NCBI RefSeq assembly: GCF_016801775.1
Contig: NZ_CP069004.1
Coordinates: 2,046,001 to 2,110,000 of the forward strand
Length of the DNA stretch: 64,000 nucleotides
From: Sulfitobacter mediterraneus
GTDB taxonomy: Bacteria; Pseudomonadota; Alphaproteobacteria; Rhodobacterales; Rhodobacteraceae
Reading direction: 5' to 3'
Shown here piece by piece: positions 1 to 64,000 of the stretch. The position numbers and the translations under genes were made by a program. Position 1 is the stretch's first letter; every line of letters starts with the position of its first letter. The notes below the pieces were generated by a model. The model was not told the origin of the DNA, did no database searches, and worked only from the letters and a program-made list of their open reading frames with translations.

Positions 1-443
1 ACAGCCTCGGCAACCTCTGGCACAAATGTGCCGCCACATTGCTCTGCAGCCTCAACCGCATGGGCTTGCAGCCGGTCGCGCTGCACCCGTCCGGCATTGG
101 TGAATTCCGTCATCACCGGCAAGATCCGCGCCGCGCCCATTTCGGCGGCCTTTTCCACGATGAAATCGGTGCGGGCCTTTTTGATCGGGGCAAACATCAG
201 CCACAAATCGGGCGGCATCTGCAAATCCCGCGTCTGCGCGTCACAGGCCATCACGCCGCCCCGCTTGCCCGCCTCCATCACATCCGCCCGCCATTCGCCG
301 TCACGGCCATTGAACAACAAGACCTGCGCCCCAACAGCAAGCCGCATCACCCCAAAAAGGTAATGCGCCTGCGCTTTGTCCAAAGGAACCGATTGCCCCG
401 GCCCCAGTGGGTGATCTACATAAAGTCTGATTTTTGCACTCAT
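1..443 (-). CDS. rsmE: 16S rRNA (uracil-1498-N3)-methyltransferase RsmE, C-terminus cut by window edge
   Basis: The reading frame starts at the ATG at 443 and is open to the left edge, giving about 147 residues of the N-terminal part. The start MSAKIRLYVDHPLGPGQ, the segment HYLFGVMRLAVGAQVLLFNGRDGEW and the later EKAAEMGA(A)RILPVMTEFTN match the RsmE family, a SPOUT methyltransferase that methylates U1498 of 16S rRNA using SAM; the segment visible is the PUA-like domain and the first part of the SPOUT fold. It is divergent from ubiA, whose start is 12 bases away, an arrangement common in Rhodobacterales. The catalytic knot lies outside the window. Confidence 0.85.
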   Translation of the reverse strand, partial: MSAKIRLYVDHPLGPGQSVPLDKAQAHYLFGVMRLAVGAQVLLFNGRDGEWRADVMEAGKRGGVMACDAQTRDLQMPPDLWLMFAPIKKARTDFIVEKAAEMGAARILPVMTEFTNAGRVQRDRLQAHAVEAAEQCGGTFVPEVAEA

Positions 444-455
444 GGGCCAAGATAT

Positions 456-1430
456 ATGCAAGACCACCCGCCTTCGCCAGATGCACCGGACGATCAAACT
501 GTGGCAGACGCCGCCGCGGATAACTGGGTGGACAAATATGCGCCCTCCGCGGCCCGCCCCTATCTGCAGCTCAGCCGCGCAGATCGGCCCATCGGCACAT
601 GGCTCTTGTTGTTGCCGTGCTGGTGGGGGCTGACCCTGGCGATCCTGTTTGATCAATCCCCCCGCTGGGAGGATCTGTGGATCTTTGTCGGCTGCGGACT
701 GGGCGCTTGGCTGATGCGTGGCGCGGGCTGCACGTGGAATGACATCACCGACCGGAAATTTGACGCGCAGGTTGCCCGCACGCGGTCGCGGCCCATTCCG
801 TCGGGGCGTGTCACTGCGCGGCAAGCATTGGTCTGGATGTTTGCGCAGATCATTCTGGCCGCAATGATCCTCTTTACCTTCAACCACGCGGCCATCTCGC
901 TTGGCGTTTTGTCCCTGATCCCTGTGGTGGTCTACCCCTTTGCCAAGCGCTTTACATGGTGGCCGCAGGTGTTTCTGGGTATTGCCTTCAACTGGGGCGC
1001 ATTGCTGGTCTGGACCGCCCACACCGGAAGCCTCGGATCACCTGCCCTGTTGCTTTATGCCGCTGGCATCGCCTGGACGCTGTTCTACGATACGATCTAT
1101 GCCCACCAGGACACCGAAGATGACGCGCTGATCGGCGTCAAATCCACCGCCCGCCTGTTTGGCGAGAACACGTCACAATGGTTGCGCAGGTTCTTGATGG
1201 CCACTGTCGGCCTGATGGGACTGGCCGTGGTTTTTGCCGCTTTGCCCAATGCCTCCGTTCTGGCGATGGTTATTGCCCTTGCCGGACCTTGGGCGATGGG
1301 ATGGCATATGGCGTGGCAATTGCGCGGGCTCGACATCCATGATCCCGCAAAAATGCTGCAGCTTTTTCGCGTCAACCGCGATACCGGCATGATCCCGCTT
1401 GTGTTTTTTGCCGCAAGCCTGCTGGCGTGA
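456..1430 (+). CDS. ubiA: 4-hydroxybenzoate octaprenyltransferase (ubiquinone synthesis)
   Basis: A 324-residue membrane prenyltransferase that attaches the polyprenyl tail to 4-hydroxybenzoate in ubiquinone biosynthesis. The family signature is visible: RADRPIGTWLLLLPCWWGL near the N-terminus, then the Asp-rich GCTWNDITDRKFDAQVARTRSRP (NDxxDxxxD, first prenyl-pyrophosphate site) and later YDTIYAHQDTEDD (second site). About eight hydrophobic segments follow. The frame is open further upstream, but the ATG at 456 gives the usual family length and leaves room for the divergent rsmE start, so it was chosen. The next gene follows after 61 bases. Confidence 0.92.
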   Translation: MQDHPPSPDAPDDQTVADAAADNWVDKYAPSAARPYLQLSRADRPIGTWLLLLPCWWGLTLAILFDQSPRWEDLWIFVGCGLGAWLMRGAGCTWNDITDRKFDAQVARTRSRPIPSGRVTARQALVWMFAQIILAAMILFTFNHAAISLGVLSLIPVVVYPFAKRFTWWPQVFLGIAFNWGALLVWTAHTGSLGSPALLLYAAGIAWTLFYDTIYAHQDTEDDALIGVKSTARLFGENTSQWLRRFLMATVGLMGLAVVFAALPNASVLAMVIALAGPWAMGWHMAWQLRGLDIHDPAKMLQLFRVNRDTGMIPLVFFAASLLA

Positions 1431-1491
1431 TTGCACCCCCGCGCCTGCGGGCGTATCAAAGGCTGACCTTGAACTGTACAGAAGTTGACGC

Positions 1492-3399
1492 ATGCGCCTG
1501 TCCGCTCTTTTGATCATCAGCCTGACGTTTACCGCCGCGGCGGTTGTTTCGCTGGTTGCCGCCAACTTTTCCGTAAAACTGATCGAGGAATCCTCCGAAA
1601 TTGGCGTGCGCGATGCGCTGGATGCCAATTCAATGACCTGGGCTGAAGTGCAGGCGGACGGGCTGCAAGTCACGCTTTCGGGTATTGCCCCAACAGAGGC
1701 GATCCGCTTTCACGCGCTGACCACCGCGGGATCTATAGTCGATGCAGCACGCGTCATCGACGAGATGGAGGTCGAAGCGCAAGCCGCCATCGCGCCTCCG
1801 CGCTTTTCTGCCGAAGTCCTGCGCAACGACAGCGGTATTTCCATCATCGGCCTGGTGCCCACAAGCACGGACCGCGCCGCCACGGTCAAGCGGTTTACAA
1901 AAGTGGCCGGGGACGCCGAAGTCACCGATCTGCTTGAGGCGGCTGATTACCCTGCCCCGCCCGGTTGGGAAGAGGCATTGGCCTTTGCGATCAACGCCAT
2001 TGCCCAATTGCCCCGCGCCAAGGCGTCAGTAGAGGCAGGCCATGTGTCGATCACCGCCATCTCCGACAGCCCGGAGGCCAAAGCCGCAATCGAGGCCAAG
2101 CTGCGCCGTGCCGCGCCGCCAAGTTTGACCCTGGTCTTGGACATCGCCGCGCCGCGCCCGGTGATCACGCCTTTTGCCCTGCGCTTTGGCATTGACGAAA
2201 ACGGCGCCCGTTTTGATGCCTGTTCTGCCGACACCGAAGAGGCCCGGATCCGCATTCTGGCGGCAGGCACCCGCGCTGGTGTCAGCGGCACCGCCCGTTG
2301 CACCGTTGGCCTTGGCGTGCCGAGCCCCAATTGGGCCAAGGCCGTTACGCAGGCCATCGACGCCGTGCAGCGGCTTGAGGGCGGCTCAGTCACATTTGCC
2401 GACGCTGACATCACACTTGTTGCCTTGCCCGGCTCCGATCAGGCCCAATTCGACCGCGTGGTCGGAGAGCTTGAAACCAGCCTGCCAGAGGTATTTGCCT
2501 TGCGGGCCAAGCTGCCCAAATTGGAAGACCCCAATGCCGGCCCGCCCGAATTCACCGCGACTCTCAGCCCTGAGGGCCAAGTACAACTGCGCGGCCGGGT
2601 CAGCGATCAAACCCTGCGTGAACTGGCCGACAGCTATGCCAAGGCGCGGTTCGGCTCTGACAAAGTTTACACAGCCGCCCGGATCGCCGAAAACCTGCCT
2701 GGCGATTGGACGCCGCGCGTCTTGACCGGCCTTGAGGCGCTTGCCGCGCTTAACAACGGCGCAGTGACGGTCACGCCGGATAGCCTTTCGGTGACGGGCA
2801 ATACCGGCAACCCGGATGCAAGCACCGAGATTGCCTCGCTCTTGTCGGACAAACTTGGCGAAGGGGCGGATTACAAGATTGACGTGACCTATCAGGAAAA
2901 ACTGGACCCGGTGCTGGGCCTGCCCACTCCGGATGAGTGCGAGGCCGAGATTGGCGAAGTGCTGAAGGTTGGCAAGATCAACTTTGAGCCTGGCAGCGCG
3001 ACCATTGACGCCTCCGCCCTTGGCACGATGGATGATATCGCAGAAATTCTGAAACGCTGCGGCGATCTGCCATTGGAAATCCAAGGACACACGGACAGCC
3101 AGGGCCGCGAAAGCATGAACCTCGCCCTGAGCCAAAGCCGGGCGGAATCGGTCCTGAACGAATTGCGCGCGCGCCGTGTTTTGACCGGCTCTTTCACCGC
3201 CAAGGGCTATGGTGAGGCCACTCCCATCGCCGACAACAAGACGGAGGCGGGCCGTGAAGAGAACCGGCGCATTGAATTCAAGCTGATCCGCCCCGATACC
3301 GTCGCCATTCCCGAAGAAACAACGCTGGAAAGTGTCGCGGAATCGGGCGATACACCGGAAGCATCCGACGCAGAAGGCACATCCGATGAGCAGAACTGA
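1492..3399 (+). CDS. OmpA-family outer-membrane/peptidoglycan-binding protein
   Basis: A 635-residue envelope protein. Residues 1-25 form a hydrophobic signal or anchor. The centre (about 30-480) has repeated sequence of alternating strands and helices resembling several BON-like units, with phrases such as ADGLQVTLSGIAPTEAIRF and ISIIGLVPTSTDRA. The C-terminal domain, about residues 490-600, is a typical OmpA peptidoglycan-binding module: FEPGSATID, EIQGHTDSQG and LALSQSRAESVLNELRARRV, ending in an acidic tail. It probably anchors the cell envelope to peptidoglycan. It overlaps the next small membrane gene by 14 bases, so the two are likely translated together. Confidence 0.8.
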   Translation: MRLSALLIISLTFTAAAVVSLVAANFSVKLIEESSEIGVRDALDANSMTWAEVQADGLQVTLSGIAPTEAIRFHALTTAGSIVDAARVIDEMEVEAQAAIAPPRFSAEVLRNDSGISIIGLVPTSTDRAATVKRFTKVAGDAEVTDLLEAADYPAPPGWEEALAFAINAIAQLPRAKASVEAGHVSITAISDSPEAKAAIEAKLRRAAPPSLTLVLDIAAPRPVITPFALRFGIDENGARFDACSADTEEARIRILAAGTRAGVSGTARCTVGLGVPSPNWAKAVTQAIDAVQRLEGGSVTFADADITLVALPGSDQAQFDRVVGELETSLPEVFALRAKLPKLEDPNAGPPEFTATLSPEGQVQLRGRVSDQTLRELADSYAKARFGSDKVYTAARIAENLPGDWTPRVLTGLEALAALNNGAVTVTPDSLSVTGNTGNPDASTEIASLLSDKLGEGADYKIDVTYQEKLDPVLGLPTPDECEAEIGEVLKVGKINFEPGSATIDASALGTMDDIAEILKRCGDLPLEIQGHTDSQGRESMNLALSQSRAESVLNELRARRVLTGSFTAKGYGEATPIADNKTEAGREENRRIEFKLIRPDTVAIPEETTLESVAESGDTPEASDAEGTSDEQN

Positions 3400-3712
3400 A
3401 TTTGTCCTCGCCACCGCGATTATTCTTTTTGTTGCGTTTTGTCTGGGCTGGTTTGCCAATTGGCTTTTGCACCGCTTCACCCGCGTGGCCGCCGGTGATG
3501 TCGAACAGCTAGACCGGATGAGCCAGGAACTGCACGAAGCCGAAGAGACCCGCGATCAGGCGATCACGTATCTGCAGCAACGTGAGGCAGAACTGACCAA
3601 CCAACTGTCACAGACAGAGGCCGAATTGCGGGCCGCAATGGACGGATTGCGCGATGCCCGGCACGAAGCAGAAGAAATGCGCGCCTATATTGATCGCCAG
3701 AAGGGCGCCTGA
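3386..3712 (+). CDS. Small single-pass membrane protein with coiled coil
   Basis: A 108-residue protein of unknown function. The ATG at 3386, inside the end of the OmpA-family gene, starts MSRTEFVLATAIILFVAFC, a transmembrane helix at about residues 5-27, followed by a long charged helix rich in Glu, Gln and Arg (about 35-105) that reads as a coiled coil. The frame is open further upstream, but that extension would lie entirely within the preceding coding sequence and lacks membrane character. The 14-base overlap with the OmpA-family gene suggests a partner role in the envelope. Homologues are common next to this OmpA gene in roseobacters, as far as I recall; the function is not known. Confidence 0.75.
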   Translation: MSRTEFVLATAIILFVAFCLGWFANWLLHRFTRVAAGDVEQLDRMSQELHEAEETRDQAITYLQQREAELTNQLSQTEAELRAAMDGLRDARHEAEEMRAYIDRQKGA

Positions 3713-3758
3713 GCGCAGCACCGCTGACGCGCACCACAGCCATCCGATCAGGGCAGTT

Positions 3759-4217
3759 TCACTTGATCAGTCTTTTCTGCACTTCCGGGTCAGGAACAAA
3801 ACACAGGTTCGCCGTTCCGAACCAGCGATACCGGTTGCGCGCTACAAATCGGTAAAGGAGGTTCCGCACTGGACGGGGCAGAATCAGAACAACGCTTAAG
3901 CTGCGCCAAATACCACCGAGTCGCCGTCCAACACGCGCCAGCGCTTCCAACGAGGAATAGGCGCGCCCGTCTTCCAGAAAAAGCCAAGAATTTGAATCTT
4001 CCGGGTCGAGGCCATAATGCCGCATCAATGCAGCGCCCAGATCCGATTGCAGAGGGATAATGCGAAATGCGCCTTGATGATCATTGTGCGCAATCCACAT
4101 AGCACCACGTGCGCAAAGGGCACAGTTTGCGTCCATGACACAGACTGGCCCCTCATCAGAAAACGCCGGGATTTCCGGCGCATCCCGATAGGAAATTTGA
4201 GTGTTTCTTAATGTCAT
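3759..4217 (-). CDS. DCC-family thiol-disulfide oxidoreductase (DUF393)
   Basis: About 152 residues. The DCC family is recognised by DANCALCARGAMWIAHND, a CxxC pair in a thioredoxin-like setting, followed by the conserved block IIPLQSDLGAALMRHYGLDPEDSNSWLF (given here in part) and the C-terminal RPVRNLLYRFVARNRYRWFG. Members are presumed redox proteins but substrates are not established. A longer start at 4256 is open, but it falls inside the stem of the hairpin I assign as the terminator of the upstream universal stress gene, so the ATG at 4217 (MTLRNTQI) is preferred. It converges with the coiled-coil membrane gene, 46 bases away. Confidence 0.8.
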   Translation of the reverse strand: MTLRNTQISYRDAPEIPAFSDEGPVCVMDANCALCARGAMWIAHNDHQGAFRIIPLQSDLGAALMRHYGLDPEDSNSWLFLEDGRAYSSLEALARVGRRLGGIWRSLSVVLILPRPVRNLLYRFVARNRYRWFGTANLCFVPDPEVQKRLIK

Positions 4218-4251
4218 GGCCGCACATGTGCCGTGCATGATCGCAAAAATC

Positions 4252-4268
4252 AACAACTTTTGGTTGTT
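4252..4268 (-). terminator. AT-rich stem-loop behind the universal stress gene
   Basis: AACAAC and GTTGTT (4252-4257 and 4263-4268) pair around a 5-base loop. Read on the minus strand the stem is followed by GATTTTT, which fits an intrinsic terminator for the universal stress protein gene ending at 4306. The stem is only 6 bp and AT-rich, so it may be weak. Confidence 0.4.
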
Positions 4269-4305
4269 TTCTATTTGGCAACTGCAAGACTAACGGTTGG
4301 CGGGG

Positions 4306-4752
4306 TCAAGCGACCGTCAAACAGGCACATTTCGCATGATGTGCCACATGGGCCGATGTGCTGCCCATCATCAGAGCGGTCAAATTGCCCAAGCCGCGGC
4401 GCCCAGTCACAATCAGGTCTGCGCCAACCGCATTGGCGCAATCCAGCATATCATGGGCCGGATCACCGCCGCCCACATGTGGCGTCAGCTTGGGACCACC
4501 CGCCGCGTCAGCAACGGCTTGCGCCTGCGCGAACACTTTGTCAGAGGCTTCTTTGATCTCTTCGGGTTTGGGCATGGTCGTCGCCACATGATAGCCCGCT
4601 ACAGCACCCAGTGCGAAAGCAACCGTTTCATGTACCGGCGTATGCGACAGATGCACTGCTGAGCCGTATTTCTGTGCGAGGTCGCAGGCCACTTTCAATG
4701 CATTTTTCGACGGCTCGGACCCGTCAAAACCGACTACGATATTGCTAAACAT
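4306..4752 (-). CDS. Universal stress protein (UspA family, ATP-binding type)
   Basis: A 148-residue single-domain universal stress protein. It begins MFSNIVVGFDGSEPSKNAL, with the family's early Asp (VVGFDGS), and carries the ATP-binding signature GRRGLGNLTALMMGST (G-2x-G-9x-G-S) near the C-terminus. Members bind ATP and help cells survive starvation, stress or oxygen limitation. The start is preceded by AAGGGAGATGAG. A perfect FNR box lies 59-72 bases upstream of the start, so expression under low oxygen is likely. The gene stands alone between the DCC gene and moaE. Confidence 0.88.
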   Translation of the reverse strand: MFSNIVVGFDGSEPSKNALKVACDLAQKYGSAVHLSHTPVHETVAFALGAVAGYHVATTMPKPEEIKEASDKVFAQAQAVADAAGGPKLTPHVGGGDPAHDMLDCANAVGADLIVTGRRGLGNLTALMMGSTSAHVAHHAKCACLTVA

Positions 4753-4810
4753 ATCTCATCTCCCTTTTGATCTGTTGTCATAAGTATGCCGCAAGAAAGG
4801 CCGCATCACC

Positions 4811-4824
4811 TTGATCCACATCAA
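4811..4824 (-). promoter_or_regulatory. Perfect FNR/NarR-type box upstream of the universal stress gene
   Basis: TTGATCCACATCAA matches the TTGAT-N4-ATCAA consensus in both half-sites. Its centre is about 65 bases before the start codon of the universal stress gene (4752), which fits an activator site at about -41.5 with a short leader. No other gene starts nearby on this strand. Confidence 0.7.
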
Positions 4825-4860
4825 CAGAGATTTACCATATATATTTCAGGTACTTGCGCC

Positions 4861-5304
4861 TTACCAACGACCAAGTGCGTCCTCGTCTTCATCCTTTGAC
4901 GCAACCCAATCAGCCCCCTGCGCGGTGACTTCACGCTTCCAGAACGGGGCGCGCGATTTGAGGTAATCCATCAAGAACTCCGCCGCCTCAAATGCATCCT
5001 TGCGATGCCGCGCGGCGGTTGCAACCATCATGATCATTTCACCGGGGTACAGCGGCCCGTAGCGGTGGATCACCAGAACATCCCCCAGCGAAAACCGTTC
5101 AACAGCCGTCTGGGCCATCTCGCGCAGGGCGCTTTCGGTCATTCCGGGGTAATGTTCGATTTCCATGACCTTGAGCGGATCATCCGGCAGGTCACGCACA
5201 ACACCGGTAAAGGTCACAATCGCGCCCATATCGGAGCGGCCCTGCGCAAAGTCCGTGCTTTCCTTGCCCAGATCAAACGGCGCTTCCTGAACCGAGATAC
5301 GCAT
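4861..5304 (-). CDS. moaE: Molybdopterin synthase catalytic (large) subunit
   Basis: A 147-residue MoaE, the large subunit of molybdopterin synthase, which receives sulfur from the MoaD thiocarboxylate and converts cyclic pyranopterin monophosphate to molybdopterin. Family residues are visible: GAIVTFTGVVRD, MEIEHYPGMTE, HRYGPLYPGE, ARHRKDAF, and the active-site lysine region LKSRAPFWKRE. It lies 3 bases downstream of moaD, so the two subunits are made together. It supplies cofactor for the nitrate reductase and formate dehydrogenase encoded further right. Confidence 0.94.
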   Translation of the reverse strand: MRISVQEAPFDLGKESTDFAQGRSDMGAIVTFTGVVRDLPDDPLKVMEIEHYPGMTESALREMAQTAVERFSLGDVLVIHRYGPLYPGEMIMMVATAARHRKDAFEAAEFLMDYLKSRAPFWKREVTAQGADWVASKDEDEDALGRW

Positions 5305-5307
5305 CCG

Positions 5308-5553
5308 TCAGCCGCCTGTCATCGGCGGGAAAAAGGCCACTTCGCGCACACCATCCAGCGGGGCGTCAAAATCTGCCAAGGTCTGATCGACCGCAACGCG
5401 CAGCGCGGTCAGATCAGAGAACGCCAGATCATATCGGTCTTCACGAGCCCGCAGTTCGGCGACGAGATCCGCAACCGTCCGGGCCTCGGTTTCGATCTTT
5501 TCGCGCGGCAGGCCAATGCGTTCGCGGACCCATGCGAAATACAAAACGTCCAT
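5308..5553 (-). CDS. moaD: Molybdopterin synthase sulfur-carrier (small) subunit
   Basis: An 81-residue ubiquitin-like sulfur carrier. It ends in FFPPMTGG, the C-terminal Gly-Gly that is adenylated and thiocarboxylated before sulfur transfer to the dithiolene of molybdopterin in MoaE. The N-terminus MDVLYFAWVRERIG is typical. The start overlaps the stop of pgsA (TAATG), and moaE follows within 3 bases, giving a pgsA-moaD-moaE transcription unit. Confidence 0.93.
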   Translation of the reverse strand: MDVLYFAWVRERIGLPREKIETEARTVADLVAELRAREDRYDLAFSDLTALRVAVDQTLADFDAPLDGVREVAFFPPMTGG

Positions 5554-6218
5554 TATTGCCCCTCCCGAAGATGCGGCAGCGCCTTGCGCAGATAGTCAAA
5601 TCCAGTGATCGCCGTCAGCGCCGCAGCGATCCACAGCAGCCAAAGACCAAGCCATCCGGCCCACTCCATACCTTCCAGCTTCCAGCGCAGGCCGAGTACA
5701 TCCTCTTCTTCACCGTTCAGCACCGCATCTATCATGGCTTCATCCATGCCAAATACGGACATGCCGAGGTAATGCTCAAACACCCCTTGGGCAAAGAGCA
5801 CGGTGATCGCGGTCATCTGAAAGGTCGTCTTCCATTTGGCCAACTGCGTGACCTTCAGCGTCCCCGCCACATCGCCAAGGAATTCGCGCAGGCCCGAGAC
5901 AAACACCTCCCTAAACAAGATCACGGTGGAGGGCAGGATCAGCCAGGGCGACCAGCTTGAGAATGCAATGATCACCATCAGCGCGATGACCACCATCGCT
6001 TTGTCCGCGATCGGGTCAAGCATTGCGCCCAGTTTGGTTTCCTGTTTCCACGCCCGCGCCAGATAGCCGTCAAACCAATCTGTGATCGCCGCAGACAGGA
6101 ACAGGATCAGCGCGAACCAATCCGCATAGGGCCGGGTGAAATACAAAAACATCACCGCGACGCCGGGCGCAGCGACCAGACGCAAGACAGTCAGGATATT
6201 GGGCAGATTCCACTTCAT
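5553..6218 (-). CDS. pgsA: CDP-diacylglycerol--glycerol-3-phosphate 3-phosphatidyltransferase
   Basis: A 221-residue integral membrane enzyme that makes phosphatidylglycerol phosphate, the committed step to phosphatidylglycerol and cardiolipin. The CDP-alcohol phosphotransferase signature D-G-x2-A-R-x8-G-x3-D-x3-D is present as DGYLARAWKQETKLGAMLD followed by PIADK. The start MKWNLPNILTVLRL is the standard family opening. The protein is slightly longer than average because of an insert around residues 155-185 (MDEAMIDAVLNGEEEDVLG). It lies between uvrC and moaD, as in many Rhodobacterales. Confidence 0.93.
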   Translation of the reverse strand: MKWNLPNILTVLRLVAAPGVAVMFLYFTRPYADWFALILFLSAAITDWFDGYLARAWKQETKLGAMLDPIADKAMVVIALMVIIAFSSWSPWLILPSTVILFREVFVSGLREFLGDVAGTLKVTQLAKWKTTFQMTAITVLFAQGVFEHYLGMSVFGMDEAMIDAVLNGEEEDVLGLRWKLEGMEWAGWLGLWLLWIAAALTAITGFDYLRKALPHLREGQ

Positions 6219-6294
6219 GTCGGCACCCTACAGTGACCTTTCGGGACGTAAAAGCATCAAGATTGCCGCAAAGGCAGCCAATGGCCCCGCGCCG

Positions 6295-8160
6295 CTACCC
6301 GCGTTCATGGAAATAGGCGTAAATCGTTTCGGCCAAAGCGTCAGAAACACCATCAACGGCCTTGAGATCGCTTAACGCTGCGCGGCCAACCGCCTTGGCA
6401 GAGCCAAAATGCGCAAGCAGCGCCCGTTTGCGGGCCGCACCCACGCCGGGCACATCATCAAGCGGTGTCGCGCCAACGGCCTTGGCCCGTTTGGCGCGGT
6501 GCGTGCCAATAGCGAAACGGTGCGCTTCATCCCGCATCCGCTGCACAAAGTACAACACCGGATCATTATGGCGCAGGGCCATCGGGCGTTTGCCGACACG
6601 GTGGAATTCTTCCTTGCCAGCATCGCGGTCTACACCTTTGGCCACGCCCACCATCGGAATATCCTCAACCCCGTATTCGCGCATGATGGAGGCAACCGCA
6701 CTAACCTGACCTGCCCCGCCATCAATCAAAAGCAGATCCGGCCACATGCCCTGACTGCGATCGGGATCTTCCTTGATCAGCCGCTTGAACCGGCGGGTCA
6801 GAACCTCTTTCATCATGCCAAAATCATCACCGGGGGTCAGTTCATCACCGCGAATGTTGAATTTGCGGTATTGGTTTTTCATGAAGCCGTCCGGCCCCGC
6901 CACGATCATGCCGCCGACCGCATTGGTCCCTTGGATGTGCGAGTTATCATAGACCTCAATCCGCTGTGGCGGCTCGGGCAGATCAAAGGCATCCATCAAT
7001 CCTTGCAAGAGTTTCGTTTGCGTCGCTGTCTCCGCCATCTTGCGGGCCAGCGATTCTCGCGCGTTGCGCAATGCACCATCGACCAGCTCTGCCTTTTCCC
7101 CGCGTTTGGGAACGAGCAACTCAACCTTGCGGCCAAGCTTACCTGTAAGGGCATCCGCCATGAGATCGGGATTCTCAATTTCGTTGCTGAGGATCAATTG
7201 GCGCGGTGGCTCGCGGGTGTCGTAAAACTGACCAATGAATGCTTCCAACACCTCAGCTGCATCGACATCAGCGCCAACGCGCGGATAATAATCACGGTTG
7301 CCCCAGTTTTGATTGGCGCGAATGAAAAACACCTGAACACAGGCCTGTCCGCTGTCCATATGCAGCGCAATGATATCAGCCTCAGACACACCTTTGGGGT
7401 TGATGCCCTGCGCAGTCTGCACCTGCGTCAACGCTTTGATCCGGTCCCGGAGCGCGGCCGCCCGTTCAAACTCCATTGCCTCGGAGGCCGCGGACATCTC
7501 TGAAGCCAGCCGCGCCTGAATATCGGTGGTCTTGCCGGACAGAAACCTTTCTGCATCCCGCACCGTCTGGCGGTATTCCTCTGGGCTGATCTTACCCACG
7601 CACGGGGCCGAACACCGCTTGATCTGATGTTGCAGGCAGGGGCGTGTCCGGCTTTCAAACATCGCGTTGGAACAATCGCGCAGCAAGAATACCCGCTGCA
7701 ACTGGTTCAGGGTACGATTGACCGCGCCGGCGCTGGCAAAGGGACCATAATAACTGCCCTTCTCCTTTTTCGCACCGCGATGCTTTTTGATCTGCGGATA
7801 GTCGTGATCCGCTGTTACCAGAATATTGGGGAAGCTTTTGTCATCGCGCAACAGCACGTTGAATTTCGGTTTAAGCTGTTTGATCAGGTTCTGCTCAAGC
7901 AGCAGCGCTTCGGTTTCTGTCTTGGTGGTCAGAAACATCATCGAGGCGGTATTGGCGATCATCCGCGAAATGCGCCCCGAATGGCCAGTGGGCCGGGCAT
8001 AACTGCTGACCCGCGCCCGCAGATTTCGGGCTTTGCCAACATAAAGAACACGGCTTTCGCTATCGAGCATGCGGTAAACGCCGGGCGATGCGTCGATGGT
8101 CTTCAGATACCCCTGAATGACCTCATTTCCAGTTTTTGGAATGTCCGATTCGCTGTTCAT
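6295..8160 (-). CDS. uvrC: Excinuclease ABC subunit C
   Basis: A 621-residue nucleotide excision repair nuclease that makes both incisions around a lesion bound by UvrB. Domains in order: GIY-YIG endonuclease at about 25-105 (SPGVYRMLDSESRVLYVGKARNLRARV), Cys-rich region about 155-185 (CLQHQIKRCSAPC), UVR/UvrB-binding helix pair about 215-250, RNase H-like endonuclease about 390-545 with IEVYDNSHIQG and LLLIDGGAGQV, and helix-hairpin-helix repeats at the C-terminus (LDDVPGVGAARKRALLAHFG). Length is normal. A 76-base gap separates it from pgsA; its promoter must lie in the AT-rich 8161-8448 interval. Confidence 0.96.
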   Translation of the reverse strand: MNSESDIPKTGNEVIQGYLKTIDASPGVYRMLDSESRVLYVGKARNLRARVSSYARPTGHSGRISRMIANTASMMFLTTKTETEALLLEQNLIKQLKPKFNVLLRDDKSFPNILVTADHDYPQIKKHRGAKKEKGSYYGPFASAGAVNRTLNQLQRVFLLRDCSNAMFESRTRPCLQHQIKRCSAPCVGKISPEEYRQTVRDAERFLSGKTTDIQARLASEMSAASEAMEFERAAALRDRIKALTQVQTAQGINPKGVSEADIIALHMDSGQACVQVFFIRANQNWGNRDYYPRVGADVDAAEVLEAFIGQFYDTREPPRQLILSNEIENPDLMADALTGKLGRKVELLVPKRGEKAELVDGALRNARESLARKMAETATQTKLLQGLMDAFDLPEPPQRIEVYDNSHIQGTNAVGGMIVAGPDGFMKNQYRKFNIRGDELTPGDDFGMMKEVLTRRFKRLIKEDPDRSQGMWPDLLLIDGGAGQVSAVASIMREYGVEDIPMVGVAKGVDRDAGKEEFHRVGKRPMALRHNDPVLYFVQRMRDEAHRFAIGTHRAKRAKAVGATPLDDVPGVGAARKRALLAHFGSAKAVGRAALSDLKAVDGVSDALAETIYAYFHERG

Positions 8161-8448
8161 TGGTTCCGCCTGATTCTTAGCCTTTGCTGCAACACGGAGC
8201 CACAGTTAACAAGTGTGAACATACCCACGGAACTTGTGGATAAGTCTGATGATAACTTCTGATCAACGTGGTTTTCTCTTTGTTTTCGGCAGGGTTCGTT
8301 GATTTGCCTAAAAAATAGGCACTATAATAAAGCACTGTTTTTATTGATTATTTTTTTGACCACTCGTCCAAATTATTGAAATCGCTTGATTTTCGCAACA
8401 AAACTGCAATCTTTGCGTGTCCGGTGCAGAACTTTGCCGCCGCTGCGG
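8161..8448. other. AT-rich intergenic region with a DnaA-type box and a small inverted repeat
   Basis: This gap between uvrC and the SDR gene is far more AT-rich than its surroundings, mainly 8281-8400. It holds TGTGGATAA at 8235-8243, a perfect DnaA box on the minus strand, and GCCTA-5-TAGGC at 8306-8320. No convincing protein is seen. It must contain the uvrC promoter on the minus strand. Confidence 0.5.
8299..8328 (+). promoter_or_regulatory. Consensus-like sigma-70 promoter pointing right with no gene behind it
   Basis: TTGATT (8299-8304) and a perfect TATAAT (8323-8328) are separated by 18 bases. It faces the 3' end of the minus-strand SDR gene, so it would make either a small RNA or antisense RNA. 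It could be a chance match in AT-rich DNA. Confidence 0.3.
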
Positions 8449-9228
8449 TCACTCGACCCCAAGAACATCCGGCGTTTTCCAGCCCAGATGCTGCCCGCCA
8501 TCCACACAAAGCAGCTGACCGGTGACCGCAGGCGCGTTCAAGAAGTAGCTCAGCGCCGACGTGATTCCCTGGGCATCCGCGCCGCGCTGCAAAACCGTAT
8601 TGCGCCGCTGCGCCGCGAAATGCGCGTCGCTTTGGCGGCTGCCTTGCAAGGTTGGTCCCGGCCCGATGGCATTGACCCGGATCGCAGGGGCAAGCGCCTG
8701 CGCCGTGGTCTGAGTCATCGCCCAGAGGCCCATCTTGGCCAGCGTATAGGTCATGAATTCAGGGGTCAGCTTGCGCACCCGTTGATCCACCATATTGACG
8801 ATCAGGCCGGTTGCCTGCGGCTCTCCATTCTCATCTGTTTTCGGGGCGAGCCCCTGCGCAACCATGGCCTGTGTCAGGACAAAAGGTGCCCGCAGGTTGC
8901 TGTCCAGATGTCGGTTCCAGCTCTCGCGCGTGGCAGATTGCACGGTGTCATACTCAAAGATCGAGGCATTGTTGATCAGGCAAGTGATGGGTCCCCCCAG
9001 AGCCTCAAGCGCCTGTGGAAACAGCGATTGCGTCTGCTCCTCCTCCAGCAAATCGGCCTGCAGCGCCACGGCCCGCCCGCCTGCTGCCTCGATCATGCGA
9101 ACGGTTTCATTGGCACCATCGGCAGAACTGGAAAAATGCACGGCGACATCAAAGCCTTGCCCGGCAAGTTCCAGCGCCATAGCGCGGCCCAAACGATGCC
9201 CCGCCCCTGTTACCAATGCGCCTTTCAT
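8449..9228 (-). CDS. Short-chain dehydrogenase/reductase, pteridine reductase (FolM/PTR1) type
   Basis: 259 residues with a Rossmann fold for NADPH. The nucleotide loop is TGAGHRLGRA (TGxxxRLG), the pteridine-reductase variant, NNAS follows at about residue 90, and the catalytic YTLAKMG (YxxxK) sits at about 165. The position before it reads NMVDQR instead of a Ser, also common in FolM/PTR1 relatives. The end CVDGGQHLGWKTPDVLG resembles that group. It may reduce a pterin or dihydrofolate; molybdopterin-unrelated SDR substrates cannot be excluded. It is transcribed after the exchanger gene, 10 bases away. Confidence 0.8.
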   Translation of the reverse strand: MKGALVTGAGHRLGRAMALELAGQGFDVAVHFSSSADGANETVRMIEAAGGRAVALQADLLEEEQTQSLFPQALEALGGPITCLINNASIFEYDTVQSATRESWNRHLDSNLRAPFVLTQAMVAQGLAPKTDENGEPQATGLIVNMVDQRVRKLTPEFMTYTLAKMGLWAMTQTTAQALAPAIRVNAIGPGPTLQGSRQSDAHFAAQRRNTVLQRGADAQGITSALSYFLNAPAVTGQLLCVDGGQHLGWKTPDVLGVE

Positions 9229-9238
9229 GGCGGCCTCC

Positions 9239-10195
9239 TCAGATCAATACAACAATCAGGTAGAGGGCATATAGGGCGCTTAGAATAATTCCCCAGATCC
9301 GGGTGATATCCATTTTCAGATAGACAAAGGGGATCAACAGCAACGACGCGCCCAGCATCACCCAGAGATCAAATCGCAGGAACTCAGGATCAACCGAGAT
9401 CGGCCCGACCAGCGAGGCAATCCCGATAATGGCCAGCAGGTTGAACATGTTCGATCCGATGACGTTGCCCAGCGCCACATCTGCCTGACGGCGCAGGGCC
9501 GCCATCACAGTTGTGGCAAGCTCCGGCAGGGATGTACCGATGGCAACCAGCGTGAGGCCAATGACCGTATCGCTCACGCCGTAGGCCTGCGCAATCACGG
9601 TGGCATTGTCCACCAACAGCCCGGCTCCGACCGGCAGGCCAATCAGGCCAAGCACCAGAAAAACCGCAATTTGCCAGCCCGGCATATCCGGATCTGCGCC
9701 TTCAGGCTCTTCTTCCTCGTCCGGCTCTCCCTTGCAGGCATTGCGGTGCGCCTTGGCATCGCGGAACGCATCGACCAGCACATAGGCCAGCCCCCCAAGC
9801 AGCACCAAACCGGCCAACCAGTCAAAAACCCCGCGAAACGCCAATGCGATAAACAGGATCGAAGCGGCGATCATAAAATTGTAGGTCTTACGTGTCCGGC
9901 ATTCGGACGTGTGCATCGTCGCCAAAAGCGCAGGAATACCCAGGACCAGCAGGATATTAGCAGTGTTCGATCCCACCACATTGCCCAGCGCGATACCGGG
10001 GGCATTATCCAGAACGGCCTTGATGGAGATCAGCAATTCGGGCGCAGAGGTGCCAAAGGCCACAATCGTCAAGCTGACGATCAAGGCGGGGACGCCCAAA
10101 CGCAGTGACAGGTTCACCGCGCCTTTAACAAGCGCATCGCCTGCAAGCAGAAGGATCAGCAGACCCAAACCGGACAGCAGCCATGGCATCACCAT
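9239..10195 (-). CDS. Calcium/sodium antiporter, YrbG type (CaCA family)
   Basis: A 318-residue exchanger with the two inverted alpha repeats of the CaCA family: FGTSAPELLISIKA with ALGNVVGSNTANILLVLG in the N-terminal half and AIGTSLPELATTVMAALR with ALGNVIGSNMFNLLAIIG in the C-terminal half. About ten transmembrane helices are visible. An acidic loop at about residues 150-170 (EPDEEEEPEG) lies between the halves, as in relatives where it is cytoplasmic. Its ATG shares one base with the stop of the upstream 54-residue peptide gene, implying coupled translation. Confidence 0.92.
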   Translation of the reverse strand: MVMPWLLSGLGLLILLLAGDALVKGAVNLSLRLGVPALIVSLTIVAFGTSAPELLISIKAVLDNAPGIALGNVVGSNTANILLVLGIPALLATMHTSECRTRKTYNFMIAASILFIALAFRGVFDWLAGLVLLGGLAYVLVDAFRDAKAHRNACKGEPDEEEEPEGADPDMPGWQIAVFLVLGLIGLPVGAGLLVDNATVIAQAYGVSDTVIGLTLVAIGTSLPELATTVMAALRRQADVALGNVIGSNMFNLLAIIGIASLVGPISVDPEFLRFDLWVMLGASLLLIPFVYLKMDITRIWGIILSALYALYLIVVLI

Positions 10196-10359
10196 CAGCT
10201 TTTCCCTCCGCAGCTACAGGCGCCTTTGCCGATGCGATAACGCCCGCAAGACCGGCATTTGGTCTGCGAGAACCGCTTGCCACCAATCCAGTGCATTTTG
10301 CCAAACCACGCCAGCACGCCCATGAAGACGAGAAAGAGAAGGACGATTTTGAAAACCAT
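10195..10359 (-). CDS. 54-residue membrane-anchored Cys-rich peptide
   Basis: A short gene. It reads MVFKIVLLFLVFMGVLAWFGK, a single membrane helix, then a small cytoplasmic knuckle with four cysteines in the pattern CRSCG...CSCGG, suited to bind one zinc ion. The stop TGA shares its last base with the exchanger ATG, and the start lies 3 bases after the S49 protease stop, so it is the middle cistron of a three-gene unit. Similar short zinc-knuckle peptides occur beside this protease in Rhodobacterales, as far as I recall; function unknown. Confidence 0.7.
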   Translation of the reverse strand: MVFKIVLLFLVFMGVLAWFGKMHWIGGKRFSQTKCRSCGRYRIGKGACSCGGKS

Positions 10360-10362
10360 GAA

Positions 10363-11160
10363 TTACAGTCCAAACCGCGCAAATGCGGCGCGTTCCTCAA
10401 TGCCGTGAACGGCGTCCTGCACCATCTGCATGCCGAACCGTGACATCAAACCGCGCCGAACGCCATAGCGGCGCAGCTTTACCTTGTCACCAAAGCGGTC
10501 TTTCAGAACGGGGAGCAGATGACCGATGCCATCAATCAAACCCAATTCCTGTGCCCGCCGCGCCAGCCAGATCTCACCGGTGAACAGGTCAAGATCCTCA
10601 GGCAGCTTATCGCCGCGGCGGTCTTTGATGTGGTCAATGAAATTGGTGTGAATGTCCTCAAGCAGCGTTTTCAGCCGCGCGACATCTTCGGGGTTTTCAG
10701 GGCGGAAAGGGTCCAGCATGGATTTGGATTTGCCAGCGGTATAAACGCGCCGCTCAACCCCGTGTTCCTTGATAAACTCATGCACACCGAACGAGGCAGA
10801 GATCACCCCGATGGAGCCGACAACGGAACTGGCATCGGCGTAAATCTCATCAGCCGCCGCCGCCAGCCAATATCCGCCAGAGGCCGCGACATCTTCGACG
10901 AAAGCGATGACGGGAATGTCTTTTTCCGCCGCCAGCCGCCGGATGCGCGCGCCGATCAGTGACGATTGGACTGGACTGCCGCCTGGCGAATTCAGCTCAA
11001 GCGCAACTGCGGCAGGCTTGCCCTTGGCAAAAGCTTTTTCAATGACAGGCCCAAGTGTTGCATCGTTCAATGCACCACGGCCCTGTGTGCCAATCACGCC
11101 AGAGAGGCGGATCACGGCAACAGTCGGATCAGATTTAAGGAAAGGCAGCCATCGTTTCAT
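10363..11160 (-). CDS. S49-family serine peptidase (SppA/SohB-like)
   Basis: 265 residues, the short form of the S49 family. The Ser nucleophile is in AFVEDVAASGGYWLAAAADE (ASGGY), followed by SSVVGSIGVI, and a Lys general base is probably within the VYTAGKSKSMLDPF region. No clear signal sequence or transmembrane helix is seen, so it is likely cytoplasmic or peripheral. S49 enzymes cut signal peptides or membrane proteins. It leads the unit protease - Cys peptide - Ca2+ exchanger, with a strong stem-loop just before its start. Confidence 0.88.
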   Translation of the reverse strand: MKRWLPFLKSDPTVAVIRLSGVIGTQGRGALNDATLGPVIEKAFAKGKPAAVALELNSPGGSPVQSSLIGARIRRLAAEKDIPVIAFVEDVAASGGYWLAAAADEIYADASSVVGSIGVISASFGVHEFIKEHGVERRVYTAGKSKSMLDPFRPENPEDVARLKTLLEDIHTNFIDHIKDRRGDKLPEDLDLFTGEIWLARRAQELGLIDGIGHLLPVLKDRFGDKVKLRRYGVRRGLMSRFGMQMVQDAVHGIEERAAFARFGL

Positions 11161-11178
11161 GTCACCTCATGTAGAGCG

Positions 11179-11206
11179 GCCAGCCGCCGCAAACAAGGCG
11201 GCTGGC
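11179..11206 (-). terminator. GC-rich stem-loop between the ABC permease and the S49 protease gene
   Basis: GCCAGCCGCC and GGCGGCTGGC form a perfect 10-bp stem with an 8-base loop, 8 bases after the permease stop. On the minus strand there is no T-run after the stem, so it may be an inefficient terminator or an mRNA-stabilising structure. Confidence 0.5.
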
Positions 11207-11213
11207 AAAAGGT

Positions 11214-11975
11214 TTATTGCCGGATGCGCCAACCGGTGCGGAATATCCACCAAATCACGGTCAAACAAACCCCGGTGAAAAACCCGATCGCCAGCAGAGA
11301 AGTCAGGATGGGAACGTCCGCACTGCCGTAAAACGACCAGCGGAATCCCGAGATCAGGTAAACCACCGGATTGAACATCGAGACCGATTGCCAAACCGGC
11401 GGCAGCATCGAGATCGAATAGAAGGATCCACCCAGAAAGATCAACGGCGTGATCACCAGCAATGGCACAATCTGCAACTGTTCAAAGTTACCTGCCCAGA
11501 CACCGAGGATAAAACCAAACAGCGAAAAGCTCACACTGGTCAGCACCAGAAACGCGATCATCGCCAATGGGTTCTGGATGGTGAAATCCACAAAGAAGAA
11601 CGCGGTGACAAGGATGATCGTGCCAATGATCAGCGCCTTGGTCGCGGCCGCGCCAACATAGCCAAGAACAATCTCGATAAAGCTGATCGGGGCGGACAGA
11701 ATTTCGGAAAACGTACCCAGGAACTTGGGGAAGTATATCCCGAAAGAGGCGTTTGAAATAGACTGTGTGATCACTGTCAGCATGATCAGACCCGGCACGA
11801 TAAAGGCTGCATAGGTGATCCCGTCCACCTCTTGAATGCGGCTGCCGATGGCCCCGCCAAACACGACAAAATACAGCGAGGTAGAGATCACCGGCGCGAG
11901 GAAGCTTTGCGCGATTGTGCGGAAAAAGCGATACATCTCAAAGACGTAAATGGATTTGATCGCAGTCCAGTTCAT
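11214..11975 (-). CDS. ABC-2 type transporter permease
   Basis: A 253-residue membrane protein with six helices, of the ABC-2 family that exports drugs, polysaccharides or lipids. It starts [20 protein letters not shown] and has the typical motif [19 protein letters not shown] near residue 190, followed by [16 protein letters not shown]. Its ATG overlaps the stop of the ATPase gene by 4 bases (ATGA), so the two form one exporter. The substrate cannot be read from sequence. Confidence 0.9.
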
Positions 11976-12901
11976 GCCGCATCCTCCTTGACCAGACCCA
12001 CAAAGATATCTTCAAGGCTGGATTGCCGGGTTTGTACATCGCGCAGAACAAGACCCGCCGCCGCGACATCGGCCAGCAGTTTGGTGATGCCCGTGCGTTC
12101 GGATCTGGTGTCGTAGGTGTAGATCAAGGTTGTGCCATCCTCTGACAGCTCAAGCGCATCTGATTGCAACGCCTTTGGTATCTCCGAAATCGGATCGGTC
12201 AACAGCACATCAAGCTGTTTCTGTCCCATCCGCGCCATCAGCGTGTCTTTCTCCTCCACCAGCATCAATTCACCATTTGCAATCACGCCCACACGGTCGG
12301 CAATGGCTTCGGCCTCTTCGATGTAATGGGTGGTCAGGATGATGGTCACGCCGTCTGCCTTGAGCTTGGCCACGATGTCCCACATGTCTTTGCGCAACTC
12401 GACATCGACCCCGGCTGTGGGTTCGTCCAGAAACAGCACGCGCGGATCATGGGCCAAGGCCTTGGCGATCAGCACCCGGCGTTTCATCCCGCCGGACAAT
12501 TCCCGCACCTGGTTGTCTTTCTTGTCCCAGAGCGACAGTTGGCGAAGCACTTTTTCGATGGCGGCATCGTCGCTTGGCTTGCCAAACAAACCACGTGAGA
12601 ATCGCACGGTATTGATCACCCGCTCAAAGGGTTCCAGATTGATCTCTTGTGGCACCAGACCAATGATCGACCGCGCGGCGCGGTAATCGGTGACAATGTC
12701 ATGCCCGGCAACTGTGACAGACCCGGATGTTGCGGTTGTGATCCCGCAAATCGTTGAAATCAGGGTTGTTTTACCCGCACCATTCGGGCCGAGCAGCGCC
12801 AGAATCTCCCCCCTGCGAATGGCAAGGTCGATGCCCTTCAAGGCCTGAAAGCCACCCTTGTAGGATTTACGCAAATCCTTGATCTGGACAATGTCCGTCA
12901 T
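11972..12901 (-). CDS. ABC-2 type transporter ATP-binding protein (DrrA/CcmA-like)
   Basis: A 309-residue ATPase. Walker A is GPNGAGKTT (about 38-46), the signature is [11 protein letters not shown], Walker B is [13 protein letters not shown], and the switch His is in TTHYIEEAE. The C-terminal 80 residues form the extension usual in drug/lipid exporter ATPases ([16 protein letters not shown] style region). It pairs with the downstream permease. The gene is monocistronic upstream; 62 bases separate it from the CoxG-like gene. Confidence 0.93.
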
Positions 12902-12963
12902 GCTCTTCTCCGCTTGTTGTGGCGGGGAACCTAGACCGGATAAATTAAAGTGAACAGACCTGT

Positions 12964-13476
12964 TTAGTTTTTCTTCAGCCCGAACCAGCCTTTTTTGCCG
13001 CCCTCTTCCGCATCTGGCGCGTCGGTCTCTTCTGCCGGCCCCTCCAATGCGGTCTGCAGATTGTCAAAAAACTGATCGGCCATCTTCTTGGCAAAGCCGT
13101 CGATGATCCGGCTGCCAAGCTGCGCCAGCTTGCCGCCCACCTTGGCGTCCACATCATAGCTCAGCTCTGTGCCGCCATCCTTGGCCGCAAACCGCACATC
13201 GGCGCCGCCCTTGGCAAACCCTGCCGCGCCCCCTTTGCCCGATCCATCGATTTTCATCGCCTCGCCCGGCACCATGTCCGAAATGGTCACTTCGCCTTTA
13301 AAGGTCGCCTTTACGGGGCCAACTTTCTGCACAACGGTCGCCTGGAACCCGTCTTCTACAGTACCAGTTACCTCTTGTGCGCCGGGCACGCATTGCTTGA
13401 GCACCTCAGGGTCAAGCAACGCGGCATAAACCTCGGCCGGAGGGACAGCGATCTGGCGGGTGTCTGACATATGCAT
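12964..13476 (-). CDS. CoxG-like SRPBCC protein
   Basis: 170 residues. The first 145 match the carbon monoxide dehydrogenase subunit G family (SRPBCC fold): [34 protein letters not shown] and the ending [18 protein letters not shown] are diagnostic. A charged, low-complexity tail follows. CoxG proteins in CO dehydrogenase clusters help membrane attachment, but most copies, like this one, lie away from cox genes and have no tested role. AAAGGAG lies 7 bases before the ATG at 13476, supporting this start. Confidence 0.85.
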
Positions 13477-13553
13477 GAGGCGGCTCCTTTTGGTGTTGGT
13501 CTCACGCTACGCATTTCTCTGGACAGGGGCAACGGGGCTGATAGGTCAAACCT

Positions 13554-14531
13554 ATGACAGAAGGATTGCAGAACCGGGCCGGACTGGCCATTGCATTTGT
13601 ACTGGGCGGGGTCGCGGCAATCTCGATCAATGATATGCTGATCAAACAATTGTCAGGCGGCTATCCCCTGCACCAGATCGTGTTTTCCCGTTCTGCAATC
13701 GGCATTCTGTTCAGTTTGATTTTCGTCAAGATCGAAGGCGGCTGGCATCTGCTCAAGACCGATCAACCTGCCTTGCATATTCTGCGGGGGCTTCTGGTGG
13801 TCGTGGCCAATATGACTTTCTTTGTGGCACTGGCCGCCCTGCCACTTGCGGATGCGACCGCCCTGTTCTTTGCCGCACCCTTGTTCATCACCCTTCTGTC
13901 CATTCCGATGCTGGGCGAAAAGGTTGGCCCGATACGGATGGCGGCGGTGTTTGTCGGCTTCATTGGCGTGGTGATCATGCAGCGGCCATGGGCAGGCACA
14001 GAGACGCTGCAAGCCTCGCGGCTGGTGCTGCTAATGCCGATCATTGCCGCACTCACCTATGCATTGAACCAGCTTCTGACCCGTAAGTTGGGCGTCAAAG
14101 CCAAGGCCTCCGTGCTGTCGGTTTACATTCAAGCGGTGTTTATCGTGGTCTCTGTTGGATTTTTTGTCGTGGCCGGGGATGGCCGGTTTGCCGCCGAAAC
14201 CGCCAATCCTTCTGTGCAATTTCTTCTACGGGCATGGGTCTCGCCCCCGCAGGAGGACTGGCTGATTTTTGGCGGGCTCGGCTTCAACGCCGCAATCATC
14301 GGATATGCGCTGAGCCAGGCCTACAGGCTGGCCGACGCTGCCACTGTCGCTCCGTTTGAATATGTTGGCCTGCCACTGGCCGTATTCTGGGGCTTGGTGA
14401 TCTTTGGCGATTTGCCCGAATGGGAGGTCTGGATCGGCATATCCCTGATCATGGGATCGGGCCTGTTTGTTTTCCTGCGCGAGCGACAAAAGGCGCGGCA
14501 GGTCGAAGGGCGAGTGCGAGGCCGGTTTTGA
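13554..14531 (+). CDS. DMT-superfamily transporter (EamA family)
   Basis: A 325-residue permease with about ten hydrophobic helices arranged as two EamA repeats. The first contains RSAIGILFSLIF and LPLADATALFFAAPLFITLLS, the second ADAATVAPFEYVGLPLAVFWG, both characteristic. These proteins export metabolites or amino acids, and the substrate is unknown. It is divergent from the CoxG-like gene (77 bases between) and ends only 3 bases from the convergent quinone oxidoreductase gene. Confidence 0.9.
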   Translation: MTEGLQNRAGLAIAFVLGGVAAISINDMLIKQLSGGYPLHQIVFSRSAIGILFSLIFVKIEGGWHLLKTDQPALHILRGLLVVVANMTFFVALAALPLADATALFFAAPLFITLLSIPMLGEKVGPIRMAAVFVGFIGVVIMQRPWAGTETLQASRLVLLMPIIAALTYALNQLLTRKLGVKAKASVLSVYIQAVFIVVSVGFFVVAGDGRFAAETANPSVQFLLRAWVSPPQEDWLIFGGLGFNAAIIGYALSQAYRLADAATVAPFEYVGLPLAVFWGLVIFGDLPEWEVWIGISLIMGSGLFVFLRERQKARQVEGRVRGRF

Positions 14532-14534
14532 GCG

Positions 14535-15497
14535 CTAGGCCACCTGCACCACCACTTTTCCCGTGGCCTTGCGACTGCGCAACAATTCCAATGCCTCATT
14601 GGCCTGCTCCAAAGGCGCGACATGGCTGACATGAGGTTTCAACTTGCCCGCCACATACCAACCAAACAGGGTTTTGAAACTGTCGGTTAGCACCGCAGGA
14701 TTGATCCGCGCATAGCCGCCCCAATAAAACCCAAGCACAGTCAGGTTTTTCACCAGCAGGATGTTGGCCGGAATCTGCGGCACTTCGCCAGAGGCAAAGC
14801 CAAGCGGCAGGATACGCGCCTCAGGGTTACAGGCCCGCATCGCCGCCTTGAATTGATCGCCGCCGATGGGGTCATAAACCACATCCGCGCCGCCCAGTGA
14901 TTTCACGATTTCACGAATGTCACCGGTCTCCGAGTTGATCAGATGATCCGCACCAGCTTTGCGGCAAATCTCAAGCTTGGCTTCTCCACGCGCACAGGCG
15001 ATCACCTCCGCCCCCATCAGCTTGCCCAGTTCCACCGCCGTAAGGCCAACGCCGCCCGATGCCCCCAGAACCAACAAGCGTTCTCCCGGCTTCAGCTGCG
15101 CCTTGTAGTCAAGACCCACGTGGCTGGTGCCATAGGCAATGAGGAAAGCCGCCGCATCAACCGCGTTCATCTCATCGGGGATCGGCACGCAAATCTCGGC
15201 GGGGATCGCCACATATTCGCCCAGACCCCCCTGCCCGGTATAGGCCGCAATCCGTTGCCCCACCGCCAGATGGTCCACCCCCGCGCCCAATGCGGTGATC
15301 TCACCGGCCAGTTCCATACCCGGCGCATAGGGCAGCTCGGGCTTTTCCTGATAAGTTCCCTTGATAGACAGCAGATCAGCAAAATTCAATCCGCAGGTTT
15401 CAACCTTGACCAAGACCTCGCCCGCCTTTGGTTGAGGGACAGGCACGTTCTGAAGGCTAAGCGGGGCGTTATAGGCGGTGATTTGCATTGCGCGCAT
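14535..15497 (-). CDS. NADPH:quinone oxidoreductase, MDR/zinc-less alcohol dehydrogenase family
   Basis: About 320 residues from the ATG at 15497 (MRAMQITAYNAPLSL). The family is recognised by ETCGLNFADLLSIKGTYQ, PGMELAGEI, the NADPH loop LVLGASGGVGLTAVELGKLMGAEVIA, and GADVVYDPIGGDQF. The Cys ligands of catalytic zinc are missing, as usual for quinone oxidoreductases. The frame is open upstream to 15605, but that extension is Arg/Cys-rich and unlike the family. It likely reduces quinones or enoyl compounds in the cytoplasm. Confidence 0.87.
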   Translation of the reverse strand: MRAMQITAYNAPLSLQNVPVPQPKAGEVLVKVETCGLNFADLLSIKGTYQEKPELPYAPGMELAGEITALGAGVDHLAVGQRIAAYTGQGGLGEYVAIPAEICVPIPDEMNAVDAAAFLIAYGTSHVGLDYKAQLKPGERLLVLGASGGVGLTAVELGKLMGAEVIACARGEAKLEICRKAGADHLINSETGDIREIVKSLGGADVVYDPIGGDQFKAAMRACNPEARILPLGFASGEVPQIPANILLVKNLTVLGFYWGGYARINPAVLTDSFKTLFGWYVAGKLKPHVSHVAPLEQANEALELLRSRKATGKVVVQVA

Positions 15498-15720
15498 GTC
15501 TGGTCCTTCCGATTTTGCCCGCAAAAGGCCAGAGCGTGGCATCTTTGGCAAGAGTTCACCCCGCCCCTGACACGCAAAATCCTGCGACAGATCGCGGCAG
15601 ATCACCCGCCAAACGGGTCAAATGATGGTTTTGTGACAATTCTGTTCGGTTTCCCTTGAGAAAACCCTTAAACTGAACCAGATAAAGGCAACCTTTCAGG
15701 CCCCAAGATCAGGAGTTCGC

Positions 15721-18594
15721 GTGTCCCTCTTCCTTGTCGTTGCCCTCCCTTTTCTGGGGGCCTTGCTACCCGGTTTGATGAATTCCGCTGGCCGTCAGGC
15801 CTGTGCGGGCGTCACCTTTACCGTCACCTTGGCAGCCTTCATCGGCCTCATGACCAACCTGCCCGCCGTTCTCGCCGGAGAGGTCGTGACCACAGGCGTT
15901 GATTGGTTGCCGATGCTGGGTCTCAACGTGAACCTGATGCTGGATGGTCTCGGCTTTTTCTTTGCCAGCCTGATTTTGGGTATTGGTCTGCTGATTATTG
16001 CCTATGCGCGGTATTATCTGGCCCGCGACGACAATATGGGCGAGTTTTTTACCTATCTGCTGCTGTTCCAAGGCGCGATGGTCGGCATTGTCCTAAGCGA
16101 TAACATCCTGCTTTTGCTGGTGTTCTGGGAGCTTACATCCCTGTCCTCCTTCCTGTTGATCGGCTACTGGAAACATCTTCCCGAGGGACGACAGGGCGCA
16201 CGTATGGCGCTGACCGTGACGGGGATGGGCGGTCTGGCGATGATCGGTGGCATGCTGATCCTTGGCCAGATTGTCGGCAGCTATGATCTCAGCGTGATCT
16301 TGCAAAACCGCGAGTTGATCCAAAGCTCACCGCTGTACTTGCCCGCCTTGCTGTTGATCCTTTTGGGGTGCTTTACCAAATCGGCGCAATTTCCGTTTCA
16401 TTTCTGGCTGCCGCACGCCATGGCGGCCCCCACCCCTGTGTCGGCCTATCTGCACTCGGCCACCATGGTCAAAGCCGGGATTTTCCTGATGGCCCGCATG
16501 TGGCCGGTCCTGTCTGGCACGCCGGAATGGTTCTTGATTGTCACCACGGCTGGATTGATCACCATGGTGCTGGGCGCGGTAATCGCGCTCTTTAAACACG
16601 ACCTCAAAGCCTTGCTGGCCTTTTCCACCGTCAGCCATCTGGGGCTGATAACAATGCTTCTTGGCACGGGCACAGCCTTTGGCGCGATGGCGGCGGTGTT
16701 TCACATTCTCAACCATGCCACGTTCAAAGCGGCGCTGTTCATGTCCGCCGGTATCATCGACCACGAAACCCACACCCGCGACATCCGCAGGCTTGGCGGC
16801 CTGCGTCACCTGATGCCCGTGACATTCGTGATCGCGACACTGGCCGCACTGTCGATGGCGGGTATTCCCCTGCTCAACGGGTTCCTGTCCAAGGAAATGA
16901 TGCTGGAAGAGGCCACCCATACCGCATTGTTCAGCACAACCTGGCTCGTGCCTGCGCTGGCGACTGTGGGGTCGCTGTTTTCGGCCGCCTACTGCTTCCG
17001 CCTGATTGGCCACACTTTCCTTGGTCCCAAACGCGACGATTACCCAAGTGCACCCCATGATCCCGGCCCCGGCTTGTGGCTGCCGCCTGCCATCTTGGTG
17101 GTGCTGGTTGTAGCCATCGGCGTTGCACCGTTTCTGGCAGAGCCGCTGGTCAAGCTTGTGACCTCTGCCGTTCTGGGTGAAGCCGCGGCGCTGCCGAAGG
17201 CGCATTTGAAAATCTGGCACGGGCTGACGCCGCCGCTTTATATGTCAATTGTCGCGGTGCTGGGTGGTCTGCTGCTGTTGATGGTCTATCGCCCGGCACT
17301 GCGCCTGTGGGATGCCGCCCCCAGACCCGAGGCCAAAACCATCTTTGACGCGACAATTGAGGCCGCAGTTGCCTTAACTCGGGGCATCATCCATCCACTG
17401 CACAATGGTGCCTTCTCGCGCTACGCCGCCTTTATGGTCGTGACTGTCATTGCTGCGGGCTATCATGCTTGGTCTACGGGCACTTTGGCGGCGGCCACCC
17501 GCACGTTGCAACCCGCCGGAGCGGTCGAGATCGCCGCCTGGGTGATGCTGGTCGCCGCGACCGGCGGCTTGGTCTTTTTGCATCGCAACCGTCTGCTGGC
17601 GCTGATCCTGATCGGTATTGTCGGGCTCATGGTCTCTGTCGGTTTTGTCTTCTTCAGTGCACCTGATCTGGCAATGACGCAGATCACGGTTGAGGTTGTC
17701 TCCATCATCCTGCTGTTGCTGGCGCTGAATTTCCTGCCCAACCGCACCCCGGTTGAAAGCACTGTCCTGCGCCGCACCCGCGACGCGCTTGTGGCCATTG
17801 CGGGCGGTCTGGCGACATTGGCGATGTCCTATCATTTTCTGCTGCGCGAGGCGGTTACCTCGCCCATTTCCGAATACCACCTCGCCAATTCCTACAAGGG
17901 TGGCGGCGGCACCAATGTGGTGAACGTGATCTTGGTGGATTTCCGGGGCTTTGACACCTTTGGCGAGATTATCGTGCTGGGGATCGCCGCCTTGCTGATC
18001 TATGCCTTGACCGAAACACTGCTCGACGGTCCGGTGCGGGCGCGGCTGTTGAACCGCAAGCCTGATCAACCGCGCGCGGGCGACATGCATCCCACGATGA
18101 TGGTGGTCCTGACCCGGGTGATGATGCCCGTGGTCCTGATGGTTGGCTTCTACATCTTCTGGCGCGGCCACAATGAGCCGGGCGGCGGGTTTATTGCCGG
18201 GCTTGTGGTCTCCATCGCGGTGGTGATGCAATATATGGCCAGCGGCTTTTCCTGGACCTCGGCGCGGCTGCGCTATCCCTACCACGGGGTGATCGGCGCG
18301 GGTGTATTGACGGCGGGCCTGACCGGGATCGGATCATGGTTTGTGGGCAAGCCGTTCCTGACCTCCGATTTCACCTATGTGCGCATCCCGCCCTTCGAAA
18401 AGTTTGAACTGGCCACAGCGGCCCTTTTCGATCTGGGTGTGTTCCTTGCGGTTGTCGGCGCGGTGATGCTGTCGCTTGAAAGCTTCTCGCGCTTGGCGCG
18501 GCGCAGGGATGCCCAGGACAGCGAACATCCGATGGATATCGACCCCTCACGCGATCCCGCCGATGTCACCAACCCCGCGAAAGAAGGAGCATAA
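15721..18594 (+). CDS. mrpA: Na+/H+ antiporter Mrp subunit A fused to MrpB
   Basis: 957 residues with a GTG start preceded by AGGAG. Residues 1-500 are the NuoL-like MrpA channel with motifs such as LLLLVFWELTSLSSFLLIGYW and TKSAQFPFHFWLPHAMAAPTP (key Lys and His residues). A C-terminal MrpA domain and then, from about residue 800, an MrpB domain (RVMMPVVLMVGFYIFWRGHNEPGGGF) follow in one chain. The fusion is the rule in alphaproteobacterial group 2 operons. The complex exchanges Na+ for H+ and supports pH and salt homeostasis in a marine cell. Confidence 0.95.
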   Translation: MSLFLVVALPFLGALLPGLMNSAGRQACAGVTFTVTLAAFIGLMTNLPAVLAGEVVTTGVDWLPMLGLNVNLMLDGLGFFFASLILGIGLLIIAYARYYLARDDNMGEFFTYLLLFQGAMVGIVLSDNILLLLVFWELTSLSSFLLIGYWKHLPEGRQGARMALTVTGMGGLAMIGGMLILGQIVGSYDLSVILQNRELIQSSPLYLPALLLILLGCFTKSAQFPFHFWLPHAMAAPTPVSAYLHSATMVKAGIFLMARMWPVLSGTPEWFLIVTTAGLITMVLGAVIALFKHDLKALLAFSTVSHLGLITMLLGTGTAFGAMAAVFHILNHATFKAALFMSAGIIDHETHTRDIRRLGGLRHLMPVTFVIATLAALSMAGIPLLNGFLSKEMMLEEATHTALFSTTWLVPALATVGSLFSAAYCFRLIGHTFLGPKRDDYPSAPHDPGPGLWLPPAILVVLVVAIGVAPFLAEPLVKLVTSAVLGEAAALPKAHLKIWHGLTPPLYMSIVAVLGGLLLLMVYRPALRLWDAAPRPEAKTIFDATIEAAVALTRGIIHPLHNGAFSRYAAFMVVTVIAAGYHAWSTGTLAAATRTLQPAGAVEIAAWVMLVAATGGLVFLHRNRLLALILIGIVGLMVSVGFVFFSAPDLAMTQITVEVVSIILLLLALNFLPNRTPVESTVLRRTRDALVAIAGGLATLAMSYHFLLREAVTSPISEYHLANSYKGGGGTNVVNVILVDFRGFDTFGEIIVLGIAALLIYALTETLLDGPVRARLLNRKPDQPRAGDMHPTMMVVLTRVMMPVVLMVGFYIFWRGHNEPGGGFIAGLVVSIAVVMQYMASGFSWTSARLRYPYHGVIGAGVLTAGLTGIGSWFVGKPFLTSDFTYVRIPPFEKFELATAALFDLGVFLAVVGAVMLSLESFSRLARRRDAQDSEHPMDIDPSRDPADVTNPAKEGA

Positions 18595-18595
18595 C

Positions 18596-18952
18596 ATGGA
18601 ACTTCTTGTTGCCTCCGCCATTGGCATCCTGACCGCTGCGGGTATCTATCTGGTGCTGCGCTTGCGCAGTTTTCCAGTGATCATTGGCATGTCTTTGCTG
18701 ACCTATGCTGTGAACGTCTTTCTGTTCGCCTCGGGCCGTTTGACCGTTGGCGCACCGCCAATCCTAGGCGATGCGGCGACCTACACCGACCCGCTGCCTC
18801 AGGCGCTTGTTCTGACCGCGATTGTGATCTCCTTCGGGATGACCGCTGTTGTGGTAATGATCGCGCTGGGGGCCTATCTGGGCGCTGATGACGATCATGT
18901 AGACGATCAAGCCCCGCCCGAAGCGGACCTCAAAGCGGAGGATGCGACATGA
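18596..18952 (+). CDS. mrpC: Mrp antiporter subunit C
   Basis: 118 residues, NuoK-like, with three helices. It starts MELLVASAIGILTAAGIYLVL one base after the stop of the fused mrpA and has the family's GMSLLTYAVNVFLF and DPLPQALVLTAIVISFG, with its acidic tail ADDDHVDDQAP. It overlaps mrpD by 4 bases. The longer frame upstream lies inside mrpA and was rejected. Confidence 0.94.
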   Translation: MELLVASAIGILTAAGIYLVLRLRSFPVIIGMSLLTYAVNVFLFASGRLTVGAPPILGDAATYTDPLPQALVLTAIVISFGMTAVVVMIALGAYLGADDDHVDDQAPPEADLKAEDAT

Positions 18953-20496
18953 CCCATTGGATCATTGCCCCCGTTGTCCTACCCGCGCTGCTGGCTCCGT
19001 TTATCGTGCTGGCGGCCCGCTACCACATCGGCATCCAGCGGGTGTTTTCTGTGGCTGGTGTTCTGTCCCTGATCGCGATTGCCGCCGGATTGGCATGGCA
19101 GGCCTCTGACGGGACGATCATCCTTTATCAGCTCAGCGATTGGGCCGCGCCCTTTGGCATTGTCTTGGTCGGGGATCGGCTGTCGACCTTGATGATCTTG
19201 CTGACTGCGGTGCTCGCCCTGTTTGTGATCCTCTATGCGATCGGATCGGGCTGGGACAAACGCGGCTGGCATTTCCATGCGCTGTTTCAGTTTCAGTTGA
19301 TGGGGATCATGGGCGCCTTTCTGACTGGCGACGTCTTCAACCTGTTTGTGTTTTTCGAAGTGCTGCTCATCGCCTCATACGGGCTTATGATCCACGGCGG
19401 CGGCAATCTGCGCCTGCGGGCGGGGGTGCAATATGTGCTGTTCAACCTGCTTGGTTCAACCCTGTTCCTGTTTGCCCTCGGCGCGATCTATGCCGAAACC
19501 GGAACCCTGAATATGGCCGATCTGGCCCAACGTGTAGCATTGATTGATCCCGCAGAATCGGTGGGCATTCGCATCGCTTCCGTCATGCTGCTGCTCGTGT
19601 TTGCGATCAAGGCAGCGGTGGTGCCGTTGCATTTCTGGCTGCCGTCCAGCTATGCCGAAGCGCCCGCACCCGTAGCCGCGCTCTTTGCAATCATGACCAA
19701 GGTCGGCGCCTACGCAATTATCCGTGTCTACACGATGGTCTTTGCGCCTGATCTGGATGTGACTGCGGGCCTGCACGGGCTGTGGCTTCTGCCTGCTGCG
19801 CTGGTCTCGCTGGCACTGGGAATGATTGGCGTGTTGGCCGCACGCAAACTGGACCGTCTGGTCGCCTTTGCGGTGATAGGGTCCATGGGGATGGTGATGA
19901 TCTCTATCTCGCTGTTCACGCAGGCGGGGATTGCCGCCGCGCTATACTACATCGTTCATTCGACACTGGCGGCGGCGGCACTGTTCCTGATCTCTGATCT
20001 GGTCCGGGCCGGACGGGCTCATTTGAACCTGACCGCGGCGCCGCCCGTTTCAGGCGCGGCCCTGACGGCGGCACTGTTCTTTGTTGCGGCGATAGCCATG
20101 ACCGGCCTGCCACCGCTGTCAGGTTTTATCGGCAAACTGATGATCCTCGATGCCGCCTTTGGCACTCCGCTGGCGGTCTGGACCTGGGCGATCATTCTGT
20201 CCGCGAGCCTGATCAGCGTGGTCGGTTTTGCCCGCGCGGGCAGCGTTCTGTTCTGGAAAGCCAGCGCCGAACCCCTGCCGGAGGAAGAAGGCCAACTGCC
20301 CGTCCCCCGGCCAAGCATTTTGTCCTATTCCGCGGTTGGCGGGTTGCTGGCATTGCTGATTTTGCACACGGTTTTTGCAGGACCGGCCTATCGCTATGCC
20401 GATGCCACCGCCAAACAGTTGTTTGATCCAGTGCCCTATATCAGCAAAGTGTTGGGCACGCCGGGCAAGCTGAGCACACCGAAGGAGGGCCATTGA
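18949..20496 (+). CDS. mrpD: Mrp antiporter subunit D
   Basis: 515 residues with about 14 helices, NuoM/N-like. The proton-channel motifs are clear: DVFNLFVFFEVLLIASYGL (essential Glu in helix 5) and AVVPLHFWLPSSYAEAPAPVAALFA, with MTGLPPLSGFIGKL near residue 385. It starts inside mrpC (4-base overlap) and is followed immediately by mrpE. Confidence 0.95.
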   Translation: MTHWIIAPVVLPALLAPFIVLAARYHIGIQRVFSVAGVLSLIAIAAGLAWQASDGTIILYQLSDWAAPFGIVLVGDRLSTLMILLTAVLALFVILYAIGSGWDKRGWHFHALFQFQLMGIMGAFLTGDVFNLFVFFEVLLIASYGLMIHGGGNLRLRAGVQYVLFNLLGSTLFLFALGAIYAETGTLNMADLAQRVALIDPAESVGIRIASVMLLLVFAIKAAVVPLHFWLPSSYAEAPAPVAALFAIMTKVGAYAIIRVYTMVFAPDLDVTAGLHGLWLLPAALVSLALGMIGVLAARKLDRLVAFAVIGSMGMVMISISLFTQAGIAAALYYIVHSTLAAAALFLISDLVRAGRAHLNLTAAPPVSGAALTAALFFVAAIAMTGLPPLSGFIGKLMILDAAFGTPLAVWTWAIILSASLISVVGFARAGSVLFWKASAEPLPEEEGQLPVPRPSILSYSAVGGLLALLILHTVFAGPAYRYADATAKQLFDPVPYISKVLGTPGKLSTPKEGH

Positions 20497-20497
20497 T

Positions 20498-20998
20498 ATG
20501 CTGATGCGCGCCTATCGCTGGCTGTTTCCACATCCGTTGCTGACACTGCTTCTGGCGTTGGTCTGGATTCTGCTACAAAATAATTTCTCTGCTGGTATGG
20601 CCGTCTTTGGCTTGATCCTTGGTATTCTGATCCCGCGCCTGACCGTTGTGTGGTGGCCTGACCGCCCTGTGCGGCTTCATCTGGGCCAAATGGTCGGCTA
20701 TATGCTCGTCGTACTGTGGGATATCCTGGTCGCCAATGTGCAGGTGGCCTGGATTGTGCTGACAAAGCCGAACTCAAAACTGCGACCCGCCTGGATCGTT
20801 GTCCCGCTGGATCTTCGCCAACCCGAGGCGATCACAATCCTGGCCGGTACAATCACGCTGACCCCCGGCACCGTGTCTGCGGACCTGTCTGACGAAGGGC
20901 ACAGCCTGCTGGTGCATGTGCTGCACACCGACGATCCTGACAGTGTCCGGGACGAGATCAAAGACCGCTATGAGCGCCGCCTGAAGGAGATTTTCTGA
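20498..20998 (+). CDS. mrpE: Mrp antiporter subunit E
   Basis: 166 residues with two to three N-terminal helices and a soluble C-terminal domain with the conserved LTPGTVSADLSDEGHSLLVHVLH. It starts one base after the mrpD stop and its TGA shares a base with the mrpF ATG. MrpE is needed for full antiport activity and stability of the complex. Confidence 0.94.
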   Translation: MLMRAYRWLFPHPLLTLLLALVWILLQNNFSAGMAVFGLILGILIPRLTVVWWPDRPVRLHLGQMVGYMLVVLWDILVANVQVAWIVLTKPNSKLRPAWIVVPLDLRQPEAITILAGTITLTPGTVSADLSDEGHSLLVHVLHTDDPDSVRDEIKDRYERRLKEIF

Positions 20999-21285
20999 TG
21001 GAACCTGCGATGCAATTCATGAATGCCGCCTTGGTTATCGCCTTTGCGCTGGTAGCGCTGTCTCAGGTTTTATCGATGGTGCGTCTTGTGATCGGGCCCA
21101 GCACGGGAGATCGGATTCTGGCACTGGATACCATGGTGGTGAACGCGATCGGATTGATCATCCTTTTGGGAATTTCGCAAGGCAGCCGGATTTACTTTGA
21201 GGTCGCCTTGATCATCGCCATGCTGGGATTTGTCTCAACCGTGGCCTATGCACGGTTTGTTCTGCGGGGGGATATCATCGAATGA
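20998..21285 (+). CDS. mrpF: Mrp antiporter subunit F
   Basis: 95 residues with three helices. It carries RLVIGPSTGDRILALDTM, the MrpF signature with a conserved Asp, and ends RFVLRGDIIE. It overlaps mrpE by 1 base and mrpG by 4 bases. Confidence 0.94.
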   Translation: MEPAMQFMNAALVIAFALVALSQVLSMVRLVIGPSTGDRILALDTMVVNAIGLIILLGISQGSRIYFEVALIIAMLGFVSTVAYARFVLRGDIIE

Positions 21286-21665
21286 CACTCCAACTGATCG
21301 GAATTTATGCCGTTGGCATCTGCCTGTTGGTCGGGGCGGCCTTTGCCCTGATCGGGACCATTGGCCTGCTCAAGTTCAACGATTCCATGACCCGCCTGCA
21401 TGCGCCGACCAAGGTTGGTACCATTGGCATCGGGGCGTTGCTGCTGGCGTCGATGATCCACAGCTATGTCTTTGCCGATGGGTCGCTACATGAGTTGCTG
21501 ATCATGGCGTTTCTGTTTGTGACCGCGCCAATCTCGGCCAATTTCATCGCCAAGGTGAACATCCACAAACGCACATGCGACACGCCCCCTTCGCCGCCGA
21601 AGGATGATATGTGGGCAACCCTGAACGTGCCCGAAGCAGATCGCGAGATTGCAAAAGCGGACTGA
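21282..21665 (+). CDS. mrpG: Mrp antiporter subunit G
   Basis: 127 residues with three helices and the signature LIGTIGLLKFNDSMTRLHAPTKVGT. It is the last cistron of mrpABCDEFG and is followed after 6 bases by a strong GC stem-loop. The C-terminal 30 residues are hydrophilic and variable. Confidence 0.94.
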   Translation: MTLQLIGIYAVGICLLVGAAFALIGTIGLLKFNDSMTRLHAPTKVGTIGIGALLLASMIHSYVFADGSLHELLIMAFLFVTAPISANFIAKVNIHKRTCDTPPSPPKDDMWATLNVPEADREIAKAD

Positions 21666-21671
21666 TTTTTA

Positions 21672-21691
21672 GGCCGGGCATCTGCCCGGCC
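21672..21691. terminator. Bidirectional stem-loop between mrpG and the SDR gene
   Basis: GGCCGGGCA and TGCCCGGCC form a near-perfect stem with a tight loop in the 43-base gap between convergent genes. T-rich runs lie on both flanks (GATTTTT before, CTTTT 5 bases after), which suits a terminator for mrpG; it may also serve the opposite gene. Confidence 0.6.
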
Positions 21692-21708
21692 AACGCTTTT
21701 CCTGCTGA

Positions 21709-22476
21709 TTACCGCGGTGCCATGCGGATCGCACCATCAAGACGGATCACCTCACCGTTCAACATTGGATTGTCGAGAATGTGACAGACCAGTTTGGCGT
21801 ATTCCGCAGGCTGCCCCAATCGGGACGGGAACGGCACCTGCGCGCCCAGAGAATCCTGAACCTCCTGCGGCAACCCCTCGAGAAGTGGCGTCAGGAACAG
21901 CCCCGGGGCAATGGTGCAGACCCGTACGCCCTTGTCCGCCAGATCACGTGCCATCGGCAGGGTCATCCCCACGATGCCGCCTTTGGACGCGGCATAGGCC
22001 ACCTGCCCAACCTGGCCTTCATAGGCCGCAACGGACGCCGTGTTGATAATCACGCCGCGCTGGCCGTCCGGGGCCATCGGTTCGGCCCCGACCATGCCTG
22101 CCGCCGCCTCGGAGGCGCAATGGAACGATCCGATCAGGTTGATGCCGATCACCTTGGAAAACAGCCCCGCGTCATGGGCTTCGCCGCGCGAAACCGTCTT
22201 GGCCGCAGGGCCGATGCCCGCGCAATTGACCAACACGCGTGGTGCGCCCAATTGTTCCGTCACGGCGGCAAAGCCGGCCTTGACGCTGGCCGCATCCGAC
22301 ACATCGACCTTTTGAAAAATCCCGCCCAGTTCGGCGGCTTTGGCCTGCCCCTGCTCTTCGTTCAAATCAAAGATCGCGACCTTCAGACCAGCCTCGGTCA
22401 GACCTTTTGCGCTGGCCGCGCCCAGACCTGACGCGCCCCCGGTGACAACCGCCACTGCATTTGCCCAGTTTTCCAT
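21709..22476 (-). CDS. SDR-family 3-hydroxyacyl-CoA dehydrogenase (HSD10 type)
   Basis: About 255 residues. NAD loop VTGGASGLGAASAK, NCAGIG at about 90, catalytic Ser in NTASVAAYEGQ and YAASKGG (YxxxK) identify the type-II 3-hydroxyacyl-CoA/17-beta-HSD10 group, including its long insert GAEPMAPDGQRGVII and end LDGAIRMAPR. It oxidises 3-hydroxyacyl-CoA in fatty or branched-chain acid breakdown. Two in-frame ATGs exist (22482, 22476); AAGGAG lies 9 bases before the second, so 22476 is chosen. It follows the ABC importer operon in the same direction. Confidence 0.87.
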   Translation of the reverse strand: MENWANAVAVVTGGASGLGAASAKGLTEAGLKVAIFDLNEEQGQAKAAELGGIFQKVDVSDAASVKAGFAAVTEQLGAPRVLVNCAGIGPAAKTVSRGEAHDAGLFSKVIGINLIGSFHCASEAAAGMVGAEPMAPDGQRGVIINTASVAAYEGQVGQVAYAASKGGIVGMTLPMARDLADKGVRVCTIAPGLFLTPLLEGLPQEVQDSLGAQVPFPSRLGQPAEYAKLVCHILDNPMLNGEVIRLDGAIRMAPR

Positions 22477-22540
22477 ATCCATACTCTCCTTGCTTTGCCG
22501 ATGTTGTGTGGCCCTGTGCCGCCAAAAGCAAGGCCCAGAC

Positions 22541-23386
22541 CTACCGCCGCGACAATAAGGACGCCAAGCCAAGGATCGCAGAGACCACGATCAACAGCAG
22601 CGAGACCGCGTTCAGCACCGGCGTTGACCCTTGTTTGAGCCTGTCAAACATTGTCACCGTCAGCGGCGCATCCGAGCCCACCAGCATCAGCGTTGTGTTG
22701 AAATTCTCAAAGCTCATCAGCACCGCAACAACCGCCGCCGCAATCATCGCAGGCAGCAAGAATGGCAGCGTCACCTGCCGGATCGCGCCCCATTTGGTCG
22801 CGCCAAGGTTCAGCGCGGCCTCCTCCAGCGAACGATCAAATTTTTGCAGACGGGCAGAAATCACCAGCGTTGCAAAGGTGGTGATAAAGGAAAACTGCCC
22901 AAGGATCACAAGGATCAAACCGGGGCGCAGCCCGTCAAACCACAGGCCCGTCGCCTCTTCCAACGTGTTGGCGATGGTGCTCGAGAACACGAGAATCGAA
23001 ATCCCAAGGATGATCCCCGGAATGATCAGCGGCAACAGCATCAGGATATAAAGGAAATCCTTGCCCGCAAAATCGTGACGGACAAACAAGAAGGCATTGC
23101 AGGTGCCCACCAGCACGGCCAGCCCCGACACCCAGACCGCAACAAAGGCCGAGGTGCCGATGGAGCGCAAGATGGGCCGTTCATGAAACACCCCCAGCCG
23201 CGGCGCTTCGGTGCCAAAGAACCAGTCCCATGTGAACCCGTCCCATGGCAGCGAGGGAAAGACACTGTCATTGAAAGCAAAGACACAGACCGTCACCAAT
23301 GGCAGTGCCAGATAAATAAAGAACAGCGTCACATAGGCCCTATAGGTCCATTTGAAGCCCGACGATTGTGGAATACCCGTGATCAT
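22541..23386 (-). CDS. Polyamine-type ABC transporter permease (PotC-like)
   Basis: 281 residues with six helices. The inner-membrane EAA loop reads EEAALNLGATKWGAIRQVTLPFLLP. It starts MITGIPQSSGFKWTYRAYVTLFF, one base after the partner permease gene. With the PotB- and PotA-like genes and the binding protein upstream it forms a complete importer of the spermidine/putrescine class. The actual substrate in roseobacters is often another amine. Confidence 0.9.
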   Translation of the reverse strand: MITGIPQSSGFKWTYRAYVTLFFIYLALPLVTVCVFAFNDSVFPSLPWDGFTWDWFFGTEAPRLGVFHERPILRSIGTSAFVAVWVSGLAVLVGTCNAFLFVRHDFAGKDFLYILMLLPLIIPGIILGISILVFSSTIANTLEEATGLWFDGLRPGLILVILGQFSFITTFATLVISARLQKFDRSLEEAALNLGATKWGAIRQVTLPFLLPAMIAAAVVAVLMSFENFNTTLMLVGSDAPLTVTMFDRLKQGSTPVLNAVSLLLIVVSAILGLASLLSRR

Positions 23387-23387
23387 C

Positions 23388-24251
23388 TCAGCGCCCCATC
23401 GTCTTGCCCAGCGACTGGCCGGACAATTTCAGAGCCAGAAACACGATCAGCGAAGACAAGCCCAACAAAAGGAAGCCAAAGGCCGATCCCAACTCCCAGT
23501 TAAAGCGGGTGATAAACTGGTCATAAATCAGCCCGGTGAACCAAAGGCTGTCTTTCCCGCCCAGCAGGATCGGCGTCAGGTAATTGCCCAGTGACAGCAT
23601 GAACACCACGATACAGCCAGATACGATCCCGGGCATGGCATGAGGGATTACAATCTCGCGCAGGATGCTAAAGCTGCTGCCGCCAAGGTCATAGCCCGCC
23701 TCGATCAGGCTGTCATCAAGGCTATCGAGGGTCGTGACCAGCGGCACCACCATGAACAGCATGGACGTGTAAACCAGCCCCGTCATGATCGCCGCATCGT
23801 TATATAGAAACTCAACAGGACCGGCCAACACACCGATATATTGCAGGAATGACGACAGAACACCGGTTTCGCGCAAAAGGATCATCCAACCGAATGTGCG
23901 CACCAACTCGCTCACCCAAAAGGGGATCAGACACATAAGGAACAGGGTTGTCTTGGTCCGCCCCCGTGTCAGCTTGGCAATGTAATAGGCCACCGGAAAC
24001 CCGATCAGCAGGGTCAAAACCGTTGCCGTGATCGACATATAGGCGGTGCGGGCAAAGGTGTTCCAATAGAGCGGCTCGTTAAAGAACACAGCATAATTGG
24101 CAAGGCTGGTCTCATATTGCCGGATGCCAATCTTTTCCTGCAAAGACACCAGAAACATCCCCACATGCGGCAGAACGATCAGCGTCATCAGCCAGATCGC
24201 CAGCGGGGCCATCAGCAGGATCAGCCCAAGTCGGGATTTGTCAGAGGCCAT
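23388..24251 (-). CDS. Polyamine-type ABC transporter permease (PotB-like)
   Basis: About 287 residues from the ATG at 24251, which overlaps the TGA of the ATPase gene; another ATG lies one codon earlier at 24254. Six helices and the EAA loop EAGYDLGGSSFSILREIVIPHAMPG are visible. A longer open frame to 24296 lies inside the ATPase gene and was rejected. It pairs with the PotC-like permease. Confidence 0.9.
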   Translation of the reverse strand: MASDKSRLGLILLMAPLAIWLMTLIVLPHVGMFLVSLQEKIGIRQYETSLANYAVFFNEPLYWNTFARTAYMSITATVLTLLIGFPVAYYIAKLTRGRTKTTLFLMCLIPFWVSELVRTFGWMILLRETGVLSSFLQYIGVLAGPVEFLYNDAAIMTGLVYTSMLFMVVPLVTTLDSLDDSLIEAGYDLGGSSFSILREIVIPHAMPGIVSGCIVVFMLSLGNYLTPILLGGKDSLWFTGLIYDQFITRFNWELGSAFGFLLLGLSSLIVFLALKLSGQSLGKTMGR

Positions 24252-25357
24252 CATCCAGCAGCCTGTCTGTAGCAACGTGTCTGGTCTGGCTCCCACCCGA
24301 AAAAGATCGGATCGCCCTTGGTCAGATCACGGAATTCACTGGTTTGCGGCAAGGCCACGCTCATCTCGCTGCCCGTGGCGCTGTCTCGCAGGATCAGCTG
24401 GCTGTTGGCACCGTTGAACAACACGCTTTCCACTTTGCCATTGCCGGTATTGCCCAGATTGGCAACGTCCTCTTGGCGGCGGGACAATCGCACCGCTTCG
24501 GGGCGCACAAACACTTGCGTCATCTCCCCTTCTTTCAATCCTTCACCCGCATCGACCCCTTGCAACGCGACACCGTCACGGGTCAGCAGTTGCAAGCTGC
24601 CTGCGCCTGCAACCTGCACCTTCGCCTGATATTTGTTCGCCTCTCCGACGAACCCGGCCACAAAGGCTGTGGAAGGGTGGTAATAAAGATCCCGGGCCGT
24701 TCCGACCTGTTCAAACACACCATGGTTCATCACGGCGATCTGATCGCTCATCACCAAGGCTTCGGATTGGTCATGGGTGATATAGACAAAAGTCGTGTTG
24801 AACTCCGATTGCAGCTTTTTCAGCTCAATCTTCATATGTTCGCGCAGTTTCAGATCCAACGCGCCCAGCGGTTCATCCAGCAAAAGCACATCGGGCTCCA
24901 GCACCATACAGCGGGCAATCGCCACACGCTGTTTCTGGCCGCCAGACAGGGAATCCACCGGCCGGTCTGCCACACCGCCAAGACCGACACGCTCAAGCAC
25001 CCGTTCGACCTGTCTCTTGATATCCACTTTATTCACGCCGCGTTGGCGCAGGCCAAAGCCGACATTCGCGCCGATGCTCATCATCGGGAACAGCGCCAGG
25101 TGTTGAAACACCATCGACACGGGCCGCTTGTTCGGCGGCACGTTCAGCATGCTCTTGCCCTTGATCAACAGATCACCGCCGCTGGGCGCTTGAAACCCCG
25201 CGATCATCCGCAACAGCGTGGTCTTGCCACATCCGGACGGGCCAAGAATGGAGAAAAACGTGCCCGGCGGCACGTCAAAGCTCACCTCTTTGACAGCCTG
25301 AAAATCATCAAAACTCTTTGAGATCGCACGGCATTCAAGATCAGCAGTATCAGGCAT
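24251..25357 (-). CDS. Polyamine-type ABC transporter ATP-binding protein (PotA-like)
   Basis: 368 residues. Walker A GPSGCGKTT (about 39-47), signature DSLSGGQKQRV, Walker B DVLLLDEPLGALDLKLRE and switch His in ITHDQSEAL identify a PotA/MalK-type importer ATPase. Residues 270-360 form a TOBE domain (EVFVRPEAVRL style). It drives the two downstream permeases. The binding protein gene lies upstream across a 70-base gap containing a stem-loop. Confidence 0.93.
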   Translation of the reverse strand: MPDTADLECRAISKSFDDFQAVKEVSFDVPPGTFFSILGPSGCGKTTLLRMIAGFQAPSGGDLLIKGKSMLNVPPNKRPVSMVFQHLALFPMMSIGANVGFGLRQRGVNKVDIKRQVERVLERVGLGGVADRPVDSLSGGQKQRVAIARCMVLEPDVLLLDEPLGALDLKLREHMKIELKKLQSEFNTTFVYITHDQSEALVMSDQIAVMNHGVFEQVGTARDLYYHPSTAFVAGFVGEANKYQAKVQVAGAGSLQLLTRDGVALQGVDAGEGLKEGEMTQVFVRPEAVRLSRRQEDVANLGNTGNGKVESVLFNGANSQLILRDSATGSEMSVALPQTSEFRDLTKGDPIFFGWEPDQTRCYRQAAG

Positions 25358-25383
25358 CAGAGGGGTCTTTCACACAAAGAAGC

Positions 25384-25404
25384 GGAGCGCGAAGATCGCG
25401 CTCC
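25384..25404 (-). terminator. Stem-loop between the binding-protein and ATPase genes
   Basis: GGAGCGCG and CGCGCTCC pair around a 5-base loop, 24 bases after the binding-protein stop. On the minus strand CTTCTTTGTG follows, a weak T-run. Such structures in importer operons usually protect the binding-protein mRNA and lower expression of the membrane parts. Confidence 0.55.
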
Positions 25405-25427
25405 AACCGTAGTTTTGTCAAACTGGC

Positions 25428-26489
25428 TTACTTGGCCGCGTTGATCCGGTCCAAGGTGGCACCTTCCAGCGCCTCAAGGCCCGCAGGCACCGCAGGATAC
25501 CATTTGATGTTGTCGATCGCCTCTTGCGGGAAGCTGGCCTGATACTTTGCCTTCAGCGCGTCGTCTACGCCAGCATCACCACCTTGCGAGGCGGTGAAGT
25601 TGCCCGCTGCTGTGGTGATCATCGCCGCGATTTCGGGCTGCATCACAAAGTTGATCCAAGCGTAAGCGGCATCATCCGCGCGACCACGTGCAGGCAAGGC
25701 AAATGTGTCGATCCAACCCAGCGCGCCGGACTTGGGCGCAACAAAGGTGATGTCGGCGTTGTCATCGTTCAACTGCCAGCCACCGGTGTCCCATGCCATT
25801 GACGCCGTCACTTCGCCAGAGCGCAGCAGGTTCTTGATCTCGTCACCGCCGCCCCAATAGGTTTTGACGTTGGATTTACAGTCGATCAACTGCGCCTCGA
25901 CCTTGTCCAGGATCGCCTGATAGGCATCTGGGTCCGCGTAGGCGGCAAAGGGGTCCATGCCCATGGAGAAGGCAAATCCAATCAGCGTTGGACGCTTCAA
26001 ACGATAAGACACCTTACCCGCGACGGAGGGATCACACAGATCCATATAGTCTTGCACCTGACCTGCTTCGGCAGTGTTCACCACCAAACCGGAAGTGCCC
26101 CAAACATGCGGCACGCCATAGACCTCGCCATCGACCATGGTGTTGCCCTTGGTCGCGGCCAGCATTGACGGAATGAACAGGCTGGTGTCGATCTTGGACA
26201 TGTCCAGCGGCTTGTAGATCCCAAACTCGGCCTGAGCCCCGGCGATCCGGTCTTGGCTTGGCTGTGCCAGATCAAAGCCGCCGCCGTTTGTCGCACGCAG
26301 CTTGGCAACCATTTCTTCGTTGTTGGACTTTGTCACCTCAACGGTGTGGCCGGTTTCCGCCTCGAACTTGGCCACCACGTCTTCGGGCGCATATCCGCCC
26401 CATGTCAGCAGGCGCAGGGTGTCTGCCTGCGCCGAAAATGTCGTCAGCGCCAGCGCAGCGCCGGTCGCAAATAATACAGTCGATTTCAT
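25428..26489 (-). CDS. Periplasmic binding protein of a polyamine-type ABC importer (PotD-like)
   Basis: 353 residues from the ATG at 26489. A signal peptide spans 1-23 (MKSTVLFATGAALALTTFSAQA). The mature protein starts DTLRLLTWGGYAPEDVVAKFE, typical of PotD/PotF, with KSNNEEMVAKL, GVPHVWGTSGLVVN, and SMAWDTGGW. It captures the ligand in the periplasm. Two Cys (CDPSVAG, DCKSN) may form a disulfide. It leads the operon; its leader region holds two inverted repeats. Confidence 0.9.
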   Translation of the reverse strand: MKSTVLFATGAALALTTFSAQADTLRLLTWGGYAPEDVVAKFEAETGHTVEVTKSNNEEMVAKLRATNGGGFDLAQPSQDRIAGAQAEFGIYKPLDMSKIDTSLFIPSMLAATKGNTMVDGEVYGVPHVWGTSGLVVNTAEAGQVQDYMDLCDPSVAGKVSYRLKRPTLIGFAFSMGMDPFAAYADPDAYQAILDKVEAQLIDCKSNVKTYWGGGDEIKNLLRSGEVTASMAWDTGGWQLNDDNADITFVAPKSGALGWIDTFALPARGRADDAAYAWINFVMQPEIAAMITTAAGNFTASQGGDAGVDDALKAKYQASFPQEAIDNIKWYPAVPAGLEALEGATLDRINAAK

Positions 26490-26875
26490 GTCACTCTCCC
26501 GTGGACGCAAATTGATTTTGCATTGGATGTTGGCGCATCAGCCCCACATGGTCGCCACCAACATGGCATATTGGTAGGGACAGTCCGGGCAAAGAACAAC
26601 TCTTTTCGAGTTGTTTTTTGTCCCGAAGGTCAAATTTTTTGTTACAGTTTTGTGACGATAAACAATTTTAATTCAATAGCTTACCCACTCATTCGCGCAC
26701 AAACAGTTGTTCATCTGGAAACTTTCGACGGGTGCCGCACAGGCCTGCACAACGTCAAATTGCGGGCAAATCGGCGCAAGAATCTGCACCCGTTTCACCC
26801 GTCAAGGACTTCAAAAATCAAATTTAATTCGGTTGGCCTGCCATCCCAAATGTCGCAAAGAGACAACAGGTGGGA
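26490..26875 (-). promoter_or_regulatory. Leader/promoter region of the polyamine-type importer
   Basis: This 386-base gap has no convincing gene. On the minus strand it must hold the importer promoter. It contains an inverted repeat at 26527-26535 / 26556-26564 (ATGTTGGCG with CACCAACAT, one mismatch), a hairpin at 26595-26602 / 26608-26615 (AACAACTC with GAGTTGTT) flanked by complementary GGGC and GTCCC, and a 16-base imperfect palindrome at 26641-26656 (GTTACA-4-TGTGAC). These may be operators or leader structures; none matches a site I know. Confidence 0.4.
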
Positions 26876-27148
26876 TCACAGCGCCTTCTTCTGACGCAGG
26901 ATCGCATCCTGGTTCTTACAAAAGCTGGGCGGCGCATCGGCAATCGGATGCCGCGCCAGCCAAGCCTGGCAGTCAACTTCGCTATCGCAGGCGCAACAAT
27001 TCTGAACGCTGGCGCGAATGTCTTGTTCGGTGGTCGGCCAGGCAGACCCTTTGCCGAGGTCTGCCCCGGTGGATTGCAGCATCCTGCGGCGCAGGCGCAT
27101 CCGTTCCTCGAATTTCTCGATTGTCATCTGTGAAAACGTCAATGCCAT
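26876..27148 (-). CDS. DUF6455-like small Cys protein at the end of the nar cluster
   Basis: About 90 residues. The start MALTFSQMTIEKFEERMRLRRRML is a charged helix; the rest has NCCACDSEVDCQAWL and PPSFCKNQ, a spaced Cys pattern plus WL and FC-N that I recognise as the DUF6455 family. Its role is unknown; members occur near denitrification and cytochrome genes. GGAGG lies just before the ATG at 27148. A degenerate FNR-type site is about 60 bases upstream, so it may have its own low-oxygen promoter. Confidence 0.72.
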   Translation of the reverse strand: MALTFSQMTIEKFEERMRLRRRMLQSTGADLGKGSAWPTTEQDIRASVQNCCACDSEVDCQAWLARHPIADAPPSFCKNQDAILRQKKAL

Positions 27149-27203
27149 CACGGTTCCTCCATGCGCCCCAAAGGGACTGTAACATAGCCATCAGACCTCG
27201 CAT

Positions 27204-27217
27204 TTGATCTGGGACAA
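27204..27217 (-). promoter_or_regulatory. Degenerate FNR-type site upstream of the DUF6455-like gene
   Basis: On the minus strand it reads TTGTC-CCAG-ATCAA: one perfect half-site and one with two mismatches. It sits 56-69 bases before the start codon, the same distance as the perfect box at the universal stress gene. Confidence 0.3.
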
Positions 27218-27254
27218 ATCCGATGTGGCTCTGAACGTGACCTATTTACCGTCC

Positions 27255-27782
27255 TCAGGCGACTTCGGCGGTCTTTTCGTGGGTGCCGGTTAACCAAGCG
27301 GCCAGCGCCGGAACATCCGGCGCGACCTGCACCGCCAAGCCTTCGGAAAACTCCAAGAATGCTTCGCGGTTCAGGGCATTCACCCCGGCAATCACCGGAA
27401 TATCCTGCGCCAGCGCGGTTGCGATGACGCTGCGCATGCCGCGGCCCGAGGCCTCGTGCTTGCCGAATTTGTTGATGATCAACACATCCACATCCGCATC
27501 CAAACGTGCCGATACTTCGCCCACTGCCGTTTCCAACGCCGCAGGATCCAACCGGCAGCCCTTGGCCTCGGCGCCCAGCGATTGCGAAATGCGGATCACG
27601 GGGCCATCGGGCAATACCTGCACATCCATATCGCAGGGATGGCACGTTTCGCGCTCCGAGTTGATTTGCACGATCCCGGCGGTCTTCATTCCCTTTGCCG
27701 CCAATTCATCGGCCAAGCTGGCCAACAGCAGGTCAAGGTCGCCTTTGTGTTCAGTTATTGTATAGGCAAGGTTCATCTTCAT
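27255..27782 (-). CDS. DUF2478-family protein, molybdenum-linked
   Basis: 175 residues of the DUF2478 family. The segment MKTAGIVQ near the N-terminus, RETCHPCDMDVQVL, and VLIINKFGKHEASGRGMRSVI are typical; the last resembles a Walker-B-like strand of the nucleoside-triphosphatase fold, although a standard P-loop is not obvious. The family lies next to molybdate transport or moeA genes in many genomes, hence a suggested role in molybdenum handling; this is inference. Its ATG overlaps the moeA stop (TAATG). Confidence 0.75.
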   Translation of the reverse strand: MKMNLAYTITEHKGDLDLLLASLADELAAKGMKTAGIVQINSERETCHPCDMDVQVLPDGPVIRISQSLGAEAKGCRLDPAALETAVGEVSARLDADVDVLIINKFGKHEASGRGMRSVIATALAQDIPVIAGVNALNREAFLEFSEGLAVQVAPDVPALAAWLTGTHEKTAEVA

Positions 27783-29059
27783 TAGCCTTCAAATGGTAAG
27801 AATTCCAACATGCTGCCCAAGGGCAGCTCTCTCACATCGCCGGGCAGGCGCACCAACCCGTCACAGCCGACAAGCGGCGCCAGTTGCGCAGAATGCACCT
27901 GCGGCCCCAAGTGTACAACCTCACGGCCCCGATCATCCCGGCCAACAATCGTCGCGGGGCGGTATTCGCAACGTCCGGTTTTGTGTCGCAATGGCGTATC
28001 GGCCCGCACCAATCGCGCAGTGCACAGGCCATCCGCAGCCCCGGACAAACGCTGGCAAAGCGGTTTTGCAAACAATGTCCAGGTCACAAAGGCCGCCACG
28101 GGATTGCCCGGCAAGCCAAGAAAAGCGGCTTGCCCGATGCGCCCAAAGGACAGCGGCTTGCCCGGTTTGATCGCAACGCCCGCAAATTTAAGGTCTCCGC
28201 CCGCAAGGGCGATTGCCCCATGCACATGGTCCTCTTCGCCCACCGATACCCCGCCCGTGGTGATCACAAGATCGGCAATCTCCGATGCGGCGGCTGTGGC
28301 CGCGGCCAGCGCCTGTTTGTTGTCAGGGCAATTGGATTGATGGACCAAATCCGCGCCAATGGCCGCAACGGCAGATTTCAACATAGGCCCGTTCACATCA
28401 TAGATCTGACCCGGGTCGAGGGTCTCTCCGGCGCGGGCCAGCTCTGATCCGGTGCAGATCACGGCGATACGCAGCTTGCGGAACACCTGCACCTTGGCCA
28501 ACCCAGCGCCGGTGATCGCGGCCAATTCGCGGGTGGTGATCACCTGCCCTGCAGGCACGATCACATCGCCCAATGCCACGTCTTCCCCGGCGCGGCGGAT
28601 GTTCTGGCCCTCGGTGGGTGCGCGTTCAAAAATGGCAAATCCAGCGTCGAGCCGCACCTGCTCCTGCATCACCACCGTATCAGCACCCGCCGGGATCGGC
28701 GCACCCGTAAAAATGCGCGTGCATGTGCCCGGCTCAAGCGGTGTTTGCCCCGCCTGCCCCGCCGCGATCCGCTGCGCCACGGGCAAGCGGAAAGGTCCGT
28801 CCTCTGGGCTGTCGCACCGCCGCAGGGCATAGCCATCCATCGCCGAATTGTCGAAAGGCGGCATCATGATCTGTGCCTGCACATCGCGGCCCAGAACCCG
28901 GCCAAGCGTTTCTCCAACCGGCAATTCTTCAGTGTCGGAAACGCGGCCCGTTGCCTGCCGGATTTGCCGCAGCGCCTCTTGCACAGACAACAAAGGCTTG
29001 GCCTCCGGCGCGTCCGCGCAGCCGCAACCGGGCAATTCGAGTATTTCGTGTTTTGTCAT
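27782..29059 (-). CDS. moeA: Molybdopterin molybdotransferase
   Basis: 425 residues. MoeA inserts molybdate into adenylated molybdopterin. Key motifs: PPFDNSAMDGYALR, RIFTGAPIPAGADTVVMQE, GSELARAGETLDPGQIYDVN, TTGGVSVGEEDHV and FLGLPGNPVAAFVT. The N-terminal 25 residues include GCGCADAPE, a Cys-rich extension beyond the usual start. It lies inside the nitrate reductase gene cluster, so cofactor insertion is co-expressed with the enzyme. Confidence 0.94.
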   Translation of the reverse strand: MTKHEILELPGCGCADAPEAKPLLSVQEALRQIRQATGRVSDTEELPVGETLGRVLGRDVQAQIMMPPFDNSAMDGYALRRCDSPEDGPFRLPVAQRIAAGQAGQTPLEPGTCTRIFTGAPIPAGADTVVMQEQVRLDAGFAIFERAPTEGQNIRRAGEDVALGDVIVPAGQVITTRELAAITGAGLAKVQVFRKLRIAVICTGSELARAGETLDPGQIYDVNGPMLKSAVAAIGADLVHQSNCPDNKQALAAATAAASEIADLVITTGGVSVGEEDHVHGAIALAGGDLKFAGVAIKPGKPLSFGRIGQAAFLGLPGNPVAAFVTWTLFAKPLCQRLSGAADGLCTARLVRADTPLRHKTGRCEYRPATIVGRDDRGREVVHLGPQVHSAQLAPLVGCDGLVRLPGDVRELPLGSMLEFLPFEG

Positions 29060-29107
29060 GTCGCGCCCTTTCGGTATCGCCCAAACGGCCCATCAAGCTC
29101 CCAAAGA

Positions 29108-29668
29108 TCAACCCGCATGATACCCTCCTCCGGGCAAGCCGCGCCGATCCAGCATATGCTCAAGCATCTGGCGCAGATCGGTTGTCATCAATCGCGCCCG
29201 TGCCAGCGGCAGCAGAATCGCGTTTTCCAGGATCAGATGGCGGCGCTTCTTGTCTGCAAAGCCGCGCAGCACAGCCCGCTCATCCATTGTCAGCTCAGGC
29301 CGTCGGGAGCGCAGGCCATCCAGAATGGCGAGACAGTATTTGGCCCCCCTCAAATGGTCTGAATGGTCTTTGCTCAGCCGGTCCAGCGTCCGCTCCACCT
29401 GATCTTCAGGTTCACATCTTTTGCGCAGCATCGGAAACAGGTCTTCTTCTTCGTCAGCAATATGGGCCGAAAGCTCCATCCGCAGAAACCCGCGGGTTTG
29501 TTCCAGATCCACTGGTTCCCGCGAGGGCTTGCCGGACAAGCGGTCCAGCACGGCACAAATGTGCCGTAGCCGGTAGTGATCTTCATTGATCAGGTCGAGC
29601 GGACTGCCAAGCCGCGCCATTTCAGCCGGGCTGAGCCAGTCTCCCCTTTGGGAAGGATTGAGGCGCAT
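29108..29668 (-). CDS. Hemerythrin (HHE) domain protein
   Basis: About 186 residues. A four-helix hemerythrin-like domain is indicated by INEDHYRLRHICAVLDRL, SAHIADEEEDLFPML, LSKDHSDHLRGA and KRRHLILENAILLPLA, supplying His and Glu ligands for a di-iron site. Such proteins bind O2 or NO or repair iron centres. Of the nearby candidate starts, the ATG at 29668 (MRLNPSQRGDW) has GGGAG 6 bases upstream and is preferred. It sits between the PPIase and moeA in the nar operon, consistent with NO or oxygen sensing or protection during nitrate respiration. Confidence 0.85.
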   Translation of the reverse strand: MRLNPSQRGDWLSPAEMARLGSPLDLINEDHYRLRHICAVLDRLSGKPSREPVDLEQTRGFLRMELSAHIADEEEDLFPMLRKRCEPEDQVERTLDRLSKDHSDHLRGAKYCLAILDGLRSRRPELTMDERAVLRGFADKKRRHLILENAILLPLARARLMTTDLRQMLEHMLDRRGLPGGGYHAG

Positions 29669-29688
29669 ATTCATCTCCCTTCCAACCG

Positions 29689-30486
29689 TCAAAATGCCTT
29701 TAAGTCGATCCCCACGATTTCGGCCGCATCGGTCAGACGTTGGGTCAGGGCTTGCACTTCGTGAACCCAGGCGTTCTTTTCCATCGCTGCGCGCAGCTTG
29801 GGGGCAACCGCTTCAAAGGGCAGCACGGCACCTTCGGCAACCGCATCCATCCGAACGATGTGAAAACCAAACCGTGAGGCCACGGGGTCTGCGGTGATCT
29901 CACCTTCGTTCAGATCACGCAGTGCGGCCTCGAATTCTGGCACGGTATCGCCTGGTGACAACTGCCCCAAAAGCCCGCCGTTCTGGGCGGAGGAACAATC
30001 GCTGTCGTTCTTGGCGATGCGGCCAAAACATTTGGGATCGGCCAAGACCTGTTCGGTCAAAGCCGCCGCTTTGGTCAAAGCCTTGCCGCGGGCTTCATCA
30101 TCTGACGGATCTGCCGCGACCAGAATATGTGACACCTCCCAAAGGGGCGGGGCACGGTAGCGATCGGGGTCTTTGCTCCAGACCGCGCGCACTTCTTCAT
30201 CGGTGGGCGGTGCGACCTTGATCGCGGCATCAATGACACCGCGGATCAATGCCTCTTCTTGGGTTTCCACAAGCCCGTCGCCCATGCGGCGCGGCGGCTC
30301 TACCACGCCAAGCTTGCCCGCTTCTTGCAGCAGCACCTCGCGGACGATCAACGCCCGCGCCGCCTGCCGCCATGCCAGACCCGGCTTGTTCTTCGGCGCG
30401 TTGTGGTTTTGTGCCTCCGCCGCGATTGCGGCAGAAGCGATTGTGACGCCGTTCACGATCACATCAGGGAAAAGCGCTTTGGTCAT
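29689..30486 (-). CDS. Parvulin-type peptidyl-prolyl isomerase (NifM-like) of the nar operon
   Basis: 265 residues. The C-terminal half has the parvulin core: EVSHILVAADPSDDEARGKA, the Cys/Ser-rich DSDCSSAQNGGLLGQLSPG, VPEFEAALRDLNEGEI and RFGFHIVRMD. The N-terminal half is helical, as in NifM and the nar-associated isomerases. No signal peptide is seen, so it probably acts in the cytoplasm, perhaps folding NarG or NarH. The ATG shares a base with the narI stop (TGATG); a GTG one codon earlier is an alternative. Confidence 0.88.
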   Translation of the reverse strand: MTKALFPDVIVNGVTIASAAIAAEAQNHNAPKNKPGLAWRQAARALIVREVLLQEAGKLGVVEPPRRMGDGLVETQEEALIRGVIDAAIKVAPPTDEEVRAVWSKDPDRYRAPPLWEVSHILVAADPSDDEARGKALTKAAALTEQVLADPKCFGRIAKNDSDCSSAQNGGLLGQLSPGDTVPEFEAALRDLNEGEITADPVASRFGFHIVRMDAVAEGAVLPFEAVAPKLRAAMEKNAWVHEVQALTQRLTDAAEIVGIDLKAF

Positions 30487-31214
30487 CACTTCGCCCCTTC
30501 ATTGCGTGCAGGCAACGGTGTCTGGCGGCGCGACCGCACCACCTGATAACCGGGACGCCACAGATAACGGATCGGGGCAGACACCATGTGAACCAACCGT
30601 GTGAACGGGAACAGCAAGGTGATCAGCAGGCCAAGGAAGATATGCGCCTTGTAGAGCCAATGCACATCCACAACCATCGCCCAGGCGTTGAGGTTCAACA
30701 GAACCACACTTTGCGACCATGTCATAAAGCGCACCATTTCCGCGCCATCCATGTGTTGCAGTGTCAGGAAGATGGTGCCGATACCGATCAGCAATTGCAG
30801 CCAGATCAGCGCCAGAATGCCAATGTCAGCAAAACTGGAGTGGCGGCGGATACGGGGATCGGTCAAGCGGCGGTGCAACAGAATGGTCGCGCCGATCAGT
30901 GCGGTCACACCTGCAATGCCGCCGATGACAACCGCCATCCATTGTTTGAGCGCATAGGGAATGCCCAGCGCGTCGAGGATCCAGACCGGGGTAAACAGAC
31001 CCGCAAGATGGCCAAAGAACACCGTCAGAATGCCGACGTGAAACAGCACCGACCCGAGAATTAACTGTTTGCGCCGCAAAAGCTGGCTGGAAGACGATTT
31101 CCAAGTGAACGGATCACGCTCATACCGGGCGATACACCCCACAATCAGCACGGTCAGCGCGATATAGGGCATGATCCCAAAGATGAAGTAGTCGATGTCA
31201 AAGTTGGTAAACAT
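30486..31214 (-). CDS. narI: Respiratory nitrate reductase gamma subunit (cytochrome b)
   Basis: 242 residues with five transmembrane helices. NarI carries two b hemes and oxidises quinol on the periplasmic side, passing electrons to NarH. His ligands are likely in SVLFHVGILTVFFGHLAGLF (helix 2) and the C-terminal LYKAHIFLGLLITLLFPFTRLVHMVS. WRPGYQVVRSR at the end is typical. It starts 13 bases after narJ. Confidence 0.95.
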   Translation of the reverse strand: MFTNFDIDYFIFGIMPYIALTVLIVGCIARYERDPFTWKSSSSQLLRRKQLILGSVLFHVGILTVFFGHLAGLFTPVWILDALGIPYALKQWMAVVIGGIAGVTALIGATILLHRRLTDPRIRRHSSFADIGILALIWLQLLIGIGTIFLTLQHMDGAEMVRFMTWSQSVVLLNLNAWAMVVDVHWLYKAHIFLGLLITLLFPFTRLVHMVSAPIRYLWRPGYQVVRSRRQTPLPARNEGAK

Positions 31215-31227
31215 ATCTGTGATCCCC

Positions 31228-31932
31228 TTACTTGGCCGCGGCTTGCGGCGCTGGGTTTATCGGTGTGTCCATCTGCGCAAGCATATCGCGCACCTGCGGG
31301 CAGCCCGCGTTTGGATCAGGGCCAAAGGTCACTTCGGATTCTTCCCAAACCTCGTCCAGCGCCTTGAGATCGGTTGGATCATCGTCCGGCTGTGCGAGCA
31401 TCGCCTCGACCACGTCTTTATTGGCCTTGGCCCCCGCGATCTGGATCAGCGCTGCAAATACCGCCGCATAGGGGCTTTCGCGCCGCTCAAGGCGGGTTTG
31501 CAGGGCCTCAAAGATATGCGCGGCATCGGTCAATGTGTCGCGCACTTCACGTGACGGACGGGTCGACAGAAATTCCAACAAGACTGGCAAGTGGTCCGGC
31601 AGTTCCGATGTGGCCGGATCAAACCCTGCCTCACGGTAGGTTTCGATCAGCGACACCATCGCGCCACCCCGGTCGCGGCTCTCGCCGTGAACATGTTCAA
31701 ACAGGTTCAACGACAAGGTCCGCGAGCGGTCGAAGAGCAGGACAAACTGCTCTTCGAGGTCATAGATGTCGCGCCCGGCTAGCCCCTCAACCAGCGGGCG
31801 CAACGCCCGACGTGCTGCTGCTGTCAAACGCGTATCCGAGGCAAGGACGCCTCCGATCTCGGACATCGCATGCTGCAGCTCGCGCGTCGGGTAGCTCAGA
31901 AGTAGGGAAAAGGATTTCAGTGTACGGTCCAT
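31228..31932 (-). CDS. narJ: Nitrate reductase molybdenum cofactor assembly chaperone
   Basis: 234 residues of the NarJ/TorD helical chaperone family. Conserved DRTLKSFSLLLSYPTREL, LEEQFVLLFDRSRTLSLNLFEHVHGESRDRG and DHLPVLLEFLS are visible. NarJ binds apo-NarG, aids insertion of the molybdenum cofactor and the FS0 cluster, and leaves the finished enzyme. It begins one base after the narH stop. Confidence 0.95.
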   Translation of the reverse strand: MDRTLKSFSLLLSYPTRELQHAMSEIGGVLASDTRLTAAARRALRPLVEGLAGRDIYDLEEQFVLLFDRSRTLSLNLFEHVHGESRDRGGAMVSLIETYREAGFDPATSELPDHLPVLLEFLSTRPSREVRDTLTDAAHIFEALQTRLERRESPYAAVFAALIQIAGAKANKDVVEAMLAQPDDDPTDLKALDEVWEESEVTFGPDPNAGCPQVRDMLAQMDTPINPAPQAAAK

Positions 31933-31933
31933 G

Positions 31934-33457
31934 TTACTGCACCTCCTGTGGCATTTTCAGAGGTTTCTTGGAGCCGCCAAAAAGCGATCCTTTGGAGATA
32001 CCAGTGGAACAGCCGTTGCCGTCGGTGAACCCGCAGCCCCCCTTGAGGTCATAGGCCTCTTCGACCTGCTCACGGTGGGTTGTTGGGATCACGAAACGAT
32101 CTTCGTAATCGGCCAAAGCCATGATTTTATACATGTCCTCGATCATCCGCGGCTCGAGGCCCACACGTTGTGCGATGCCTTCATCGATCACGCCATCCAC
32201 AGTTTTTGACCGCATGTAAGACCGCATGGCCATCATCCGCTCCAACGCTGTGACAACCGGGGCTTCGTCCCCTGCCGTCAGCATGTTGGCGAGGTATTTG
32301 ACCGGGATGCGCAGGGATTGAACGTCAGGCATTGCGCCGTCCATGCCAATCTTGCCTGCTTCGGCAGCGTTCTGGATCGGTGACAATGGCGGGATGTACC
32401 AGACCATTGGCAGGGTGCGATATTCGGGGTGCAGCGGGAACGCCACTTTCCATTCCATCGCCATCTTCCAGATCGGGCTTTCCTGCGCGCCTTTGATCCA
32501 GTCCTCCGGCACGCCGTCGCGACGGGCCGCTTCGATGACGGCGGGATCATTTGGATCGAGGAAAACATCCAACTGCGCATCATAAAGATCGGTCTCAGCA
32601 GGCACATTGGCCGCATCTTCGATCTTGTCCGCATCATAAAGCATCACGCCCAGATACCGGATACGCCCAACGCAGGTTTCCGAACAAACGGTCGGGTTGC
32701 CGCTTTCGATCCGGGGATAGCACAGAGTGCATTTCTCGGATTTGCCGGACTGCCAGTTGTAGTAGATCTTTTTGTAGGGGCAGCCGGACACACACATCCG
32801 CCAGCCGCGGCATTTTTCCTGGTCGATTAGAACAATGCCGTCTTCTTCGCGTTTGTAGATCGCGCCGGACGGGCAGGATGCCGCGCAAGCCGGGTTCAGA
32901 CAGTGTTCGCAAAGGCGGGGCAAATACATCATGAATGTATTTTCATATTCCCCGTAGATCTCCTTCTGGATGCCTTCGAAGTTGTAGTCTTCGCTGCGCT
33001 TGGCGAATTCACCGCCAAGGATCTCTTCCCAGTTCGGACCTTTTTCGATCTTCTCCATCCGCTCGCCGGTGATCTTGGACCTTGGACGTGCAGTCGGGAA
33101 GGCCGTCATTTCGGGCGCCGATTTCAGGTGGTCATAATCGAAATCAAACGGCTCATAATAGTCGTCAATTTCGGGCAGGTCCGGGTTGCCAAAGATATTG
33201 GCCAGAATCCGCCATTTGCTGCCCTGCTTGGGCTGTAACTTGCCAGATCGTGTCCGTTCCCAGCCACCTTTCCAACGCGCCTGGTTTTCCCAGTCGGTCG
33301 GATAGCCGGTGCCCGGTTTGGTTTCCACGTTGTTGAACCATGCGTATTCAACACCATCGCGGCTGGTCCAGACGTTTTTGCAGGTGACAGAGCATGTGTG
33401 GCACCCGATACATTTGTCCAGGTTCAACACCATGCCGATTTGTGCGCGAACTCTCAT
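31934..33457 (-). CDS. narH: Respiratory nitrate reductase beta subunit (Fe-S)
   Basis: 507 residues carrying three [4Fe-4S] and one [3Fe-4S] cluster. Cys motifs: CIGCHTCSVTC (about 16-26), CEHCLNPACAASCP, CRGWRMCVSGC with Trp replacing a Cys at the [3Fe-4S] site, and CTLCYPRIESGNPTVCSETC. The protein links NarI hemes to the NarG cluster. It overlaps the narG stop by 4 bases. Confidence 0.97.
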   Translation of the reverse strand: MRVRAQIGMVLNLDKCIGCHTCSVTCKNVWTSRDGVEYAWFNNVETKPGTGYPTDWENQARWKGGWERTRSGKLQPKQGSKWRILANIFGNPDLPEIDDYYEPFDFDYDHLKSAPEMTAFPTARPRSKITGERMEKIEKGPNWEEILGGEFAKRSEDYNFEGIQKEIYGEYENTFMMYLPRLCEHCLNPACAASCPSGAIYKREEDGIVLIDQEKCRGWRMCVSGCPYKKIYYNWQSGKSEKCTLCYPRIESGNPTVCSETCVGRIRYLGVMLYDADKIEDAANVPAETDLYDAQLDVFLDPNDPAVIEAARRDGVPEDWIKGAQESPIWKMAMEWKVAFPLHPEYRTLPMVWYIPPLSPIQNAAEAGKIGMDGAMPDVQSLRIPVKYLANMLTAGDEAPVVTALERMMAMRSYMRSKTVDGVIDEGIAQRVGLEPRMIEDMYKIMALADYEDRFVIPTTHREQVEEAYDLKGGCGFTDGNGCSTGISKGSLFGGSKKPLKMPQEVQ

Positions 33458-36400
33458 TCTGCTGCCTCCACTTTGGCGGGTGTATCGAGCCAGTCGACCT
33501 TCCGCATTTTTCTGACGATGACGAATTCATCCCGGTTCGACCCGACGGTGCCGTAGTAGTTAAAGCCGTAGGATTGATGGGCATAACCGCCGATCATATG
33601 GGTTGGTTTGAGCGTGGTGCGGGTCACAGAGTTGTGGATGCCGCCACGGTTGCCGGTCTTTTCAGAACCGGGCGTGTTCACGATCTTTTCCTGCGCGTGG
33701 TACATAAACAGCGTGCCGTCTTTCATGCGCTGGCTGACAACCGCACGGGCCGTAAGCGCCCCGTTGGTGTTGTAAACCTCGACCCAATCGTTGTCCGCAA
33801 TCCCCGCCTTGGCCGCATCGACCTCGGACAGCCAGACCACCGGACCACCCCGGTTGAGCGTGAGCATCAACAGGTTGTCCGAATAGGTGGAGTGGATGCC
33901 CCATTTCTGGTGGGGTGTGATGAAGTTGAGCACCAGGCTGTCGCCATCATCCATCACGTCGCTGTTGATGGTCTTCAGATCGACAGGTGGGCGGTAGGTT
34001 GTGAACCCTTCGCCAAAGGCGCGCATCCACAGGTGATCTTGATACAGCTGCTGGCGGCCTGTCAGGGTGCGCCATGGGATCAACTCATGCACGTTGGTAT
34101 AGCCGGCGTTGTAGCAGACATGTTCACTTTCGATACCGGACCATGTGGGCGAGCTGATGATCTTGCGCGGCTGTGCGGCAATATCGCGGAAACGGATTTT
34201 CTCGTCTTCCTTCGGCAGCGCCAGATGTCTGTGGTCAATGCCGGTGGCTTTGCCCAGTTGTTCCCATGCTTTCACAGCCACTTCGCCATTGGTTTCCGGG
34301 GCCAGCATCAAGATGACCTCGGTGGCGTCGATGTCAGTCACCAGTTTCGGGCAACCCTTGGCAGGGCCATCCTCCCACTCGCCGTTGAGATCGCGCAGAT
34401 GCTGCACCTCAACTTCGGTGTTCCAGGTGATACCTTTGCCGCCATTGCCAAGCTTATCAAGCAGCGGACCAACAGCCACAAACCGGTCGTAGATCGCGGT
34501 ATAATCCCGCTCAACCGGCACATAGTTTGGTGCGGTCTTTCCGGGGATCAGTTCGCATTCGCCTTTCTTCCAGTCGCGGACCTGATCCTGTGCAATCTCT
34601 GCCGGTGTGTCGTGCAGGATCGGCAGGGCAACCACATCGGTTTCCTTGCCCAGCACCTCGGGTGCAACCTCTTGGAATTTTTTGGCAATCGCCTTGAAGA
34701 TTTCCCAGTCCGATTTGCTCTCATAGGCAGGATCAACAGCCGCCTGAAGCGGGTGGATGAACGGGTGCATGTCCGATGTGTTCAGGTCGTTCTTCTCGTA
34801 CCAGCTTGCTGTTGGCAGAACGATATCGGAATAGACTGCTGTGGTGCTCATCCGGAAGTCAATGCAGACCAAAAGGTCCAGTTTGCCTTCTGGCGCTTCT
34901 TCATGCCATTTGGCTTCTGATGGCATTTGGCCGCCCTCAACACCGAGGTCATGACCGAGCACGCCGTGGTCGGTGCCCAGCAAGTGCTTGAGGAAATACT
35001 CGTGGCCTTTGCCCGAAGAACCCAACAGGTTGGACCGCCAGATAAACAGGTTGCGCGGCCAGTTTTCGGGTGCGTCAGGATCTTCGCAAGACATTTCCAG
35101 ATCGCCGGATTTCAGCTGTTCTGCGATGTAGTCTTTGATCTCTTTGCCAGCCGCTTTGGCCGCTTTGGTCACTTCAAGCGGGTTGGTTTTCAACTGCGGT
35201 GCCGATGGCAACCAGCCCATGCGTTCAGCGCGGATGTTGTAGTCAATCAGATTGACGTTCCAATCACCCTCTGGCGCCGTTGGCGACAGGATCTCATCCG
35301 CCGTCAGGGTCTCATAACGCCACTGATCGGTATGCGCATACCATGCCGAGGTGGAGTTCATGTGACGTGGTGGACGGTTCCAATCCAGCGCAAAGGCCAG
35401 CGGCTGCCATCCGGTTTGCGGGCGCAGCTTTTCCTGGCCCACGTAGTGGCTCCAGCCACCGCCCGACTGACCGATACAGCCACACATCACCAACATGTTA
35501 ATGATGCCGCGATAGTTCATGTCCATGTGGTACCAGTGGTTCAGACCGGCACCCAGAATGACCATGGATTTACCATTGGTCTTTTCGGCATTGGTGGCAA
35601 ACTCACGGGCAACCGCGATAATCTTGTCGGCAGGAACACCGGTGATCCGTTCGGCCCATGCAGGCGTATAAGGTTTGTCTTCGGCAAAGTCCTTGGTGAC
35701 CCAATCCCCGCCCAGGCCGCGATCAAGGCCATAGTTGGCGCAGAAGAGGTCAAACACAGTGGCAACCTGTACATCGCCGTCTGCCGTTTTCACGGTTTTC
35801 ACAGGGATGTTGTGGGTCATGACATCAGGGAAATCGCACTGCGCAAAGTTCTTGGTGGATTGACCGCCGAAGTAGGGGAAATCGACACCGACAATCTTGT
35901 CATGGTCCTCTTCAAGAACCAGCGAGGTCATCAAGTCGGTGTCTTTGCCGCTTGCACGTTCCTCAAGGTTCCATTCACCGTCTTCACCCCAGCGATAGCC
36001 AACCGAACCGTTTGGCGCGACCAGGCCCGCCTTGCGGTCAAGGGCGACAGTTTTCCATTCGGGGTTGTTGTCTTCGCCCAGTTTGCCGTCCAGATCATCG
36101 GCCCGCAGGAAGCGGCCCGGCACGTACCGGCCGTCTTTTTCCTCAAGCTTTACCAGCATTGGGAAGTCGGAATATTTGCGGGTGTAATCCTCGAAGTACT
36201 CGGCCTGACGGTCGAGATGGTATTCGCGCAGGATCACGTGACCCATGGCCATTGCCAAGGCGCTGTCGGTGCCCTGTTTCGGGGCCAACCAGACGTCGCC
36301 AAACTTGGCCGCTTCGGAATAGTCCGGGCAAATCACAGCGGATTTGGTGCCGCGATAGCGTGCCTCGGTGTAGAAGTGCGCATCCGGTGTCCGGGTCTGC

Positions 36401-37173
36401 GGCACGTTGGAGCCCCAAAGCAGCAAGAAGCCCGCGTTGTACCAATCGGCACTTTCCGGCACGTCGGTCTGTTCGCCCCATGTCATCGGAGAGGCCGGTG
36501 GCAAGTCGCAATACCAGTCATAGAAGGACATGCAGACGCCGCCCATCAGGCTCAGATACCGCGATCCGGCGGCATAGCTGACCATCGACATCGCCGGAAT
36601 GGGCGAGAAGCCGAAGACGCGGTCCGGACCGTATGTCTTGGCCGTATAGGCATTGGCGGTCGCGATGATTTCGGTGCTTTCATCCCATGTCGCGCGGACA
36701 AAGCCGCCCTTGCCACGGGATTTGACATAGTTGGCCCGCAGGATCGGGTCATTCTGAAGCTTGGTCCAGGCCTCGATCGGGGTCATGGTCTTGCGCATCT
36801 CGCGCCAGACTTTCAAAAGTTTGCCGCGGATCAGCGGGTTCTTCACCCGGTTCGCGGAATACAGATACCAGCTGTAGGATGCGCCACGTGCACAGCCACG
36901 CGGTTCGTGGTTGGGCAGGCCCGCACGGGTGCGCGGATAGTCCGTCTGCTGGGTTTCCCATGTGACGATCCCGGATTTGACGTAGATCTTCCAGCTACAT
37001 GAGCCGGTGCAGTTCACACCATGGGTCGAGCGCACGATCTTGTCGTGGCGCCAGCGGTTGCGATAGGTCTCTTCCCAATCGCGGTTCTCGCGGGTCACTT
37101 GCCCGTGGCCGTTCGAGAATTTTTCCAGTTCTTTTGACTGGAGAAAGTTCAATCTGTCGAGCAGGTGGCTCAT
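33454..37173 (-). CDS. narG: Respiratory nitrate reductase alpha subunit (Mo-bisMGD)
   Basis: 1239 residues, the catalytic subunit that reduces nitrate to nitrite at the cytoplasmic side. The N-terminus MSHLLDRLNFLQ carries no export signal. FS0 ligands are His/Cys in STHGVNCTGSCSWKIYV and the later GCARG; the molybdenum Asp lies in SFYDWYCDLPPASP. EHVCYNAGYTNVHELIPWRTLTGRQQ and the C-terminal DNWVEVYNTNGAL are family blocks. The divergent strong hairpin at 37212-37239 lies between narK2 and this gene. Confidence 0.97.
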   Translation of the reverse strand: MSHLLDRLNFLQSKELEKFSNGHGQVTRENRDWEETYRNRWRHDKIVRSTHGVNCTGSCSWKIYVKSGIVTWETQQTDYPRTRAGLPNHEPRGCARGASYSWYLYSANRVKNPLIRGKLLKVWREMRKTMTPIEAWTKLQNDPILRANYVKSRGKGGFVRATWDESTEIIATANAYTAKTYGPDRVFGFSPIPAMSMVSYAAGSRYLSLMGGVCMSFYDWYCDLPPASPMTWGEQTDVPESADWYNAGFLLLWGSNVPQTRTPDAHFYTEARYRGTKSAVICPDYSEAAKFGDVWLAPKQGTDSALAMAMGHVILREYHLDRQAEYFEDYTRKYSDFPMLVKLEEKDGRYVPGRFLRADDLDGKLGEDNNPEWKTVALDRKAGLVAPNGSVGYRWGEDGEWNLEERASGKDTDLMTSLVLEEDHDKIVGVDFPYFGGQSTKNFAQCDFPDVMTHNIPVKTVKTADGDVQVATVFDLFCANYGLDRGLGGDWVTKDFAEDKPYTPAWAERITGVPADKIIAVAREFATNAEKTNGKSMVILGAGLNHWYHMDMNYRGIINMLVMCGCIGQSGGGWSHYVGQEKLRPQTGWQPLAFALDWNRPPRHMNSTSAWYAHTDQWRYETLTADEILSPTAPEGDWNVNLIDYNIRAERMGWLPSAPQLKTNPLEVTKAAKAAGKEIKDYIAEQLKSGDLEMSCEDPDAPENWPRNLFIWRSNLLGSSGKGHEYFLKHLLGTDHGVLGHDLGVEGGQMPSEAKWHEEAPEGKLDLLVCIDFRMSTTAVYSDIVLPTASWYEKNDLNTSDMHPFIHPLQAAVDPAYESKSDWEIFKAIAKKFQEVAPEVLGKETDVVALPILHDTPAEIAQDQVRDWKKGECELIPGKTAPNYVPVERDYTAIYDRFVAVGPLLDKLGNGGKGITWNTEVEVQHLRDLNGEWEDGPAKGCPKLVTDIDATEVILMLAPETNGEVAVKAWEQLGKATGIDHRHLALPKEDEKIRFRDIAAQPRKIISSPTWSGIESEHVCYNAGYTNVHELIPWRTLTGRQQLYQDHLWMRAFGEGFTTYRPPVDLKTINSDVMDDGDSLVLNFITPHQKWGIHSTYSDNLLMLTLNRGGPVVWLSEVDAAKAGIADNDWVEVYNTNGALTARAVVSQRMKDGTLFMYHAQEKIVNTPGSEKTGNRGGIHNSVTRTTLKPTHMIGGYAHQSYGFNYYGTVGSNRDEFVIVRKMRKVDWLDTPAKVEAAE

Positions 37174-37211
37174 CTTGCTAGCTCCTCTCCTGAGGTATCG
37201 TTAAGGGGGTG

Positions 37212-37239
37212 GGCCTGCGCCGAAACGGCGGCGCAGGCC
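37212..37239 (-). other. Strong stem-loop in the narK2-narG gap
   Basis: GGCCTGCGCC and GGCGCAGGCC form a perfect 10-bp stem with an 8-base loop, between the narK2 stop (37255) and the narG start (37173). There is no T-run after it on the minus strand, so RNA processing or 3'-end protection of the narK message is more likely than termination. Confidence 0.6.
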
Positions 37240-37254
37240 GTCAATGGCGTGGAA

Positions 37255-38871
37255 TTATGGGTTTTTGACATAGGCGCCGGGGCGCAGGTAGAACCACCAG
37301 TTGATGACGATGCAGACCGCGTAGAAGATCGCGAAACCGTAAAGCGCCAGTTCGGGGGTGCCGGCCTTCAACTGCTCACCAAAGACTTTGGGGATGATGA
37401 AGGCACCGTAGGCAGCCACAGCAGCCGTCCAACCCAGTGCAGGGCCAGCCTGCTCTTTGTCGAACACCACACCGATTGTCCGGAAGGTCGATCCGTTGCC
37501 GATGCCGGTGGCGGCGAACAGGATCAGGAACAGGCCCAGGAACGGGTAGAAGTACTGTTCCGGCGTGGCCGAGTTGTAGGCCGCCTGGATGAAGTAAGCG
37601 ACGCCCAGGGCAGATGCGACCATGACGATCGAGATGATCTGCGTCACTTTCGCGCCACCGGCCTTGTCAGCCCAGATACCACCGATCGGACGGATCAGTG
37701 CGCCGATGAACGGCCCCATCCATGCAAACATCAGGGCCGAGGGGCCATTGGGGTTCACGGTGTCGTGGGTCATCAGCCCGTCCACTTCGATGTGGCTGAA
37801 ACCAAAGACCACCTTGATGGTCAGCGCCAGTGCGGCCGAGAAGCCGATGAACGAACCGAAGGTCATTGTGTAGATCACGGTCATGGCCCAAGTGTGCTTG
37901 TTGCCAAATATCCGATACTGACGTGTCAGGTTCTGGCCAACGGCACCGGGGATCAACTTCAACAGACCGACGGTCAGAGCGATGACGATGGGCAGCACGA
38001 TCCATTTGGACACGCCCATACCTGATGTTGGCAACCCACCTTCGGTTTGCGGCAGCAGCAGCCAAAGGCCGAATGCAGCGGCGCCAAGGCCCAGCAACAG
38101 CATACCGGTGATGATGGCAAAGCCACCAAGCGGGTTGGGGATGTCAGGCGAGACATGTTCGTCTCGGATGTTGTTCATGCCCATCCAGCCGATGATGGCC
38201 AACGGGATCAGGAACACCAGCCAGATCAGGCCCGCGTTGTGGATATAGGTCTCTGTGCCGGCAGGAATCTTGCCGATCAGCGTGCCGGATGTGTTGACCA
38301 GCGTGCGGCTTTCGCCACCAAAGATACCAACCGTCATTACCAGCGGGATGAGGATTTGCATGGTGGTCACACCAAAGTTGCCCAGACCGGCGTTCATGCC
38401 CAGCGCATAGCCCAGCTTTTTCTTCGGATAGAAGAAGCTGATGTTGGACATCGAGGACGAGAAATTACCGCCACCGATACCCGACAGGAAGGCGAGAATC
38501 TGGAAATACCACAGCGGCGTGTCAGGGTCTTGCAGTGCAATACCCGCACCCGCAGCGGGGATCATCAGCAATGCTGTGGTGAAAACGATGGTGTTCTTGC
38601 CGCCCGCGATACGGATGAAGAATGTTGACGGAATGCGCAGGGTCGCACCGGTCAGACCGGCAATGGCGCCCAGCGTGAACAGCTGCGACTGGTCAAAGGC
38701 AAAGCCGAGGTTGATCATCTGAACGGTGATGATGCCCCAGTACAGCCAGACCGCGAAGCCGCAGAGCAGGCTGGGGATCGAAATCCACAGGTTGCGTGTG
38801 GCAATCGCCTTGCCGGTAGAGGACCAATAGCCTTCGTCCTCAATGTTCCAGTTTCTTAGATCTTGTCCCAC
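37255..38871 (-). CDS. narK2: Nitrate/nitrite transporter, antiporter-type NarK
   Basis: 538 residues, major facilitator superfamily, about 12 helices plus a longer N-terminus (MGQDLRNWNIEDEGYWSST). The nitrate signature reads LGYALGMNAGLGNFGVTT, and NPNGPSALMFAWMGPFIGAL near residue 375 is also typical. Members of this group exchange cytoplasmic nitrite for nitrate. It is the second cistron after the NarR/FNR promoter region. In Paracoccus the two NarK types are one fused protein; here they are separate genes. Confidence 0.9.
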   Translation of the reverse strand: MGQDLRNWNIEDEGYWSSTGKAIATRNLWISIPSLLCGFAVWLYWGIITVQMINLGFAFDQSQLFTLGAIAGLTGATLRIPSTFFIRIAGGKNTIVFTTALLMIPAAGAGIALQDPDTPLWYFQILAFLSGIGGGNFSSSMSNISFFYPKKKLGYALGMNAGLGNFGVTTMQILIPLVMTVGIFGGESRTLVNTSGTLIGKIPAGTETYIHNAGLIWLVFLIPLAIIGWMGMNNIRDEHVSPDIPNPLGGFAIITGMLLLGLGAAAFGLWLLLPQTEGGLPTSGMGVSKWIVLPIVIALTVGLLKLIPGAVGQNLTRQYRIFGNKHTWAMTVIYTMTFGSFIGFSAALALTIKVVFGFSHIEVDGLMTHDTVNPNGPSALMFAWMGPFIGALIRPIGGIWADKAGGAKVTQIISIVMVASALGVAYFIQAAYNSATPEQYFYPFLGLFLILFAATGIGNGSTFRTIGVVFDKEQAGPALGWTAAVAAYGAFIIPKVFGEQLKAGTPELALYGFAIFYAVCIVINWWFYLRPGAYVKNP

Positions 38872-38896
38872 TTGATACCTCCAAGATGAGCGTGAT

Positions 38897-38918
38897 GGCG
38901 GGCCGATCCTGGCCCGCC
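38897..38918 (-). other. Stem-loop in the narK1-narK2 gap
   Basis: GGCGGGCC and GGCCCGCC pair perfectly around a 6-base loop, 12 bases after the narK1 stop. It lacks a T-run and resembles the hairpin in the next gap. Confidence 0.55.
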
Positions 38919-38929
38919 GTGTTCAGTGA

Positions 38930-40342
38930 TTAATCGGCTGCAGGTGCCTGCCCGTCCTTGCGGGCAATGGCCTGAATGCCTTCTTCCAGCGCGGCATTGG
39001 CCTTGGCGGCACGGGCGCGCAGAGTTTCGATATTGGCGGCGGCAAAGTTGGCCCGTTCTTCATCTTCCTGCCGGGTCGAGAACCGGACAAAGAAAGCCAT
39101 GAAGGATGCGCAGGTCACGATAATGCCAAGGATGAAGAACGCTTCGGACCAGTCGATTGTGTTCTTGAACAGGAAACCCGCCAGAACCGCACCGGCGTTA
39201 CCGCCCGCGCCCACAACACCGGCCACAGCGCCCAGTGCCTTCTTGTTGATGAATGGCACCACCGAATAGGTCGCCCCTTCGGCCATCTGGGTGAACAGCG
39301 AGAAAACAATCAGCGCAGGCAGAGCCAGGAACAGAACGCTCATCTGGCTGAACAACATCAGCGCCAGACCTTCACAGAAGATACAGACGAACAGCCAGAA
39401 CGCGCGGCCACGCAGGCCCCAGAGCGAACCGAAGTTGTCACCGAAGATCCCGCCAAGGGTCCGCGCAAACATGTTCATAAGACCAAAGGACGCGGCCACC
39501 AGACCGGCGGTGACAAGGGTCAGGTCAAAGTAATCCATGAAGTACAGCGCGGCGACGTTGTTGACGGTCAACTCGATCCCGAAGCAGGCACCGTAGATGA
39601 CAAACAGAACCCAAACGCGCGGGTCAGCCAATGCGGCCATATAGTTGCCGGTGACTTTCTTTTTCTCACCCATGCGGCCTTGCGCACGGAGCTCATCAAA
39701 GTTGCCGTCAGGGGCATCCTGAGTGAGGAAGTAATACGCGATCCCGGTGACAAAGATGATCGAGCCAACAACCATCATCGACGCACGCCAGCCGACAGCC
39801 TCGGAAAAGCCAAAGCCAACGACGAACACCGAGAACAACAGCGGCATCACAAACTGTGTCACACCACCGCCTAGGTTCCCCCAGCCCGCCGAAGTGGCGT
39901 TGGCCTGTCCGACCACGTTGGGCGCGAACATAACGGATGTGTGGTATTGGGTGATTACAAAGGATGCACCGATACAGCCGATCAGAACCCGGAACAGCAA
40001 AAAGGTCTCAAAGGATTGCGCCAGGCCAATCCCCATTACGGGCAGCGACCCGAGGATCAGCAACCATGTGTAGGATTTCCTTGGCCCGATCCGATCACAG
40101 AGCCAGCCGATGAACAGCCGCGCAAAGATGGTTGCGGACACCGAGCCAATGATGGCCCAGCCGATCTGATCCTTTGTCAGCTGCAACTCATCGCGCACAA
40201 CAGACATCAGCGGCGCGATACCAAACCATGCAAAGAAGCACGAGAAGAACGCAAACCACGTCATGTGGAACGTTCTGATCTGCACCATCTTTACGTTAAA
40301 GAAATTGCCCCAAAGACTTGTGGCCTTGTTCTGAAGCTCCAT
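38930..40342 (-). CDS. narK1: Nitrate transporter, proton-symport-type NarK
   Basis: About 470 residues from the ATG at 40342 (MELQNKATSLWGNFF), preceded by GGAAGGAGAGACC. It is a major facilitator protein with 12 helices; the nitrate signature is TSAGWGNLGGGVTQFV. RIGPRKSYTWLL in loop 2-3 is the MFS motif. NarK1-type carriers import nitrate with protons to start respiration. It is the first gene of the nar operon, 90 bases from a perfect FNR box. The frame is open to 40420, but that stretch lacks membrane character. Confidence 0.9.
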   Translation of the reverse strand: MELQNKATSLWGNFFNVKMVQIRTFHMTWFAFFSCFFAWFGIAPLMSVVRDELQLTKDQIGWAIIGSVSATIFARLFIGWLCDRIGPRKSYTWLLILGSLPVMGIGLAQSFETFLLFRVLIGCIGASFVITQYHTSVMFAPNVVGQANATSAGWGNLGGGVTQFVMPLLFSVFVVGFGFSEAVGWRASMMVVGSIIFVTGIAYYFLTQDAPDGNFDELRAQGRMGEKKKVTGNYMAALADPRVWVLFVIYGACFGIELTVNNVAALYFMDYFDLTLVTAGLVAASFGLMNMFARTLGGIFGDNFGSLWGLRGRAFWLFVCIFCEGLALMLFSQMSVLFLALPALIVFSLFTQMAEGATYSVVPFINKKALGAVAGVVGAGGNAGAVLAGFLFKNTIDWSEAFFILGIIVTCASFMAFFVRFSTRQEDEERANFAAANIETLRARAAKANAALEEGIQAIARKDGQAPAAD

Positions 40343-40431
40343 TGGTCTCTCCTTCCGATCCCCAGACAGGCCCGTATTGGCCGTCCTGAGCTGCTTTTGG
40401 AGGAACCTGTGCCGTTTCAAGTTGGCCGGTT

Positions 40432-40445
40432 TTGATCTGGATCAA
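40432..40445. promoter_or_regulatory. Perfect FNR/NarR box of the nar operon
   Basis: TTGATCTGGATCAA, TTGAT-N4-ATCAA with both halves perfect, lies 90 bases before the narK1 start in the divergent narK1-narR region. It is the likely activator site for the whole leftward nar operon. Confidence 0.8.
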
Positions 40446-40545
40446 GTCTTTAAGAAATTGGGCCAAAACAAGGCTTTCTCAGAAATTTGTCATCTGCGGG
40501 TTTGAGGCGCGCAAATCCAGAGATCAAAGAATTTCCCAAATTGGT

Positions 40546-40559
40546 TTGACATATATCAA
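40546..40559. promoter_or_regulatory. FNR/NarR-type box upstream of narR
   Basis: TTGACATATATCAA differs from consensus by one base (TTGAC). It lies 48-61 bases before the narR ATG, a position suiting activation or autoregulation of narR. Confidence 0.7.
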
Positions 40560-40606
40560 GCAGACATATGATAACTGTCCGAACTTCGCTTGGGTGAACA
40601 TTGAGC

Positions 40607-41317
40607 ATGAATGAGTCGGAAACCACGAATATTCGGGCATTGCCGATCTTTGCCGAGATGGCCGACGACAATTTTGAATCGCTTATGCGCGGTTCCTACG
40701 TCCAGAACTTCCCGCCGCAGATCGAGCTGATTTCAGAAGGTGAGCCAAGCGATTTTCTGCATGTGATCATTTCTGGAGCGGTTGAGCTGTTTGCCACCTG
40801 GAATGGCCGCGAATCCACAATGGCCATTGTCAGACCGGTTTCGACCTTCATCCTTGCAGCAACGATCAAAGATGCGCCGTACCTGATGTCAGCCCGCACC
40901 TTGGAGAAAAGCCGCATTGTCTTGCTGCCATCTACGGACGTGCGGCAGATCTACGATATCGACAACGGATTTTCGCGTGCCTTGGTGACCGAACTGGCCC
41001 AATGTTATCGCGGGGTCGTCAAAAACAGCAAAGATCTCAAACTGCGCACGTCGATCGAACGCCTGGCGAACTACCTTCTTAAGCATCACAACCGCGCCAA
41101 TGGTAATGGCAACGGCAACGGCACTTTCGAGCTGAACATCGAAAAACGCAAAATCGCATCACAAATGGGTATGACGCCGGAAAACCTGTCCCGCGCGATC
41201 AAGGCGCTCAAGCCTTATGGTGTGACCGTGAATGGAACCAGTGTTCATATCGCAGATGCCGATGATCTGGCCTCATTGGCCAAGCCGGACCCGTTGATAG
41301 ACGATCCACTGAGCTAA
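40607..41317 (+). CDS. narR: Crp/Fnr-family regulator, NarR-like
   Basis: About 236 residues. An N-terminal cyclic-nucleotide-binding fold (about 10-130) and a C-terminal helix-turn-helix with KRKIASQMGMTPENLSRAIKAL; the E-x-x-S-R of the recognition helix predicts binding to FNR boxes. The four Cys of oxygen-sensing FNR are absent: only one Cys is seen (AQCYRG). This fits NarR of Paracoccus, which activates narKGHJI in response to nitrate or nitrite. A short NGNGNGNG linker at about 165 is unusual. A TTG at 40601 is an alternative start. Confidence 0.82.
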   Translation: MNESETTNIRALPIFAEMADDNFESLMRGSYVQNFPPQIELISEGEPSDFLHVIISGAVELFATWNGRESTMAIVRPVSTFILAATIKDAPYLMSARTLEKSRIVLLPSTDVRQIYDIDNGFSRALVTELAQCYRGVVKNSKDLKLRTSIERLANYLLKHHNRANGNGNGNGTFELNIEKRKIASQMGMTPENLSRAIKALKPYGVTVNGTSVHIADADDLASLAKPDPLIDDPLS

Positions 41318-41326
41318 GCCGTTCGG

Positions 41327-42475
41327 TTAGGACGTTGCCTTGCGGGCAAGTTCCTCCTCGCGCATTTCTTGCAGCCGCGCCAGCCTCGCCCTTACCGTCT
41401 TTACCCCGCCCCTGCCGCCGTTCTTTGCCGGTTTCCAACTGGCAAACTGAGGCTTGATCGTTGAAAGTTGCAGTATCTCGGCTTGTTCTTTTCGTTTGAG
41501 TGGGTCGACGAAAAAGGCTGCGAATGCGGCGCCATGCGTGCGATTGATGAACACTGGCCGCACATTTCCCCCGATTGAGATCGAAAAATCGACAAAGTCG
41601 GGCGTGTCCAATAGCCGGTCGATCTTGCCAAAATCATCAGCAGCAAATCGGCAACCCAGCTTGCCCAAGATCAGGATAGTCCCGGGAAACTCGTCATTGA
41701 TTGTCAACAAGACCGCCTCAATTCTGCAATTTCTCCGGCGAAAGAAGAACCCCAAAGCCAGTTGGAACAGCGTTTTTGACACCAAAACCAGCGCAATGCC
41801 CAAAACAGCGACAAGCCCGTACCGAAAAACCGCGGATTGCAAGAAATCCTCTATGGATTTCATGAGTGAAATATCCTTGGCGCTTGGCAGGGTTTCACCG
41901 GCCTTTTGGTTGCGCCCGCCTGCACTTTCGGATTGGTTCTCCGTGCCTTGGCCTTCCTGGGTCCGGTTGGTAACTTTGCCGGTGTATGTGACCATTATCT
42001 CGTTTTCGGGGTCCAGACCCGGTGCCATCCGCTCAGCGTCCCACTCATCCAGTGCGCAGCCCTCGGTGGTTTCTGTTATCGTCTCCGGCTCCGGTGGCGC
42101 GGTCTTTTGCTTGGATGCGCCGTCTGTATTGAACTGCTCCAGAACGCGGCGCTCGTACTCCGCCCAATCTGCCTTGGTCGGATCGACGACCTCCATTCGC
42201 ATTGGGTTTTTCACCTGACGTTCAATGGTGGTTGAGTTTTCGCCGCAATCAATCGGGAGGGTTTGGCGTGCTGCGCCGTTTGCCGTGTCGCTTGCGGATG
42301 CGGCTATCGGTGCGGTCTTTGGCGCCGAAACTTCGGCTTCTTGAGCCATTGCGCCGTCATTCCCAAAAAACGCGCAAAGACCTATGGCAAGAGCGCTTGC
42401 CTTTTGTTGACGCCAAAAAACTGAACTTCGCTTTGATCGTACCTGACTTTTTAACTTGCCGTGCACCACATACAT
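41327..42475 (-). CDS. Hypothetical exported/membrane protein, 382 residues
   Basis: Not recognised. From the ATG at 42475 it begins with a basic stretch and hydrophobic core ending GAMAQEAEVS, a signal peptide of about 45 residues. A Thr/Ala/Pro-rich low-complexity region follows, then a Glu/Asp-rich segment, a transmembrane helix at about 230-255 (YGLVAVLGIALVLVSKTLF), and a soluble basic domain RRRNCRIEAVLLTINDEFPGTILILGKLGCRF resembling, weakly, a PilZ-type fold. It ends with an Arg/Glu helix. It is convergent with narR (9 bases) and divergent from the sensor kinase, so it may belong to the kinase pathway. Confidence 0.6.
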   Translation of the reverse strand: MYVVHGKLKSQVRSKRSSVFWRQQKASALAIGLCAFFGNDGAMAQEAEVSAPKTAPIAASASDTANGAARQTLPIDCGENSTTIERQVKNPMRMEVVDPTKADWAEYERRVLEQFNTDGASKQKTAPPEPETITETTEGCALDEWDAERMAPGLDPENEIMVTYTGKVTNRTQEGQGTENQSESAGGRNQKAGETLPSAKDISLMKSIEDFLQSAVFRYGLVAVLGIALVLVSKTLFQLALGFFFRRRNCRIEAVLLTINDEFPGTILILGKLGCRFAADDFGKIDRLLDTPDFVDFSISIGGNVRPVFINRTHGAAFAAFFVDPLKRKEQAEILQLSTIKPQFASWKPAKNGGRGGVKTVRARLARLQEMREEELARKATS

Positions 42476-42492
42476 AGACCTCAAAACATGTC

Positions 42493-42519
42493 CCAACTTT
42501 CCGGTTTCGCCGAAGTTGG
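42493..42519. promoter_or_regulatory. Inverted repeat between the hypothetical protein and the kinase gene
   Basis: CCAACTT at 42493-42499 and AAGTTGG at 42513-42519, with 13 bases between. It lies in the 197-base divergent region and could be an operator or a leader hairpin for the leftward gene. The rest of the gap is AT-rich and shows no gene. Confidence 0.35.
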
Positions 42520-42672
42520 CTGATACTACCTCAACGGTACCACAAAATAATATTTCACGAAAAAGGTATTTGACTTGTCGAAAAGTACTTTGGCAAAAAT
42601 GACACAAATTGCATCGGCTGCATCGGCAAAGTAGGGTTTTGCCATGATCCGTTTTCCAATCAGTACGCACTG

Positions 42673-44631
42673 TTGAAGTCCGTCCGGCTGCGCCTTTTGA
42701 CCTTGGCCTTGTTGCCGATGGTCGTGTTGATGCCGCTGATGCTGCTATTGGGCATGAACCGTTGGACATCGGAATATGACAACATCCTAATTGCCAATGT
42801 CGCCAGTGATTTGCGGATCGCAGAGCAATATCTGGGCCGCATCCTGGATGGCACCGGAACCCACATGACGGGGATCACCGAATCCGCCGAGTTTCTCGCA
42901 GAGCTGGATCAAAACCGGGCCGAATTGGCAACCTTTCTGAAGGCCAAGCAGCGGGCGTATCAACTGGATTTTCTGTATTACCTCCCACCTGATCAGACCG
43001 CCGGACCAGCACATCAATGGCCTGTGATCGCATCGGCCAAACGCGGGCGGCCAGCCACCGCCATCGACATTTTCTCAGCCGCCGATCTCGCTGCCCTGCC
43101 CGGCGATCTGGCCACGCGGGCCCGCGTCCCCTTGATCGAGACCCAAGCTGCCGTACCCACCACCCGCACGGTCGAAGACCGCGGCATGGTGGTTCACACC
43201 GCTAGCCCCGTGGGCCAAGGCGGCAATCGCGGTGTTCTGGTGGGCGGCATCCTGTTGAACCGCAATCTGGGGTTCATCGATACGATCAACGCGCTGGTCT
43301 ATCTCAACGCTGCCACGGGGGGCGACCGGCAAGGCACGGCGACCCTGTTTCTTGAGGATGTCCGGGTCTCGACCAACGTGCGCCTGTTCGAGGATGTCCG
43401 CGCCCTGGGCACCCGGGTTTCTGCCGTCGTGCGCGGCAAAGTGCTGGATGACGGCAAAACATGGCTCGACCGCGCCTTTGTGGTGAATGATTGGTACATC
43501 TCGGGATACCTGCCCATCTCCGACAGCTTTGGTGAACGTGTCGGCATGCTTTATGTCGGGTTTCTCGAAGCGCCCTTTGTCGCCGCAAAACAACAAGCCT
43601 ATCTGGCGCTGTTTATCGCGTTTCTGCTGCTGCTTGCGGTGTCGATCCCGTTTTTTCTGCGCATGGCCAAAGGCATCTTTTCGCCGCTCGAACGCATGAT
43701 CCAGACCATGACCCGTGTGGAGAAGGGTGATCTGAATGCCCGCAATGGCGATGTGGGGTCAAACGATGAAATTGGCCTTGTCGCCAGCCACCTCGATACC
43801 CTGCTCGATCAGGTACAGGAGCGGGATCAGGCGTTGCGATCTTGGGCGGATGAGCTGAATGAACGGGTTGAAGATCGCACAGCGGAGCTAAAAGAAGCCA
43901 ATTACAAGCTGGAAGAGACCTTCAAACAACTGGTCATGTCAGAGAAGCTGGCCTCGATTGGCGAGATCACCGCAGGTGTCGCCCATGAGATCAACAACCC
44001 CGTTGCGGTGATCCAAGGCAACGTTGACGTGATCCGCCAAACCCTCGACACCCGCGCCGAAGAGGTGGCAACCGAACTGTCCCTGATCGACCGACAGGTG
44101 CAGCGGATCGGGGCCATCGTTGGCAAGCTGTTGCAATTTGCCCGCCCCAGTGAATTCAGCAGCTCTGAGGAAACTGTGGACATTGGCCGCGTCACCGAAG
44201 ACAGCCTTGTTCTGATTGGCCACACGTTATCCAACACCCAGATCACGGTTGAAACTGACCTTGCGCCCGCCCCTCCCGTCCGGATTGACGAGGGGGAGTT
44301 GCAGCAGGTGATCGTGAACCTGCTGGTGAATGCGGTACAGGCGATGGAGCAGGATGGCAGGCTGACTGTTTCTCTGTTTCCAGAGGAACTTGAAGGCAAG
44401 GCCGGAACATGCCTGCAAATTGCCGATACCGGGCCGGGCATTCCGGATGAGAATCTCAATACCCTGTTTGATCCGTTTTTTACGACCAAACTGGCAGAAG
44501 GCACCGGGCTGGGTCTGTCTATCAGCCAGACATTGATTCAGCGGGCGGGTGGTCTGATCCGGGTGCGCAACCGGCGCAAGCGGGGCGCGGCCTTTTCAAT
44601 CTGGCTGCCCGAAGCGCCAGACAGTTTTTGA
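42673..44631 (+). CDS. Membrane sensor histidine kinase with Cache-type periplasmic domain
   Basis: 652 residues with a TTG start; the first ATG lies within the first transmembrane helix and would remove part of it. Domains: helix 1 (about 5-27), periplasmic Cache-like sensor (about 30-305, with GTATLFLEDVRVSTNVR and WYISGYLPI), helix 2 (about 310-332), HAMP (about 333-385), coiled coil, HisKA with GVAHEINNP (His at about 438), and HATPase with NLLVNAVQAM, DTGPGIP and GTGLGLSIS. It senses an extracellular signal, possibly formate or a small acid. Its regulator partner is convergent, three bases away. Confidence 0.88.
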   Translation: MKSVRLRLLTLALLPMVVLMPLMLLLGMNRWTSEYDNILIANVASDLRIAEQYLGRILDGTGTHMTGITESAEFLAELDQNRAELATFLKAKQRAYQLDFLYYLPPDQTAGPAHQWPVIASAKRGRPATAIDIFSAADLAALPGDLATRARVPLIETQAAVPTTRTVEDRGMVVHTASPVGQGGNRGVLVGGILLNRNLGFIDTINALVYLNAATGGDRQGTATLFLEDVRVSTNVRLFEDVRALGTRVSAVVRGKVLDDGKTWLDRAFVVNDWYISGYLPISDSFGERVGMLYVGFLEAPFVAAKQQAYLALFIAFLLLLAVSIPFFLRMAKGIFSPLERMIQTMTRVEKGDLNARNGDVGSNDEIGLVASHLDTLLDQVQERDQALRSWADELNERVEDRTAELKEANYKLEETFKQLVMSEKLASIGEITAGVAHEINNPVAVIQGNVDVIRQTLDTRAEEVATELSLIDRQVQRIGAIVGKLLQFARPSEFSSSEETVDIGRVTEDSLVLIGHTLSNTQITVETDLAPAPPVRIDEGELQQVIVNLLVNAVQAMEQDGRLTVSLFPEELEGKAGTCLQIADTGPGIPDENLNTLFDPFFTTKLAEGTGLGLSISQTLIQRAGGLIRVRNRRKRGAAFSIWLPEAPDSF

Positions 44632-44634
44632 CAA

Positions 44635-45981
44635 TCAGACACCCCAAGCCGCGCATTTGCGATCCACGGTCTTGCGCGAAACGCCCAGCCGCCGCGCGGC
44701 CTCTGCCCGGTTGCCATCGCATTCATCCAGTATGTGCATGATGTGCCGTTGCATCACCAGATCAAGCGATTCAATGGCACGGGTTCCGGTGATCTGCCCC
44801 CCCCCGGCGAACTTGTCCGGAAAGGTGCCAAGGATCACCGAACGTTCAATCAGATTGCGCAATTCCCGCACGTTTCCGGGCCAATCGTAGCGGGCAAATT
44901 TCAGCAAGGTTTCTTCGTCAAGCTCAATCGCGGGCAGACCCAGCGTCTTGGAAAATTGCCGCAAGAACAGCGCCGCAAGTTCCGATATATCGCCTGCGCG
45001 GTCACGCAAGGGGGGCATCTCGACCTTCATCACGTTGATACGGTGATAGAGATCGGCCCGGAACCGCCCTTCGGCGACGGCCTGATCCAGATCGGCGTTG
45101 GTGGCGAACAGGAACCGCAGGTTCAGCGGAATTTCCCGCTCTGCCCCGACAGGGCGAATGCGCTGTTCTTCCAGCACCCGCAACAAGGCGGCCTGCACCT
45201 GTTCGGGCATTTGCACCACCTCATCAAGGAAAAGCGTCCCACCCTCGGCATGCAGGAACAGCCCATCACTGCGGCGGTCCTGATTGTCGACCAAACCAAA
45301 CAGTTCCTGCGCAATCCGGTCAGGAGAAATCACCGCGCAATTCACCGCAACAAAGGGTTTGTCGGCCCGGTCTGACAGCGAATGCAAGGTCCGCGCGGCC
45401 ACCTCTTTGCCCGTGCCGGTGGCGCCCGTAAACAAGACCGAGGTTGGCAATGGAGCAAGCCGTTCCAGAATATCGCGCACTTCGCTGATTGCGGCAGAAT
45501 TGCCCAAAAGCCGCCCCCGCGCATGGCTGCCTTCGCCAGCAAGCTCGTGTTTGAGCAGGAAATTCTCGCGCCGCAGATTCTGGCGGTCCAGCGCCCGTGC
45601 GGCGGCATTGAGGATCTGATTGGCGCGAAACGGCTTGAGTACAAAGTCTGCGACACCTGTCCGCACCGCTTTGATCGCGGTTTCCAGATCCGCATAGGCG
45701 GTGATCAGGATCGTATCGGAAAACAGCCCGACATTGCGTTGCTCGCGCACCCAGTCCAGCCCGGTTTTCCCCGGCATGATATTGTCGAGGATCACCAGAT
45801 CGAAGAAACTGCGATCCAGCAGCGCAGTAGCCTCGACGGTTGAGGCCGCTTGCTCCACCCGTTTGCAACGCGGCTTGAGGATCTTCATCAGAAAGTTGCG
45901 CATGCCAGGCTCATCGTCGATCACAAGGATCGAAGCATGGGCTAGGCTTTCGCCGTATTCGTCCGGTGCGGCAGGTTTCAT
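44635..45981 (-). CDS. NtrC-like response regulator without the GAFTGA loop
   Basis: 448 residues: receiver (about 15-130; acidic pocket Asp22-Asp23, phosphoacceptor Asp66 in VILDNIMP, Lys116), AAA+ domain (Walker A GATGTGKE 186-193, Walker B GGTLFLDE 247-254), and a Fis-type helix-turn-helix (AEAARRLGVSRKTVDRK). After ELFG (226-229) a sigma-54 activator normally has GAFTGA; here the loop is replaced by LVDNQDRRSDG. It therefore probably does not open sigma-54 promoters, like Rhodobacter NtrC. Its ATG overlaps the 45-residue gene upstream by 4 bases, placing it at the end of the formate dehydrogenase operon. Confidence 0.9.
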   Translation of the reverse strand: MKPAAPDEYGESLAHASILVIDDEPGMRNFLMKILKPRCKRVEQAASTVEATALLDRSFFDLVILDNIMPGKTGLDWVREQRNVGLFSDTILITAYADLETAIKAVRTGVADFVLKPFRANQILNAAARALDRQNLRRENFLLKHELAGEGSHARGRLLGNSAAISEVRDILERLAPLPTSVLFTGATGTGKEVAARTLHSLSDRADKPFVAVNCAVISPDRIAQELFGLVDNQDRRSDGLFLHAEGGTLFLDEVVQMPEQVQAALLRVLEEQRIRPVGAEREIPLNLRFLFATNADLDQAVAEGRFRADLYHRINVMKVEMPPLRDRAGDISELAALFLRQFSKTLGLPAIELDEETLLKFARYDWPGNVRELRNLIERSVILGTFPDKFAGGGQITGTRAIESLDLVMQRHIMHILDECDGNRAEAARRLGVSRKTVDRKCAAWGV

Positions 45982-46115
45982 TGGCTGCCTTTGCCCAATC
46001 TCACGGACGGGCCCGCGTTGACTTCTTCAGACGAAAATCCCGCCCTTTCCAGCCCGAAGCTGGCAACAACCGCAATAACAATGATGGCGGCGAAACTGGT
46101 GAACATCGCTTTCAT
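45978..46115 (-). CDS. 45-residue single-pass membrane peptide between the cytochrome and regulator genes
   Basis: It reads MKAMFTSFAAIIVIAVVASFGLE, one membrane helix, followed by a short hydrophilic tail of about 20 residues. AAAGGAG lies 8 bases before the ATG. The start overlaps the stop of the WD40-cytochrome gene by 4 bases, and its stop overlaps the regulator ATG by 4 bases, which is strong evidence that it is translated. Function unknown; it could anchor or regulate the redox partner. Confidence 0.65.
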   Translation of the reverse strand: MKAMFTSFAAIIVIAVVASFGLERAGFSSEEVNAGPSVRLGKGSQ

Positions 46116-47413
46116 GGCTTTGTCTCCTTTGTCTGGGAATGGATCTTTAGAAACTCTATCAAATCCCGCCGGTCCTGCGGCGCGGCAATGACCTGCATCG
46201 GCATTTTCGACCCGGGGATATAGTGATCTGGTCCCAGATCGAACAATTGGTCGATTGTCGCATCTGTCCAAACGATATCCGATCCTGCCAGCGTTGGCGA
46301 ATAGGGATAGCCCGGCAGGCGGCCCGCAGTGCGGCCAAAGACCCCGTACAGGGTCGGACCGGCCTTGCGCGAGGCACCGGCGTCAAGCGCGTGGCAGATC
46401 GAACATTTACGCATGAATTGCCGCTCTCCATTGGTCATCTCGCTGGCCTCTTTGAGAAAGGATCGCTCCTGCCCAATCGCAGGATCAAACTGGTCCATCA
46501 AAGCAATCGGCCAGCCATAGGCCAGGTCATCAAGCCCGCCCGCCCAGACCATCGCCCCATCCGGTGAAAACGCCAGCGCCCAGATCGGGCCTTGCCGCGT
46601 GGCACGAAAATCCTGTCGGATGCGCCAGGATCGGGTGTCCACCAGCATGATGTAGCCCTGCCCGTCACCCACCGCCAACAAGCCAGCACCGTCATGATAC
46701 ACCATGGACAGGATCGGCTTTCGGTCCAGGGTAAAGTCAGCCAAAGCTACGCCGGTGACTGTATCCAGAATGCGCGTGCCGCCGTCCACCGCGCCGTAAG
46801 CCAGCCAGCGGCCCTGCGGCCCCAGCGCCAGCTCATTCACGCCAAATCCGTGTTTCACCAATGGCCGCGGCTGTGCGTCTTTTGTCAGGTCAAACAACAG
46901 CACTTCGCCCTTCGTGGTCGCAGCAAACAGGCTGTCGCCACCATCCCCGAACACGATATCGTTCACACCGCTGTCGCGCAATTTCATGACACTACCACTG
47001 CCCTCTGCCAGCGGCCAAAGGCCAATGGTCCCGTCCCAACTGGCCGAGGCAATGAGCCCTCCATCGGGCGCAATTGCCAGAGCAGTCACTTTGCCTTTGT
47101 GCTGTCCGATGATCCGGCTCTGCGCGCCCTCCCAAAGCCGCACCGTAAAGTCATCCCCGGCCGAGACCACCCCCCCGTCTGGCAGGAATACAACTGCGTT
47201 CACCGCCGCCTCATGCCCCTCCAGCCATTGCGGAGTGCGTCCGTCCCAAAGGCCCACAGAATTGTCGAAACTGGCGGTGGCGACTTGCCCCCTGCTGGAT
47301 ACGGCCAGCCCCATAATCGGGCCGCCGTGCCCCTTGAGCGTGGTAAAGCTTTGCGCCAAGGCCGCGCCAGCGCAAAGCGTCACAATCAAAGACATCGTCG
47401 CAAAAAGCCGCAT
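46112..47413 (-). CDS. Periplasmic WD40 beta-propeller fused to cytochrome c
   Basis: 433 residues. A signal peptide spans 1-20 (MRLFATMSLIVTLCAGAALA). Residues 22-320 carry about seven WD40-like repeats (for example SFTTLKGHGGPIMGLAVSS, VTALAIAPDGGLIASAS, IWALAFSPDGAMVWAGG). The C-terminal 100 residues form a class I cytochrome c with CSICH at about 337-341, the proline-containing segment after it, and an axial Met in the GSKMPM motif near 400. It follows the cytochrome b subunit by 3 bases, so it likely links formate oxidation to other periplasmic electron carriers. Confidence 0.85.
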   Translation of the reverse strand: MRLFATMSLIVTLCAGAALAQSFTTLKGHGGPIMGLAVSSRGQVATASFDNSVGLWDGRTPQWLEGHEAAVNAVVFLPDGGVVSAGDDFTVRLWEGAQSRIIGQHKGKVTALAIAPDGGLIASASWDGTIGLWPLAEGSGSVMKLRDSGVNDIVFGDGGDSLFAATTKGEVLLFDLTKDAQPRPLVKHGFGVNELALGPQGRWLAYGAVDGGTRILDTVTGVALADFTLDRKPILSMVYHDGAGLLAVGDGQGYIMLVDTRSWRIRQDFRATRQGPIWALAFSPDGAMVWAGGLDDLAYGWPIALMDQFDPAIGQERSFLKEASEMTNGERQFMRKCSICHALDAGASRKAGPTLYGVFGRTAGRLPGYPYSPTLAGSDIVWTDATIDQLFDLGPDHYIPGSKMPMQVIAAPQDRRDLIEFLKIHSQTKETKP

Positions 47414-47416
47414 CGC

Positions 47417-48604
47417 CTATTCTGCCGGATGGGCCTTTTGCGGGCCATCTTTGCCCGCCTCTTTCATCTCATCCAACCAGATCGAATGGTGCTGATGCGC
47501 CCAGGCTTCATCCACCTCGCCGCTGCCCATGGCGTCATAGGCGCCCTCCATCCCGACCGAGCCGATATAGATATGCGCCAGAATGATCGCCATCAGAACA
47601 AATGCCATGATCGCGTGCCAACCTTGGGCAAACTGCATCTCTTCCTGCGGTGACAACATCACGGGCAAGGGCTCCATACCGACCAACCCTGGCAACCCAA
47701 GATCGTTGAGAATGGCAAAGGTCTTGGCAAACAGCGGCAGCTCATAGGGAAACAGAAGCGACACACCCGAAACGGCGATGGATGTACCGAACAGGATCAC
47801 CGACCAAAAGATCAACTTCTGTCCGGCGTTGAACTTCTTCGCCGGCGGATGGTTCTTGCCGATGATGCCGCCAAACTGACGCAGCCAAACAAGGTCAGTC
47901 CGGTTCGGGATGTTGTGAACCACCCACATCACAAAGATCATCACTAGCCCGATAATGAACGCCCAAGCCACGTTGTTGTGAATCCATTTCGATGCGTTCA
48001 GCAAGGTCGCATTCACCTCTCGGCCCAGATAGGGCGCGATAAAGACCCGCCCGAAGAGGGACACCAGCCCGGTCAGCCCCAGCAGGACAAACGATCCCGC
48101 CAGCAACCAGTGACCAAAGCGTTCAATCGCCTTGAACCGGGTCACTGTGCGGCCTGTCATCTCTTCGTCGATGCGGATGCGACCGCGCAGCAGATAGAAC
48201 AGCACCAGCGCCCCCAGCGTGCCGATCAAAAGCCAGCCGCCGTAGGTCCGCAGTGGCCCGTCGCGCCAGCTCAGCCATTTCATGCCGCCATCCTGCACCA
48301 GAACGCTGGCCACCTCACCACCCGCAGACACGCGGGTCTCGGCAGAGCCATAGCGGATCGCCCGCCAGACCTCTGGATCAGAGGTGCCCCCGATCGGGCC
48401 AAGCTGCGCCGCGCCCGCGACATCCGCCGGATTGCCCGTATCGCTGCGCATTGCGCTGTCATCCACAGGCTCGCCACGTTGACGGGCCAGAATATCGGCA
48501 AGGGTCTGTGCCCCGCCGGTGGCGCTGCGGTCAGGGGTTGTCTGTGCTTGCGCCGTCAGGCCAAGCATCAGGGAAAGGACGAGTGCGAGTGCCACGCGAA
48601 GCAT
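47417..48604 (-). CDS. Formate dehydrogenase gamma subunit (cytochrome b556 type)
   Basis: 395 residues from the ATG at 48604. A signal peptide (MLRVALALVLSLMLGLTAQAQ) and a 110-residue periplasmic region precede four to five transmembrane helices with heme b histidines (RFGHWLLAGSFVLLGLTGL, WIHNNVAWAFIIGLVMIFV, GWHAIMAFVLMAIILAHIY), the FdoI/FdnI arrangement extended at the N-terminus. It passes electrons from FdhB to quinone. The gap to fdhB (102 bases) contains two hairpins. Confidence 0.9.
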   Translation of the reverse strand: MLRVALALVLSLMLGLTAQAQTTPDRSATGGAQTLADILARQRGEPVDDSAMRSDTGNPADVAGAAQLGPIGGTSDPEVWRAIRYGSAETRVSAGGEVASVLVQDGGMKWLSWRDGPLRTYGGWLLIGTLGALVLFYLLRGRIRIDEEMTGRTVTRFKAIERFGHWLLAGSFVLLGLTGLVSLFGRVFIAPYLGREVNATLLNASKWIHNNVAWAFIIGLVMIFVMWVVHNIPNRTDLVWLRQFGGIIGKNHPPAKKFNAGQKLIFWSVILFGTSIAVSGVSLLFPYELPLFAKTFAILNDLGLPGLVGMEPLPVMLSPQEEMQFAQGWHAIMAFVLMAIILAHIYIGSVGMEGAYDAMGSGEVDEAWAHQHHSIWLDEMKEAGKDGPQKAHPAE

Positions 48605-48644
48605 GGGCCCACCTCCCAAATCTGAAAGGGTTAAAATCAAGGTC

Positions 48645-48680
48645 GGGTGGCCCGGCAGGTAACAAGACCACGGGCCACCC
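48645..48680 (-). other. Large stem-loop in the fdhB-gamma subunit gap
   Basis: GGGTGGCCCG and CGGGCCACCC form a perfect 10-bp stem around a 16-base loop, 27 bases after the fdhB stop. A second small hairpin (TTGGTT / AACCAA, 48683-48697) lies beside it. It has no long T-run, so RNA processing or attenuation is more likely than termination. Confidence 0.55.
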
Positions 48681-48706
48681 TGTTGGTTCAAAACCAAAGG
48701 AGCGGC

Positions 48707-49300
48707 TTAGCCACCCTTTTGGTCATAGGCCGTGCCCCAGCCCCATGCACCCGAGCCAAAGCCGCGTGCGACAACGCGCTCACGGTAGATCGCTGACACA
48801 ACATCGCCGTCCCCAGCCAAAAGCGCCTTGGTCGAACACATCTCGGCGCAGATCGGCAATTTGCCCTCTGCGATCCGGTTGCGGCCGTATTTGGCGAATT
48901 CGGCGGTGGAGTGGGTCTCTTCGGGACCACCCGCGCAGAAGGTACATTTGTCCATCTTGCCACGGCTGCCAAAGTTGCCCGCCTGCGGATACTGCGGCGC
49001 GCCAAACGGGCACGCATAGAAGCAATAGCCGCAACCGATGCACAGATCTTTGGAATGCAACACGACGCCTTCTTCGTTCTGGTAGAAGCAATCCACCGGA
49101 CAGACGGCCATACATGGTGCGTCCGAACAATGCATACAGGCCACCGACAGCGAACGTTCGCCCGGTTTGCCGTCATTGAGGGTCACCACGCGGCGGCGGT
49201 TGATCCCCCAGGGCACCTCATGCTCGTTCTTACAGGCGGTGACACAGGCGTTGCATTCAATGCAGCGTTCGGCGTCACAGAGGAACTTAGCTCTTGCCAT
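48707..49300 (-). CDS. fdhB: Formate dehydrogenase beta subunit (4Fe-4S)
   Basis: 197 residues with four [4Fe-4S] clusters: CIECNACVTACK, CMHCSDAPCMAVCP, CIGCGYCFYACP and CTFC...CAEMC. It lacks a signal peptide and is presumably exported bound to the TAT-carrying alpha subunit. Length is short because the C-terminal membrane helix of E. coli FdnH is missing. It follows fdhA by 12 bases. Confidence 0.93.
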   Translation of the reverse strand: MARAKFLCDAERCIECNACVTACKNEHEVPWGINRRRVVTLNDGKPGERSLSVACMHCSDAPCMAVCPVDCFYQNEEGVVLHSKDLCIGCGYCFYACPFGAPQYPQAGNFGSRGKMDKCTFCAGGPEETHSTAEFAKYGRNRIAEGKLPICAEMCSTKALLAGDGDVVSAIYRERVVARGFGSGAWGWGTAYDQKGG

Positions 49301-49312
49301 TTCTCGTTCTCC

Positions 49313-52207
49313 TTATGCTGCGCTGATTTTGCAAAGAGTGGTCTTGGTCTCTTGCATTTGCGTTACGGAATCATAGCCATAGGTCTGGGCTGTGTTTGAA
49401 CTTTCACCCAGGACATAGGGGTCTGCACCGTCGGGGTATTTGTCCCGCAGATCCTGACCCTGGAAATGTCCGCCAAAGTGGAACGGCATAAAGGCAACGC
49501 CTTCACCGACCCGCTCTGTGACCATCGCCATAACCTTGACCTTGCCGCCCTCTGGCCCTTCGACCCAGACCTGTGCGCCATCCCGCAGCCCGATGTTGTT
49601 GGCATCACGCGGGTTGATCTCGACAAACATGTCTTGCTGAAGCTCGGCCAGCCAGGGATTGGAACGGCTTTCCTCGCCCCCGCCCTCATATTCGACCAAA
49701 CGGCCGGAGGTGAGGACAATCGGATACTCCTTGGAAAAGTCGTTTTTCTGGATCGAGGCATAGAGCGTCGGCAGGCGGTAGTCCTGACGATCCTCATAGG
49801 TCGGATAATCCGCCACCAGATCGCGCCGCGGCGTATAGAGCGGCTCGCGGTGCAATGGCACCGGATCGGGGAAGGTCCACACAACCGCACGCGCCTTGGC
49901 ATTCCCGAAGGGCGCACATTCATGCTTGATCGCGACCCGCTGAATCCCGCCCGAAAGGTCGGTTTTCCAGTTGGTCTTGGGACCGGCCACCGCGTCAATG
50001 GCAGCGCGTTCATCATCCGTCAGATCACTGTCCCAGCCCAGATCCATCAGCATCTGCATCGTGAATTCGGGATAGCCGTCCTGAATTTCCGAGTTCTTGC
50101 TGTAGACCCCTTCGGCCAGAAGGTTATCGCCATCGCGTTCCACACCAAAGCGGGCGCGGAATGTCAGACCGCCCTCAGACACGGGTTTGGACATGTCATA
50201 CAGGTTCGGCGTGCCGGGATGGTTCATCTCGGCGGTGCCCCAACACGGCCATGGCAGACCATAGTAATCGCCATCTGCCGGACCACCGATGGCCTGCAAG
50301 GTGGTGCGGTCAAAGGTATGCTGATTTGCCATGTGCATCTTGAGCCGTTCCGGGCTTTGTCCGGTGTAACCGATGGTCCAAAGACCGCGGTTAAACTCGC
50401 GCGTGACACTTTCGACATTGGGAGTCACATCGTCTTCCATTTCGATATTGCGGAAGAAACGATCGGACCAGCCGAACTTCTTGGCGAACAGGCCTATGAT
50501 CTCATGGTCGGTTTTGGATTCGAACAGCGGGTCCACAACCTTGTCGCGCCACTGGAACGACCGGTTTGATGCGGTGACCGAGCCACGCGTTTCAAACTGG
50601 GTTGCAGCAGGCAACAGGTAAACACCGTCCGTGCGATCATGCAAAACAGCAGAAACCGTTGGATAGGGGTCAATCACGACCAGCATATCCAGCTTTTCCA
50701 TCGCTGTCTTCATCTCGGGACCGCGCGTCTGGCTGTTCGGGGCGTGGCCCCACAGAACCATGGCCCGCACCTTGTTGGGCTGGTCCATGTTGCCTTCGTC
50801 CTCAAGGACGCCGTCAATCCAGCGCGAGACCGGAATGCCCTTGAGATTTTGCAGGCTCTTGTCCTTGCCATCTGCGCCAGTGATCTTGTCGAACTGACCG
50901 GCCAGCCATTCGGGATCTTCCTCCCAGACCCGCGCCCAATGCGCCCAGGCCCCTTTGGAAAGTCCGTAGTAACCCGGCAGGGTATGGGACAGAACACCAA
51001 GGTCGGTCGCACCCTGTACGTTGTCGTGGCCGCGGAAGATGTTGGTGCCGCCACCGCTTGTGCCCATGTTCCCCAGCGCCAGCTGAAGGATGCAATAGGC
51101 ACGGGTGTTGTTGTTGCCATTGGTGTGCTGCGTGCCGCCCATGCACCAGATCACAGTGCCGGGGCGATTGTTGACCATGGTCCGCGCCACGCGGCGCAGC
51201 TGAGAACCCGGCGCGCCCGTGACACGCTCGACCTCTTCGGGGTTCCATTTGGCCACTTCCTCGCGGATCTGGTCCATGCCCCAGACACGGGTGCGGATGA
51301 ACTCTTTGTCCTCCCAACCGTTTTCGAAGATGTGATAGAGAATACCCCAAACCAGAGCCACATCCGTACCGGGACGGAACCGCACATATTCGTCGGCATG
51401 GGCCGCCGTGCGGGTGAACCGCGGATCGCAGACGATCAGAGGCGCGTTGTTCTGTTCCTTGGCTTTCAACACGTGCAACAGCGAGACAGGATGCGCCTCG
51501 GCCGGGTTGCCGCCGATAATGAAGATCGCCTTGGAATTGTGGATGTCATTGTAGGAGTTGGTCATCGCGCCATAGCCCCAGGTGTTTGCAACACCGGCAA
51601 CTGTGGTCGAGTGACAGATCCGGGCCTGGTGGTCCACGTTGTTGGTGCCCCAATAGGCAGCAAACTTGCGGAACAAATAGGCCTGTTCGTTGCTGTGCTT
51701 GGCCGAACCCAGCCAATAGACACTGTCAGGGCCGCTTTCTTCGCGGATGTTCATCATGCCGTCGCCGATCTCGTTGATCGCCTGTTCCCAGCTGATGCGC
51801 TTCCACTCACCGCCCTCTTTCTTCATCGGATACTTCAGACGGCGTTCGCCGTGCGCGTGTTCGCGCACCGACGCCCCCTTGGCGCAATGGGCACCAAGGT
51901 TGAACGGGCTGTCCCAGCCGGGCTCCTGCCCGACCCAAACACCGTTTTGCACCTCGGCCACAACGGTACAGCCCACCGAACAATGGGTGCAGACCGATTT
52001 GATCGTTTCAACAGCCGCGCTCGCAGCGGATGCCGCGCTGGCTTGCGTCACCGTACCGCCGGTGGCGCTGATTGCGGCAAGACCACCAATGGCCAGACCG
52101 CTGCCGCGCAGGAACGCACGGCGGTCGACGGATTTCTCCGCGACGTCAGACAGGATACTTGTCCGCTGGGGGCGTCTCGCTACCCCGTTGGTCTTTTTCC
52201 TAAGCAT
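49313..52207 (-). CDS. fdhA: TAT-exported formate dehydrogenase alpha subunit (Mo/W-bisMGD)
   Basis: 964 residues. TAT signal: SVDRRAFLRG at 27-35 with a following hydrophobic run. One [4Fe-4S] (Cys 73, 76, 80, 108) and the relay Lys110 precede the catalytic ARICHSTTVAG, Cys198 and His199. The codon is TGT, so this is a Cys enzyme, not a selenocysteine one. IIGGNPAEAHPV and the C-terminal region DQVWVEGPEGGKVKV style block bind the pterins. It oxidises formate to CO2 in the periplasm. The nearby tungstate importer suggests the metal may be W. Confidence 0.95.
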   Translation of the reverse strand: MLRKKTNGVARRPQRTSILSDVAEKSVDRRAFLRGSGLAIGGLAAISATGGTVTQASAASAASAAVETIKSVCTHCSVGCTVVAEVQNGVWVGQEPGWDSPFNLGAHCAKGASVREHAHGERRLKYPMKKEGGEWKRISWEQAINEIGDGMMNIREESGPDSVYWLGSAKHSNEQAYLFRKFAAYWGTNNVDHQARICHSTTVAGVANTWGYGAMTNSYNDIHNSKAIFIIGGNPAEAHPVSLLHVLKAKEQNNAPLIVCDPRFTRTAAHADEYVRFRPGTDVALVWGILYHIFENGWEDKEFIRTRVWGMDQIREEVAKWNPEEVERVTGAPGSQLRRVARTMVNNRPGTVIWCMGGTQHTNGNNNTRAYCILQLALGNMGTSGGGTNIFRGHDNVQGATDLGVLSHTLPGYYGLSKGAWAHWARVWEEDPEWLAGQFDKITGADGKDKSLQNLKGIPVSRWIDGVLEDEGNMDQPNKVRAMVLWGHAPNSQTRGPEMKTAMEKLDMLVVIDPYPTVSAVLHDRTDGVYLLPAATQFETRGSVTASNRSFQWRDKVVDPLFESKTDHEIIGLFAKKFGWSDRFFRNIEMEDDVTPNVESVTREFNRGLWTIGYTGQSPERLKMHMANQHTFDRTTLQAIGGPADGDYYGLPWPCWGTAEMNHPGTPNLYDMSKPVSEGGLTFRARFGVERDGDNLLAEGVYSKNSEIQDGYPEFTMQMLMDLGWDSDLTDDERAAIDAVAGPKTNWKTDLSGGIQRVAIKHECAPFGNAKARAVVWTFPDPVPLHREPLYTPRRDLVADYPTYEDRQDYRLPTLYASIQKNDFSKEYPIVLTSGRLVEYEGGGEESRSNPWLAELQQDMFVEINPRDANNIGLRDGAQVWVEGPEGGKVKVMAMVTERVGEGVAFMPFHFGGHFQGQDLRDKYPDGADPYVLGESSNTAQTYGYDSVTQMQETKTTLCKISAA

Positions 52208-52318
52208 TTAAACCTCCCTTGCTGTCCATCTTTGGACTGAGCTGGGTTAACGAAATCCGCAGGCAGTCGGGCCAATCGCAACCAGTCGCCTGTGGCAGTT
52301 CACATCGTCCGGTTCCGG

Positions 52319-52510
52319 TCAGAAACGGGCGCTGTCGTAGTAGGCGCGGGTGTGCGCGGTATCCTGCATCTTTTCCAAGGACAGGTCGGGTTCCGCGGCC
52401 TCGGCCGTGCCCCCGGTGGCAACAACGGCAACTGCCGCAGCAGGTGCGCCGGTCGCCGCCAGCTTGAGAAAATCGCGTCGGCTTGTTGCCTCCTCGTTTT
52501 TCTTGGTCAT
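52319..52510 (-). CDS. Small TAT-signal peptide of the formate dehydrogenase region
   Basis: 63 residues from the ATG at 52510, in the leader of fdhA. It reads MTKKNEEATSRRDFLKLAATG, a twin-arginine signal, followed by an Ala-rich core and the short acidic tail SLEKMQDTAHTRAYYDSARF. The family is known as the formate dehydrogenase region TAT target and is found just before fdhA in many proteobacteria; its role is not established. A longer upstream frame was rejected as the TAT start fits so well. Confidence 0.8.
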   Translation of the reverse strand: MTKKNEEATSRRDFLKLAATGAPAAAVAVVATGGTAEAAEPDLSLEKMQDTAHTRAYYDSARF

Positions 52511-52560
52511 GAGAGTCCTCCTCTCTGGTGGGTGACGGTTGCCCGCCAAAAATGCGGGGG

Positions 52561-53169
52561 TTAGCCCGCGCTCATCCGAAAGCCTTCGCTCTCGATTTCC
52601 ATGAACACCCGGCCAACAGCGCCGACCGCAGCATAGAAAACCGAGTTCTTTGCAGCTTCCAAATCCGAATAGAAATGCCCCGCCCAAGGGGTGATGTGTC
52701 TGTTAAAAAACACTTTTTGATCGTCCAGCGGCGCGGGCGCGCCAAAACGGCCAACGATCATCGCGCCCATCAACTCCATCAAGGAGGCGATGTTGTCCTC
52801 CGGCTCATAGACATTTGGCGCACGGCGCATCCCCCGCGCTGCCATATCGCGTCGCAGGCTGGCCAGTGGCTTTTCATTGAGAAAACCGGTCAAATAGTAG
52901 CTTGCGTAGGGCAAAAGCTCGCCCCGGCCCAAACCGATGAACAGCTTGTTAAATTCGCGTTCCACCTGCGCGGGCTTGGACAGCCTGGCGATCTTTGCCA
53001 GCGCATTGATTGCTGTGCCAAGCGGGCCATCATCACCGCCAAGATCGGCGCATTGTTCCAGCAGCATCTCATTGGGTGGTCCGGCCAGAAGCAGACCTAG
53101 GAAATTGTACAGATCGGCCCGCTGCCGGTCTTCGGGCGCAATGGTGATCTGCTCTGCGGTGGCGGTCAT
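52561..53169 (-). CDS. TorD/DmsD-family chaperone for the formate dehydrogenase
   Basis: 202 residues from the ATG at 53169 with AAGGAG 6 bases upstream; a GTG at 53187 is out-competed. The helical TorD signature is visible in RADLYNFLGLLLAGPPNEML, EFNKLFIGLGRGELLPYASYYLTGFLNEKPLA and the C-terminal RHITPWAGHFYSDLE. It should bind the FdhA TAT signal during cofactor loading. It overlaps DUF3306 upstream, and the TAT peptide follows after 50 bases. Confidence 0.9.
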   Translation of the reverse strand: MTATAEQITIAPEDRQRADLYNFLGLLLAGPPNEMLLEQCADLGGDDGPLGTAINALAKIARLSKPAQVEREFNKLFIGLGRGELLPYASYYLTGFLNEKPLASLRRDMAARGMRRAPNVYEPEDNIASLMELMGAMIVGRFGAPAPLDDQKVFFNRHITPWAGHFYSDLEAAKNSVFYAAVGAVGRVFMEIESEGFRMSAG

Positions 53170-53183
53170 ATCGGTCTCCTTGG

Positions 53184-53804
53184 TCACGCAGACACCTGCT
53201 GGGGCGTGTCGAATACAAAACGCATCCGCCGGGGCGCGGCGGCCAACTCAGGCTCGTGTGTTTCTTCGGTTGCACTTGGCTGCGGCTCAGCTGCGGCGAT
53301 CAGATCATCCTCTGGCATCGTGTCTTGCGCAGGCTCTTGAGGTGCGGTCTCGGTTTCGTCTTCAAGCGCCACAGGCTCTTCGCCGGCGGTTTTTTCTGCC
53401 TCCGCTTGGCGGGCCAGTTCCTCAACATGGGCTGTCATGCCTTTGCCGACCTGATAGGCCGTCTGCAGATTGCCCAGCAGGAAAGACGCATCGGTGAAAT
53501 CCTCACCATAATCGACCAGCCCATCGACATTGGCCAAAACCGGATTGCTGATCCAAAGGCGGCGCAGGGCACGGTCACGAATGCGGGCAGGAACACTTTG
53601 GGTCAGGAAGACTTTGAAATCGTCGCCTTCGCTCAAGGTATCCGGGTCAGGCAGGCCCAACTCTTCAAGGATCTCTGCGTCGGTCTTTTCCGCCAAAGCG
53701 GCGCCCTGCCCCGCGGCCTCAGCTTGCAACAGCGCTTGTGCATCCCCTTCGGCTTCCGCCTCCACCGCGGCCTTGCGCCGCGACCAAAAATCACTGCGGC
53801 TCAT
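53184..53804 (-). CDS. DUF3306-family protein of the formate dehydrogenase cluster
   Basis: 206 residues. The start SDFWSRRKAAVEAEAE and the later SDDFKVFLTQSVPARIRDRALRRLWISNPVLANVDGLVDYGEDFTD (cited in part) are the DUF3306 signature. The last 80 residues are Glu/Ala/Gln-rich. It has no signal sequence. DUF3305-DUF3306-TorD is a conserved triad beside formate dehydrogenase genes, suggesting a chaperone or quality-control role; no biochemical function is known to me. It overlaps both neighbours by 4 bases or more. Confidence 0.85.
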   Translation of the reverse strand: MSRSDFWSRRKAAVEAEAEGDAQALLQAEAAGQGAALAEKTDAEILEELGLPDPDTLSEGDDFKVFLTQSVPARIRDRALRRLWISNPVLANVDGLVDYGEDFTDASFLLGNLQTAYQVGKGMTAHVEELARQAEAEKTAGEEPVALEDETETAPQEPAQDTMPEDDLIAAAEPQPSATEETHEPELAAAPRRMRFVFDTPQQVSA

Positions 53805-54340
53805 TGCAGGCGCTCCTTCTTGGCCTTGCTCGGGGCGCGGTAAACATCCGCCATCTGGGCAATCCGCACATCGCCGATCCCGTCTTCAACAAGACCGATA
53901 TCTTTCTTGTCGCGGCGCCGTTTCTTGAAGACCTCTTCGGTGTGGAAACGCTGCGCGAAGGCTTCGACCCAACCGATCACAATCGGGGGCATCGCGATCT
54001 TTTCGACCACGTCCTCTCCGTTGTCCGCGTAATCCTGCGCCTCATAGGGCGAGGCGGTGATCAGAACCAAATCAAAGGGCCGCGCCGCATCGTCGGTTTC
54101 GCGCATGACCACATAGAGACAAGGCACCTGCGCGGCGAGCCCGTGCAGATATGCATCCGTTTCAGCGCCATGCAGCTCAAGCATCAGTGTCGCGGCATGA
54201 AATTCGGTGATCTCGCCATCCTTGCGCAGGGCGGCCCAATTGGCCTCTGCTGCGCCGGGCAACACACCAACAGCCCGCCATGACCACTTCGCCCAACGGG
54301 TCACGCCCGGTGTGCGGCGCAGCACAACGCCCATCGGCAT
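53801..54340 (-). CDS. DUF3305-family protein, first gene of the formate dehydrogenase operon
   Basis: About 179 residues from the ATG at 54340 (MPMGVVLRRTPGVTRWAKWSWRAVGVLPGA), with the DUF3305 core continuing to LYVVMRETDDAARPFDLVLITASPYEAQDYADNGEDVVEKIAMP (cited in part) and the charged tail VFKKRRRDKKD. The start is uncertain: the frame is open to 54613, and a GTG further upstream is possible, but the family starts close to here. Its stop overlaps DUF3306. Confidence 0.82.
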   Translation of the reverse strand: MPMGVVLRRTPGVTRWAKWSWRAVGVLPGAAEANWAALRKDGEITEFHAATLMLELHGAETDAYLHGLAAQVPCLYVVMRETDDAARPFDLVLITASPYEAQDYADNGEDVVEKIAMPPIVIGWVEAFAQRFHTEEVFKKRRRDKKDIGLVEDGIGDVRIAQMADVYRAPSKAKKERLQ

Positions 54341-54710
54341 CGTCTCATACTGTTGCGGATTGTGGATCACTTGGCCCCGGAGTTTTCGTATTGCCAGTAA
54401 AGCCTGCCCTAACGTCGCTCTTGGACAAAGCGCGAATTGGGGCTGGCACAGGCTTTGATCAGATTGCGGACAATTTGGGCAATTGTAAAAGTCGGACAGG
54501 GCCGGTTCGGACTTATTGTCTATCTCGACCAAAATGATCGGAAATATACCTCGTCGCAGAACCGCCGAATCATCCCAACTGATTCGCCCCCGATCCGGCA
54601 GAGGCACCACCAAAAAGCCGGTTTACGGGCCACAGGAATCATGCCTACTTAGATTGGCTTCGGGACGCAAAATGCGCCCCGAAACAGGCAAGAAATGGGG
54701 TGGCAAATAC
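54341..54710. promoter_or_regulatory. Divergent control region of the two formate dehydrogenase operons
   Basis: This 370-base region separates the leftward fdh operon (DUF3305) from the rightward polyferredoxin. It shows no convincing gene. No FNR box is found. A stem-loop at 54659-54683 lies just before the polyferredoxin start. Confidence 0.5.
54659..54683 (+). other. Stem-loop in the polyferredoxin leader
   Basis: TTCGGG-A-CGCA and TGCG-C-CCCGAA pair into an 11-bp stem with one A/C mismatch and an AAA loop, 28 bases before the ATG at 54711. It could control translation or mark a transcription start. Confidence 0.4.
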
Positions 54711-56660
54711 ATGTCTAAATCATTGATTTTATGCAATTGCTCGAACACCCAAACCATAGACGCGGAGGGCCTCACATCGGCCTCCGGCCTGCCCTGCTCA
54801 AAGGTGCATTCCGCCCTCTGCACGGTCCAGTCAAATGCTGCTGCAGAGGCGATCTCGACCGGGGATGCAATTTTTTGCTGTGCCCAAGAATCGGCTCTTT
54901 TTGCAGAGCTTGCAGACAGTCTGGACGCTCCTGCCCCCGCCACTCTAGACCTGCGCGACAGGGCAGGTTGGAGCGCAGATGACGCCCCAAAACTACCCAA
55001 AATGGCCGCGCTGGTGGCCGAGGCGACCTTACCCGCCGCCACCGCCAAGACCCTTGATGTCGTTTCTGAGGGGCTTTGCCTGATCCTCGCGCGGGACGAA
55101 ACGGCCCTGCAAATTGCCGCGCAGCTTTGCCAATATCTGAGCGTGACAGTCCTGTTGCCGACCCCTCCCGATGGATTGGATAGCCGCAATTTCGATGTTG
55201 TTGTGGGCCGCTTGAAAGCCGCAAAAGGATCGCTGGGACAATTTGATGTCACCATCGACGGGCTGCAAATTCCCGATCCTGCCGGTCGCGGCGATATGGT
55301 GTTCTCTGATCCGCGAAATGGCGGGCGTTCGCAATGCGATATCCTGCTGGATCTGCGCGGTGAGACACCCCTGTTTCCGGCCCATGAGAAACGCGAGGGT
55401 TATCTCCGCCCCGACCCCGGCAACCCATTGGACGTGGCCGCATCGGTGCTCGAAGCATCGCATCTGACCGGCACCTTTGAGCAGCCCCTCTATATAAAGG
55501 CCGAACCTCTGCTTTGCGCCCATTCGCGGGCGGAGCAGACCGGTTGCACACGCTGTCTGGATGTCTGCCCAACCGGGGCGATCACGCCGGATGGCGACCA
55601 TGTGACGGTTGATCCGCTGATCTGCGCGGGCTGCGGCGCTTGCGCATCGCTTTGTCCCTCCGGCGCGATCAGCTATGACGCCCCGCCCGCAGATCTGACC
55701 TTCCGCCGCATTCAAACATTGGCCAAAGCCTATCTGGATGCGGGCGGTCAAAATCCGCGCCTGTTGACTGTGAATGAAACCGGCGCCGAGATGATCCGCC
55801 TTGCCGCGCGATACGGCAACGGCCTGCCTGCCAATGTGATCCCTCTGGAAGTCGACGCCCTCGCCACCATTGGCCATGCTGAAATGCTGGCCGCATTGGC
55901 CGCAGGGTTCTCAGAGGTGACTGTCCTGCTCACCCCGAAATCAGACCGCGATGTTATCATCGGTGAAGCAGCCCTTGCCCGCGCCATGGGCGGTGATCGG
56001 ATCACCCTGCTGGACACCAGTGACCCTGATGTTTTGTCCGATCAATTGTTCGCGGCACAAACCACCCCTACCGACGCAACCCCCCAGCGCCCGATGGGCA
56101 CGCGGAGGCAAATTGCCCGTACCGCCGCCAAGGCGTTGAACCCGGATGCATCACAGATCGCATTGCCGGACGATGCCCCTTATGGCGCGGTTTTGGTGGA
56201 CACTGATGCCTGCACGCTTTGCCTCTCGTGCATTTCGCTGTGCCCTTCTGGTGCGTTGGGCGACAACCCCGACCTGCCGCAACTGCGTTTTCAGGAGGAC
56301 GCATGCCTGCAATGCGGGCTCTGCGCCAATGTCTGCCCCGAAGACGCAATCACCTATGAACCACGCATGAATTTGGACAACAGCGCCCTGGAACAGGTGA
56401 TCCTGAACGAGGAAGAACCCTTTGCCTGCGTTGAATGTGGTGCGCTGTTTGGTGTGAAATCCACCATCGAGAAAATTACGGAAAAGCTGGCGGGCAAACA
56501 TTCCATGTTCAAGACCGGCGATGCCGCACGGATGATCCAGATGTGCGACAATTGCAGGGTCAACGCGCAATATCACGCCAAAAACAGCCCCTTTGCAGGC
56601 GCTGAGCGACCCCGACCCAGAACCACGGCGGACTACCTCAGCAAGCGCAAGGATCACTGA
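54711..56660 (+). CDS. Polyferredoxin-like 4Fe-4S protein, 649 residues
   Basis: It begins MSKSLILCNCSNTQTIDAEGL, an N-terminal Cys motif, followed by a region like the heterodisulfide reductase/ferredoxin hybrids in formate dehydrogenase clusters. Two ferredoxin pairs are visible: CTRCLDVCPTGAI with CAGCGACASLCPSGAI (about 278-320), and CTLCLSCISLCPSGAL with CLQCGLCANVCPEDAI (about 500-555). A further ACVECGALFG and MCDNCRVN lie near the C-terminus. It has no signal and is cytoplasmic. It may donate electrons to or from the fdh system. The upstream frame to 54516 was rejected. Confidence 0.85.
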   Translation: MSKSLILCNCSNTQTIDAEGLTSASGLPCSKVHSALCTVQSNAAAEAISTGDAIFCCAQESALFAELADSLDAPAPATLDLRDRAGWSADDAPKLPKMAALVAEATLPAATAKTLDVVSEGLCLILARDETALQIAAQLCQYLSVTVLLPTPPDGLDSRNFDVVVGRLKAAKGSLGQFDVTIDGLQIPDPAGRGDMVFSDPRNGGRSQCDILLDLRGETPLFPAHEKREGYLRPDPGNPLDVAASVLEASHLTGTFEQPLYIKAEPLLCAHSRAEQTGCTRCLDVCPTGAITPDGDHVTVDPLICAGCGACASLCPSGAISYDAPPADLTFRRIQTLAKAYLDAGGQNPRLLTVNETGAEMIRLAARYGNGLPANVIPLEVDALATIGHAEMLAALAAGFSEVTVLLTPKSDRDVIIGEAALARAMGGDRITLLDTSDPDVLSDQLFAAQTTPTDATPQRPMGTRRQIARTAAKALNPDASQIALPDDAPYGAVLVDTDACTLCLSCISLCPSGALGDNPDLPQLRFQEDACLQCGLCANVCPEDAITYEPRMNLDNSALEQVILNEEEPFACVECGALFGVKSTIEKITEKLAGKHSMFKTGDAARMIQMCDNCRVNAQYHAKNSPFAGAERPRPRTTADYLSKRKDH

Positions 56661-57409
56661 TGATCAAGCGGTGCCCCCAGATCGGCTGGCTCCAGCGCGG
56701 CAACATAAGCGATGATTGCCTCCAGATCGTCCAATGTCATCGCGACCGGAACGATGGGCGACGGGCGATCCACCGGAAAAGGGTCGGTGACCTCCTTAAC
56801 CTGCGTGAAAGCGGGATGCGGGTTAAGAGCAAAAAACGCGGCAAAGCGGTCTTCCCAATTTCCCAAGCTGCGCAGCGCAAAGAAGGACGGTGTCGATCCG
56901 ATGGCATTCATCCGGTCCGCCGCAACCACCACATGACAGCGCCCACACAATCCCCGCGCCTTGACGCGGCCCGCCACGGCGTCCCCGTTATAGGTCACGG
57001 TTTCAGCACTGACTTGTGCCTGCGTCGGCAGGCTGAACAAGGCGGCACCGTCTATTTGAAACCCTGTCACAGTCCTGCGTCCGACCTCAGAGTCAATCCA
57101 ATCGCCAAACCGCGCAGCCCCCGCGTGGCCGCCTTCCGGCACTGCAAAATGCCAGCGCTGCCCCAACCCGTCAAAGACCGGATTGCCCTCCGGGCCAAAA
57201 CTGGCCTCGGCCTGCGCGGGATCTTCGACCAGTTCGATCCTTACCTGCGTTTTGAGAGAAAACCGTGGAAGCAGATATTTCAGCAGCCCGCTTTCGATCA
57301 GATCGGGCGGCGCATAGAGGCGAAAATTTCTTTCATCTGCAACGGCTTGTCCGGCCCATATGGCAATGGAAACCAGACCCGGAACGAGATGACGCAGGCG
57401 TAAAAACAT
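56654..57409 (-). CDS. Cytochrome c with an N-terminal half-TupA (tungstate-binding) lobe
   Basis: 251 residues from the ATG at 57409. Signal peptide 1-24. Residues 28-61 (LYAPPDLIESGLLKYLLPRF...) align with TupA 23-56, and 76-126 (GNPVFDG...FGDWIDSEVG...FQIDGAALF) align with TupA 208-262, whose end reads EGWLVSDTAKTL...YKINGETLF. This is one lobe of the binding protein with the other lobe removed. The heme motif CGRCH is at 155-159 and an axial Met is probably in PVAMTLDDLE. It overlaps the convergent polyferredoxin end by 7 bases. Family not recognised otherwise. Confidence 0.75.
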   Translation of the reverse strand: MFLRLRHLVPGLVSIAIWAGQAVADERNFRLYAPPDLIESGLLKYLLPRFSLKTQVRIELVEDPAQAEASFGPEGNPVFDGLGQRWHFAVPEGGHAGAARFGDWIDSEVGRRTVTGFQIDGAALFSLPTQAQVSAETVTYNGDAVAGRVKARGLCGRCHVVVAADRMNAIGSTPSFFALRSLGNWEDRFAAFFALNPHPAFTQVKEVTDPFPVDRPSPIVPVAMTLDDLEAIIAYVAALEPADLGAPLDHQ

Positions 57410-57466
57410 ATAAGATGTTAGGAACTCCTGACTTCTTTCGTCAACACCAACAGGAAAGAGCAAAAG

Positions 57467-57658
57467 ATGAGCGATGATTTCAACATGTCGATGCGCAAGT
57501 TTCTCAAACAGGTCGGAGTGACCTCGCAGCAAGCCATCGAAGAGGCAATGCGCAGCGCTGAAACCGGCGGCAAGGAATTCACGGCGCGGGCCGTCGTCAC
57601 CATCGACGGGCTGGACATGGAACATGTCGTGACCGGCACCATCAAAGGTCAGGACTGA
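57467..57658 (+). CDS. DUF6494-like small protein
   Basis: 63 residues: SDDFNMSMRKFLKQVGVTSQQAIEEAM then TGGKEFTARAVVTIDGLDMEHVVTGTI. It matches, as I recall, the DUF6494 family, small cytoplasmic proteins beside Mrp-type Fe-S carriers. AGGAAAGAGC precedes the ATG. It lies 57 bases from the divergent cytochrome c gene and starts the rightward operon. Confidence 0.75.
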   Translation: MSDDFNMSMRKFLKQVGVTSQQAIEEAMRSAETGGKEFTARAVVTIDGLDMEHVVTGTIKGQD

Positions 57659-57661
57659 CCC

Positions 57662-58729
57662 TTGAGCGTGACACGTGAGGCCGTTCTTGAGGCCCTGAAA
57701 ACCATCGAAGATCCCACCGGCAAGGGCGACATTGTCTCAGCCGGAGTGGTGCGGGCGTTGAACGTCGATGGCGGTAATGTCCGTTTTGTGCTTGAGATTG
57801 ATCCAAGCCGCGCTGACGCCTATGGGCCGACCCGCGATCAGGCCGAGGCATTGGTCAAAGGTGTCGCAGGTGTTGAAAACCTATCGGTGGTTCTAACCGG
57901 ACACAGCGCCCAACCGGCACCGCCTGATCTGAAACTGGGTCACAAATCCGAACCCAAGGGCCCCGAGAAAATCCCCGGTGTGAACCACATCATCGCCATT
58001 GCCAGCGGTAAGGGTGGCGTAGGCAAATCCACGGTTTCGGCCAATCTGGCCTGCGCATTGGCCGCGCAGGGCCGACGCGTTGGCCTCTTGGATGCAGATG
58101 TCTACGGCCCAAGCCAGCCGCGCATGTTGGGCGTGTCGGGCCGCCCCGCCAGCCCGGATGGCAAGACCATTCTGCCGATGCGCAATCACGGGGTCACGAT
58201 GATGTCGATTGGTCTGATGACCAACGACGATCAGGCGGTGGTCTGGCGCGGGCCAATGTTGATGGGCGCTTTGCAACAGATGATGATGCAGGTGCAATGG
58301 GGCGCCTTGGATGTGCTGCTTGTGGATCTGCCACCCGGCACCGGTGACGTGCAGATGACCCTGGCCCAAAAGGCGCAGGTGGACGGCGCAATCATTGTCT
58401 CGACACCGCAGGATGTCGCCCTGATCGACGCCCGCAAAGGCATTGATATGTTCCAGCAATTGAACGTGCCGATTGTGGGAATGATTGAAAACATGTCCAC
58501 GCATATCTGTTCCAACTGCGGACATGAGGAGCATGTCTTTGGACATGGCGGCGTTGCTAACGAGGCGGCCAAGCTCAATGTGCCCTTGCTGGCGGAAATC
58601 CCTCTGCATCTTGATATCCGGCTGGCCGCAGACGGCGGTGCGCCGATTGTTGTTTCCGCACCGGACAGTGCGCAGGCCAAGGGCTTTGTCGATGTGGCGC
58701 AGGCGCTTATTGCCAAAGGTATCGCATGA
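57662..58729 (+). CDS. Mrp/ApbC-type Fe-S cluster carrier ATPase
   Basis: 355 residues with a TTG start 3 bases after the DUF6494 stop (a GTG two codons later is an alternative). N-terminal DUF59/MIP18 domain (about 1-85), then the deviant Walker A GKGGVGKSTVSAN (about 117-129), LLDADVYGPSQPRML, VDLPPGTGDVQ and the Cys pair ICSNCGHEEHVFG (about 281) that holds the bridging Fe-S cluster at the dimer interface. It probably delivers clusters to the formate dehydrogenase and polyferredoxin. It overlaps the next gene by 4 bases. Confidence 0.92.
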   Translation: MSVTREAVLEALKTIEDPTGKGDIVSAGVVRALNVDGGNVRFVLEIDPSRADAYGPTRDQAEALVKGVAGVENLSVVLTGHSAQPAPPDLKLGHKSEPKGPEKIPGVNHIIAIASGKGGVGKSTVSANLACALAAQGRRVGLLDADVYGPSQPRMLGVSGRPASPDGKTILPMRNHGVTMMSIGLMTNDDQAVVWRGPMLMGALQQMMMQVQWGALDVLLVDLPPGTGDVQMTLAQKAQVDGAIIVSTPQDVALIDARKGIDMFQQLNVPIVGMIENMSTHICSNCGHEEHVFGHGGVANEAAKLNVPLLAEIPLHLDIRLAADGGAPIVVSAPDSAQAKGFVDVAQALIAKGIA

Positions 58730-59430
58730 CCGAGGTGATTTTCCCTCCATTAATGTCCGGTCTTGCCGTCACCGGGCGCGAAGATCCGTTTCACACCGCC
58801 TGTCTGCAAGCGGCGGTAGGCTGTGACGCTGGTCTGGTGGTGTACAACCTGTCACCCGATAGCTTGAGGGCGGCCATTGTATTTGCCCCCGAAGTGCCCC
58901 TGCAGGATGCTTTGGCGATGTTGCCGGTCTGCGGCGTTGGCTTTCAAAACGCGCTTGGGGCGCTGGCCCCGCCGGAGGTTGCCGTACATCTGGAATGGGG
59001 CGGCGGTCTGCGGATCAACGGTGCGAAATGCGGCCAGTTGCGTGTCGCCGCCGGTACGAAAGCACCGGGCGAAGTGCCCGATTGGCTGGTTGTCGGGCTT
59101 TCCCTGCCGCTTTGGCCTAACAACGATGAAACCGGCCACACCCCGGATCAGACCGCCCTATATGCCGAAGGCTGCTCAGATGTGGAGGCGCCAAGGCTAC
59201 TGGAAAGTTGGGCGCGGCACACGCTGAACTGGATCGCCCGCTGGGACGAAGAAGGCGTCAAACCTGTGCATGGGGAATGGCGCGGTTTGGTGCATGGCAT
59301 GGGCGAAGAGATCACCCAAAACGGCCAAACAGGTAGCTTTCTCGGCGTCGATGAGCGCTTTGGTATGCTGCTGAGGCACAAGGGCGATACAACCCTCATC
59401 CCGCTCACCACCCTGTTGGAGGATCTGTGA
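58726..59430 (+). CDS. Degenerate biotin/lipoate--protein ligase-like protein (DUF4444)
   Basis: 234 residues. The fold is that of BirA/LplA, but the adenylate loop GRGRRGR is absent, and the substrate Lys motif reads EWGGGLRINGAKCGQLRV, a variant of the WPND...K signature with WGGGL. The C-terminal part (RWDEEGVKPVHGEWRGLVHGMG and the tail) is the DUF4444 extension. It is translationally coupled to the Fe-S carrier (ATGA) and to DUF6505 (1-base overlap). Catalysis may be lost; a role in the Fe-S or cofactor pathway is inferred from context. Confidence 0.8.
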   Translation: MTEVIFPPLMSGLAVTGREDPFHTACLQAAVGCDAGLVVYNLSPDSLRAAIVFAPEVPLQDALAMLPVCGVGFQNALGALAPPEVAVHLEWGGGLRINGAKCGQLRVAAGTKAPGEVPDWLVVGLSLPLWPNNDETGHTPDQTALYAEGCSDVEAPRLLESWARHTLNWIARWDEEGVKPVHGEWRGLVHGMGEEITQNGQTGSFLGVDERFGMLLRHKGDTTLIPLTTLLEDL

Positions 59431-59909
59431 TGCAACTGGCCCGCGCCATTCATTTTGACGAAAGCGATACCCGTGTCTACGCCAATGCCGCCCGGACGGG
59501 CGAATGGTGTATCTCGGGTGGTTTTGAATTTTCAGACTGGTCGGAGGCCGATCTGTCCGGCAAGGCGCGGCAGGCCTTTGCAAACGGATGGTTTGGTTTG
59601 GAAACCTCGGGCCGGGTGACGTTTGTCGCGGTGACGCAGGTTGAGGCGGCAGAGATTGAAACGCTCACTGATCTGCTCGCCCAGCATTTTGTCACATACT
59701 ACGGCGCCCCGGATGCCGCTGCCGCCCACCCCGTGGCCGCAGAGGAAATTCGCCAGATGCTGGATCTATGTGACGGGCATGACGCCAACACCCTGCTGAC
59801 GGTTGCGCGTGAACTGACGCCTTCGGGCGTGCGCGAAGCCTACCGAGTGATCGAGCCCCAGGGCGCAGGGCTTGAGCAATTTGCGGTACATGGGGATCTT
59901 GAGGGGTAA
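59430..59909 (+). CDS. DUF6505-like protein, last gene of the Fe-S accessory operon
   Basis: 159 residues from the ATG at 59430, which shares a base with the preceding stop. Segments such as RVYANAARTGEWCISGGFEF and WFGLETSGRVTFVAV are conserved in this family, whose function is unknown. It lacks Cys clusters and membrane helices. A strong terminator follows. Confidence 0.8.
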   Translation: MQLARAIHFDESDTRVYANAARTGEWCISGGFEFSDWSEADLSGKARQAFANGWFGLETSGRVTFVAVTQVEAAEIETLTDLLAQHFVTYYGAPDAAAAHPVAAEEIRQMLDLCDGHDANTLLTVARELTPSGVREAYRVIEPQGAGLEQFAVHGDLEG

Positions 59910-59910
59910 A

Positions 59911-59946
59911 AGAAGCGCAACACCCGGTCGCGCTTCTCGCTTTTTT
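59911..59946 (+). terminator. Rho-independent terminator of the Fe-S accessory operon
   Basis: AGAAGCGC (59911-59918) and GCGCTTCT (59930-59937) pair perfectly around an 11-base loop and are followed by CGC and six T. It starts directly behind the DUF6505 stop in the gap to the convergent tupA. Confidence 0.85.
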
Positions 59947-59972
59947 GCAAGTTCAACCCGGGTGCCGGACCG

Positions 59973-60776
59973 TCATTGCATCGCGTTGAATACGAAAAGT
60001 GTTTCGCCGTTGATCTTGTAATCATTGATCAGCGTCTTTGCGGTGTCTGACACCAGCCACCCCTCCAACTTAAGCGCCAGATCATGCTTCACATGGGCAT
60101 GTTTTTCCGGGTTCACGGGCAGATAGGCATATTGGTTGAACAGTACCGGGTCGCCCGCAAAGATCAGCGCCAGATCAGCCTTATTGCCGAAGTTGAGCCA
60201 GCTGGCCCTGTCCGACATGATATAGGCGTCCATCCCCGCTGCCGTGTTCAGCGCAGCGCCCATGCCTGCACCCACGGCCTTGTACCACCCCCCGAACGTC
60301 GCCGGATCAAGGCCTGCTGCGTTCCAAAGGCTCAGTTCCTTTTTGTGAGTGCCACTGTCGTCACCGCGGCTGACAAAAGGGGCCTTGGCATTTGCTATCA
60401 TCGAAAGCGCCTCTGCTGCGGATGCAGCGCTACCCGCACTCGCCGTATCCGATTTCGGGCCGATAAAGACAAAGTCGTTATACATGATCTCGCGCCGGTG
60501 GGTGCCATTGCCAGCAGCCAGAAATTTCTCTTCAGCCTTGCGGGAATGTACCAGGATGGCATCAACATCCCCCGCCGCGCCAAGCTTGAGCGCCTGGCCC
60601 GTGCCCACCACCAGCAGCTGCACCTCAAGGTCCAGATCGCGCTTGATCGCAGGCACCAGAATGTCCGACAGGCCGGAGTTGTGAAAGGAGGTCGTGACCG
60701 CCATCTTGATGTCATCGGCCCATGCCGCGCCGGTCATCGCCAATGTGGTCACAGCCGCCATCATCAGGGTCTTCAT
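59973..60776 (-). CDS. tupA: Tungstate ABC transporter, periplasmic binding protein
   Basis: 267 residues. Signal peptide 1-21 (ending AAWA). The TupA signature TTSFHNSGLSDIL (28-40) and VLVHSRKAEEKF-like VDAILVHSRKAEEKFLAAG, then FVSRGDDSGTHKKELSLW and the end NDYKINGETLFVF are diagnostic of the high-affinity tungstate-specific group, distinguishing it from ModA. It binds tungstate in the periplasm and delivers it to TupB. It is the last gene of its operon here, whereas tupA usually leads. Confidence 0.93.
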   Translation of the reverse strand: MKTLMMAAVTTLAMTGAAWADDIKMAVTTSFHNSGLSDILVPAIKRDLDLEVQLLVVGTGQALKLGAAGDVDAILVHSRKAEEKFLAAGNGTHRREIMYNDFVFIGPKSDTASAGSAASAAEALSMIANAKAPFVSRGDDSGTHKKELSLWNAAGLDPATFGGWYKAVGAGMGAALNTAAGMDAYIMSDRASWLNFGNKADLALIFAGDPVLFNQYAYLPVNPEKHAHVKHDLALKLEGWLVSDTAKTLINDYKINGETLFVFNAMQ

Positions 60777-61486
60777 TCTACAATATCTCCTTTTAGAAAC
60801 GCGCGGGCCTGCGCGGTATTGGGGGTGTCAAAGAACGTTTCTGCGGGACCGCGATCATGGATCTTGCCGCCCAGAAGGAACACCACTTCGCTGGCCAAAC
60901 GCCGCGCTTGGCCCATGTCATGGGTGGACATGACCAACCGCGTGCCTGCGGCGGCAGCAGATTGCAAAATGGCCTCAACGTCGCGCATCGCCCGCCCATC
61001 GAGGGAGGCGCAGGGTTCATCCAGAAACAGCACATCGGGCGAGCGGATCAAAGCACGGCCTAACGCCAGCTTCTGCCGCTCCCCTCCCGACAGGGCGGTC
61101 GCCGGACGCGTCAGGGCATCACCAAGGCCGACTTTCTGTGCCCAGAGTTCGGCCTGTGCCCGCGCGGTCTTGCGGTCCACACCCGTCAGACGCAGGGGAT
61201 AGGCCAGATTGTCCCGCACTGACCGGCGCAGCATCACCGGGGTCTGGAACACAAACGCCTGTCTGCGCCGCGCCTCACTCTCGTCACAGGTCCATGTCAC
61301 CCGGCCCGCAGAGATCCGGGCAATCCCGTGCAGCAATCGCAGGAGCGAGGTTTTGCCGGCCCCGTTGGGCCCGATCACCACGGTGATGCCTTCGGCCTCA
61401 AGACGCAGGTCAACAGGGCCAACCAGCACTTTCCCGCCACGCCGGGTCACCGCGCCTTCAACAATCAGAGGGAACATTGCACTCAC
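60773..61486 (-). CDS. tupC: Tungstate ABC transporter, ATP-binding protein
   Basis: 237 residues. Walker [14 protein letters not shown], signature TALSGGERQKLALGRALI, Walker B VLFLDEPCASLD and switch His in STHDMGQAR are complete. It overlaps tupB and tupA by 4 bases each and powers tungstate uptake. Confidence 0.93.
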   Translation of the reverse strand: MSAMFPLIVEGAVTRRGGKVLVGPVDLRLEAEGITVVIGPNGAGKTSLLRLLHGIARISAGRVTWTCDESEARRRQAFVFQTPVMLRRSVRDNLAYPLRLTGVDRKTARAQAELWAQKVGLGDALTRPATALSGGERQKLALGRALIRSPDVLFLDEPCASLDGRAMRDVEAILQSAAAAGTRLVMSTHDMGQARRLASEVVFLLGGKIHDRGPAETFFDTPNTAQARAFLKGDIVE

Positions 61487-62187
61487 CAGCGGCCCTCCTT
61501 CTCGGTCTGGGTCAACCAGTGGATCACCAGATTGACGGCAATCGCCATTGCGATCAGGACAAAACCAAGGGCGAGGGCCAGCGCAAAATCGCCCTTGCCG
61601 GTTTCCAGTGCAATTGCCGTGGTCAAGACCCGTGTGTGGTGGTCGATATTGCCGCCCACCACCATGATCGCGCCGACCTCACCGATGGCCCGGCCAAAGC
61701 CTGCCAATGCCGCCGTCAGCAAGGCCCGCCGCCCATCCCATAGGAGGGTCATTATCCGCTGGGTGTGGGTCGTATTCATTGAAATCAGCAGGTCATGGTA
61801 ATCCGACCACAATTCGCGAAGGGCTTGATGCGCGATGGAGGCAATCAGCGGCACAATGATGATCACCTGCGCAATGATCATGGCCGTGGGCGTGAACAGC
61901 AGGCCAAAAACCCCAAACGGGCCAGAGCGGCTGAGCATGATATAGACAATCAGACCGACCACCACAGGCGGCAGCCCCATTAACGCATTCAGTACCGCAA
62001 TGGTCAGTCGCCGTATCCGAAACCGGCGCACGGCCAGCAAGGCGCCCAATGGCAATGCGATCAGCGATGCAATCACCAGGGCCGTCAGCGTCACCTGAAG
62101 TGACCGCAACGTGATCTCAACCAGGTCCGCATCCAGCGAGACAAGCATATAGAAAGCCTGGGACAACCCGCCCCATAAATCCGACAT
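61483..62187 (-). CDS. tupB: Tungstate ABC transporter, permease
   Basis: 234 residues with about five helices. It carries the ModB/TupB-type EAA loop LLTAALAGFGRAIGEVGAIMVVGGN and begins MSDLWGGLSQAFYMLVSLD. It opens the tup operon; a 16-base palindrome lies 23-38 bases upstream of its start. Confidence 0.92.
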   Translation of the reverse strand: MSDLWGGLSQAFYMLVSLDADLVEITLRSLQVTLTALVIASLIALPLGALLAVRRFRIRRLTIAVLNALMGLPPVVVGLIVYIMLSRSGPFGVFGLLFTPTAMIIAQVIIIVPLIASIAHQALRELWSDYHDLLISMNTTHTQRIMTLLWDGRRALLTAALAGFGRAIGEVGAIMVVGGNIDHHTRVLTTAIALETGKGDFALALALGFVLIAMAIAVNLVIHWLTQTEKEGRW

Positions 62188-62209
62188 CTATGTTTGCCTT
62201 TCCCCACAT

Positions 62210-62225
62210 CGTTCGGCCCCGAACG
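62210..62225. promoter_or_regulatory. Perfect 16-base palindrome in the tup promoter region
   Basis: CGTTCGGCCCCGAACG: CGTTCGG and CCGAACG with a CC centre. Its position just before tupB suits an operator for a repressor that shuts the tungstate importer when metal is plentiful. It is not like the ModE site. Confidence 0.5.
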
Positions 62226-62355
62226 CAGGCACAGTAAACACGCCATTGAAGCGGGCAAAATACCAAAAGCGGCATTTTGCAGAAATCGGCCAAAATGACC
62301 TTGTCCAATTGTGACGTCATGCCGCCGATAGTCAATTTGACCTAAGACGCAGAGC

Positions 62356-62958
62356 CTAAAGCCCGATCACCTCGTCCTCACGGATCACGGCAGGATCGTA
62401 GGCCTTTCGGGCGAACACCTCGCGCACCATTGGCTCAAAATGTTCTAAGGATTTTGACGGATATTCCGGATCAAAGGATGCCTGATCCCAACGTTCACAA
62501 AATGCCGCGCAGGTGTCGAAACAGGGGTGATCCCTGAACCGGTCACGGGCATCTTTGTCCCAGCCGTAATGATGCGCGTAGTAGACCATCTGAAAAATCC
62601 CGTGATGCTCCACCGTCCAGGCCACCTCCCAGCGGACAAAGGGGCGGATCACCTCGGCGGAAAAACGGTCATGGTTCTGCGGGGCCAGCCCATCACCAAT
62701 GTCATGCAGGAGCGCTCCAACGATCCAGTCGATGTCGGCGCCTTCCGCCTCGGCCCGGCTGGCCGATTGCAAGCCATGTTCCAGTCGGGTGATCTGATAC
62801 CCCTCTAGCGTCGCCTCGCCCTGGCGACGCAGCTCCTCCAGAACCCGATCAGCGGTCAGGCCCAAATAGGGTTTCTCCAATTCATGCAACAGCAGGTATT
62901 CTTCCTTGGTGCCGTCCTTCATCTGAGTGAAAGACACCTTTGGATTTGCATCTGTCAT
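62356..62958 (-). CDS. HD-domain protein, PhnZ/TmpB-like oxygenase or phosphohydrolase family
   Basis: 200 residues. The metal-binding HD motif is in LEHGLQSASRAEAEGAD and ALLHDIGDGLAPQNHDRF, with a later VEHHGIFQMVYYAHHYG and the C-terminal FDPEYPSKSLEHFEPMV block that is close to the di-iron HD oxygenases cleaving aminohydroxyphosphonates. Whether it is such an oxygenase or a nucleotide hydrolase cannot be told. AAGGGAGAG precedes the start. It has no clear link to the tup operon, 168 bases away. Confidence 0.72.
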   Translation of the reverse strand: MTDANPKVSFTQMKDGTKEEYLLLHELEKPYLGLTADRVLEELRRQGEATLEGYQITRLEHGLQSASRAEAEGADIDWIVGALLHDIGDGLAPQNHDRFSAEVIRPFVRWEVAWTVEHHGIFQMVYYAHHYGWDKDARDRFRDHPCFDTCAAFCERWDQASFDPEYPSKSLEHFEPMVREVFARKAYDPAVIREDEVIGL

Positions 62959-63116
62959 TGGCTCGCTCTCCCTTTTTCTGTTGCGCCGTACATGGACAGC
63001 TCGCCCATCGACCCTGCAGCAAGTGTGACAGATTGATCCGCCACGGTACGATCATACAACGCCAGATCGGGCACGGCGAAAAGACTGCGCGATCCCGGCG
63101 CGTTGATCCACCCGCG

Positions 63117-63371
63117 TCAAACGTCCACACCGCGCACCAGCATCGCATAATCCCGCCCCGGCACAGCATCCTTTACTCCTAGGATGGCAGTTCTGACCGT
63201 CAGCCCGATCCGGCGGCCATTTGACCTGTTGGCACCGGATGCAAAGAAAGCGATCGCTTCGAGTTGCTGCTGTGCGGCGGTCCCCTCGTCGGTGTCAGAT
63301 GTCCTTACAGCCGCCACAAACACATTTTGTTGATAGGTGTGCCGCTGATCTACTGTCAGTCCACTTTCCAT
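63117..63371 (-). CDS. Small hypothetical protein, 84 residues
   Basis: Not recognised. The ATG at 63371 is preceded by AAGGG at 8 bases. It starts MESGLTVDQRHTYQQNVFVAAVRTSDTDEG and ends DAVPGRDYAMLVRGVDV, soluble and mixed in composition, without Cys clusters or helices of membrane type. The frame is open to 63446. It faces away from the long rightward gene beginning at 63527. Real coding status is moderate. Confidence 0.4.
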   Translation of the reverse strand: MESGLTVDQRHTYQQNVFVAAVRTSDTDEGTAAQQQLEAIAFFASGANRSNGRRIGLTVRTAILGVKDAVPGRDYAMLVRGVDV

Positions 63372-63526
63372 CGCGCATACCCTTAGGACAGCCTTTTCCC
63401 CAGTCTCCGCTCGATCAGCGAATTCGCGCCTACCCTCAGTTGACACGCATACGTTGAACTATATGGAGGCCCGCACAACGCAGGCGTCGACGCGCCGATT
63501 CTCCATTTTGCAAGGACATGCAGCCG

Positions 63527-64000
63527 ATGACGACCTATAGAATTCCCGCACAGGTGATCCGCAGCAATACCTACACCGGCACCCTTGTTGGGGTCGCACC
63601 TACAGAGCTCGTGATCGTGGCACAGGACAACGAAACTGGGTTCTCCTATTCCGTCCCGACGGATCCATTTGGCAACCCTACCGATATCACCTTCGACCGC
63701 AACATTTATTCTGCGACCTATTTTGATGGCACGCGGCAAATCCGCGATGACGACTTTGCAATGGTTGTCGATATCAAATGGGGCGGCAACAACTTCTCCA
63801 CGCTTTATTTGACGCAGGTGATCCTTGGCGGTGAGGTTCATGAGGTGTCGGTTCTGCTTGGTGGGGCCGAGGTGCCACAGTTCACCTCCGTTGCGGTTGC
63901 AGAAGCCTGGCTTGGCACTTTTGCCGAAGCCGCCATACCGCGCAAAGGGCCGTTCACACCGGGCCAGCATATCCCATTTGATGCCCCAGCCGGTACTCAG
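63527..64000 (+). CDS. Start of an unrecognised long protein, cut by window edge
   Basis: At least 158 residues from the ATG at 63527 (an in-frame ATG lies three codons earlier); the frame is open to the right end. It begins MTTYRIPAQVIRSNTYTGTLVGVAPTEL (cited in part) and continues with beta-rich, Thr/Asn/Gly-rich sequence such as GFSYSVPTDPFGNPTDITFDRNIYSATYFDGTRQIRDDDF (in part). No signal peptide and no Cys. The style resembles the N-terminal domain of roseobacter secreted Hint or RTX proteins, but this cannot be shown without the rest. Confidence 0.5.
   Translation, partial: MTTYRIPAQVIRSNTYTGTLVGVAPTELVIVAQDNETGFSYSVPTDPFGNPTDITFDRNIYSATYFDGTRQIRDDDFAMVVDIKWGGNNFSTLYLTQVILGGEVHEVSVLLGGAEVPQFTSVAVAEAWLGTFAEAAIPRKGPFTPGQHIPFDAPAGTQ

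Follow-up and report, generated by a model that had tools for sequence, protein, structure and literature searches.

What does half of a tungstate-binding protein do at the front of a cytochrome c, and why does the gene for such a protein lie beside a formate dehydrogenase? This question is raised by one gene in a 64,000-nucleotide stretch of Sulfitobacter mediterraneus DNA, which is referred to below as the window. A preliminary description of this stretch had seen in the gene half of TupA joined to a c-type heme domain next to a Mo/W-type formate dehydrogenase, and had proposed that the protein could join metal or anion sensing to electron transfer. Our analysis supports the architecture and the neighbourhood; the sensing proposal is treated below together with the ligand contacts.

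Architecture of the protein

The gene occupies positions 56654..57409 of the minus strand, an open frame from the start ATG at 57409 to the stop that comprises 251 codons plus the stop codon; coordinates, strand and frame had been given correctly. Residues 1-24 (57338..57409, minus; ...GQAVA, then DE) look on inspection like a signal peptide with a predicted cleavage site, and the structure model has a helix at residues 3-21 within it. A TupA-type lobe A spans residues 26-129 (57023..57334, minus) and a monoheme cytochrome c domain residues 138-251 (56657..56998, minus), in which the heme attachment motif CGRCH, already recognized in the preliminary description, is found at residues 155-159 (56933..56947, minus). 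We are highly confident about the anatomy: the protein is a monoheme c-type cytochrome, predicted to be exported, whose N-terminal domain is a TupA-type lobe A and from which lobe B is absent.

The single window protein has no match in Pfam and NCBIfam at E<=1, and relatives at E<=1e-3 number 2147 database proteins. Five plasmid records carry a relative, four of them labelled hypothetical protein and one c-type cytochrome; a scan of viral contigs found no relative of the fusion.

The N-terminal domain and TupA

The relationship to TupA is firm because a family profile was used; the single sequence gives only a weak match. In the single-sequence PDB search the best hit was 3muq (E 0.12), although the two pieces of this weak match already fall on both ends of the 3muq chain. 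A profile of 50 relatives of the fusion, compared with all PDB sequences, returned 3muq (2.7e-5), 3lr1 (7.3e-4), 5my5 (0.0099), 3cvg (0.016) and 3kn3 (0.046) as its top five. Of these, 5my5 and 3lr1 are TupA, 3cvg is labelled a putative metal-binding protein, and 3muq and 3kn3 are to be classed as TupA according to the excerpted text of PMC5517513. No other known family obtained a strong score.

When the N-terminal domain of the 50 relatives was aligned with 35 TupA sequences by hhalign, two separate and collinear blocks emerged, with E-values that apply to a single profile-profile comparison. Residues 24-65 (57215..57340, minus) match TupA 18-59 (E 4.4e-10), residues 88-127 (57029..57148, minus) match the TupA C-terminus at 219-263 (E 1.6e-10), and residues 66-87 occupy the place of TupA 60-218. 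The two TupA matches described earlier are thus real and collinear, with one correction: the register of the first block was off by one, as Ser40 pairs with TupA Ser34 and hence residue 28 with TupA 22, not 23.

TupA lobe A is built from both chain ends, A2-R76 plus Y201-E251 (PMC5517513, excerpted text). The structure model shows one alpha/beta domain ahead of the heme domain, in which the TupA fold is kept at high confidence, and residues 26-129 of the model align with 5my5 over 104 residues (chain residues 2-250). The N-terminal domain therefore has a binding-protein fold and corresponds to one lobe with the other absent, as had been claimed. Foldseek alone gave no match at E<=0.001 (best was the LysR-type regulator AphB at 6.7e-3, with 3muq at 1.1e-2 and 3lr1 at 1.9e-2), and VIA-align, which covered Foldseek's top 1000 chains, ranked TupA first. 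Each of the 18 loci (L013-L030) that were fetched in the class survey because of a lobe-side match encodes a TupA, as judged by BLAST to the window TupA, and the N-domain profile matched at least two places in every one.

One would argue that a short alpha/beta domain can resemble TupA by chance, and the weak single-sequence match and the Foldseek result taken alone would agree with this. However, the two collinear profile matches, the TupA-type chains at the head of the all-PDB sequence search and the first rank of TupA by VIA-align refute this notion, and the probability that we leave to it is practically nil.

Loss of the tungstate contact positions

The fusion shares with TupA (D. alaskensis 5my5, G. 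sulfurreducens 3lr1, V. parahaemolyticus 3muq) the fold and topology of lobe A as well as the positions SG, LP.F, W104, G121 and F125. It differs in having a cytochrome at its C-terminus and in lacking lobe B, the two-lobe ligand cleft and the Thr-Thr-Ser columns. The excerpted text of PMC5517513 places a TTTS motif in TupA lobe A, and Arg118, Thr124 and Asp170 in lobe B. Among the TupA sequences from the surveyed loci, 51 of 52 have TT[TS] before SG (the exception, from L082, looks frame-shifted or diverged), and the contact columns read T in 98%, T in 98% and S in 94% of the 52 rows. TT[ST] stands at the aligned columns in none of the 217 fusions; Pro is found in the first column in 187 of them, and the window protein has Pro-Pro-Asp (residues 34-36; 57302..57310, minus). 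The lobe B region with Arg118, Thr124 and Asp170 is absent from the fusion in the profile match. Two basic residues show the opposite behaviour: Arg49 and Lys53, the ends of RFSLK (residues 49-53; 57251..57265, minus), are each fixed in 217 of 217 fusions, whereas TupA is variable at both columns, with Lys at column 53 in 16 of 52 sequences.

Judged from these columns, the fusion lobe probably no longer binds tungstate, and the proposed joining of metal or anion sensing to electron transfer is not supported. A sensor in which an anion such as tungstate or molybdate is still bound by the lobe, with coupling to the heme, could draw on the TupA fold, which is kept in the high-confidence model, and on a homodimer, which could in principle rebuild a cleft. 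However, the contact columns are lost in every fusion and TupA 60-218, with the lobe B residues named above, has no counterpart in the profile match, so we regard such a sensor as very unlikely.

The heme domain

C155, C158 and H159 are present in 217 of 217 fusions, and CGRCH sits after helix 144-154 of the structure model. This domain was modelled poorly and without heme (block means 34-84 in the fusion, mean 78 alone). PF00034 does not match the window protein; 51 of 55 family members match it at E<=0.1. The CxxCH and helix pattern is common to the fusion and the class I cytochromes c (PF00034), including lone forms, that is, cytochromes without the lobe, in Nisaea and others. The fusion family differs from class I cytochromes c in its distal side: the aligned family has no invariant Met that would serve as a conserved distal ligand, and has instead an invariant Pro-His, whose His198 (56816..56818, minus) is present in 217 of 217 fusions and in 55 of 55 rows of the family alignment, lone forms included. 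On the basis of this conservation, His198 is a candidate distal heme ligand. Lone forms have C.RCH, STPSF-like and PH motifs in common with the fusion, and several of their loci also the fdh or tup neighbourhood.

Genomic neighbourhood in the window

The fusion gene converges on a gene for a 4Fe-4S protein (54711..56660, plus; start uncertain; Pfam Fer4 families), the 3' ends of the two overlapping, and diverges from a DUF6494 gene (57467..57658, plus; PF20104, 99 bits) with 57 nt between the starts. Further on the plus strand lie the genes for a presumed Mrp-type ATPase (57662..58729), a biotin/lipoate ligase-like protein (58726..59430; PF16917, 270 bits) and a DUF6505 protein (59427..59909; PF20115, 267 bits). 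A complete TupA is encoded at 59973..60776 on the minus strand (PF12849, 110 bits; best match NF041772, 194 bits, below the cut-off of 400), at a measured distance of 2.56 kb that agrees with the 2.5 kb given before. Beside it, in tup order and on the same strand, are open reading frames which presumably encode the TupC ATPase (60773..61486) and the TupB permease (61483..62187). The minus strand also carries, on the other side of the fusion gene, the presumed formate dehydrogenase catalytic subunit FdhA (49313..52207), the presumed iron-sulfur subunit FdhB (48707..49300), which served as the survey marker, and the cytochrome b561-type subunit FdhC (47417..48601; PF01292, 81 bits). TorD-like chaperone, DUF3306 and DUF3305 genes belong to the cluster as well, some of these names being likewise our assumption. 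DUF3305 and DUF3306 occur in fdh operons according to the excerpted text of PMC4464133, in which the fusion cytochrome is not mentioned.

Three further genes or gene pairs of the window deserve a remark. A WD40 beta-propeller-cytochrome c gene (46112..47413, minus; PF00400 and PF00034) lies 3 nt after fdhC, and a relative of it adjoins fdhC in at least 35 of the 52 named loci with fdhC found, a lower bound because many loci end there. Its product, like the fusion, joins a cytochrome c domain to an unrelated domain in the same cluster; it has a beta-propeller instead of the TupA lobe, and a Met-containing GSKMPM stretch closes its heme domain. It is a candidate companion of the fusion, most loci ending close to fdhC. 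A Cache-type sensor histidine kinase and a sigma-54-type response regulator adjoin the fdh cluster at 42673..45981 and are possible regulators of it. An HD-domain protein beside tupB (62356..62958, minus) has a weak, below-cut-off likeness to phosphonate-degradation HD-domain oxygenases.

Conservation of the locus

In 248 genomes of the window's family we found 91 fusions and 2 lone forms, the lobe being present in 91 of the 93 strong matches of this sample. FdhB of the window's type, defined by 88% identity or more, occurs in 110 of the 248 genomes (8 more have only a 76-84% relative), and these 110 are divided into 89 with the fusion, 2 with a lone form elsewhere and 19 with neither. Conversely, 89 of the 91 fusion genomes have a matching FdhB; of the other two, one (G356) has fdhA on the contig of the fusion. 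With E<=1e-30 as the threshold for presence, 90 of the 91 fusion genomes have a TupA, as do all 21 FdhB-positive genomes that lack the fusion and 51 of the 130 genomes in which FdhB is missing. The presence of TupA in 109 of 110 FdhB-positive genomes suggests that the formate dehydrogenase of this FdhB type is tungsten-dependent, but is uninformative about the fusion as such.

Gene order was read from the best 80 of 236 matches, which comprise 79 named fusion loci (Roseovarius, Marivita, Sulfitobacter, Litoreibacter, Shimia and Tritonibacter among them) and 1 lone form. The loci reach at most 10 kb to each side and often less, many of them ending early, and include two pairs from single assemblies (L093/L101 and L133/L137). 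Within the 79 fusion loci of these best 80 matches, Mrp is present in 74 and is the divergent neighbour in all 74; the 4Fe-4S gene is present in 74 and convergent within 400 nt in 71 of these. The preliminary description had asked whether the fusion always lies beside fdh and tup genes: an fdhA relative is inside 67 of the 79 loci, but TupA inside only 13, so that tup genes are not a general neighbour. In the window's family the fusion gene is a member of a conserved formate dehydrogenase cluster. L160, from Oceaniglobus trochenteri, has the fusion together with the Mrp half and tupBCA; the fdh half is missing there, and fdhB is on another contig. In G154, of the same genus as the window, TupB and TupC without TupA had made the fusion a candidate replacement, which was dropped as TupA lies elsewhere (C1:537587).

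The clusters of 17 of the 19 FdhB-positive genomes with neither form were fetched (all except G406 and G433). In 12 of the 17, the 4Fe-4S gene is directly followed by DUF6494 or, once, by Mrp; the other five (L181, L182, L183, L184 and L187) end early or are organised otherwise. Complete formate dehydrogenase clusters thus occur without the fusion, which is therefore accessory and not strictly needed. In the phylum sample 10 of 398 genomes match at E<=1e-12: 7 carry the fusion, and all of these belong to the window's family; the other 3 carry lone forms and belong to its class. In the class sample the full-length fusion occurs in 5 of 289 genomes, of which one (G288) belongs to another family; statements about its absence elsewhere reach no further than these two samples.

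Evolution of the fusion

A midpoint-rooted tree of 112 heme domains over 118 columns, for which the tool warns of few columns and long branches, puts 99 fusions together with 3 lone forms in a single clade (support 100/98). Outside it stand eight lone forms plus two more that form a pair (entry P0123 is the same sequence as L032). The tool counts three changes, consistent with a single gain of the lobe by an older lone cytochrome and two losses. The lone form of L031 has the same place in a complete fdh cluster and is nested among the fusions (97/64 inside 100/94), and therefore represents a loss of the lobe; those of L072 and L073 nest among the fusions less firmly, and the DNA fetched around these two contains no fdh genes. 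Among the outside lone forms, L032, L034, L195 and L198 sit among fdh or tup genes, L032 adjoining tupBCA, whereas the fetched DNA of L033, L035, L196 and L197 has no fdh or tup neighbours. L199-L202, weak heme-side matches with neither fdh nor tupA genes, were left out. At L195 (9165..11840) the lone form, tupB, tupC and tupA follow one another in that order on the same strand, with roughly 60 nt between the first two; DUF3306, DUF3305 and 4Fe-4S genes come further on, and the fetched stretch contains no fdh subunit genes. A lone form standing just before tupBCA suggests that the tie of the cytochrome to tungstate uptake is older than the fusion.

The unrooted tree of lobes and TupA (117 columns, no outgroup) separates fusions and TupA fully (100/100). 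The fusions of L070 (3179..4288) and L071 (5478..6335) have a longer stretch between the lobe blocks than the window protein, and are possible intermediates or later insertions. At L037 (6525..7370) a second TupA-like protein beside tupABC reads TTTTVEESGL where the neighbouring TupA reads STTSTDNSGL.

The lobe is under selection and evolves faster than the heme domain. Mean pairwise identity is 52% for the lobe and 65% for the heme domain. dN/dS was obtained for 76 of 79 coding sequences in 363 pairs; the medians over all pairs are 0.55 for the lobe and 0.29 for the heme domain, with dS near saturation. Six close pairs, taken from 25 listed pairs and all sharing L093, give 0.07-0.24 and 0.03-0.11, respectively.

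Discussion

What, then, is the lobe for? Our preferred reading, to which we would give somewhat less than an even chance, takes it for the docking module of a cytochrome that is accessory to the formate dehydrogenase system. The lobe, without binding tungstate, would dock the cytochrome onto a partner, with the fixed Arg49 and Lys53 positions as a candidate docking surface. It would hold the heme against this partner, for which the periplasmic formate dehydrogenase complex or its cytochrome b subunit is the most likely candidate, and the heme (His159, probably with His198) would pass electrons to or from it in the service of turnover or maturation. Such a cytochrome would be accessory, since otherwise complete clusters occur without it. 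Docking is the least demanding account because the fold persists while the ligand contacts are lost, two basic residues have become fixed, and the genes around the fusion stay the same. Against it count the faster evolution of the lobe, its loss at least once (L031) and the presence of the enzyme system without the fusion in 12 of 17 fetched clusters. The WD40-cytochrome c encoded right after fdhC could be the true electron partner instead.

The same observations could be read in favour of a lobe that has no specific partner, a relic or just a spacer for folding: it changes faster than the heme domain, has been lost at least once and belongs to a gene that is dispensable as a whole. However, a relic would hardly be expected to persist in 91 of 93 strong matches, to show dN/dS of 0.07-0.24 in the close pairs or to fix two residues that TupA does not fix, and we find this explanation rather unlikely. 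It could also be that the lobe replaces TupA in docking on the TupBC permease, tungstate uptake then being tuned by the redox state of the cytochrome. The lobe is TupA-like, TupA accompanies the fusion in 90 of 91 genomes, and lone forms stand about 60 nt before tupB at L195 and beside tupBCA at L032. Yet FdhB-positive genomes that lack the fusion have TupA just as often (21 of 21), TupA lies inside only 13 of the 79 named fusion loci (best 80 of 236 matches), and a single lobe offers half of the usual docking face; thus this role is unlikely. Improbable, in our estimate, is a related possibility in which the receptor lobe acts as an address tag: the cytochrome would engage TupB, or a formate dehydrogenase under assembly, and match tungstate supply or cofactor loading to the electron flow through the probably tungsten-dependent enzyme.

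For the preferred docking reading an analogy, and only that, is provided by XoxG and XoxJ of methanol dehydrogenase operons, a cytochrome c and a periplasmic-binding-protein-type protein that work with a single periplasmic dehydrogenase; according to PMC7391723 (excerpted text), XoxJ interacts with XoxF1 and may activate it. XoxG and XoxJ are two separate proteins and act with another dehydrogenase, whereas the fusion is one chain. No description of a TupA-lobe/cytochrome c architecture was found in searches of an open-licence library, in line with the earlier remark that it is undescribed.

The fusion is a clean natural case of a two-lobe binding protein that was cut to one lobe, stripped of its ligand contacts and still kept, in about four fifths (89 of 110) of the sampled genomes with the window's formate dehydrogenase type in one large bacterial family. 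Proteins labelled, for example, hypothetical protein or cytochrome c domain-containing protein obtain an architecture from it, and it ties a cytochrome, tungstate uptake and formate oxidation together. The fusion is a small electron-carrying protein of marine bacteria with half of a tungstate-catching protein at its front, and it seems that an old transport part has been reused here as an attachment piece beside a formate-oxidising enzyme.
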